In this document: positions 1-64,000 of the stretch, piece by piece
Layout of the letters: every line of letters begins with the position of its first letter
Numbering within the stretch: the stretch's first letter is position 1
Assembly: GCA_947172415.1 (NCBI GenBank)
Contig: OX359194.1
Span: forward strand, 5,022,001-5,086,000
DNA length: 64,000 nt
From: Chondrosia reniformis
Lineage: Eukaryota > Porifera > Demospongiae > Chondrillida > Chondrillidae
Reading direction: 5' to 3'
Program-made: the position numbers and the translations under genes
The notes under the pieces: generated by a model
Seen by the model: only the letters and a program-made list of their open reading frames with translations
Databases searched by the model: none
Told to the model about the DNA's origin: nothing

Positions 1-1037
1 AACACCTCTCAGCATCACCTACAATATAATATACGTACATGTGCATGCATAGAGATGTAAGAAAATTAAACAATAAAACAAAAAGATATGCAAATTACAT
101 TGCATACTCATTTTGATATACGTATATATGAATAGAGAACTCTACTTTTATGTACGGATATATTATTGAATAAAAATCCCCAAAGGATCTGGAATCAATA
201 ACAACAGGTAGTACTTTCGAGAAAGCTGTCCACAACCTATGTATGTATTGTTTGACTATGTAATCAGCATTGTTATTCATATACCCAAAATAGGGAAATT
301 TATGTACATCTTATTATGCAAACACATCCCCAGCAGATAAGCTGCACTCCATAGATTTGTTAGTAAATGGGCCTGTTAATGAACGCCTTAGACAGAAATT
401 CCATACATATATGTGATATGCTGAGAAGGTGACAGAGCAAATGAATACTGACAGTCATAATGAAGTTGTAGTGGACATGAAGCGGACGGTGATGAATACA
501 TTTGGAGCAAAAAGGCTTGTCTCCATGTATAACTACCTTAAGGGTTAACCCGAGATCTGCATGAATGGATTTATTAAGGTGGACATAGTCCAATCCTTGC
601 AACATCAGTGCTTTTATTCCACCAACAGCTGATGATGCAGACCCCATTTTAAACAAAATTCATTTTTGTCCTATACCTGATGAACTATATGAAGGTATAA
701 TCATACTATATCTTGCTCCACTTGAAATGAGATATGTATGAGTTAGATATAGTGCACACTGTAAAACTTACTGTAATTCACTCTCATCAAAATACAGGGA
801 ATGAAAATGATAGCTATTACTTAATACATGCAGTGAAAGTAAAAAGAAGGTTTCTTAATAAATTGTGAATTTTAGCCATTACCAAATGAGATTTTACTAG
901 AAATCTACATATACGTACGTATATGTAAATGTATGGTAATTTGGCTATTTGTGATATCACACAAGAAATGAACTGTAAATTCTACTTAATACCTAATCAA
1001 AATAAGATGGATGAAACTACCCAAGGGTACAACTTAC
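1..1037. other. Unresolved left flank, possible 3' part of receptor copy 1
   Basis: No transmembrane exon or tail comparable to receptor copy 2 could be found here on the minus strand. One open stretch, about 398-547 on the minus strand, follows a weak acceptor (CCCTTAAG) and is in the right phase to follow the last recognised exon of copy 1. It would add about 48 residues and then a stop, giving a secreted product. It has no similarity to copy 2, so this is only a possibility. The rest is AT-rich with TACGTA-type words. Confidence 0.3.
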
Positions 1038-4000
1038 CAACAGTAGCTTCATGGATTTTCAATGCATTACTGTGTTTTGAATATCCTACATCGTTTCCTA
1101 ATCTTACAGTGACATTCTGTTCATCCCAAAATTCTAATGGCAAATTAAATGTTTTTAAGATAATATCACCCGAGTTGTCTTCAATGCTTGAGGTACTAAT
1201 TGAACTTCCATTAAAAAACAAATCAACCTTTGTTGGAATATCACATTTAGTTCTATTAATCTAAGAAAAAGAAAAAATCACTGAAATAGATCTATACTAA
1301 AAAGTTAAGCATGATATATCATATAATACATATAACAATTCACAAACGTACTTGTACTATTATTTCTATGTCTTTTCCTGAACAGTGTCTGGTCACATTT
1401 AAAAGTTCTGGAGGGTGCTCTGGAGCTGTAGATAGGTACGTACATGTATGTTAACATAGATTTATCCTTATTCTTACATCACACCATAATCATCATCATC
1501 ATCATAAAGGGATTTTACTGACAATTATGTTGGTTCCAATTAAAGTACTTATGTAAGTAGGGAAGAATACTATATTAGTCCATATAGAAGGCGGATTGCA
1601 TTTAAAGGCCAGGGGTCAGTGGGCTATTCGTAAATAGAGTCTAGGACCTTGAATTGACACACTGGGTTGGGGTGTGAATCAGTGGTGAGATGTAAACAGT
1701 TTATTCCCTGCCCTGCCAAAGTCCTAGGATGTCTTCTTCAAATAAAAGGTCATGAAGTGCGTTGTGAACAAGACTAAGAAAGTGGCTGCCATGGAGATAG
1801 GCACAGATAGCAAGAGAAGATGGAGTCAAATAGAGGAAGGCTTGAATTGAGGCCTGGTCAAAACTGACTGAAAAACATTGAGGTCTGGGCCATATACATG
1901 GCCCCATTTATGGGATAATGGAGGCTTAATTAAAAATTTATATTTTAAAAATTCGTTTTCTAAGAGCTGTATACGTACATAACATGAAATTATTGTAGCT
2001 TGCACTATATATGTACGTATGACTATGTACTCACCATTCTGTGGAGTTCTAAATACAACCTTTGGTGGGTGATATATTACATGCTTTCCACTAGTCATAT
2101 TTAACCCCTTAATAACAGCAGTTATAAAACACTCATTGTTGCAAGGCAGTCCAATAGAAGGATTGTCTGCAATATCTCTGTCCTTTATTACCTTAAGTAC
2201 ACAGAAAAAAACAGTCAAAAACAAATCATCAACATGATATCATATATAGCACTCACAGTCTGATTATTGCATACCACCGACACATCTTTTTTGTCGACAA
2301 TAAAATGTTTCATACTCTCAGGCTTAGACCAATTCACTGTACAATAAGCACAGCATTCACTTGTGCTGCAGACTGGGTTGCTTATATTCTTTTTTAGATC
2401 TGCCTTTACTAAATATAAAAAGGAAGTCAGTGAAACCCGAGTACATATATATCAAGACAAAGTGAAGAAGCTGATGCTGCACAGGCACTTTTCCTTACAC
2501 CTCCCTACTACATATATATACATATGTAAATGTATTGTCTGGAGGATAACAAACCATTAGTATTTCACTTTCGATTTATCTTCTAACACCCAGTACTTAT
2601 TGATGTGTCGTGCAAATGTACAGTCAACCATTAGTGATGAATGTACGTATATACGTACAGTACTAAAAGGTAAACTCATTGACCAGGGGTAGATTCTATG
2701 ACTCACCATTCAAACATTCCTGTGTCTCAGTCAGATTTCCAACGGATTGAAACAACTCTCTGGTAGTTTGATTAACCTCATCAACACTTTTTGTAAGAAC
2801 TGCAACCTTCCAAGAGTAGATTCCAATATTTTCCACTGATTTACTATAAGTGTGTGTGTGCATACTCAAATTTGGAGTCTCTATACATTGTCTATGCATG
2901 TCATATCTAAAGATACGATAATAAGTCGTGGGCCAATTTTCTTTTGGCAGGTAGTCAGAATCTGTCCAATTTAATGAGAATTCACAAGAATCTGGTCTCT
3001 CTGTGATAGTGATACCTCCAGGAGGGTTTGGCTTCCCTATACAACGCAAACACTTTCAAACCTAGTTTATGCAACAAAACATTAAACAAATAGGTGTATT
3101 ACACAATTCTGCATGTACTTCAAATATCACATTATCAACTCTATGAGCAATCATATATAGGGTTAGTATTTGTATACTTACATTTCAGAAGGACTCTGAT
3201 AGTAAAGGAGTCATTAGAATGAACATTGTTTGCAAACACTTGGTACATGCCCACAAACTGCTTAGCTGTGAGACCACTTGGGAACAGAAGGGAGTTTGAA
3301 GGAACAATGTATGGCTTTCCATTATGAAGCCATGCTACATTAGGTGGTGGCCCTCCAGAAATATTAAAAGGAACTTCAGTTGTACTACTAAGTTTTCCTT
3401 CCAAATCATATTCAAGATCAATGTCCAAATGATGATTGTCTATAAATGTAAAAAGGGTCTTTTGCTCAAACTACACCTATACAACATACGTATAATCATA
3501 TGGCTTATAGGAGTAACCAACCAGGGACTTAGGGATATGAAAAGCACATATGCATACACATCTAAAACTAAGATAAACTATACGTTCAGAAAACAATCTT
3601 TTAATATATGAAAATAGACAGTTGTTAAAGAGTCATGAATAATGTAAAACTACTTCCCTGGGTTAGGGTTGGTATGCACATGAAACTAAGGAAATAGATA
3701 AATATACAATAGACTAAAACACAACCCGTGACTTAGGCAAACCAGTGATGGCTCATGCATGCTACTATTAAAGGTTTAAAAACAAAGTGTCACTTATAAC
3801 CACATGAAAATACACATACACATAAACGTTTATGCATACATACCTATTTGTATCTCATTTTTAGGCATCACTGTACTTGATCTTGATATGGTAACTGGGG
3901 CTGTGAAAGGCACATTCATTTAGTAATATTGTAGGCAATTCTATAGGTTAATTATGGCATATGGCAATAAAGATCATGATTAAATTAATAAATATACATA

Positions 4001-6906
4001 AATTAATTAAAACTGAAGTAGTATAACTCTCATCACTTTACCACTATGTAATACATACTTACAAGGTAAAAATTTGATTATCAATTAGTCTATATGTGTA
4101 TAGTATAATAATCCACAACATTGATAACTTACCTTTAGGGTGCAACAAAGCAATACTTTCATTCCTGCTAAATCCATTCTGAGCAATACACTTGTAAACT
4201 CCATAGGCCTTTGCATCCTTTACTTTTACTTGAAGAACACTACCCTTGGCCATGATGGTGTAGGGTATTCCAGATTCATTTACTGGTGTCCCATCCTTTA
4301 ACCACACATAGGTGATGTTACTCCCTCTGGCAATACATGTGAAAAAGGTAACTTCATTCAGGTATACATACTGGTCCACTGGTCTAGTTCTCCACTCCAC
4401 TCCTTTAACTGGATCTAAAGTCGGATACATATGTTGTATTTAACACTAACGTACATGTACAATATGAGTGAATCCAGTAAAACTTATACAGGCAACAGAT
4501 ATAACCAACTTACAAGTTTCATTTCTTACAGTAACATGAAAAGTTACTGTCTTTATGTTGTTAAAATAAAAAGGACTGTGATCAGTACACTCATATACCC
4601 TACTGTTCTTCAAATTTGCTTTTGAAATTATTATTTCTGAGCCGTTATTTATTAGTAGATCATTATTTTGGGTCCAGCTCCATCCAGGAAGAAATTGTAT
4701 AGGTACGTCAGTCTCACAAGTCAGGTTTGCAGTTTCTCCCAAATATAATTCCACAGATGTGTCAATATTGTTTTTAAAGAGACCTGCAAATAAAATATAA
4801 AATTGCAGATAGAAAAGAATATACGTATATATAATAGAATAAGTATTTAAGAAGAATATAAGAATAAAGAATTATAAGAATAAGGATTTCTTCTAACTGC
4901 ACCGAAGTTATCTTTTGAAAGGATCTAAAGACGTTCTAAAAGTCGAAAGATGATCCTTTCAAAAGAACTAATTACTAAAGAATTATGAACTGGTACTGCT
5001 CAGCTGTTTTCTTGTATAGCAATACATACATAAGTAGATATACGATAGTGGGTATATGCAGTGCCATCAGTACCCACCTCCTACAGTAACATGTACCACT
5101 GGTGACACAGAGATGAAGGATCCATCATCTACCACACACTGATAACTCCCAGGGTACTTCACCAACATTTCTGTCTTATTCCAAAAGTTGCTCCAACTCT
5201 CATTCCACTTTGTGTCATTGTGTAACCAGTAGAGGCTGGGGTACCAACCACTGACAATACTTTCAATAGAAACTTCACAAGTTAGCAGATGATTCTCATA
5301 ATTAAGAAATTCTAAAGTTTGGATGTAAAGCATAGAAGGTAGAGTTGTAAACACAACTGGTTTACTGCGTCTGTAATAAGGGTTTCCATGTGAAGGACCT
5401 ACAAAAGACAATGGAAAAACAGATAAAAAAAACAAACCTACCACAACCTATGTATACATAGAGCTAAAGGAGATCTAAGGATTTCACTTGAGCATATACA
5501 GTGAAACCTCTGTATTGCCGAACCCTTGGGACCGGAAGAAAATTCCTTATTATATTTCCTCAGTTCAGAGGCTTCGTCATATTAATTTAATAATGTTACA
5601 TTGTACAGTAAATAAAAAATAAAAACAAACTAAAAGTATGTTTTTTGTTAAGAGTTCAGTACTTATAGGTCTGCTAGGATTACCTCATTTGTTCGAGGGT
5701 ATTGAGGAAGCTCAAAGAAAGCCATCTACTTGTGGTTCAACGAGAAAGTTGAAGATAGGAACTTTAAATTTGACTTATGCAAATTTTGTATTATGAAGTT
5801 ATAAATTGGTTTCATTACAATGGAACTACAAAACGTATTTCACAGGATCAAATCTCAGGTTTCAGAAGGCACAAAACCTATTTGAAACTTCTTGAACAGC
5901 CAGGTATCAAATTTCACTGGTTTCATGTTTTCAACAGCCCCCTTCTCCTAGTTTATACAAACGTTCATACCTTTTGAAACATGGCTGTTCAAAGAGTTTC
6001 AAATAGGTTTCGTGCCTTCTGAAACCTGAGATTTGATCCTGTGTTTGCAATACGGAATTTAGAGGTTTCTACAGTTCAGATGTGCTTATGTATTAAATTT
6101 AAGAGCAGGTTAGCTGGGACTACAAACTGTGCACGTAATAAAGAAGTTTCTGCAATTCGGAGAGTCCATTAAGAGAGGTTCCACTGTACATATCCCCAAC
6201 CCACTCATGTCTCCTGAGGAGCACAATGTGTGGGTGGGGTAAGAGTCCAGAGTCAAATGATGAAACATCACATGCAGCTTTAAGATCGCCTTCAGATCTT
6301 AAAGTCCACTATTTTTCATATATATTATCCATTCATTGTATCAGTATATGATGAGACAGGAGTTCTATTATTCATCACAGAAAGCTTTCTGAAGCTTTCC
6401 TTACACCAAACGAAATGACTTGGTAGGCTACCAGATACATACACTTTACACTACGCATGCTATCAAAGAGGCAGAAGTACAACTACACACATCTGTTCTT
6501 TGTGCCTAGGAAGCCATTCTCTCTTACTTTCTAAATTAAAATATCAATACATCTGTATAAATCAATAATATTTTAGTAAACTAAAATGTAAGGAAATAAA
6601 GTAAATTGCACTTAAAACAGTCAAACAGCTACTCACCACGGATTTCGCAGGCGGACGTGCCTCTCCAAATCAGTACTATCAAGAACACGGTCAGACACTT
6701 ACATGTGAATAGCCTAAAAAGGTAATATAAAGTTGTCAAACCATTAACACATGCAATTATCGTTATAGAACAGAGAGAGTCTGAATCTTAAAGGTTTTAA
6801 CTTGAAACGCTACTTTAGTAGACTAGCCATTTGTTTATTGATGCGGTGACTGACTCACAAAGTAGGAATACTAACTTGGATCAGATAACGTCACTTCTTA
6901 CCTCAT
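1038..6906 (-). CDS. Ig/fibronectin-III receptor-like protein, copy 1 (12 exons seen, 3' end unresolved)
   Basis: Exons in coding order: 6902-6906 (ATGAG), 6637-6713, 5078-5398, 4514-4783, 4133-4414, 3844-3900, 3182-3439, 2707-3036, 2257-2399, 2035-2191, 1352-1425, 1038-1260. All joins are GT-AG and phases close, giving about 732 residues. The start is an ATG only 5 nt before the first donor. The second exon gives a hydrophobic signal peptide (LTVFLIVLIW) with probable cleavage after SAC. Four Ig-like domains follow, with Cys-Trp-Cys patterns such as NLTCETD, WSWTQ, YECTDH and FFTCIARG, VWLKDG, YKCIAQN. Next come a short linker exon and FN3-type domains beginning KPNPPG, NPVCST and APEHPP. 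The arrangement resembles cell-surface adhesion or cytokine-type receptors. No membrane segment was found before the window edge, so a secreted form is possible. It is a mosaic paralogue of the gene at 47452-55014. Confidence 0.8.
4912..4972. repeat. Intronic inverted repeat kept in both receptor copies
   Basis: CTTTTGAAAGGATC and its exact inverse GATCCTTTCAAAAG, 14-nt arms, flank a loop of about 30 nt in the intron between the first and second Ig exons. The same hairpin is at 54306-54366 in receptor copy 2, with one change in the loop. It lies in a nearly identical intron, so shared descent or gene conversion explains its conservation. Confidence 0.7.
5509..6186. mobile_element. Pogo/Tigger-type non-autonomous element interrupted by another element
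   Basis: The left end reads CAGTGAAACCTCTGTATTGC. The inverse of the right end reads CAGTGGAACCTCTCTTAATG. Both are flanked by TA, the target duplication of Tc1/mariner/pogo elements. The interior has no transposase frame. A second element (5841-6043) is nested inside. The whole lies in the second intron of receptor copy 1. The family assignment rests on terminal sequence and TA flanks only. Confidence 0.6.
5841..6043. mobile_element. Foldback MITE with CACAGGATC ends, copy A
   Basis: The ends CACAGGATCAAATCTCAGGT and its inverse form terminal inverted repeats of about 60 nt, containing GAAACCTATTTGAAAC-like blocks on both sides. TTT stands next to both ends, a possible 3-bp target duplication. 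A second clear copy lies at 43889-44122 in the ABCG2-like gene, also flanked by TTT, and a more diverged one at about 42156-42335. No coding capacity. This copy is inserted in the pogo-like element at 5509-6186, so it is younger than that element. Confidence 0.75.
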
Positions 6907-7132
6907 CTAGGTAGATCAGATTGAATGAACCGAGAAAGGAGAAAATAATTTAGAATTCAGACTGTACTTATAACTACAAAGATAATTTGAATGGTCACTT
7001 TCTTTGGAACCGTTTCAATTTTCCTTGAAAATTTCTGGAAATTCCCTACATCGGACATTAGTAATGACTACAACAAACTCGTGTGGGATATTCGCGTGTC
7101 CAAGCTTAACGCGTATATATACGTAGGTTGAG
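6907..7132. promoter_or_regulatory. Short divergent promoter region
   Basis: About 226 bp separates the start codon of receptor copy 1 (minus) from that of the small gene at 7133 (plus). Such a gap must hold both 5' UTRs and core promoters, implying a shared bidirectional promoter. No individual element was identified with confidence. Confidence 0.5.
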
Positions 7133-7801
7133 ATGGCTACCAGTTATCCAGAAGTAACCAACCCAGATTTCCAGTTGGATTTTCCCAAAATAAAGGATGA
7201 CTTAATCAAAAATCCACTAAATATTGTTAGGGAGGACCTCGGTAAGTTCTATAGTAGGATTGCATGTGGGTCCAATGGTGACAGTGATATAGCTAGGTTA
7301 GATGTTCAATGATGAAGTTTAAGAGTACGTGCTAGAGAACCTACGTATATCACTATATCAGAAGGAATCCTTATATATCATCTAGATTCTATTAGGCAGA
7401 GTCATCATGTATTGTAATGATTGCGATGATATATTGTATTTTGTATACCATCCGAAAGTGATCATAATCTGTTATACTTTCTATTAGGAAGGGGCAGGGG
7501 AGTATTTGCACCGCACCCCCGAATGAATTCAGTTTTTAATAGCAAACAGTCTACATGAAGCTAGCTCTTGGTTGCTCCTCTAAATATAGCCCCCCATTGA
7601 TATTTTCTAAAGGAAGCTCTGATGTATACATATGCATATACGTATATATTTTTCTTTGTCTATATAGATATTACGGATGATGTTCTCAAGTGCTTAAAGA
7701 GTATTAAGGTTTTTATGGAATTAGAATCAACTGGTTATCAGTCAATTATGAACATTAAAGAAGAGAGTGAAAAATATAAACATTTATTGAGTGATTTATG
7801 A
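7133..7801 (+). CDS. Small 80-residue protein, two exons, unknown function
   Basis: Exons 7133-7241 and 7668-7801, donor GGTAAGT and acceptor TATATAG, with a split codon that restores GAT (Asp). The product begins MATSYPEVTN and ends KHLLSDL followed by TGA. It is acidic and lysine-rich with a predicted helical second half (DDVLKCLKSIKVFMELE). There is no signal peptide or membrane segment. I do not recognise the family. Support for it being a real gene is the consistent splice phase, a good ATG context (GAGATGG) and its head-to-head position with receptor copy 1. It could be a small subunit or adaptor of a larger complex, but nothing in the sequence says which. Confidence 0.6.
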
Positions 7802-8164
7802 GCTAAGAATCTTTTATATACAACTGGAATCAATGTATTACTTATATCTATGATGCAGTACAAGTTATATAGGATGATCCCTATAGCTATAGCTCCTAAC
7901 AGTATGCAGTAAAACTACTCAAGGGTGCATACAGAAGCTTGTGTTGTGGAGTGATACCTCTAAAGTGTTACTCTCTTCCTCCCAGTCAGAAAGGATAATT
8001 TCTCCCATAATTAGCACACCTATATAGCAGGTCCTAAGTAACTGCTTGTGTGCTGTTGTGCCAAAATCTATACATAAACTGCTCTAATGCATTGCACAGT
8101 TAATAGGTTATTTTAATATAAAAAATGTATTTGAAATAAATATTAACTCTTGTGACCTGATAAT
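7802..8164. other. Intergenic, convergent gene ends
   Basis: 3' flanks of the small gene (plus) and the SLC35E1-like gene (minus). AT-rich. AAATAAATATT near 8137 is the only poly(A)-like word noted. No gene seen. Confidence 0.5.
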
Positions 8165-11100
8165 TTAAACCAAAACCAGTAAGTCATCCCTTTGTAAAGT
8201 GTTCTGAACAAGCTTGCGTCCATGGGTTGATGACACCTTTTCTAAATGAGTAGGTAAAACACTTGTCTCCTGCAATCTTGCTTGAAATTTGATCTACAAT
8301 GAATACATTGTGATAATGAAATGGAATAGGAATTGGGAATGGCACTATGTAGTTTTCTCAGAAACCAAAACTCAGAGAAGGTCATATATTGTTGTACATA
8401 CAACACAGTACTACAGTACTTCCTCAGTTATCCGAACACCTTTGTAAACCACTTCACTGAAGTCTGTTCAGATAAGTGAATTAATCCGGATAAGTAAAAA
8501 GGCATTGTATAATACATGTACACTTGTATATAGATACAAAATCTTCAGGTTCTGCACAATGTTTAAAACGTTCCCTTTTGCTTATTCGCTGGTTTGCTCA
8601 TTTTCCGCTATATAATCCCTGCTTGTTCACACAAAACGAATCCAGATTATGTACTGTATGACTCGCCTATGACAGTGATGTCACAAATAAAATGGCCGAC
8701 TTTTCCCATCACCATTTGGATAATCGAGGGACGGATAACCAAGGAAGTACTGTATATATAGCAAGCAGACCCCCATGTTCGAGACATCTGAACACCGTCT
8801 CTGGATGCTCAAAAGTCTAGAGGTGAGCCATTCCAAAGATAACTTACTTTATTATAACAGAATACTCCAAGGGTTGCCAAAGCCATGCCAAACACATTTG
8901 CATACGTAACTGGGTTCTTTAGAAACATTATAGAGACAGCTATAATGACTATCCTTTTGGAAGAATTAGCTACCGAATAGCTAGTTGGAGTCATTAGAGA
9001 CAATACACTAAATGCAAACACTGACTGTCCACATTTGAGTATTCCACAAATGATCAAGAGCAGCACTACATTGCTGTAATTATATCCCTACACAGAAATG
9101 AGGACAAGAGAGGTGAATCAAGTACTGTATTTGTCCATATAGAGGCCGGGCTCAAATATAGGCAGGGGTCTCGTTTAGAGGCCGGGGCTCAAATAAAGGC
9201 AGGGGTCTCGTTTAGAGGCCGGGGCTCAAATAAAGGCAGGGGTCTCGTTTAGAGGCAGGGCTCAAATAAAGGCAGGGGTCTCGTTTAGAGGCCGGGCTCA
9301 AATAAAGGCAGGGGTCTCGTTTAGAGGCCAGGCTCAAATAAAGGCAGGGGTCTCGTTTAGAGGCCAGGGGTCAACTGGGCTATTCTTAGATAGAAGTGCG
9401 AACTGATTGAGTAAAAACCAACAGAGGGAAGTTCAGTAATGGATAGCTAGAGACTAGACATCATTTCACAATTATTATGGAAGCCATTTTATAATGATTT
9501 ACAACTGCAGTATTGAACTGTGATAATTTGAAAGTTGAAACTACAAATACCAATTTTATGGTATGTTAGAAGTTGTATGCAAACACAAGTAGACCTTAAC
9601 AAATAAATAGACTTACTCTTGAGTGTGTAGATGTTAGTGACCACAAATCGTCTATTAACCAGAATGGACTGAAGATGACCAAAGAGGCTGTAGTCACCAT
9701 CAGGAGACAGTAGAGGGGATGCATTTTCACCTCTGACAAAACCTGTAATCATAATTTATAAAGGCATGTACGTACATAGCACACAATTATGAATAATGTT
9801 AAGGGGTGTTAGTATTAAAGAGATGAATTGGCAGATTTCTCAAACAAAAATGACAGTACTGTGTACTGACATGTTATCTTAACAGGTGAAAGTATTTTCA
9901 TATACAGTACTAGTGTTCCACATCTAAACATCATTTTACTTTTAAAACGTTAATTTGCTTGAAAAAACAATAAATGCTGCTTTTTAACTATTTTTAGAAG
10001 TGAAACACTTTATGGTTGTTTGTAAATACGTATGTACGTGTCTAAAATGATTCAGTATATCCATATATGCATGCACATACGAATGTACATGGTATGTTAG
10101 GAAAATACAAAAATATACATGCTTATGGATGTGTATGTGTTAATGTATTACTTTCTTAGTGTATACATTCTGCCACGAGAAGAAAATGGTTGACAATAGG
10201 GCAGCAAGCAATCCAAATTTGTCAAACTGCACTTCTGTGACAGTAGCTACCAACACACCAGACACAATAGGCAAAAGGGAAAGGTACACCTAAATATACG
10301 ACAACAATACAACTTGTAAATATACGTATACTTATTTATGTACACATGTAAATTGAATGATTCCATCACAAAATGAAAGATTAGTAGAATTCATTCATCT
10401 ACTTAAACATAGAAAACATTAATTTTAAAGTAATCTGGTCAAATTACATATGCTGTCACTTTTGCTTGCTCAAATAGTTTGAGAAGTTTGACAAGTGACA
10501 GACGGATTATAGGATGATAAAAAATAAGAGTAAACCAAAGCACATCAAATAAAGGAATGGTTTACTTGTAAATCCAGATGTACATATTAACTAAGAGTTA
10601 CAATCCTGTGGCCCAAACTGTAAATGTAACCACTAAACTTTGTTGTTGATTTATGAGGGCGATAACTGATAATATTTAGAATAGGGCAGCCATGTTTTTT
10701 GGGGTCATCACTACCTGGAAAGCAGGGCTGCATGCAGAACTTGGGGGGGTGGGGAAGTGAAAATTTTCAAAATTTAGGGGTCAATGGTATAAGAGTGTTC
10801 TACTACACCAAGACAAGGTACCATCAAAGGTTAGCAATGGTATGACAAAATTGTGAGATAACAATGACATTAATACTCCTCACATACCAAGCAGTGCCAA
10901 TTGCAGTGCATAATTTACACATATACTGTACATATAGGTAACTGTATATGATATGGATTGAAACAAATCATTTTACAGTTATAAAGTTGTTCACTTAAAC
11001 AATGATTAGTACAGTCTACAACCATATTACATATGTATTAAACAAATATACACACATTGAAACAATTGATACATATGTTCAAATATGTACTAGTACAACT

Positions 11101-12594
11101 TGATACTCCCTACCTTATATGAATGGTTCTCCTGAAGCATTATTTTTGATAATAGCACTGTGAATATAGGAATCATTGCCTGCAATACACATACAAGAAT
11201 ATATAGGAATAACATACAATATAATAATGTACATACATTAAGTTACCGTATAGCCAGAAATGTTTGTGAGGAATTATACTTTATGGTTTGCAATTTTGGC
11301 AGTATTTCACAAACATATCCGTCTGCTAACATTATTTGCCATATAATTTTTATTGGGTCTTTGCAAGTTGTTAATTCATATATTATTATTATATATTTAA
11401 GTGCACCATGTGCAAATTACACACTAGGGCTATATGCCCCATGCAGCACTAATCAAAAAGTTTGAAAATGAAAATAAAACCTTGTTAAATATATACGTAT
11501 AACCACAGTCAGTGGAAAGTAAATTTCATTTACTCTACACAACAAACAGCCTCTGCAAATATACGTAAAAATTAAAAAGGTTTTAATATTAACAGGCAAA
11601 TACGTATATAATGTCTGTTTCAATATAATGTCTGTTTCATGGTAGGTAATACATTATTACATAAGAACGTACGTACGTATATAGAAATGTATGGTTCCTA
11701 CATATAGCTGGATGGTATGAAAGTCATAAATACCTGCATATATATGGACATACCTTCACTGCACATTCCAGAACAAGGAGCAACAGAACAGTGTAACATA
11801 GAGAGATGTGAAATATCCATATAAATAAAATGTATTAATCCATAATAAAAGTTTATGAATAACAACAAAACCTGTGGAACCTGTACTTTTCAAAGATATG
11901 AAATACATATATGTGCATCTACTAAATGGCAGTCATGTGCATTACAAGCCACATGAATGTATTCGTTGACATATAAAATGCTTCAGGTAGTATAATGCTT
12001 CAGGTAGTATAATACGTCAACATGATTAAAACACACTTATTCAAGCATTCTACTATAGCCTACACAGAACAACTAGTAGCAATGTCTGTAGGATGACCTT
12101 CCTAACTGAATACATTCCTTTTGTAGCCTTGCATCACAGATATATATACAACTGAACTCTTAAAAGTTATACACAGTAGATGAAATCAACCACGATGATT
12201 GCGCAATGATAGAGTCTCAATGTGTGTCAGCTGCACTTGTACTTGACTAACCTGTATGAGTGTAAGACACTGGAACTCTCCATATGCTAACGTTCCCAGC
12301 TATATTGGTCAGAGCGTTGGCTAATCCCAATGGTAACAGTCTCACAAATATAAACCTCCAAGATAAATAAGGGGCAGGCTCCGAATGGAGCGCATAATTT
12401 AAAAGACTAAGAATTGCCACAGACACTGAAAACTGTGCAAATGTCAACGACTGTGGATAAGGGAATTCTTGAACTAATGTCTTACTGACTATGCTACTGG
12501 CAGAGCCAAACGAATACCACAAAACACAGAGGGTTAACACTTTAAAGATTTTCTTGAACAGTTGTCTATCCATAGACGTCATGGTTAGACGCAT
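8165..12594 (-). CDS. SLC35E1: SLC35E1-like nucleotide-sugar/triose-phosphate transporter family protein
   Basis: Exons in coding order: 12252-12594, 11754-11758 (5 nt), 11114-11179, 10152-10289, 9617-9742, 8848-9087, 8165-8269. This gives 340 residues in perfect phase. It belongs to the TPT/EamA-type drug-metabolite superfamily: about ten membrane helices, acting in Golgi or other endomembranes. Family signatures visible are [15 protein letters not shown] across the microexon, [42 protein letters not shown] and [20 protein letters not shown]. These match vertebrate SLC35E1 closely. The substrate of this subgroup is not firmly established. The start is the first ATG of exon 1. The last exon encodes a short polar tail ([11 protein letters not shown]...LLVLV). 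The gene is head-to-head with the hydrolase gene at 12847. Introns hold a pogo-like MITE and a minisatellite. Confidence 0.92.
8414..8752. mobile_element. Pogo-like MITE
   Basis: The left end, CAGTACTTCCTCAGTTATCC, and the inverse of the right end, CAGTACTTCCTTGGTTATCC, match over about 20 nt with two mismatches, and both are flanked by TA. Length 339 bp, no coding frame. It lies in the last intron of the SLC35E1-like gene. TA target site and CAGT...TTATCCG ends are typical of pogo/Tigger derivatives. Confidence 0.75.
9147..9372. repeat. Minisatellite, 36-38 bp unit, about six copies
   Basis: Repeated unit built on GTCTCGTTTAGAGGC followed by CTCAAATAAAGGCAGGG, with small length differences in a G run. 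It lies in an SLC35E1-like intron. The flanking sequence (CCATATAGAGGC..., AGGCCAGGGGTCA.TGGGCTATTC) is also found once at about 1578-1645, so the array seems to have expanded inside a dispersed repeat. Confidence 0.85.
10722..10805. repeat. Dispersed G-run repeat (inverse copy at 15088-15240)
   Basis: GGGGGGGTGGGG, then AAAATTTTCAAAATTTA, GGGGTCAATGGTAT and AGAGTGT. The same blocks occur in opposite orientation at 15088-15240, where C runs of about 13 replace the G runs. It is probably a dispersed non-coding element. It lies in an SLC35E1-like intron. Confidence 0.6.
11754..11758 (-). other. SLC35E1: 5-nt microexon of the SLC35E1-like gene
   Basis: On the minus strand the sequence reads GTGCAG, then TGAAG, then GTATGT: a perfect acceptor, five coding bases and a perfect donor. 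Exon 1 ends ACA G and the next exon begins GCA ATG. Joining G+TG AAG gives Val-Lys and restores the HTVKA block that is conserved in this transporter family. Without the microexon the frame is broken. Confidence 0.88.
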
Positions 12595-12846
12595 CTATCT
12601 CACTGTCCGTTCCTACTGTTGAATACAGATTCCCATATCTTTATTACTGCAAAGGTGTGATTACTACGGATACTATAACACCAGGTACAAGTCACCAGCC
12701 CACGAAACGCGTAAGTGGGTCGTTCAACTTCAATTTGTAAAACTCAAAATGGAAGGCTAGAGTCTAGATTGAAATCGGAAACGTAATGCAAGGTAGGCGT
12801 GCCAACAAGTGCTCCGCCTCTATTTGTAGTCACGGGTTAGAGGAAG
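12595..12846. promoter_or_regulatory. Short divergent promoter region
   Basis: 252 bp between the SLC35E1-like start (minus) and the hydrolase-like start (plus). More GC and CpG than the surroundings (ACGAAACGCG, AATCGGAAACGTAATG). A shared bidirectional promoter is inferred from spacing. Confidence 0.5.
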
Positions 12847-15654
12847 ATGGCTACCGTAACGTTCCTAGCAGCTGTGTTTCTGGTAGGCGCACCTACTGGA
12901 ATTTCAGAAATTCTTAGAAAGAGTCTAGCAGGACCCCCGGACCAATTCTCTGATTTTGTACCGCCAAATGCCAGGGATTCCGCTGATGTTAGCTACTCTT
13001 TCGGATTGCCTGTAACTTACTTGAGTAAGACAAGCCCGAAATTGGAGTACAAGATGCCTGTTGACGAGACGGAGGCTTTATCTATTACCATTGTCTATCA
13101 GGATAATAGTGGTGCAACTTTTCAGCTTAATGCTAAAGATCCTAATGGTGAGCTAGCTACTCCTTCGCTATCCGTAAAAGAAGAATTTGGGATTAACACT
13201 GGAGATATGTTTCCCAGCCACTCTATCGCTTTTGAGTCCCCACTAATCGGAGAATGGACTATTGAGTTGGAACTAACGTCGGCCGACACAAGCGAGCCTT
13301 TTCCCATTTATACCTTTGCAACATTCGTTAATAGTGCTTACAAAGTGTGGGCCGCATTGAAGTATGAAAACTTAAGGGTCGGGCAGGATATTACTTTGCA
13401 AGCATTAGTACCGGCCCCAAAATCTCTCAACAATAGCCAGCCTGTACCAGCTCTAAACTCTGTCAAGGATGCCATGTTAACACTCACACTTCCTGATGGG
13501 AAAGAAATGCGCAAGCATATGGAAGATGAAGAAAATGATGGAGTATATGAAGGAGTATTTAGAGCCACAGAAGCAGGAATATTCAATGCTAGAATTGATA
13601 TTAGTGGTTTTACTTCCTCTCAGCAGCCTTTTGTACGTACCTTATGGTATCAGTTCAGTGTAGCTGAGCCTACTCTGAACATAACCAAGGAGGCAGTAGC
13701 GTATGCAATCATGACCCACCATGACATCATGGACACTGACATTATCCACATTAATGTACCTGTTATCTGGGATCAAAAGGCTAGCGCAAGCTACCGTGGA
13801 TTCACTCAGGTTTGGGGTACAAGCCTGTCCAATGAATTTGTCCCTGTTGCTTGGTTGAGTGGGATTTTGGATATTACTGATGAGAAGATAGATGGAGTAA
13901 ACAGTTCTAAGCATTTTCTTCAGTTTGACCTGGATAGTTGTTGGTTGGACAAGGCAAAGGCAGGGCTCCCTCTAATGTTAAAAGACACCAACTTTGATGA
14001 GTTAAGAGGGTACGTCACACTGGCATCTGTGGACACTTTGAAAGTAGTAACAAGTGATCCCAAGTTACTCCAAAGGAAGAGCAATCCATCTCAATGCAAC
14101 AGCTACAACATGAAAAATGGATACAATCCTTATCGTTATGGCAAGGTGAACACCACCGAAGGAGGAAAGCTGGTTCTGGTCCATGGTTATTGTGCCCAAG
14201 AGACTCCATTTTCTCTCGACCAATTTACAGATTATGCAATTTTTGAAGACTTTAATCAGAATCGGCTTACTGACGAATTTGCTGAAAAGATTGCACAATT
14301 TGCCAAAGACTTTTCTACCTTTAGTTTGTATTCACATTCCCAGGGTGGGATTGCTGGGCTGCACATGGCAAGTTATTACCAGACGGGGTTAGACCTTGAG
14401 GTAAGTTTATGAGCTGATACATGATAATGTTATCAAAAGAGATAATCATGATTGTCCTAGAGTAAATTCATAAAACATGCGTACATGTAGAACTGCTTTG
14501 AGAGAGTAAAATTAGTGAGGAAGAGATAAATGAAGTTTTAGGAACAAAATTGAGGAAGAATTCATTGCCTAAGTGAAATTAACACTTCCTTGAGGTGTAG
14601 TGTAGTGCATTAGCAAAGGTCATATTTTGTTTTTCTATAGAGGGAGGGATACCAGCTCCAGAGCATTGGTACCCCTTATCATGGAACCGACATTGCTGGC
14701 TTGTTGGCAGATATAGGGGCTGTACTAGGTTTGCTGTGTGGGTCCAACTCTGACCTCACTCCAGATGCTGCAGAAAGATGGCTAAGTGAGATACCCCGAG
14801 AAGTAGAGGAAGACCTACACTACTATGTCACTCAGGTAAGGCTTCCAGTACCAGTTTCTGTCAGTGAGTACCTTTGCATTTGACAACTCTTGTTATTCCC
14901 ATATGTGCTACTAGTCTACCTAGGCGTTTAGAACATACATATGAACTTATAAATCTTGATGTGATTTCAAAGTGCATATGTACATACTGATGAGATATCA
15001 TTTGGACTACGTATATAGCTTGCAATCTTTGACATAGCTTGCTTAGTTTCTGTAATGTTTACTTGAGCTGTGAATATATATATTTACAGGGCTGCATAGA
15101 GGACCCCCCAGGATTGATTTTGCCCCCCCCCCCCCAGACTTTTGGGAACCCCCTAAACTGCTTCGACACTCTCATACCATTGACCCCCCCCCCCGTAAAT
15201 TTTGAAATTTTTACTTTTGCCCCCTGATTAACATTAATAGATTATCTGGAAATAGATTTTACTGCCTTCATCAGACTTTGGCAGATTCTGATAGATAATA
15301 AAAATTTATTATCTAGCAAAATCTGACTATGGCTAATGAAAAATAATTAATATTGATGTGTGCAAAGCTTGATTAAACAGTTGAATTACTTGCCAGCTTG
15401 TGGGTTTATATGTTCTGTTTGTACATATGTAGTATAAGGATGCAGGACTCTTTGGTAGTTACTGTATTTGGGGAGCAGGAGCGGTGTTGGGTCACCCTAA
15501 TGATGGCTTAGTATCCATAAGCAAGACAGATGTAAAGTATGCTACTCGAGAAGAGTACTATGTCGGAGAATGCCACTCAGTTGGTATGCACTACCCACCA
15601 CAGTGCAAAGACAGTGAACGAAATGCCAAAGTGAACAAACTGGCTGGTCACTGA
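12847..15654 (+). CDS. Secreted alpha/beta-hydrolase-like protein
   Basis: Exons 12847-14400, 14641-14835 and 15433-15654, all phase 0, 656 residues. The N-terminus MATVTFLAAVFLVGAP is a good signal peptide. Residues ~50-300 look like two beta-sandwich domains with several N-glycosylation sites. The C-terminal third is hydrolase-like: LVLVHGYC (His446-Gly), the nucleophile elbow YSHSQGG (Ser498), SIGTPYHGT, an NDG acid motif (HPNDGLVS) and a late His (SVGMHYPP). Ser-Asp-His order fits a lipase/esterase fold. The elbow has Ser instead of the usual first Gly (S-H-S-Q-G). The third exon is cysteine-bearing, in line with secretion. Substrate unknown; I cannot name the family securely. It shares a promoter region with the SLC35E1-like gene. 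Confidence 0.8.
15088..15240. repeat. Dispersed C-run repeat in hydrolase intron 2
   Basis: Two runs of about 13 cytosines with GGACCCCCCAGGATTGA, CTCATACCATTGACC and AAATTTTGAAATTTTTA. It is the inverse of the element at 10722-10805, and longer. The right boundary is not clear. Confidence 0.6.
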
Positions 15655-16964
15655 ACATCTGCTGTATACAGCCTCTGTGTCTTATATTATATACATACAT
15701 AGTGTATTATACATACTGTATATAAACTTCATGTTGATGATGAAGTTGTGTATACTTAAGAATCTTTATATTGCTTGTATTTTGTTTGGATATTTTTATG
15801 TTCAGTGTAGTATATAATTGTTAATGCATTAATATCCAATCTGAGGAAAATCAATGGTTTTAGCACCATGCACTTAGTGGCTGATCATCTTACAGTGACA
15901 TCAGACTGCCATTGGTCTATGGTGACATCAATCAATGAAGTTATTATATGGGAGGGGTGATCACTGAATAATTACAGACCAATTAGCAATTACACTGAGG
16001 ATATGTGTTGTGCATAGTACATACTATACATCTTTTTCCAGCAATTAGCTTTACTATTCACACAAAACCTATAACATGTACCGGTAAATATACATAGGCA
16101 GAATTTTATTAATATATATATTACAGAGTCCTATAAAACTCGCATAGCTCAATTTATACTGGCTAAAAGTTTAGTTACGCAAAACAGACAAGAATACAAA
16201 GTACTCCTAGAGATAAATTAAGGATCACAATACAATCATAGCTTTTGCTGTGGATCCAGTCTTTGTGGCTGTACTGTCATGACACTAGCAAATTGGAAAA
16301 AAGTGTATACAAGATAATGAGAAGACAAAAAATAACATGTATTGAATTGAATTAATTTTGTCCGTACAGACATATGAACAGGGTTGCACAAAAGGTAATC
16401 CTATAACAGTGCTCCCCAGTGAACAATGTACAATACAAATGGCATATGTCAGAGAGTATGGTATGTACATAAATAAAAACATAAAAAAATGAAATTAAAA
16501 GTAGGGACTGCCAGTGTTGCAACAATGAATTGCACATTGGAAAAGGTATTGAAACAAGACAATGATCATACAGCTAACCATACAGAAGTGGCATTCTGAA
16601 ATTTAAGTTACTTATCCATACACATCACTTCTGTGTTTCTGTGTTGGGCACACCCTACTTCAGCTATCTATTTATATAATAATATTATGAGGTTGTGTGG
16701 TTAATTTGTATACTACGTAAAAAGGTGATGCGCAAAAGTGACTGCTTAATTAGAAAGTCTTATTTTGTTGTAAAATTTCTAAATATGGAACACAATCATA
16801 TTTCCATATGCTTCTCATCATTAGTTTAAAACAATTCCAATTCCACCTTTTTATTTCCCCTATAGGCAACTACATAGATAAAACATGTATACGTAGGTAC
16901 ATATATGTGCATGTATGCACATACAGTGGATGATACATACACAGAAATAAAACATAAAAAGCAA
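15655..16964. other. Intergenic, convergent gene ends
   Basis: Between the hydrolase stop (plus) and the eIF4E stop (minus). AT-rich, with several TATATA/TACGTA words. Short open frames on the minus strand near 16285-16537 overlap each other in different frames and lack any recognisable domain. No gene supported. Confidence 0.5.
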
Positions 16965-19900
16965 TCAGCCAAAGCTCACTTCATATTTAATCTTTGTCAT
17001 GTGATCCAAGTCTAATCTTTCTTTGAACAATGAACTACAGGCAGAAGTACACAAAGACAATTCCTTAAACTATACTTAAGGATAATCAAGCTCTATACTA
17101 ACATGCTAAAAATGTATGCAAAAAGGTATAAATAAAGTGGTCCACTGGAAATTACAATTTGGGCATCATTTGATAGCATGTTTATATAGCTCTTGATAAT
17201 GTTGAAATATGAATTGTCATAACAGCTACTGCTTTGAAGTTACATCTGAACCTAACCTTCATCAAGTGCACAACTGAGAAATCAGGTATAATTGTTTTAT
17301 TTTCTGTCTATTTAAATATCTCTGTGTACCAATGATGTCATACACCATGTACATTAGAGACACGCATAGTAGTCAGTAAAACATGTTTAAATTGCCAAGA
17401 GATATACAATAGAAGCATTGACTCGCTTGTTGACAGGGGGAAGATGCAAAAATAGAGATAAGTGTTGTTGTTTATTATTTTATTATAAAAATAGTAAACA
17501 AACAAAAGTGTAACTTGGAATTGTAGTTTAAATTTGATAAAAATAGAAATCTTCCCTTAAAGGAGAAGAAAACTACAATGGTAACAGTCTATGTACCATT
17601 TCTCATGGATGGTCATGTTATATAATGTATACTTAGAACAAACAAATAACAGGACATCATCCCAACTTACCCAATAAATTTTATTTCTCCTTCTTGGCGA
17701 GCATTTCCAGTCCAAATAGCTAATTTTAATGCCTTTGCTCTCAATTGTACTACTGCTCCACAAATCTCCTCAGAGCAGTCACCAAATCCTTCACCTACTA
17801 ACAGCATTAGCTGTAACAAGACAAAGGATGGATCACAGATGAATAACCAAAACACCAGTTAAGATTAGATGTTATACAAAATTATGGCCAACATAATGCT
17901 GCGATGTTTCAGATTGAGTAGGTACGTAGGCTCATGATAAATTTGATGGGAGTTCATTGAAAGATGTACAAAATGGCAAGTCAATTAAGGCAGGTATCTC
18001 ACCTGTTTTACCATTAAAGTATGAGGCCATTATCAGAGATCATCACAACATCTCAGAGGGATACAGTCTACAGCTATACGGATACAGTGTACAGCTATAC
18101 GGATACAGTCTACAGCTATACGGATACAGTCTACAGCTATACGGATACAGTGTACAGCTATACGGATACAGTCTACAGCTATACGGATACAGTGTACAGC
18201 TATACGGACACAGTGTACAGCTATACGGATACATTCTAAAGACTTAGTCTATAGATCGCATCACACATTTCACTTACAGTTTCTTCCCAGTATCTATCTA
18301 ATGAGTCCTTCCTTTTCTTTTCCAAATTTAAAAGCCATCTACCTCCTTCCTTATTTCGCCTATCTTCCCACATAGGACGAATGCCCTCCTGTAAGAAAGA
18401 CAAATAAATGCAAAATCAAAATACACTCAATCCTCCCTTATTCGGGCACTTTGGGACTGGGCATTGTCTGTAACTCTGATATGCCCGGAACTCAGAAAAC
18501 TCGAAGATTAAAGCTGTTTTATTAAATTCTACATGCATCTACATGCATCTACATGTGTCTAACCCAAGCCCTAATAACCCTAACTCTAATTAGGGTTAGG
18601 GTTACAAGGGGTCCCCCAAAAGCTTTTTGGGTCAATATGGGTATCAGCAGATAGCCCTTGAAAAATGCTATTTGGAGAACCTAAGTTGCCTATGGCAACC
18701 CTAATTAATTTTCGAGTAAATTAAGAAAAACTAAAATCAATTAATCGATTCTTTTTCTAACTACATTAAAAACATTTTTGTATTATGAAGTTTTAATTTA
18801 AAATTTAATTATCTTTTTAATTATATAATTATAGTTAATTACCGATAACAGCCGTGACATCAAGTTCTTTTTAGGTCAATTTGGTATCATTGGATAGATC
18901 TTGAAAAACGGTCTTAGTAGAACCTATAGTAAGTTTGCGAATTAATTAAGAAAAACTCTTCCCATATTATATATAAACTATCAGATATATATAGTCATAA
19001 AATATATTACTAACGATTATCGAAAAATTACATGACGTGAGCTTCCTACACTGAGGTCCGATTTTTTGGCATCCGAAAACATAACTGACCTACACCAGGG
19101 TCCACCTATGACCTATATAAGTATTAGGACTTTTCAGTTTTCAGTTAACAGACAAAAACGATTGAAAAGAAAAGGATGTCCATTTTGATTCACTTTCACT
19201 TTTCATTTAAAAGTTGTAAACGTTTGAAAAGATATGGATCTAGATTTCGACTCAGCTTGCTTTCCATTGAGAACTACTGAAGTCTTACTGTGGTTCACTG
19301 GACTGACCATGGTGCACCTTATGAATACACCGCATATTGTTAAGGAACTGTTGCACCTAGGACTACAAGATACCAAAGGACCCCATAGCCCCTTGCCAGT
19401 GGGACATTGGTATATCTGCTAAAATAGAAGCTAACAAGATACCACTCTTTAGCCTTGCTGACAATGTTGAAGGTAAGGTGCATCCTATGCTGCTAAGTGA
19501 TTTAGGTTCTGTAGAGTTGAAGGTTCCAGAAGGATCTGTAATAGTCTATCAGCATCTGTTACATCAGCTGAAGGCAACTTCCAGTGTATAACCGCAGATG
19601 CCAATAACTCTGAAGGGACTAAGGAAAAAAGTGAATGCTTTGAAAAAGTTACTGAAGGACCTGATTGCCGCAGATTTATCAGAAATAAACCAGATTCGAA
19701 TGGAACTTAGAGTGAATGGCAACTTCACCTATGCACAGGCAATGAAAATATTCAAGAAGTGCATTGCCGCGGATCAGTTACCATCTTGAGTCATCTTGAA
19801 GCATGGGGTCAGGTTCAAGAAGTACCTGCAAAATATTTCCAAGAGGTTTGATGTTATTGAGGAGGGTGAGTTACGTATTCTGAGGAAGTAACGAAGACAA

Positions 19901-22900
19901 GATATCAGCCAACCAGAAGCATCACCTTGCTTGCCTGTTGAACAGCTTTGGGTACAGTTTTGGCCGCTGGATTCGACATTTGAAGAAGCCACAATTTTCA
20001 AACAGGTTGTCTGTTTCTGGAGATGTCCATTGCAGGATGCCAAACATTTCATAGCCAGAAAGTTTGCCAGCAAGTTTCAGAGCAATCCGCTATTACAACT
20101 TTCAAACCACACTGAGTGTAGCCTACTACGAGAACAACTCTCTTGTCATTAAAATTGCCAAAATAAAACCAACGACTACTTCGTCCAAGAGACAAACTAA
20201 AATGTCTTCATTGTTTTTCAAATATCCCCCTACGTGAGGCTACTATTGTGGATCAGCCAAAATGAAAGTGCCCTCAGTGGGACCGAGGTGCTTCAAACTA
20301 TACTACACACCCTATCCCTGAACCCCCTGGATTTTCCCAACATTGTCCCTCCCTGGCATGTCCAGATGGGCAGAAGAACATAATTCAATTAATTAATTCA
20401 ATACCATACATACAGCTTCCTTCCAAGATAGTGGAATGCTCTTGGCAAGTTTAGAGTCTAGGAGAGACAAAGACCCAAATACTAAGGAGCAGGAAGCCAA
20501 GCTTTGTGTCACCCGCAGCAAATGGAGTAAAATATTTCAGAATGAGTCTGTTGTGACACAGGAGAGGAATGAGGTAATATCAAGCCAAGCTTGCTTTAGA
20601 CACGGCAGAGCCCTGCCACAACGACTTGACAGATGCTATGTCTATATTACTACCATGCTTATACACTTCCATGAAAACAATGAGCCTCAGGATTTTGAAC
20701 CTGTGGCTAATTTGCTGGCTGGTTCCACCACTGAAGACAAGAACAAGAAAAGCCAAGCCACCAGCAGCAAGCCATCCACGTAAAATGTGGGTGTGGTGTT
20801 GAGCGGGGGTTTGCCAACCATCCCAGCAGACATCTTCACTAAGATAAAAATTAACCACTATGTGGAATTATCAGAACTCCTTCCTGAGAAAATTCAGGAC
20901 TCCATTCTCTACCCAGAAGGGAAAAAAGAAGGCCCCAGCAATTGAGAAATTTACTGACTGGATACAAGCATTTTGCACCTATAGTCAGGCCCTTCTCTCT
21001 GTCAACCCTCATCTTGGGGGAGACCTAGTTACCTTTGTCGGTACTGTGGCTCCGTTGGCACGGGACCATCCCAGCTTAGCTTGGGCTGCCTATGAGCGCT
21101 CTTTCAGAGCCAATGTTGTTGCTGACCCATCCCTCAAATGGGGCCGGCTAGATCAGGAGCCGTGGGCCCTCAGTTTAGTTAAAGCCACTACCACCATGTC
21201 TCACCCACCAGCTAATCACCCGCCTCAAAAGAGGAAGGCTCCTACTTGTGACAAGTGGAATGACGGCAACTATTGCCCCTTTAAAACATGGGCAACTATT
21301 GCCCCTTTAAAACATGCAGGCCGACCCATGTCTGCTCAGTCTGCCGTAGCCCACAGCATAGGGCTACTACTTGCCCTTCCGCAGCTGGCTCCAAAGCACA
21401 CTCAGGCAGCCAACAAAAGAAGGCTTAAAGCTTGATTATAGCCTCCAGCATATACAGGCCAACACTAATTCATCTCTGAGAACTGATATTGTATATTTAT
21501 TCATCTTATGGGGGTCCTCTATATATATATACCGTGTGTAATCCTTACAAGTTGCAAATGTTTATATACGTAGGCATGGCTATATAATGCTGGCATATCA
21601 CCATGCACTCAAATACATAACTAATATAAAATTAATGTATAATATATTCACTCCTATATACATGCAAACTATTGAAATTTAATTACTATATCCATGGGTT
21701 AGGCTTGCCTTGCTTGGAGACCCTTTCTTATCCTAAGAGCCTTAGTGTCAGTGATGGAATAAATCCTGCTGACACTAGTATGGCATATTCCTCTATTGAG
21801 GATGCAGTTCGCATCATCCTTTCTTTGGGAAGGTTAGCACTGTTGGCAAAAATTGACATATCTTCTGTCTTCAGGATCATTCCTGTTCATCCTTCAGATT
21901 GCCATCTTTTGAGTATGAAATGGAAAAATCAAGCATTCATAGATAATCAGCTACCATTCAGCCTGAAGTCAGCTCCCATGCTATTCAATGCCTATGCTGA
22001 TGCATTAGAGTGGATACTTCGTAAAGACGGTATCCCATCTCCTCCATTACTTGGATGATTTCCTAGTGGCCGGTCCCCAAGACTCCACAGATTATCAGCT
22101 TCACCTTGATAAAATGACATCTTCTAAGATTAACCCCTATCCCAGACTCCCTCTGGGCACTTCTAATCAGACTGGACCTCAAGCAGGTGGAGGATGCTTT
22201 TCTCCATTTTTATTCAGAAGGTCCAGCCTCCAACACCAAGAAATCTTACTCTTTATATCCCAACTTGGTACAGACGGTCTTGCCACCTCTACCATTAGGC
22301 TTTATTTATCAGCTATTCGTAATCTACTGATTAGTCTTATCCTCCCCTTAGTTAGCCAGCACCCTCCAAAGTTGAGTTAATTCTCAAAGGAATAAAAAGA
22401 GTACAAGCTTTCGGTGGCTCTAATCAAAAAGTTGCCTACCCATCATGCCTTCCATCCTACTGGCGCTCAAGCAAGTATGGTGCACGGACACCACCAGTCA
22501 AGATAATCACATGTTGTGGGCTGCTGCCTGCTTAGGTTGTTTGGCTTTCTTAGGTGTGCCGAGTTCACTGTCCCCTCAGACACCTCATATAATAGTTCAC
22601 AGCACCTATCTATAGCTGACATTTCGGCTAGCTCCACCGAAAGCATTCAATCTACTTCCAATGTCTCCATAATAGCTGTGAGGATAAAACAATCAAAAAC
22701 TGACCCCTTCAGGAAAGGGGTTACAGTTTACTTGCAAAAAACTTGAAAATCCTTGTGTCCAGTCACTGCCCTAATGAAATACCTGCAGTTTTGGGATCCT
22801 CAAAATGGTCCCCATTTTATTTCAGAATAAAAACCTTTGACCAGAATAAGCCTTGTCCTTAACTTGAGGAAGGCATTAAAAGCTACAGGTCTAGATGACA

Positions 22901-25422
22901 GCTTGTATGCTGGACATAGCTTCCCAATTGGTGCTGCCACCATGGCCCTCAAGGCTGGCATTTCAGACTCCAAAATAAAGATGCTGGGACGCTGGGAGAG
23001 CTCAGCCTACCAACTTTATATTGGTACACGGAGGGAAGAGCTCGCTACAGTCCCTTCAGTGCTGGCCACTTAACCCCACAGTTCCTAAACATTCTCCATT
23101 AATTACTTATATCCAGCCATCATTGACAATTATAATTACTCAACATACATACATGGTTACCTATATAATATAGACAGATGCACAAACGTTTTATCAACTT
23201 ATAATAATTGATCATGACAGTAATATATTACCATATAGTCAGCAATTGCAAATTTACAAATTCCTATACTTAGCAATTTTATATATAAGCTCGTTAGGAA
23301 AGCGCATGGGGCTTCCCCCCTCTTTTAGCTGTCACAAATGTATCATTCAGTTTAATTTCTTCATGCTTTGGGGGACCTCTCCCCTCTTCCATGCTTTTGG
23401 GGGCCTCTCCCCTCTTCCATGCTTTTGGGGGCCTCTCCCCTCTTCCATGCTTTTGGGGGCCTCTCCCCTCTTCCATGCTTTTGGGGGCCTCTCCCTCTTC
23501 CATGCCTTGGGGGCCTCTCCCTCTTCCATGCCTTGGGGGCCTCTCCCCTCTTCCATGCCTTGGGGGCCTCTCCCCTCTTCCATGCCTTGGGGGACCTCTC
23601 CCCTCTTCCATGCTTTTGGGGGCCTCTCCCCTCTTCCATGCCTTGGGGGCCTCTCCCCTCTTTGTTAGGGTCGTGCCTCTTGGCAGCATGCGGTGGTACC
23701 TCATCTTTCCAAAGCAACCATTTTATGTAATGTAGGTGCAGGCTGACTTATCATGTAGTCAAGCCCAGGTAATAGGTCATAACTGGCCTTAGGGTAATTC
23801 CAACCTATTAACTGACAGGTCTCCATGTCCTATTATTTGGTCATTCATAACTTCGTGGATAAACCATATGGAATCCAAAGGATTGTCTTAAGAAAGCTGG
23901 GCCTAAGTATTACAATTTCCCTAATGGCCCTGCCTGCACCTTAAAATCTATATCATATTGTGGGGGTTGCTAGGCAACTCTATACCCCTAAATTTAGTGT
24001 TACAAGCTTGCTGCTTACCCCAGCCTTCCGCCAGCTTATTGCATAATATGCACAGCTAAAGGTTAACCCCTGGCACTACTTGCATGGCTTGCCCCATCAT
24101 AAGGTGTGGCATGTACTATCACTAAGCATTGACGGAGCGTATGAACATTAACATCAGTTTAATTGTATACCAATAAAAAATGGCCGCTCTACATGGGTCT
24201 AAACCAAGGGTAGATCGAAATTTTCAGACAAGAACACAAGTGAAACAAACTTGTTCCAGCTGCAAACACCAGCAGCATTCATAGCAATTTTCACACTGGC
24301 AAGGACACAAGAAGTAGGCTTATTTCAAGGACTGACAAACAATTGATAATATAAACATAATAAAATGTGAATATTTACGACTTGATTGAGGCTGTCACTT
24401 TAAGCAATTGACTGTCCAAGTGAGGTGACTGTTCATACTGTGGTTCCACTGTATTTTTCATGCAAACACCTGAATGTTGTACGATCAAAGATGCATGCTA
24501 TGATTCTCAATTGTTCTATTTTGTGATCTATTAAACTTTCGCTTTATAAAATTAATAGAATTTAAAATTCCTGTCAGTATCTGAAGATAACTACACTCTC
24601 TATACATACAAGTATCCAAAGGCAGTGGACAAGCAGATGAAAATTCAACAGTATTGACCATTTAAATTTCAAACTACATGTGTGGAGAAACACGTATTGA
24701 TGGCTCAAATGGTCCACATCACAGAAAACTAATACAGTCCCTTGATGTTTCGCTACAACCACTTAATAGGACTACATTTTATCAGAGGTACACACTGACC
24801 TTAAAAAGCATGTAGTCTGATCCATTGTCTACTCTGCTTGGAGGATTTATATAATTTACTAGTCTACAAGTAAAGTAAGGTACGAACATGTACACACTCA
24901 TCAGATGTGGAAAGTGTATATAGCAGAGCCTGTGATATTTTGGACTACAAACCTGATTTATACTATCCTGGTTTCTAAGAAGCATGCATATAAGGCCAAT
25001 GGATATGATATACACCTACTGAGTATATACTTTTAAAAATCTTACAATTTTAAGTAAAAATCAGGATCGACATCATCAGTGTCTACTAGATAGATTCTCC
25101 AATTATGTACAATCTTTATTCAATCAACAGACTTACGCCCAAAAGTCTTCAACAGTATTGAAAGTTGCAACCTCTTTTAACCTCTTTTCCCAGTCAAGAT
25201 GTTTATATTTATCACCCATAAGATACCAAAGCGTCCAACTATTCTCCAAAGGATGTTTCTTCTCGCTAGCAGGTGTATCAACGGCAGCAGGCTGCTGAGA
25301 CGAGAAAGAATGAAGATATTTCAAATTTCACAAAGCATTAAATCAGTGTCACTCGGCGGAGCCACACAACGAATAAACCAACTCTACTCTGTATCTACAA
25401 TACGGCAAACACTTACGATCAT
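16965..25422 (-). CDS. EIF4E: Eukaryotic translation initiation factor 4E
   Basis: Exons in coding order: 25417-25422 (ATGATC), 25137-25294, 24800-24863, 18278-18388, 17671-17810, 16965-17034, giving 182 residues with all phases closing. It binds the m7G cap of mRNA and recruits eIF4G for translation. Family landmarks are KHPLENSWTLWY, the cap-binding tryptophans in HLDWEKRL and IRPMWED, the adjacent Glu of that motif, DFWALVNYI, NGSDYMLFKEGI, EEICGAVV..RAK and LAIWTG. Both cap-stacking positions are Trp, as in class I eIF4E. The C-terminus stops after KIKYEVSFG and lacks the Ser/Thr-Lys tail that carries the MNK site (Ser209) in human eIF4E. The 6.4-kb intron between exons 3 and 4 houses a retroelement remnant and a minisatellite. 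The tiny first exon is the least certain part. Confidence 0.9.
18058..18239. repeat. EIF4E: 21-bp tandem repeat in an eIF4E intron
   Basis: About 8.5 copies of a 21-bp unit reading GGATACAGTCTACAGCTATA plus C, alternating TC/TG variants. Because 21 is a multiple of 3, all frames stay open, which creates spurious repetitive open frames on both strands. It lies 39 bp upstream (plus sense) of the exon at 18278-18388. Confidence 0.95.
18540..18925. repeat. EIF4E: Telomere-like words and a duplicated 55-60 bp block
   Basis: CCCTAATAACCCTAACTC faces TTAGGGTTAGGGTTAC within 60 bp, an inverted pair of telomere-like hexamers. Two similar blocks follow (about 18627-18690 and 18868-18925: GGGTCAATxxGGTATCA, AGAxxxxCTTGAAAAA, AGAACCTA). 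Probably part of a decayed mobile element in the eIF4E intron. Confidence 0.5.
19234..20783 (+). other. Unassigned element-associated open frames in the eIF4E intron
   Basis: Several short plus-strand frames (19234-19422, 19598-19789, 19931-20152, 20436-20783) lie upstream of the retroelement domains. They include a lysine-rich coiled stretch (LRKKVNALKKLLKDL) and frames interrupted by stops and shifts. I do not recognise a domain. They may be the 5' part of the same retroelement or a separate decayed element. Confidence 0.35.
20860..21435 (+). pseudogene. Gag-like frame of a DIRS-like retroelement, decayed
   Basis: 191-residue frame with SLAWAAYERSFRANVVADPS and a Cys-rich end (CDKWNDGNYCPF), resembling the nucleocapsid-like ORF of tyrosine-recombinase retrotransposons. 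Upstream coding continues in another frame (NHYVELSELLPEK at about 20850-20900), so there is a frameshift near 20920. A 25-bp tandem duplication at about 21267-21316 disrupts the Cys motif. Not functional. Confidence 0.6.
21690..22130 (+). pseudogene. Reverse transcriptase fragment of a DIRS-like retroelement
   Basis: Residues matching reverse transcriptase blocks: LAKIDISSVFRIIPVHPSD, then FSLKSAPMLFNAYADALEWIL, then LDDFLVAGP, which is the catalytic YxDD region in the next frame (a frameshift sits near 22050). The RNase H and most of the thumb region are absent: about 70 bp later the sequence is already recombinase-like. This implies an internal deletion. Confidence 0.75.
22200..23073 (+). 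pseudogene. Tyrosine recombinase of a DIRS-like retroelement, decayed
   Basis: N-terminal SAM-like part (STIRLYLSAIRN, LKGIKRVQAF), then FGFLRCAEFT containing the first catalytic Arg, then YAGHSFPIGAAT and LGRWESSAYQLYI with the Tyr nucleophile region. The second catalytic Arg of the HxxR motif is replaced by Pro (HSFPIG). At least two frameshifts and an internal stop (22741-22746) separate the parts. RT plus tyrosine recombinase identifies the DIRS/Ngaro group rather than an LTR element. No split direct or inverted termini were identified. Confidence 0.78.
23366..23664. repeat. EIF4E: 27-29 bp minisatellite in the eIF4E intron
   Basis: About 10-11 copies of a G/C-rich unit (GGGGGCCTCTCCCCTCTTCC followed by ATGCTTTT or ATGCCTT). 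Strong purine/pyrimidine strand asymmetry. It gives open frames in several frames on both strands, none of which is a believable protein. Confidence 0.95.
23665..24799. other. Remainder of the eIF4E intron
   Basis: No exon or gene recognised. Contains GGTTGCTAGGCAACTC, a near-palindrome at about 23968, and scattered AT-rich sequence. Confidence 0.4.
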
Positions 25423-26999
25423 ATTGTGTAGCGATTAACCTTCATTAAATTAAAAACAGAGTTCTTATACTAAATAACTAAACTACAAAACTAAAAGGTG
25501 TTAGCTCGGATAAAACTCATATTATTCGCACTTTAAGTGTCTATTTTCATAAGGTACAGGATTTAAAAACGATTCTTAGCTGTTTCTACAGCTTAAAACT
25601 ATCAGTACAAGCGGGAAAATACTTTAATCTACGCTAGAACGAACCAATCCTTAACCTGCAAGTTTAATTTCAACTGTAATTTTCATTACTATACTACACA
25701 CATACTTCTCGTTCTGTCATTTGGAGCTCTGCTGAAGTAAAGAAAAGGCTGACGTACTTTCTTGTAGACTCGTGTACTCTTGCGAAATCACCAACACGCA
25801 GTATCACTATCACACATGGCTCCACCCTCTACGAGCAATCGGGCTATGTCAACTTCCTTATTTCCTTTTTGGAAGCCTTATGAATAGAAAGGGTTGACCT
25901 TTCCTAGTGATGTAATCTATTGGTAGCCATAAATGTACGCTCTTGAGACAGTATCCCACCTCTTCGGTATATAGCCGAGTATGCAGTTTTATTGTTCTTT
26001 CTATTTTTTCTGGATGTAGAAAGAGCTACCAAAACAAGTACCAAAGTGTATAGGGAGTACCAAACTTGAAAGTGTATAGGAATGATGCAGTTTAAATTAG
26101 TGCACTGGCTGCTTGTAGTGGAAAATGTTCTGTCCATGTATGCAGATAAGCTGCTGCAAAGGAGTGGTAAATTGAGGTTGGCTGTATAGGAAATATGGGG
26201 CTCTCATTTATTAACTGATGGCTTACAGTATTTACTAATTTTGATCTTTAGCAGAAGTACACTACCTTCTGTACCAAAGTTGCATGGATGTATGCATGTA
26301 GACATATGTAGGAATCTTACATGCTTTTTCAAGTGCCTTATATTAGATCACCTAATATACTTGTTTTCATTCTGTCTTGAGATGTAAGTTAGTATGTACA
26401 TAGTCTCTCTATTTAATGACTCCAAAAACAAACTAAAATGCAAACTTCAGAAGCATACCCCACCCCTTTTGATCACAAGTTATTCCACATATATCTATTT
26501 CCACATATATCTAATTCCACATATATCTAATTTTATGAAAAGCAAAGCTGAAAAGCTTTGATAAATTATGTATGTTGTCTTTTTGAACAAGTATGTGATC
26601 AGAGTAAAAAGTTCAATATCTCAGCCTAAGCCACCTGGGCCTCTCGCGTATCTAAATAAGCAAACACTTAGCTATTGATTTGCATCATCTCTAAGAGGTC
26701 TATATACTATAAGAAATCAAAATACGACAATTAAAACATTACTTATTTACTACCACTCTCCCTAACTAGATAATAATGGTTCATATCAACAAGCATCTGC
26801 TAATAGCTGCAATCTACACCTCATGCCATGAGAATATTCTACAATTATCTTCTTCCAAGAAGGTACAGTATACAGTACATACGTACCTCACAACGTGACA
26901 GTACCAATGTACATGTGTGCATTTATGCCTTGAGAGCTATGAGGCGTGGTTGAAATTGTGCAACAGTGTAAACCTCCCACGTGGCTGTTAGAGAAGAAA
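25423..26999. other. Intergenic and promoter region between eIF4E and ABCD3
   Basis: Head-to-head gap of about 1.6 kb. On the minus strand 25797-25872 there is a single ankyrin-repeat-like stretch (EVDIARLLVEGGA) closed by stops on both sides, likely a fragment. A short direct repeat (TCCACATATATCTA, three times) lies at about 26484-26532. No intact gene supported. Confidence 0.45.
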
Positions 27000-39035
<12,036 letters not shown>

Positions 39036-40536
39036 TTAAACTATTCAACTACATACCTTGTACTTATGTAGTACATATACTACAATATACTGAGTGACTC
39101 CTGTATTAATAGTTGGTATTATACAAGTTATATTTCTTTGTTTTTATATTATATAAGAAACATTTCTATTAACCTGTAAAGTATATTTATAAACACGTAT
39201 ACAGTAACAATTGTACTTTTGTTGATCTGCCATGAGTAGAGCTTGAAGTTCAAACTTGAAATTCAATTTGATATAATTATTTAGTAAATCCTATTAGGAA
39301 GTCAAAACCTTCCATTACAGTATATGAGATGCTTAAGTTTTGTTAGTGTATGAAGTGTATGATATACATATATGTAGCTAATCCTTACATATATAGGCTT
39401 CTTTTATTCCTTCTCCACTGGGTCAGACAGCTTTTTCTAGGAATTTAACCCTTTATCAGTGACCCTGGGAGTCTTTGCCATTTTCTTGACCTTTTGTGGG
39501 TCCTTAGAATACAAGATCTGAGAGGTATACAACTAACTTCAATGAGCTAATCAGTTTTTGGAGGATCAGTGTTAGAAAAGTCAGTTCTAGATCTTCTATG
39601 TACGCACATTCTTTAATTGGCCAAAGTTTACATTTGATGGATTACAAGTGAATACTTTAATAAGTCTGCCAGTGAATTTTTGTGGCAACTGAATATCCCA
39701 TAATGTGTATATTATCTTTTTGGTAGATTAAAATTTGAATAAGTGATCTTTTATTCCAGTTGTATTGAATGTTTTTTGATGTCTCTAGGTGGAGTCCAAT
39801 TGTCTGACTAGTCTGTTTACCTTCTTTTGTGTTATTTGTGACACAATGTCAGAGAGAATAATTACATTTGATTAAGAGTAGAGATAACCCAGTGGTAATA
39901 TACACCAGCTGGAGGAGGTGCCTTCTTCTGTTTTAGCTCTATATACTTACATAGCTTTCCTCCTGACACTAGTTTAGTAGGTTGTTATGTACACTTGTAC
40001 TGTAAGTCTTTATTTGAGAAAGGCAGTTTCCGTTTCCTTACAGCCAAGCAAGATCAAGGTGTTAAAAAATTTTTCCTTACATAGTATTCTGGAAATGCCA
40101 AACTTATATTATGATGTTTATTTAGAATTTTTGGTTTCTATAGTTACATGCATATAGAATCTGATAATTTTAAATTTACCATAGTTATGCAACTTTTAGT
40201 GTATAAATATGTAGGAGTATCTATTGATATATCTATCGTCTATTACACTCCTTATTTGAAAACTTAGACAGGTATAGATAGATAGCCATATTAGTACGTG
40301 AGTTGAATGTTTCATGTTTCACAGAATGCTATGACAAGTTCACTTAAACTAATAAGGCTATAAGGGGTGTGCTGTTCCAGTTGAATTCCAAGTGTCTACA
40401 TATTTATATGGCTTTGCTCCTTTGCTATATAAAGCTGCACCTTGCTCTTCAAGTGTATGTATACCCAGCATAGATATAACCTTGGACTATTGGCTCTTGA
40501 TCAACAAAGGATTATATATACTATAAAACAGTTGAA
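39036..40536. other. Intergenic between the two ABC transporter genes
   Basis: Tandem same-strand gap of 1.5 kb holding the ABCD3 3' end and the ABCG2-like promoter. AT-rich. TATATAAAGCTGCACC at about 40424 is a TATA-like word 113 bp before the ABCG start. No gene seen. Confidence 0.5.
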
Positions 40537-43500
40537 ATGTCTTCAATTGAGACCTCTGATGACAGTGAGAGGGCTGTGGAGCTAAACCAATTGCCTTACT
40601 ATATGGAAGAGCCTCGATGTGCAGGATTGAATAAGTATAGCAGTTTGATCAGAAGAAAGCCTGTCAGCACGCTGATATTTGAAGATATTGGTTATGCCAT
40701 CAGTCAGGCAAATTGCTGCAAATGTAAAAAGGAGGAAAAAGTCATTTTGGAAGGAATAACGTTAGAATCATGAGATATAGACACAATAACTTTTAATTTG
40801 TGGTTTTAATATACTCACTAGAAAAAATGTAGTTATTGTTTCACTTGGATTCTACGTTTTGTAGCGGAATGATGGGACCAGGTCTTAATGCTATTCTAGG
40901 ACCCACTGGAAGTGGAAAAACTACGTGAGTTACTGTTAATGAAACCAACTGACGAGTTTAAAATCACTGAAAAATGAAGCAGGTAAAGATAAGATTTATA
41001 TTTAGATGTTTGAAAAAAACAGTGACAAATAGCTGCAATACAGCAGTGCTAGCATATGACTGGCTTCCATCTTGTTTGACACTATACAAACCTATTGTAT
41101 TTATAATAATAGTATAGCAACATTTATATAGGTATGAAAGAAGTTGAGGAATGTTAATTGTTGCAATATAGGCATGATGTCTACTCAATCCACTGTTACT
41201 ACTATTGAATTCTTACTAACATTAGCTGATAGAGGATGTCAATATTTAGAAGTCCTAATACTCACTGTATGTTTCAGAGCAACAGAGTTTGTGTCTGTGG
41301 ACCCTATTAGTGGTTATTAATTAATAATTGAAGTTATTATTAAATTATACCTTACAAAAAGTTTTACACTGTTGCTGTTTGTGTATTTTAATTGTATAGT
41401 CTTTTGGATACACTAGCTGGGAGGAAAGACAAACGCTATGTAACTGGAAAGATAAGGCTAAATGGCGAGGTCATGCCTAGCGACTTGCACCACAGATTGG
41501 GCTATGTTGTACAGGTAGGCTTGCAGCAAACCATAAAGTGCTTGATCAGATGCCCAGATAAATCCACTTTCTAAATCCTCATAAAATCCACACATCCATA
41601 AATCCACATTCTTCACTCACAATTACCTGCAGGAAGACATGCTTGTAGGAACTCTAACTGTAAGAGAGAATATTCAGTTTTCAGCTTCTCTGAGATTGCC
41701 AAAGGGCTACACCAAAGAAGAGAGGGTAAATGCTGTGGAGGAAGTCATAAAGGAACTGGGACTTACCAGTTGTGCCGATACAAAGGTGCACCCTATACGT
41801 ATATACGTATATACGTACATATACTCATTGCTTGATGGATTTTGACTTGACTACAAGAGATTCCATGCTATTTTGACTTAGCTAACATTTATATGTACAT
41901 GTAGCACTACATATATATTAAATTGACAATTAGGTATATATTCATAATATATCTTTGCCCTTAGATTGGTAATCAGTACACTCGTGGTGTATCAGGTGGA
42001 GAGAAGAAGCGTACCAGCATTGGAATGGAGCTGATTACTTCCCCCAGCATCCTATGCTTGGATGAGCCAACCACAGGATTGGATGCCAGTACTGCAGTAT
42101 CTGTAATGACATTACTGAAAGAGTAAGTGAGTACTTTGAATTGAGTTATCTTATACACAGAGGACCAAATCTTAGGTTTCATAAGGCATGAAACCTTTTC
42201 AAAACCCTTTTGATTTAAATCTATGTCTGAAAGACTAATTTTAAAGGCTTCAAACCTGCCCCTTGTCACATACTTCAAACCTGGTGGATCAAACAGGTTT
42301 CATGCTACTGAAACTCAAGATAGACGATACTGATTGTGCTCAAGTTATATCTACGTATATTCTGTATGTACTACTTTTTGTAATAGACAGACATTGTCTG
42401 GGTGCAGTACACCATATATTTGTGTTATTCAATACTGTTTGTGATAAATTTGCATTTTTAAAACTTAAGTCTAATGTACCTTGTATGTTAACAGCTGCTT
42501 TGAATAATTTAATAGGATCAGCAAATGTGGTAGAACAATCATCTTTTCAATTCATCAACCTCGATATTCAATCTCCAAGTTATTTGACAATATTACACTG
42601 CTGTCAAAAGGCCAATTGGTGTTTCATGGAGAAGCAAGCTTGGCACTCCCTTATTTCTCTTCCATTGGTAAGTAAGACCATTTTAGCTGCTGTATACCTG
42701 AAGAGAGTTGAATATTATGTATGTATGTAGGGGCTTGTAGTACACTCCTGTATTTGTATGATTCCTAGTATTGTTGGGTCTAAGTGTGCAATTTTCCATG
42801 TAATGTCTCCCAGCTATAAATGTCCATATTAGCTTTATAGGTTGACATTTCATGTCTTCTTACACTTACAAAGAGGAAATATCAAATTTACACATACGTA
42901 CCTATATATGTACATGTGTGGTGTCTTTGAGAAAGTGAAATTTGATTATTACTTTACAACTTTCCCATAATTTATAGGTCATGAATGTGAGAAATACAAT
43001 AATCCGGCTGACTTTTTTCTTGACACTATACATCTGCATGAAGATGGGTGCACTACCATCTCTTCAAAACTTGATACAAATCTTGAACAAAATAGCCTAA
43101 CAAACCACTGTCAACCCCCAAGAGGTATTATACATAATGCTCCATCTTACCATTGCATGAATAATTCAAAGATGCAATTGTAAATGACAAGTATAACAAA
43201 GCTCCTAACAACTTTATTACTTTATAAATATAATGTTTTAATCATAATGTACCTTATGTAATTTACATTATTCATATTGAGACTTATTATCTTATAGAAG
43301 GCGATGTTGAAGCTGGTTTAGTCCCACTGTCAGAAAAATTTAAGATCTCTCAAGAGTTTAGTAACCTCAAGAAATCTATTCAGGCGCTTTATGCACCTCA
43401 AGCAGAGCCAAGCAAATGGGCTACCTTGAGAGGTCAAGGAAGAAAGCAAGCAACTTATGCTAGCAATTTTTTCCGCCAGGTGAAGCTTAACCATTTACTT

Positions 43501-46404
43501 AATTAAGAGCAGAAAAATTTAGAATCAGTTTTTGATTTACAGTTAATGCCTTTTATCCAAGAGACCTGAAAAAGCAGATTAATATTCAAAGTGATAGTAA
43601 TCTACCCACAAATATTTAGAAAAATTACATACGTACGTATGTATAGTATATTTTGACCTTTTATTGTATATAGCTTCCTATCTCAATCAATATAGTGATG
43701 TGAATTCACAATTGTACTGTATAATAGCTTTCATTTTACTATTTTCTTGCATTTAGCTTTTAGTCGTGTCTCAGAGAACCACTAAGAGTGTTCTAAGAAA
43801 TCCTCATGCCTACATCATGCAGGTACTCTATACATCCATACAGTACACACATATGTGCCTATATGTAGTACATGTCTGCCTTACATTTCACAGGATCAAA
43901 TTACAGGTTTCATATGGTGTGAAATCTATTTGAAACTTCTTGAACAGCCAGGTTTCAAAGGGTGCTCAAGAATGTGCTAACAGATTAATTTCACGGGTTT
44001 CAAGTTTTAACAGCCCCCTTTCCGAGTTTTATACATACTTTCATATACCTTTTGAAACCTGGCAGTTCAAAAGAGTTTCAAATAGGTTTCATGCCTTCTG
44101 AAACCTGATATTTGATCATGTGTTTCTTTAATAATGGACAGTTCATAATTATGTGTATTTACATATATACTGTATAAAGCCATCAGTTTAGATAGAGACT
44201 TCATAACTATATATATTCTGTCCTTTCCAATTATTATGACCTACGTAGTGTAAATAAATATTAATAACTATTTTCTTTTATCTTTTATGTAGATAATTAC
44301 TATGATATTCCTTGCTTTGGTGGTAGGAGTAATATACTTTCAAATCGATGATAATGTCAGTCAGTATGGGCTTAATAACAGGTACACATACAGTGTATAT
44401 GCCTTTCATTCATACAGAAATCCTGATTCATGTGCTTGTATTTATTAATCGAGTCTGAATGTATTTAATTTATATCTTCTTATTCTTTAAATATATGTAT
44501 GTGGTACATGTTATGATAGTATGTATGCAAAGCGCAAAGTGATCAATATTACAATTATTATCACTATATATTGTTGCTATATACGTATATATTAGTATAA
44601 GAGCTTTGGACACCTTGTCCCTAATGGAAAATTTGAGGAGCTTCCGTTTTGTTTATTTTCATATGTTACTGTTACTCCTTGCAGACTTGGAGTGTTTTTC
44701 TTTATCATAATGAACATGGTCTTCACAAACCTCTCAGCAGTGGATCTTTTCATAAGACAGAAACCTCTTTTCATGTAAGCTAATGTACTCTTCGTTGTAA
44801 TACAAATGCATATAATAACTCTCCTTCTAAATCTATGTATATAATCACATCTTATTTTTGTCAGTCCTCCCTTAATTCTGTATGTCATTATATCTAATTT
44901 TTGTAGCCATGAAAATGCTAGTGGTTATTACAGGGTGTCTGCCTTCTTTCTGGCCAAAACATTCCTTGATCTCCTTCCAGTTAGAATATTCCCAATTGTC
45001 ATCTTCTCGGGAATAACTTATGCCATGATAGGTACGTATGTACGTATTTATTTAAATACGTACTGTATGTACATGTTGAGTATTTATTTATTAATGCACT
45101 GTACATACGTATGTACATATTTACAATTTCACTTACTACGTACGTATATACGTACCTCCAGCCTTTTATTATCTGTGTATTGTACGTATGCATATACATA
45201 TGTATGCACATGCATTTGAAGAGTTATCATATATAACTTTCTACTTGCTTTTCCTTTACAGGTTTTAGACCAGATTTCGGCTCTTTTATTATCTACATGT
45301 TAACATTGATGTTGACAGCGACTGTTTCCTGTTCGCTAGCCTTTGCTATTAGCGCTGTTGTGAGGTTGACAGCTATTGGTAACCTTCTAGTGGCTCTTAC
45401 CTTTGTGTTTGCAATGGTACGTGCTAAAAGTTGAATCATTTACACCTTCAGTAATTTTGAAATATGAAATATGAAAACCTTCAGTAATTTTGAAATATGA
45501 GTTTGATTTGGTACCTTACAAATACTAGCACATGTATATACACGTACGTACTATTTTTAAAATAAAGAATACTTACATTTATATAAATGTATATTTACGT
45601 ATATATCCATTAGCATTGATTATTTGGACAAACTGCTTTGATTTTGCAGGTGTTCGGTGGATTTTTAATCAGTTTGGAGAGTATAGCCCCATGGTTGTCA
45701 TGGCTGCAGTATCTCAGTACCTTTCGCTATTCCATGGCAGTAAGTAGAATTCTAGCTCAATTTAGGGAATATAACTGACATGTTTCTTACTGTATATATA
45801 AAGTAAAATCCACCAAATGCCATAAATTCAAGCAATCCTCCATATATTCTTCCTGTCAAAATTTCCAGATACAGTATATGGCATTTGGTTTATTTGGCTG
45901 TGATGTCCTTGGAAATTGTACATTAGTGCATTGCTGTATCATGTGATTGTAGGCACTGTCTATAAATGAACTGAAAGACCAATACTTTTGTCAAGTGAAC
46001 TCCACATTGCTTGAATTTCTTTCCACTGTAATGAATGGAACACAGTGGTGAGTGTACTGTGTACGTATTAGCATCATATTGAAATTATATATTGTGTACC
46101 ATTAACATGTCAATTTAACTGGTACCTACGTATATATAACTGTCTAGGCATTTTCACTGTGGAACATAATATATACTGTAACTAATTCAAATTTGTAGAT
46201 GTAGTAGTCTGAGTTATTATTATGTATGCTTTACTTCTCTATACTGCTAGTCAAGGGGAGCTAATTTCAGGGAATCAATTCCTCACTGGATTGGGATATT
46301 ATAACATTGATTTGTGGTACAACGAACTTGCCTTGTTTCTAATGGCAACTCTACTCTTGTTGCTAGCCTATGTCAACCTGAGACTCATCAATAAGCAACG
46401 GTGA
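40537..46404 (+). CDS. ABCG2: ABCG-family half-transporter, ABCG2-like
   Basis: 16 exons: 40537-40760, 40865-40924, 41400-41514, 41633-41785, 41965-42122, 42516-42667, 42978-43124, 43298-43479, 43757-43822, 44293-44381, 44685-44774, 44907-45031, 45262-45416, 45650-45739, 45953-46047, 46251-46404; 684 residues, phases close. Order is nucleotide-binding domain then membrane domain, the reverse of ABCD and typical of ABCG. Motifs: [17 protein letters not shown] (Walker A), [44 protein letters not shown] (signature), [11 protein letters not shown] (Walker B), [22 protein letters not shown], then six membrane helices including [17 protein letters not shown] and [14 protein letters not shown]. Similarity is strongest to ABCG2 (BCRP), a plasma-membrane exporter of xenobiotics, porphyrins and sterol conjugates. 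Substrate here is inferred only. MITE copies lie in introns 5 and 9. Confidence 0.94.
42156..42335. mobile_element. Diverged copy of the CACAGGATC foldback MITE
   Basis: CACAGAGGACCAAATCTTAG, then GGTTTCATAAGGCATGAAACC, with inverted GGTTTCATGCTACTGAAAC at the other end. More degraded than the copies at 5841 and 43889. ABCG2-like intron 5. Confidence 0.5.
43889..44122. mobile_element. Foldback MITE with CACAGGATC ends, copy B
   Basis: Begins CACAGGATCAAATTACAGGT and ends AAACCTGATATTTGATCATG plus TG, with about 60-nt inverted ends. Flanked by TTT on both sides, like copy A at 5841-6043. 234 bp, non-coding, in ABCG2-like intron 9. Confidence 0.75.
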
Positions 46405-47451
46405 TAATGTCTACTAACATTAACTTTGTCAACCTTTTTATATCTTTATAAACGTATATTCAGTATATACCTCACACAGTGTTGTTACATGTATATTCAT
46501 TGAATATTATTCATAATTTTCACTGTCAATGTACATACATAACTACAGTATGTGTACGTATATCATATACTGTATATGGACCTGGAATTTCATTCCAGGA
46601 CCTATAATTGAGAAGTTTACTAGCTAAATCTAACATAGACATTTATAAACACTGTACATATATATACATATATAGCCATATATATGTATTGTTCATTTGG
46701 CTATAGTATACGTATAACACAACCTGCATACAATCATGTAACAGCTTAACCCTCAAGAACATGCTATTCTTACTCCAAAGATTAATTAAAGGGGTCAATA
46801 AAGTAATGGAGGCATATCAAATTCTACAAATGCTTCACAACTAGCTCCTGATTATAGTGATTCTGTATAGATAATCCAGAACTGTAAAATGTATATATGA
46901 TGACTTCTTGATCCCTTCAAGGGTGGAATCAAAAAAAACTTCAAATGGTTTTCAAAATTCTAGACTTTCTATGGGGCCTTTGTCCATGTAAAATGTGAAT
47001 AGAATGTTACCTATTATGTACATATGTGTATTATACCTATAACCAAGGGAGATATATATACGCTGACTAGCCAAGTGCTAAAATAAGATTTCATTGTTGG
47101 TGTAATATCTTTCAGTGATTATCTCCTACTATATGATCGCATGTGAAAATATATAGTCATAGCAACTTTAACTACGTATTACGTAACCTTTTGTAGTTAT
47201 CATTTGTTATGTGTTTAAGTTTAGCAAGTGAGGCTTTGGTATGTGTTGCCTTGGTTACTGTAAGCTGGATATATTTGGTTATATTACCTCATGTGTGTAA
47301 CCAAGGCAATAGGTGTGTCCTACTGTACTTTGACTGCCTTTGGTATATTGCCTAAATTGCTTGGAAAATCATGAACATGTACATATTACATATATACGAG
47401 TCTATTGGCATTATATATACTGCAAATTATATTTTAATAAAAAAACAAAAA
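46405..47451. other. Intergenic, convergent gene ends
   Basis: Between the ABCG2-like stop (plus) and the receptor copy 2 stop (minus). AT-rich with TATACGTA words. AATAAAAAAAC near 47438 lies on the plus strand. No gene seen. Confidence 0.5.
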
Positions 47452-50400
47452 TTAATCTTGCCGGCTAGAGGAACCATAAAGTGCTAATGAAGGTATGAAC
47501 AAGGAGTTTTCTTTAGTTGTAAGTGACATTGAGTTCTTATGTCTCATTGCAACTGACTTATCTTCCTTTTTGTGATCGTGTTCAGAACAAGTAACTGATG
47601 GTAAAGTTAAAGTCTCATCATAACTTGTACATGTGTCAATCGGAAATTTAACTGTCTCTGTGGTACATGGCTGAAACGTATTGAAATTAATATTGCTGCT
47701 AACTTGTTCTATGGAACTTGATGTAAAACAATGTAGACCACCAATTGGTTCGAAATCAAATGATGTGACATACTCTAGTGATTCTTTTTGAGTGATATCC
47801 AAGGAGGATGGCTGATGATATACTTCACTTTTACCACACTTTTGTGACAATTTAGAGAGGCTACAGTTTCCCGTCATAGCTGAACAATATGTTGTCTCCA
47901 ATGTGTAAGGTATCTCCTTTAATAAACTGTTTTTTGCCAATGGATAGCAACCTACATTTCCTACTTCTCTAGTGGGCTCTAATAATTCTTGCATCTGGCA
48001 TTCACATGAAGAATAGCAATCAATCCTTAGAGGATCCTCATTTTTCTGAAATGGACCATCAGCTAATGTAGATTCTTCGGTACAGGAGTCTATATTAAGG
48101 AATTCTCTGGACATTTCTTCATCCTCCTGAGAGTACTCTTCAACTTTTACCATGTGTTCTGTCTCATCACCATCCACTGAAAGTCCTATAAGCTGAAGTG
48201 GTCTGCTTCTAGCTGTATTCATGTTTCCCCTTGGCTCTTGATTACCAGAGTGGTTTTGGGTAAGTTGACTTTCACTTAATTCTTCAGTAGATAGTCTACA
48301 ATTGTTCAGTAACCATTGCTGATGATTTGGAATGTCTATGGGTGTGGGTGTGTCCAACTCCAGATCTGTATTGGAGTGTGGATGTGACATTCCCAACTAA
48401 AATAATATACAGTAAGGGAAGTTAATGGGTAATTGCTTCTCCCCAGGCTATAGGATATATATATACGTATATACGTACACATGAACATACAGATATACGT
48501 ATAGTAGATAACTATATATGTATGTATAATTTCCCCAAGCAACAGAAATGAGACATATATATGTAGGTTGAATTGATCTACTGGCACATAACATCTACAG
48601 TCATCCCTACTTCAGCTGTTTCAGTAAATACTACTTTCCTTAAATTATATGTATATGTATGTACTAGTTATACCACACTCACTCAAGTGTGATGCATAAG
48701 TGATATCTGCCCAAGGCCGATCAAGGTCGAGGGCGGATATCACTTAGCATCACACTTGAGTGTGGTATAATTAACATATATCATGTATGACTTGAATCAA
48801 TTGTAAGGTGATGATAAGTAAATATGAGTACTGGTGATATAACATTTATCACTAGTTCAAGTGTGAAATATAAGGTTTATTACACCCCAGATATCACCCG
48901 TTTGCCCTGGTAACGTGATATATACATACATATACATCTACTTAGTAGGTACATACGTATGTATATATACAGTTATTCTATGCATAAGTTTATATTGTCT
49001 CCTTACCAGCAGTAATCCTGGAGGTCTTGATTTATAAAGGTTTTTTATTTTCTTTTTCATGCTGAATGAATTTAATGAAATATTTAATAAATATCACATA
49101 CATACATACATGTGTTCATCAAAGTGTTCTTTTTATTTAGTTTGACTTACCAGTAGCACAATACAAATATTATTGAAAGTATTACCCCCAAAACAGCAGA
49201 TAGGAATAAAGCTGAGGTTATTACTGAAAGGGAAAAGCGATATTTAACCTCTATAGACAGACACCACTTAATGGCACAATATTACTTACATAGTGTATGT
49301 ATTTATTACTTACATATAATGTCATCAGTAGTTAGATGGGGATCAGGATGCTCTTTTAATCCAAGGTCTAGAATTGATGAAAGGAAAATTGATGAAAGAA
49401 TACATATGTGTACTTTATAAAATCTACATATGTATGCCGGCTTAAATGTTTTGCGGCACCAAAATTACCATGATCATGAGGTATTAGTATGTAGTTATAC
49501 GTATCTAGATACATACGTATATATACGCTTAAAGATCACTATAGCAATATTGTATATATATCAATCACAGCTTATACTGTCTAACATGTATTTATGTATA
49601 TTTCAAACTATATTGTTGTTTATCATCATAGCCTTTACGGCTCACTGAACTTTTATTAAATATTGCTTATTCTAAAGAAATCAGGAATAATGCCTAATAC
49701 AGGTATAACTTACCTTTTTTAGAATTACAGGCTTTGCTACCTACGTACAGTATATAAAATAGTGAAAAGTTTATAAAACACACATATATGTACATACGTA
49801 CATAAGTTTATGATTTGTATGACTTACTTTCATTGCTATCTGGAATTTCCAGAACACCAAGTGAATATTTTCCATGTAATGAGATGTTGTACACTAAGCA
49901 GAGTGGCTTAGTATGACAAACGGTATTAGAGTGAAACTTCATCAAATCGTACTTTTCGTGAAATGTTGGAGTGTAGGTACAATTATTATTTGGTGAATTC
50001 AGTATATAATGCAAACCTGAGGTAGTGCAGTTTACATTTTGCAGGGAATTACTGCAACTATACATGAAATAAGAAATCTCTGCGATCCTTTTAACTATTT
50101 TAAAAAGAGCTAAAGGGGTCCAGTCACAATCAGATCTCTTTCGGTTGAGGTAACTGGAGCAATTGAGATATAAGCAATCTTTCATTTCACCTATATGCAA
50201 AACAAAACTCTATCAAGGCTTTCCAACTGTCATTTTGTGAATATTTAAAAAAAAACATGTATGAACATTATATTCATGCTATACTTCATTGACACTTTGA
50301 ATTCATATACGTACACACCATGTGAATACCGGTCATATTTAATATTTAGTACCTATTCTGCATGGCATATATACGTATTATATAATGAACCATATTATAC

Positions 50401-53400
50401 ACTATGTACACTACTTACTTGCTGTAAGTGAAGGAACAGACACACTATTACTGTGTTCTGACTCTCCAGCCTCATTTGTAACTGATATTGTGATGATTAA
50501 CTCTGTTAAATAAGTGTACTCCAAGTCTATCATTTGGGAGACAATGTTCGAATGAACTTCTAGTGAGAAATTGGAAACTCTTGTTTTGTTTATGTATACA
50601 ACAAAGCTTTTCAGTTGCCCGCATGAACTTTCTGAAACCTACAAATAAATCAACAAAGATTAAATTGATGAAGCTTAATGACATTATGATGAATTTTAAT
50701 CCATTGATAAGATAATACATACGTATGTACGTATGAACTGTATATGTATGTATATTATAGTTCGCTAACATTCATCACAACTTGAAAATATCTTCCAGAG
50801 CATTTCAGTGTGTCATTTCTTGTGAAATGTATTACATTTGGAGGATACTCTGGAGCTACAGAGGAACGTTAAACACTGTAGAATTTCATTATTCACTCTA
50901 TTATTACTATTATCTAATATTATCACTATTCACTAATTTTTCTATAATACCTACATATGCATTCTGTATTTCACTTCGAATTCTGTGTATGTTTTTCTAA
51001 ATATTCCACACACTCCCTATTTAGATAAACCACATATATTTATATATGCTGAAAGAGTTACCTTTCTTTCCTGTAGAAAATAAAAGTGTACTATTGGAAA
51101 ACAACAAGGGGTCGTCCATTTCTCCTAGGCCTGTTGCTATCAATGACATTTTGCACATAGTGTTACATGGAAGCCCCCCCACTGGTAATGAATATGGTTT
51201 GTTAAGCAATGCTGGAAAAAACTACAGAATATATACATACAAATATACCTATTTTAAAAGTAATCAAAGTCCTTAAATTAAATTAAACGGTTTACTATAG
51301 GAATAAAAATTCATCACATCAGAAAAGTCACTGGTAATAAAAACTGCTGGTTTCATTTCCAATGATCTTTCATTGATTTACATATATACATATAAGCTTA
51401 ATTGTCTGGTAATGTAATGTTTTCATTTGAACTGTCCCTTATAGATTATATATACGTACTAGTAACTATTATTCACTGCTATTGGGTGATTCAATAAACC
51501 AATGCAAGTAAGCTGACTATCAGTGCAACCTGCACATGTATATATACATACATTTACATGTGCTGTAAATATTACATATGGTCAGAGACTAATTGGTTAA
51601 GCTGGCCCCTCCCACTGAAAGAATATGGGAAAGGTGTCTCTGATCATCAGGTTGTTTTAATGAATGAAATCAACACTAATTAGTGTGATTATCATATAAT
51701 ATATAAAAGGGAAACATGAATTAATGAAGCAATTGTGGCAGAGCACTGGTGGTCATAACCAGCTGTCCTGGGTTTGGTTCCCAGAAATTGCTTCTTTCAT
51801 GCTTTCTCTCTTGAGAGAGAATGATTACTTGTGGTTTGATTATCACTTTTTGATTATTCATATACGTATATACTCACTGATTTAGTTATCTGAGTGTTTC
51901 CACAAGCAACAAATACATCAATATTTTTCAGTAAAACCCTTCCAACCCAGGAACTAGGTTTATTCCAATAAAATGTACATTGGAAATCTCCATTCACATC
52001 CAAACTGCATGTGGCATTCCTACTGGATTCAACCAAATCTGCAAAGGAAGAAAGGTAAGGTACAATGTAACAAACATGGAATAGATCAATTTCCTCTAGA
52101 CTATTACCCTATATATATCCTGTAGGGCAACCTTGTAGGGCTCGGATAAGGATGTACATACATATGTCTACATTTTTATACCATTTGTCTTCCACCATTG
52201 GGCCAACAACCAATTGCAAGTACACTTAATGATTTGTTGCTAGTATGTACATACGTATATACTTATGTCAGGAATCAATCTGCTATATTTCCAGTTATAC
52301 AGTTAGCACAAGTTAGCAGTATATGCACATACATATGTAAATGTACTAACATTTTGAAGCTATCTCACCTTTTTGACAATTACATATGCTGTTTGAATAA
52401 TTCCCGCTAGAGCTGAAGTATTCTACAGCACTCTCTGATACTATATCTTGATCATAGAATGCATAAACCTGCCATATTAATCTTCCACTACATTGCAGTT
52501 CTTCGGTGGTGTAATTAATTAGAGGTCCAAGGTCTGTATAATTACACGAAACTGGATCATTATCATTGCACCAACTAATCCTCTGAAAGCTCTTCCACAA
52601 GTATGGGTAGAAATCTGACAGCTGCCAGCTCAAAGAGATACCAGAAGTATTGTCAACTTCTTTACATGTCACTACACCGGGTGGATTGGGTTTATCTAAG
52701 AGAAATCATACGTACATTTATATGTATGGAAATATATATAAATGTACATTTTTAATATTAAATAGGACATATACGTACATAACAAAGCTTACAACTAGAC
52801 ATGCTTATATAGGTATTTAGTGTAGCCTCATTTCTCCAATGATTTGCAAAACACTTACATTTCAGAAGGACTCTGATAGTAAAGGAGTCATTAGAATGAA
52901 CATTGTTTGCAAACACTTGGTACATGCCCACAAACTGCTTAGCTGTGAGACCACTTGGGAACAGAAGGGAGTTTGAAGGAACAATGTATGGCTTTCCATT
53001 ATGAAGCCATGCTACATTAGGTGGTGGCCCTCCAGAAATATTAAAAGGAACTTCAGTTGTATTGCTAAGTTTTCCTTCCAAATCATATTCAAGATCAATG
53101 TCCAAGTGATGATCATCTGTTATACATAATACAGTACGTATATCAGTATAATGTCATTTCACAATTATCAATATTACTTATATATAATTAAATGTTGACT
53201 GAGTGAGGAGAAAAGATAACATATAAATAATAAAATATGGAAACCATGTATGCAAACTTATATACACAATAGGTCTTCCATGCAAGACTTTGGTCCCATA
53301 ACCCCATATAAATGCTAACATAATTAATATATGTACATACATATGTAGCTTACTTATTTCATATTCATTTCCATACATGGCTCTAGTCCATCTTGATATT

Positions 53401-55014
53401 AAAACTGAAGCTATGAATGTGATACAAAATTGCATCATCAAACTTGAATAGTGTGTATATACAATGCTATATAGCTAATTAAACTGTACATTTGCTGTAC
53501 TTTCAGCTCTATTGACAATTAACAATATACATACGTTATATATGTGTGTACATTGACTGGTATATAAACAACAATGATAACTTACCTTTAGGGTGCAACA
53601 AAGCAATACTTTCATTCCTGCTAAATCCATTCTGAGCAATACACTTGTAAACTCCATAGGCCTTTGCATCCTTTACTTTTACTTGAAGAACACTACCTTC
53701 GGCCATGATGGTGTAGGGTATTCCAGATTCATTTACTGGTGCCCCATCCTTTAGCCACACATAGGTGATGTTACTCCCTCTGGCAATACATGTGAAAAAG
53801 GCAACTTCATTCAGGTATACATACTGGTCCACTGGTCTAGTTCTCCACTCCACTCCTTTAACTGGATCTAAAATCGGATACATATGTTGTATTTAACACT
53901 AACGTACATGTATAATATGAGTGAATCCAGTAAAACTTATACAGGCAACAGATATAACCAACTTACAAGTTTCATTTCTTACAGTAACATGAAAAGTTAC
54001 TGTCTTTTTGTTGTCAAAATAAAAACTGTTGTGATCAGTACACACATATACCCTACTGTTCTTCAAATTTGCTTTTGAAATTATTATTTCTGAGCCGTTA
54101 TTTATTAGTAGATCATTATTTGGGGTCCAGCTCCATCCAGGAAGAAATTGTATAGGTACGTCAGTCTCACAAGTCAGGTTTGCAGTTTCTCCCAAATATA
54201 ATTCCACAGATGTGTAAACATTGTTTTTAAAAAGACCTGCAAAATAAAATATAAAATTGCAGAGAGAAAAGAATATATAAGGATTTCTTCTAACTGCACC
54301 GAAGTTATCTTTTGAAAGGATCTAAAGACGCTCTAAAAGTCGAAAGATGATCCTTTCAAAAGAACTAATTACTAAAGAATTATGAACTGGTACTGCTCAG
54401 CTGTTTTCTTGTATAGCAATACATACATAAGTAGATATACGATAGTGGGTATATGCAGTGCCATCAGTACCCACCTCCTACAGTAACATGTACCACTGGT
54501 GACACAGAGATAAAGGATCCATCATCTACCACACACTGATAACTCCCAGGGTACGTCACCAACACTTCTGTCATATTCCAAAAGTTGCTCCAACTCTCAT
54601 TCCACTTTGTGTCATTGTGTAACCAGTAGAGGCTGGGGTACCAACCACTGACAATACTTTCAATAGAGACTTCACAAGTTAGCAGATGATTCTCAAAATT
54701 AAGAAATTCTAAAGTTGGGATGTAAAGCAAAGAAGGTAGAGTTGTAAACACAACTGGTTTACTGCGTCTGTAATAAGGGTTTGAGCCTTCATGTGTCCAA
54801 ACTGTTTCGTATATCGTCAACAGGACTAATACCTGACAACCAAAATAGCAACTAATCCTACACAGAATAAGAAACAGACATTAAATTCAAAACAATTGTA
54901 GTTGCTAGATATGGATTCAAATATTACTACAAGTATAATGATGAACCTAATTATATCATACGTATCTAGCTAGGCCTCAGTAGGTATATACTCTTACCTG
55001 GATGCTGTTTGCAT
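47452..55014 (-). CDS. Ig/FN3 transmembrane receptor, copy 2, complete
   Basis: 17 exons in coding order: 54998-55014, 54475-54857, 53967-54236, 53586-53867, 53354-53404, 52859-53116, 52369-52695, 51878-52038, 51062-51221, 50779-50855, 50419-50638, 49828-50190, 49714-49740, 49314-49367, 49151-49223, 49007-49061, 47452-48396; 1,240 residues. Signal peptide (CQVLVLLTIYE), four Ig-like domains (to about 420), FN3-like domains starting KPNPPG (421), DLVESS (530) and APEYPP (637), a Cys-rich segment (736-856), short stalk, one membrane helix (ITSALFLSAVLGVILSII, about 885-907), a basic juxtamembrane stretch with paired prolines (KKKIKNLYKSRPPGLL) and a tail of about 315 residues with several tyrosines (EEYSQE, EVYHQP, LEYVTS, SYDETL). 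Type I surface receptor. The layout recalls gp130/cytokine-type or adhesion receptors; no WSxWS motif was seen. The donor at 50779 may shift by 3 nt. Confidence 0.85.
48668..48770. mobile_element. Near-perfect foldback element
   Basis: Left arm TTATACCACACTCACTCAAG... and right arm ...CTTGAGTGTGGTATAA pair over about 42 bp with one 4-nt and one 1-nt difference. The loop is about 18 nt. It lies in the last intron of receptor copy 2. Likely a palindromic MITE. Related words recur at 48850-48900. Confidence 0.75.
51724..51794 (+). repeat. tRNA-like sequence, probable tRNA-derived SINE head or pseudo-tRNA
   Basis: GAAGCAATT at the 5' end pairs perfectly with AATTGCTTC at the 3' end. Inside are an A-box-like TGGCAGAGCACTGG, an arm CTGGT/ACCAG with a 7-nt loop, and a T-arm-like CTGGG, TTTGGTT, CCCAG, whose loop differs from the usual TTCRANT. 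The loop base before the would-be anticodon is not T, so a working tRNA is unlikely. It lies in an intron of receptor copy 2. Confidence 0.45.
54306..54366. repeat. Intronic inverted repeat, second copy
   Basis: Same 14-nt-arm hairpin as 4912-4972, in the matching intron of receptor copy 2. Loop differs at one base (GACGCTC against GACGTTC). Confidence 0.7.
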
Positions 55015-55412
55015 TGCTTAAGTAAGAGAGTAGCTAGTTCAAATTTTGAATCTTGCAGCTAAATAGTATTGCGGATCCGCGCTGGTCCTGTGCTAGCGAA
55101 AGTCTTTAAAAGGTTTTCCGACCATAAAGGGGATTGTACCGGATGCCGAGCTAAGTCCCTTTGGCCGGAAATGGGTTCTTGCTAGACGTTTCGTGATGCA
55201 ACAACATACAGCATGAATTATCAAGGCAAGTCACACGAAGTTCAAAAATGACAAGAAGACTATGCTGAAAAGAAGATTAGGTTCTTGTTTGGCATGCCAT
55301 AGGAGTGTACTTCGTTTTAAAATTTACTCAGCGTGAGTGGATTACTTCATTTTGTGATTAATATAATCTCCATAATACTTTGACCTGAAGTGTATGTATT
55401 TTGTTTTTACAG
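55015..55412. promoter_or_regulatory. Divergent promoter of receptor copy 2 and the NRPS-like gene
   Basis: About 400 bp between the receptor start (minus) and the first recognised NRPS-like exon (plus). The part at 55070-55200 is clearly richer in GC and CpG (GCGGATCCGCGCTGG, CCGGATGCCGAGC, TTTGGCCGGAAATGG) than the flanks, as expected of a compact bidirectional promoter. CGGATCCG is a palindrome. Confidence 0.5.
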
Positions 55413-55467
55413 CCCTCACTCAAGCAGTTTCGGTAGCAAAGACATATACAATGACGACATTTCCATT

Positions 55468-58400
55468 ATGAAGGGAAAATACTTGTAGGTTTACATCAGC
55501 TTAGTTAAGATTCTTTTCAATTCCTTTTCTCCTCGTTCCCCCCGCTGCACTGTACCCTCTTTCATGCATTAATCTCTAGCATATTTTTAGTTAAAGCGAT
55601 TTATATGTGTATACAATACGTACTGATTCCTATACCTTGTCTATTTCATGCATAATGCATGTATGTCTCTCTAATATTTGCAGTGTACACATTGGACAAC
55701 CAAACATTGGGGAGATACTATTCCTAGTACCTATTAGTCCCCAAGAGCTCTGCCAGCTGCCTTATATGGAGTTTCAGTTCACATATTCTGAAATTACAGT
55801 TGAGTCAGAAGCCTTAAATGGACCTTCTTTAGTGGTGGTGGCAAATTCAAAGTTGGTTACACTGCAATCCAACTTGTTAGGAGTTCAACTGAAACCAATT
55901 TGGAGAAATGCTACTCACAATTTATTCTATGTCCCCCATTTTTCCAAATACCGAATCATGTCTTCAGACGAGGACAGTGAGGATGAATTTGAAGATTGCT
56001 CTACTGCAAGGGATTTGTCAGTGAACCAAAGGAGAATGTATGACATACACAGGTCTTCTTCAAGTGCCCTTAATGTCCCACTGTGTATCTACCTAAGTGG
56101 AGATGTTGAGATGACTGCCGTCGCCTCTGCTGTTAGATTTCTGCTCCAAAAGTATCCCATATTGCGATCTACATACATACCACAAGATGGTTCTGTAGTG
56201 GAGGTAGTGAGGCCATTTGAGTCTATGGAGAATATCATTGACTGTCAGGATGTTTCTCATTCGAGCCCCAGGGAAAAGGTCATGCAGTTACTTTCACTAG
56301 TTAACACAGCCTCTTCGTGCATTTTCTCTTTAGATAGATCAGTTTTCTTAGCCTCTGTACTCAAAGTGCAAGAAGGCAAGTTGCTTGTTCTGCTTCTGTT
56401 TCATCACATATGTATCGATGGAATGTCTATTAGAACACTCTTGAGGGAGTTCCAGAAGTGGCTAATGTCTACTAGCAATACAGACTTGCCTGGCTGCCTA
56501 GTCAATTTACCTATGAGGCCAAACTGTGAAAGAATTGATGATACATGTGTTAATGATAAATGGCAAAAGGTTATGGAAGACATAACCCTATCAGCATCTT
56601 TTCCGTTACTTGGAAGTGATTGTACTCCTTCCAATAAAACTGCCGGGTATGTTCATCTTAAAATGGGCAATACGGACTTTCACTCCATGTTGTGCACTTT
56701 ACAGAAGCAACTTCAAGTTCCAATGTTAGTTATGTTAGGTGCTGCTTATGGTATTGCTCTGTGTGCTACATTACAGTCTAAAGAGGTAGTAATTGGTTGT
56801 GTAGTTGTTAATCGTGTCGGTGCTAATCAGCATGATGATGTTGGTTTTTATGCCAATACCCTACCCATTTGTGTTCAGTTGAAAAATGGAGATACCTTCC
56901 TAGATATACTAAAGCGAGTTTATCATAATATTCAACTGATACATGATCAAAGCAATGTCTTACTTCCCAAGCTACTAGCTTCAATGAAGTCTTCCCATAG
57001 AGAATATTCAAATGGGTCACTCAACTTCATAATGGTTCAGCAAGACATGATGGCTGGCATTCCAAACATTACTTTGGACAAGGGGGACCAACTTGTGTGG
57101 ATGCAGGAAACTGCTCAGGCACAGGTGCAACTGAGTCTGGAGATTCTCCCTCACACAAGAGGTTACACCTGTAGGTGGCAGTATCAGAAATGTAGGCTCA
57201 CAGCAGAGCTTGTGACTTTCATTCATCACACTATGCTCAGTGTAGTTACCGCAGCTTTCTCAGATGTTTCATTCTGTGTCAATAAGCTTATTGGATGCTA
57301 CCGTAAACAAGCAAACAAGGCTCAAATGGAGGAAAGTATTGTGCAATTGGTGTCCTCTGGCCATACTGCCATGAAAAGGAGGAGAGTATTTAAATTGCTT
57401 TTATCAAAAAATATTTCGTCATTTATTTTAAACACCTCATCAGTGTTAGGTATTAAGGTGGTAGCTTTGTTGGCAATGGCTATGCATGTGTTTCTCTTTA
57501 GGCATTCTGGTGATCTAAGCATGTTTGTGTCCTTCTTGCAACGTGTAAATGGCTCAGCCTTGACAACCTCTGTTAGGGTAAATGTTACTGAAACGTCAAC
57601 ATTTAAGGAAATAGCTACCTTGTATGATTCCAAATTCAAAGAAAGTGCTGCATTTTACATGCCCTTGAATCATTCCTGCGAAGATGGTGACACTTTAATG
57701 TTCCATTGGGAAGGTACATTTGACCTTCCTTCGGAGGCTACATCTGGTATTCTTCTTGGGGTCAGTCCAAAACAGTTCTTATGGATGGGCAATTCCAGTG
57801 ATACACTCAAAATTGACCATCAGTTGCATTCCTTATATCTTATCCTAATACACTCAATATCAAACTTATCAATCTCCCTGTATTCCAATCCTCTGCTGCC
57901 AAATGTAGAGGAGCACTTTCTAACAGTTGAGGTCAATAATACTGCTCAGAGTTTTGATGAGCTTGAAACAATTATGGATATCGTTGAAGCCTCTTGCATT
58001 AGTTTTCCCATGCATATAGCCTTTGTAGAAGGTAGTAGGCTTACAACATATGTAGAATTATGGAATCTAGTGAAGGACGCAGCCTGTGTTCTTACATCAT
58101 ATGGCGCTAAAAGCAATGAGCCTGTTGCTCTTTTAATGAGTCGCTCCACAGAGCTGTTTGTATACATGCTGGCTATCCTATTCATTGGTGCCTACTATGT
58201 TCCCATAGCTACACAATCCCCAGCTAACCATATCATAGGTATATGCAGCAAAGCTGCAGTGAAAGTGGTTGTTACAGAAACAGCTCATATGGGTCTCTTA
58301 CAACTGTACAATGGTAGAATTGTCTTTATAGATACCCTTTATCCTTCAGCTCTTGATTCTCAAAGAGTGAAGCCCGACCCCCAATCCCTGGCCTATGTAA

Positions 58401-61400
58401 TATACACTTCTGGTACCAGTGGTGCTCCAAAGGGAGTGTGTGTGACTCACAGGAATCTGAGAAGTCTAATGGTAACTGCTACAACCCTGTTTAAAAAGGA
58501 ACAGCTACAGTTTACCAGGCTTGCTATCAATGTCTCTTTTGATCCTCATACAATGGAGCTCTATCCTACTTTACTAGTAGGAGGCTGCTGTCTTTTGGTG
58601 GAAGATTTGACATGTCCTCATCCGTCAGCAACATATCTCAGTTCCACCCCATCAGCTCTCAGTATATGTCCGCCTACCAGTCATATCCAGCTAGTGGTCA
58701 CTGGAGGGGAAAGTTTGAGCCCCAGAAATTTTAATTGTATTTCTCATGTACCTAATATCATCAATGCCTATGGTCCTTCAGAGTGCACAGTGATGGCGAC
58801 TGGTAATTCCTCAATAGATACAGAAAATGTGTCCAACATTGGAAGTCCAGTTGCAAACACGCAAGTGTTTGTTTTGGACGAAAACAAACAGGTACATGAC
58901 GTACATGAATATACTTAAGATAGATTCATTTATGATTGTGTATTATAATCACTGTATTTCCTTGCATATAAATAATTTTACAATATTACAAATATTTCCT
59001 ATAGATCTGTCCATTTGGTGCTAAAGGGATCCTACATATAGCTGGCCATGGAGTGACAAAGGGTTATCTCAATGATCAGTCAAGAACAGACCAGAATTTT
59101 GTGGAAAATACTTTCGGAGATGGTCAACTATATTATACAGGTAATTTGTATATACATATGTACTCAGCAATATACGTATGTTTCGTACATTAGTCAACCA
59201 TCAATACATGTTACTATTATATTACATGCACATATATAATTTTAAATTTTAGGAGACATAGTTAGTATGAGAATGGATGGTACATTGGATTACTGTGGAC
59301 GCAAAGATAACCAAGTGAAGATTCGTGGTATGAGGCTAGAATTGTCTGCAGTAGTAGAAGGCCTTTTAATGTGTACTGGTGTTGAGCAAGCAACTGTGGT
59401 TACCCTAAAAGATGAGCTTGACAATCTGCAACTAATTGGTTATGTCTCCCCTAATATAGACCCAACAGGAGATATACTTAAGGAACTAAAGCTCAATCTA
59501 CCACCTCATATGATACCTTCAAAAGTGATTGCTTTAGACAGTTTTCCTCTAACCAAAGAGGGAAAGATAGATCAGCGTAATTTACCCAAGCCTAAATGGG
59601 AAAGTGAAGCTTTTTCAAGTCCTGAAAGTGACAGCCCTCAGGGAAAGATAAGAAAGCAGCTAAAGAATACATTTGCATCTGTTCTCAAGGTACGTAGAGT
59701 GTCTAGGGGTGATGATTTCTACTCGTTGGGTGGACATTCAATCCTCGCTGCTCAACTTGCAAATATGGTCTCTGAGCAGTTTGATACTGTCATAAAACCT
59801 TCAGATATTTCAAATTATCCATCTCCAGCTGAACTAGCCTCAAAAATAAGTCCATATATACCATCAGTGAGACGTGGATCATGCATATCAGCATCTCTTG
59901 ACACTGCTAATCTTTTGACGGCTGAGTGCTCTCTGCGACCACTGTCTCAACGTCAATGGATGTGCTATATGCTACACAGATTAGACTATCCAGTTGCTTC
60001 CTTTACCACAACTATGCAGATATCTCTTTTTGCTGGTAATGTTAGCTGTCTAGCAATTCTGAGAGCTGCTAACAAAGCTCTTTATGAATTAGGCCTAAGG
60101 CAAGCATTTCTTTTCGAAAGGGAAGACTTTCCAGTAATTATTTGTAGTGATGATAAATATTGTGGGCCAACTGATGTAAGTGCACTACATCTTCATGCCC
60201 TCTCTGTTCATGACCTGGGTGAGTCTAAAAAGTTGGAGTTAAAGCTACATAGAATGTTGTTTGATACTTATGATAGGAAATATCTGAAAGAATTTATAGA
60301 TTTGCTTCTACTGAATGTGGATACTGATAAAGGTAGAGAAATTGACAATGAAGGAGAGCTTTTGTCTACTCTATCATCCTGTGTACTAGAGGACCCAAAG
60401 AGGAAGCCACTGTACTTTCCTTCTCAAGAGAGTTGGTCAATAAGCCTGAAAAGTGCAACTTTTGGAACAACACAAAGGGCTTGGGAAGCAGTCTTTGGTA
60501 TTCTCTTGCACATATTCATTGAAATAAGAGAGACTTCTAGGGATACATCAGGACTTGGTCATGTTCATTTATTAGATACAACCAAAACAATTCATAGAGA
60601 GGGGTTCTCAGAAGTGTTCCAAGAGAGGACCATTCTAAGCCCTAGAACTCTTTTAGGAGGAGCATCAATACATTCTATAGCCACAGACCTGGAAGCTAAA
60701 CATTGCAGCTCTCCTGCTGGGGAAGTGTCTGCTATTGTGTATCCTATTCCGCCACTTTTAAAAGTTGGTAAATCTGGATTGGATGTTTTTGTTGAGGTGC
60801 AAGAGCCATTATTTCTAGAATACCCTTTATCCCTTGGTATCCAAGTCTCTGAAGGTGGCACTGAGATTTCCTGTCACCTTACCTGCCAAAATATGAGCAA
60901 AATATTTTCTTCCACAGCAATCAAAGATTTCCTTACTCAGTCCATTCATGTAATGAATACAGAAAAAAATGTTGTAATTGATACCATCAAGAAAATAGCT
61001 CAGACTACTCTGCAGGACTCAGCCAGTGATCCATTGCCAGCAGGTGTTAACACTGTAGCTGATATTGTAGGCATGTCAAATTTTAAGATGGAGACCCTTT
61101 TGCCTAATATTTCAGACTTAAAGTTCAACCAAAGAATACAGTTGATTACCACAGAAGAATATGCTAATGGCAAACTGATTCAAAGTTTCCTGGAAAGTAC
61201 AGTAGGAGTTCATATTCCTATGAAAACCCTTCTCCTTTCTCCTAGTTGGCAACAAATTGAAGCATCATTGGCCTGTCTGTACAACTACAAACACCTTATC
61301 TCTGATGAGTCAGAGATACTGCTTCTTAATGATGGAAAAATGAAAGAGATATTTTGTTTTCCAGACCTAAGGGGCTCCTCTGAATGTTATAGAAGAATGG

Positions 61401-62047
61401 CCTCAAAGATTAACAATCGAATGATTGGATTACAGCTGAATGCAGAAACTTTAAGTACTTGCAATTCCATTGAATCTGTTGCCTCTTCGCTTGTAAGCCA
61501 ATTGAGCTCCTTTCACACATCTGGTTCCTACCAGTTGCTGGGTTATTCATTTGGTGCAGTGCTTGCCTTTGAAGCTGCACGGTTACTTTTGAGTCAGGGT
61601 AGAAGTGTTTCTCTGATACTCATAGATGGAAGCCCATGCCTTGCTACCTACCTACGGAAAGACTGGCAACATTTTAAATGGACAGAAGATTCCGCTCTGT
61701 TTGCCAATATTTTGTTTGCAAATCCAACCACACAAAGTCAGGTATCCATTGAATCTTTCGTGGAGGCCTTTCCATGGTTTCCTATGGATCAGGTGCAATT
61801 TGAAGACTTGCACAGAATGTTATCAAAATCAATCTTATTGTTAAGGGACTATAAAGTGTCACATGTCAAGAAACTGAGATGCAAACTGATCAGAGTACCA
61901 CAACACAGGGTGTTCCAAAGCTATGATTATGATCTGGAAGCTGTTTGTGATTTAGATGTACAAGTTATTCATGGAGCCGATCACTACAGCATTTTGAAAT
62001 GTAAGACAGGCCAAATTGCTTCTATTTTAAATGTATTCTTTCAATAA
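55468..62047 (+). CDS. Nonribosomal-peptide-synthetase-like protein (C-A-T-TE)
   Basis: Exons 55468-55484 (5' edge of exon 55413), 55684-58891, 59005-59140, 59253-62047; 2,051 residues, phases close. The start is the ATG that splices in frame into the long exon. Domains: acidic linker (SSDEDSEDEFED); condensation domain about 115-545 with LSVNQRRMYD, catalytic HHICIDG (246-252) and GFYANTLPI (393); a half-condensation-like stretch about 560-755; adenylation domain about 760-1232 with YTSGTSGAPKG (913), FDPHTMEL (Asp959), NAYGPSE, YCGRKDNQVKIRG and the A10 lysine (GKID, Lys1225); carrier protein with LGGHS (Ser1283); a decayed condensation-like domain (LHRMLFDTYD near 1453); a carrier-like helix bundle without Ser; thioesterase with GYSFG (Ser1886), LIDG and HGADH (His2031). 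It would load one amino acid, condense and release it. The product is unknown. The carrier needs a phosphopantetheinyl transferase. Confidence 0.92.
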
Positions 62048-62051
62048 TAAA
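62046..62051 (+). promoter_or_regulatory. Poly(A) signal overlapping the NRPS-like stop codon
   Basis: AATAAA begins at the second base of the TAA stop (CAA TAA TAAAG). A further AATAAA is at about 62236. If the first is used, the 3' UTR would be only some 10-30 nt. Confidence 0.45.
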
Positions 62052-63187
62052 GAGAAGAGCTATACATTTACATTCCCTTGTTCATTTACTGATCATATCT
62101 TCATCAAATTGCCACCTTGTGGCACATGAACAGTCTCTTGAGAACGAATCCAGCTAATTTTGACTTACTGAATATACATATATATGTATATTTAGATGGA
62201 TTGTAAGTTTTAATTGCTGTGCAATATAGTTTTGAATAAATTAATTTTATATGCTGTGATATGCCTGCTGTTTATAAAATTCATGTATACGTACTGTACG
62301 TATGACCACCAAGACGGTCATATACCAATGGAAACAAAATTAGCTTATTGTAATAAGTAAAGCAATATTATATAGGAGCTTTAAATTAGGAAATTACGTA
62401 GATCTCCATCTGCTGGAAAATGGAGGTTAAACTTCAAGTATAAGGTTATACTGCATACGTATATAGCTTGAATAGAACCACATCAACTACTACTCTCTAT
62501 GCAGTAGTTGAGGGTTTCAAAGCCTGCAACTGTACTATATTATTAAAAATACTGATCATAAAGTTTAGGGTATAAAACTCATTTTAAATTAAGGGATTTT
62601 TTATTTATGTCTCCATTTGGTAGAGAACGGAGGACAAAGTCTGCATATAAAATGCCATAGTACTATAGAAAAGCTATAGAAAATTTATATTGAAACCAAG
62701 TGTTATATTGATAAAAAATTTCAATTGGTCAGATCACTTTGAAACCAACATACATACGTACGTAAGTATAATCATGGTTTATGACAAATGTCTGATGAAA
62801 TATTATATATACGTATACATGTACGTATATAATTAGTTGTAATTCAGTATTATACAATACAATACCTAAATATGCTGATATACAACCTGTGATTCAGAAC
62901 TATAGTTAGTGTCTAAACGAAATAAATGTTGTAATTCAGACCATTACATTCTGGGAAGTATAGTATATATATATTGTCATTGCAATTGGTAGACAACATT
63001 TTGCAATACAATTATGTACAGGACAAAAATATATTATTATTATTATATACTGTTCTAAGGATATAATACTATCAAATGCTCATACTCTAATATAGAGAAC
63101 TGACCTACAGTATATACAATTGTTATGGCCTAATATGTTCACACACACATGATCAGCTGCTGGTAATAGTTATAGTGAAAACATTGG
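62052..63187. other. Intergenic, convergent gene ends
   Basis: Between the NRPS-like stop (plus) and the membrane protein stop (minus). AT-rich with many TACGTA-type words (GTACGTACGT at 62755-62765). No gene seen. Confidence 0.5.
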
Positions 63188-63756
63188 TTATTTTGAAGAT
63201 TCTCCAACATTTTCATAAATATTGACTGTATCATAAGATGGATTGGTGTCCATTGCTATACCTGGAGCTTCATAGTCATGATCAGTAGACCTCCTAACAG
63301 TTTATAACATATACAATGTAAATGTACATATACGTATATGAATATACATATATGAATGTGTATGTGTACATACGTACGTATGTATGTTGTATATATTTCT
63401 GTACTATATACATATATTCAAGAGCATTGTGAGGTATATAATATTATTTTGAGAATGTTATAATCTAATTCTTCAGTTACTGAACTCTCCTGTACATGTG
63501 TTTACATGTATAGTCATAAGTTGGTTCTTTACAAACCTTAATTTGGATTGTTCACTCCTCTTCTGACATTTTTTCATATTTGGAGCTCCCCATACAATCT
63601 TTGTTGTTACACATGAAATAACAGCTCCAATCAACAAACCAACTACTACTCCACCAATACCAGCTCCAAGTGTCTGAGATAATATGGAATTACTGCAACC
63701 TGACATATTAATGTTCTCCAGGACTCCTAATGTAATGTATAAACAATCTGGAACAT
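63188..63756 (-). CDS. Transmembrane and tail exons of a membrane receptor, partial
   Basis: Two joined exons: 63537-63756 then 63188-63293, with donor GTTTGT and phases that close. The first begins DVPDCLYITLGVLEN, a probable end of an extracellular domain, then the helix GAGIGGVVVGLLIGAVISCV and a basic stop-transfer segment (MKKCQKRSEQSK). The second encodes a 34-residue tail ending in a stop: YEAP, NPSYDTV (an NPxY/SH2-type site) and IYENV (pYxN, Grb2-type). Such tails are common on tyrosine-phosphorylated adhesion or immune-type receptors. Upstream exons lie to the right, beyond the window. The ectodomain is therefore unknown. It is convergent with the NRPS-like gene. Confidence 0.75.
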
Positions 63757-64000
63757 CTGAAATATTATTTTTGATTATCAGAAATATTTTGATTATCATA
63801 CCTATCAAGCTAAGGAAGCATAAAGGGATATATATAGATTAAAATCACAATTTAGGGCAAACCATCAACAATAATGGTTGGATTTCTTCTCTTTATTCTT
63901 CCACAGGAGAACGAAAAATATATATGTATGTGATAAGTACATTTAAGCTTTTACACAAAACAGAAAATTTACAAAGTGAAGTAAAATTCAATAGTATATA
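63757..64000. other. Right edge, intron of the partial receptor gene
   Basis: No further exon recognised before the window ends. Confidence 0.4.

Follow-up and report, generated by a model that had tools for sequence, protein, structure and literature searches.

A putative animal-encoded NRPS-like enzyme ending in a thioesterase in the sponge Chondrosia reniformis

Sponges yield a wealth of peptide-like natural products, most of which are attributed to their symbionts, and few peptides of the NRPS kind are known to be made by animals. An intact gene in the host would permit a direct test of the animal's own production of sponge peptides. Does the genome of Chondrosia reniformis carry such a gene, how much of it may still work, and where could it have come from? 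We analysed a stretch of 64,000 nucleotides (hereafter the window). Our preferred reading, to which we give a probability of about one half, is that the window holds the gene of a nuclear animal NRPS-like enzyme in which a single module still works, probably the remnant of a two-module line. Its order would be N-terminus, C1, an intervening stretch, A, T1, C2*, T2* and TE (C, condensation domain; A, adenylation domain; T, carrier; TE, thioesterase; the asterisk marks probable decay).

Gene structure and genomic setting

The NRPS-like gene lies on the + strand. In a splice model derived from the sequence, four exons joined at GT-AG sites give 2,051 codons without a stop:

55468..55484, + strand: exon 1, the first coding exon (17 bases), with an ATG as candidate start codon and a GT donor, in frame with exon 2
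55684..58891, + strand: exon 2, an open frame with a TTTGCAG acceptor and a GT donor; N-terminus, C1, the stretch from C1 to A and most of the A domain
59005..59140, + strand: exon 3 (136 bases), with the A6 motif and most of A7; the A profile is continuous across the junction with exon 2
59253..62047, + strand: exon 4, with A8 to A10, T1, the probable decayed C2*, the probable decayed T2*, the TE and the stop codon
62046..62051, + strand: possible polyadenylation signal AATAAA overlapping the stop codon; a second AATAAA is at 62235

The two long frames (1,107 and 933 codons from stop to stop) are the longest of the 64-kb window; at the local base composition, the chance of 1,070 and 931 stop-free codons is about 10^-30 and 10^-26. 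A profile of bacterial A domains, made from at most 60 seed sequences, spans the junction at intron 2 unbroken (236 bits, residues 774-1113), and splicing out intron 3 restores the YYTGD motif. The GC content of the three introns is 36, 23 and 24%. In the coding sequence, GC3 amounts to 0.35, against 0.26-0.41 in six other frames picked from the window. Residues 1-97 lie outside all Pfam matches (up to E = 10), and only the reading frame supports them and the 17-base first coding exon; Met98 (window position 55958) is an alternative candidate start. Exon model, length and motifs all agree with the initial annotation, which had described a single 2,051-residue frame built from spliced exons. 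All these codons are open, including those of the decayed parts, which argues against a pseudogene. The same annotation had singled out two large exons amid genes with short ones. This contrast in size is real, but it is not unique to the synthetase: a frame of 523 codons occurs at 12841-14409 (+ strand, GC of 43%), with no match in Pfam (E up to 0.01) or in the PDB (E up to 0.001).

We scanned ten frames of the window with Pfam and obtained matches in five. Above the cut-off were one immunoglobulin I-set exon and two triose-phosphate-transporter exons; below it were one ABC-2 membrane exon and one reverse transcriptase piece. The style of the exons and the kinds of genes present are consistent with an animal. 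Bacterial contamination was rejected because introns and animal-type exons (the immunoglobulin exon and both transporter exons) share the window. What we see in the sequence supports an intron-bearing nuclear animal NRPS-like gene placed among animal-type genes.

The immunoglobulin-domain gene is present in two copies on the - strand (3176-5385 and 52853-54782), around 49 kb apart and with two aligned stretches that are 93 and 99% identical; the copy at 52853-54782 is immediately upstream of the synthetase, and the other is at the opposite end of the window. A 29-base tandem repeat makes up about 26 copies at 34542-35291, and further tandem arrays occupy 9140-9374, 18059-18238, 23358-23662 and 30040-30356. 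The reverse transcriptase match (RVT_1, 1e-4, below the cut-off; 21636-22055, + strand) is perhaps a retroelement remnant. The ABC-2 match (8.9e-5, below the cut-off; 44845-45213, + strand) may come from an ABC transporter gene located some 10 kb upstream of the synthetase, and nothing in the window indicates that the two form a functional gene cluster.

Active domains and silent stretches

The predicted protein can be divided as follows:

55982..57271, + strand: condensation domain C1 (residues 106-535; PF00668, 2e-35, above the cut-off)
57284..57961, + strand: unassigned stretch between C1 and A (residues 540-765), whose length and position would be compatible with a second C-domain lobe
57986..59611, + strand: adenylation domain (residues 774-1240) with two introns inside (PF00501, 6e-48; PF13193, AMP-binding_C, 5.2e-6)
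59636..59848, + strand: carrier T1 (residues 1249-1319; PF00550, 1.5e-13; 64.2 bits against the T profile)
59867..61126, + strand: probable decayed condensation domain C2* (residues 1326-1745), of C-domain size and directly after T1
61049..61285, + strand: probable decayed carrier T2* (residues 1720-1798), without the phosphopantetheine serine
61304..62044, + strand: thioesterase (PF00975, 6e-21), with the triad Ser1886, Asp1912 and His2031 present

The sequence has the features by which an NRPS is recognised, i.e. an A domain with motifs A3, A5, A7, A8 and A10, a carrier with its serine and a C domain with HHxxxDG. A3 (YTSGTSGAPKG), A5 (NAYGPSE), A7 (YYTGD), A8 and the lysine of A10 (Lys1225) are intact, as is the HHICIDG of C1 (56402-56422, residues 246-252), and T1 has its phosphopantetheine serine, Ser1283, in LGGHS. 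The integrity of the C, A, carrier and TE motifs noted initially is thus confirmed, all domains being above the Pfam cut-offs with their catalytic residues in place. The pocket of the A domain reads D P M S V G A V M, plus K. Since Asp959 and Lys1225 are in place, the substrate would be an alpha-amino acid, which the A domain would activate and load onto T1. The domain is short near the substrate pocket, with gaps of 10 and 6 residues relative to the bacterial profile, and owing to these gaps it might be altered or inactive.

We compared C1 with classes of C-like domains that were set by their context. It scored best with C domains that follow a carrier (139.2 bits, n = 147), with C-like domains lacking a following A barely below (138.9 bits, n = 46). 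Lower scores were obtained with N-terminal C domains (122.3 bits, n = 64), the mixed rest (105.7 bits, n = 20), C domains after an epimerase (91.8 bits, n = 25) and the epimerases themselves (52.7 bits, n = 31). Because no carrier lies upstream of C1, the acyl or aminoacyl donor that it would condense would have to come from another protein, in trans, or from a CoA ester.

The order of active domains is the C-A-T-TE initially annotated, but that layout is incomplete, as it leaves out residues 536-773 and 1320-1804. The first gap, of approximately 240 residues between C1 and A, has no Pfam domain. Residues 540-765 score 2.3 bits against the C profile, a value reached by 5 of 500 shuffles. Compared with the second lobe of C1, they do no better than shuffles (409/500 as high in local and 217/500 in global alignment), and 23/500 reach the score with whole C1 (local). 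We assign no domain to this stretch and do not call it a decayed C lobe, given that the pairwise tests were mostly negative though the profile gave 5/500.

The second gap separates T1 from the TE by about 485 residues. Hence, unlike in a plain C-A-T-TE termination module, the TE does not directly follow the active carrier. Here, residues 1326-1745 have HRMLFDT (60248-60268) where HHxxxDG is expected. The first lobe of C2* resembles that of C1 (z of 3.8; 1/500 shuffles as high in local and 2/500 in global alignment), and in this comparison HHICIDG aligns with HRMLFDT. The whole domains also resemble each other (2/500 global, 5/500 local), and the second lobes give no signal (311/500 and 399/500). 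These values belong to a set of 14 shuffle tests on lobes and domains. Residues 1326-1745 did not rise above shuffles with a first small C profile, and gave a weak score with a profile of 296 C-like domains from 86 bacterial loci (-0.9 bits, 21/500 as high). They are probably a C domain in which the catalytic histidine is no longer present, the likeness being carried by one lobe.

T2* is, after T1, the second-best place in the protein for a profile of 301 bacterial carriers, and it is in register (2.8 bits, 11/1000 shuffles as high). A structural model of T2*-TE, built with 22 bacterial T-TE rows, has three helices at T2* (pLDDT of about 67-77); they are no independent support because the alignment of the model itself contained carriers. 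A single-sequence model of C2*-T2* was uninformative (pLDDT of 33). We found no prokaryotic homologue of this middle region among plasmids (up to E = 10), and the PDB returned one unrelated row (E of 1.9). The reading of the T1-to-TE stretch as a decayed C followed by a decayed T is supported by these comparisons but not proven. In the mechanism that we infer, C2* and T2* would be unreactive and serve as a scaffold, and the TE would take the product, an N-acyl amino acid or short peptide, directly from T1 and release it by hydrolysis or ring closure.

The thioesterase and its likeness to FAS

With the TE alone as query, the best five rows in the PDB are FAS TE entries (5e-9 to 8e-9), followed by the fengycin synthetase TE (4e-7). 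With the whole of exon 4, the T-TE of EntF comes slightly ahead of FAS (1.3e-7 vs 2.1e-7) because this query also includes T1. The T2*-TE model was built on bacterial NRPS rows only; among the best 50 of 1,417 Foldseek matches, ranks 1-8 are human FAS TE (E of 6e-16 to 4.5e-14, 20-24% identity), and ranks 9-13 are four NRPS T-TE chains (15-17%) and the oocydin PKS TE (19%). The window TE and the FAS TE have in common DGSP and, before the catalytic histidine, DY[D/N]LxxVCD. A tryptophan precedes this histidine in 21 of 22 bacterial TEs, where the window protein reads DYDLEAVCD and FAS reads DYNLSQVCD.

A sister relationship with the FAS TE was not borne out by the TE tree (136 columns, 24 tips), in which the window TE is not beside FAS; in the underlying alignment, the motif common to both is shifted by two columns. 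In sequence identity, the window TE has 30.5, 29.0 and 27.7% with its best bacterial TEs and 27.2% with FAS, which is itself nearer to several bacterial TEs (36-38%). Animal type I FAS thus matches our gene in the top PDB entries, the first fold ranks and shared TE motifs, and differs from it in that Pfam detects neither KS, AT nor any further FAS domain in the two long exons. The question matters because sponges are reported without type I FAS: the available text of a survey that includes 896 sponge transcriptome assemblies attributes no type I FAS or PKS to them (PMC10764717). A FAS-like TE in such a phylum would bear on the source of the animal FAS TE. One may speculate, with little confidence, on an early animal lineage in which type I FAS was lost or never present and an NRPS bears the FAS-type TE instead. 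The two TEs would then descend from a common ancestor on NRPS-like assembly lines, and N-acyl amino acids or small peptides so far attributed to the animal's microbes would be its own products.

Known systems and the origin of the gene

EntF, SrfA-C and AB3403 are bacterial terminal modules of C-A-T-TE layout. Our gene has their order of active domains, and its T2*-TE model aligns with 3tej, 4zxh and 5ja1. It departs from them in the long segment between T1 and TE, its nuclear introns and a TE that is nearer to animal FAS TE in PDB searches. AASDH and Lys2 end in a reductase or a beta-propeller, for which the two long exons have no Pfam match up to E = 10. Ebony and the flatworm NRPS, which are beta-alanyl amine synthases with an amine-selecting domain behind T and no canonical C domain, are likewise animal NRPS-like enzymes. 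However, Ebony is described as using domains other than C (PMC10531068), whereas the window protein has a canonical C1 N-terminal to A, plus a TE. The planarian NRPS is described, in the text available, as similar to Ebony and to the schistosome enzyme (PMC11214079).

The initial annotation held that known animal NRPSs have other layouts, and this has to be revised. In Caenorhabditis elegans, PKS-1 and NRPS-1 make nemamide; according to the available text, PKS-1 has a C-terminal NRPS module (C, A, PCP) followed by a TE, and NRPS-1 also ends in a TE (PMC8363725). Being encoded by an animal and having an NRPS module with a terminal TE are traits shared with our gene, and in the nematode free-standing enzymes act in trans (PMC8363725). 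The nematode proteins are multimodular, and PKS-1 has polyketide modules, whereas our gene has one active module and a probable decayed C and T, and Pfam detects no PKS domain (KS included) in its two long exons. Animal NRPSs have been reported in several phyla, including rotifers, nematodes, springtails, molluscs, echinoderms and others, with regular C domains in Branchiostoma (PMC10531068). Reports also cover an NRPS of bacterial origin in a centipede ancestor (PMC9151784) and horizontally acquired clusters in bdelloid rotifers (PMC11258130).

For sponges, antiSMASH is reported to find 1-133 clusters in 13 genomes, with 1-2 in Amphimedon queenslandica; Geodia barretti has one NRPS and five NRPS-like clusters, and the authors left contamination versus transfer undecided (PMC10542158). 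The word "synthetase" is absent from the main text of a paper on Amphimedon genes of prokaryotic type (PMC4784904), and "NRPS" from that of a two-sponge hologenome study (PMC4772301). Among the titles and abstract openings that we searched, mostly of open-access papers, there was no description of a sponge-encoded NRPS protein; the Geodia barretti paper counts NRPS clusters. Animal NRPSs in several phyla, the PKS-1 module with its TE and the clusters counted in sponge genomes are thus already known. What is noteworthy here is the host, the silent domains and the TE.

The alternative that we take most seriously, while not favouring it, is that the gene belongs to an ancient animal NRPS family whose members in further phyla share its layout, in which case only the species would be new. 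Animal NRPS clades are reported to cross phyla, e.g. echinoderms with molluscs, but "sponge" and "Porifera" are absent from the main text of the same survey (PMC10531068). Long residence in animals would also suit the very long terminal branches of our gene relative to bacteria: 2.08 against a median of 0.58 for A (3.6 times) and 2.83 against 0.50 for C (5.6 times). The initial annotation had suggested separate trees of the C, A and TE domains. In these trees C and A choose different neighbours, and no donor emerges. A is placed beside L012, a Crocinitomix MAG (0.905), and C beside L017, a Pseudoalteromonas (0.891). We rejected both as donors, reading the placements as long-branch effects because of the branch lengths. 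The long branches and the discordant neighbours of A and C indicate that the gene is presumably old in its host or fast-evolving, and no donor can be named.

It is also conceivable, if rather unlikely, that the protein forms the final subunit of a longer assembly line in which C1 receives the chain made by another gene, as with PKS-1 and NRPS-1 of C. elegans. The available text describes the nematode genes as dispersed across the genome, with NRPS-1 receiving its chain from a free-standing loading enzyme (PMC8363725). The likeness of C1 to after-carrier C domains, when no carrier precedes it, would fit such a line. Against it, residues 1-97 match nothing in Pfam, and a tblastn search of the window with the whole protein found no second NRPS piece (the self-match and two chance rows with E of 7 and 9). 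We consider it improbable that the protein is decaying or non-enzymatic with activity kept only in part: two stretches resemble decayed domains and the A domain is shortened near the pocket, but the required residues of C1, A, T1 and TE are all kept.

A recent bacterial transfer with introns gained later is very hard to sustain, for the bacterial NRPS kind of the domains and the large exons are met by a GC3 within the range of the window, by C and A neighbours that differ and by distant bacterial matches. The best plasmid match of the A domain, in Leptolyngbya, has 34.6% identity over 98% of 300 aa, and all 1,171 plasmid records matched are below 60%. In bacterial and archaeal genome contigs, 80 loci kept of at least 581 confirmed (at least 593 candidates) are at 27-33% identity; exon 4 found none in these contigs, in a search that reaches close relatives only. 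A viral or phage origin was rejected, as scans of viral contigs with exons 2 and 4 (again close relatives only) returned nothing and the TE had no match in phages. Given the host-like GC3 and introns, the low bacterial identity and the lack of a donor, the recent acquisition from microbes proposed initially is not upheld. Such a transfer seems unlikely, and an ancient one is possible. The synthetase of the Crocinitomix MAG (L012:2138-12424) has three C, three A and three T matches, and a TE match below the cut-off.
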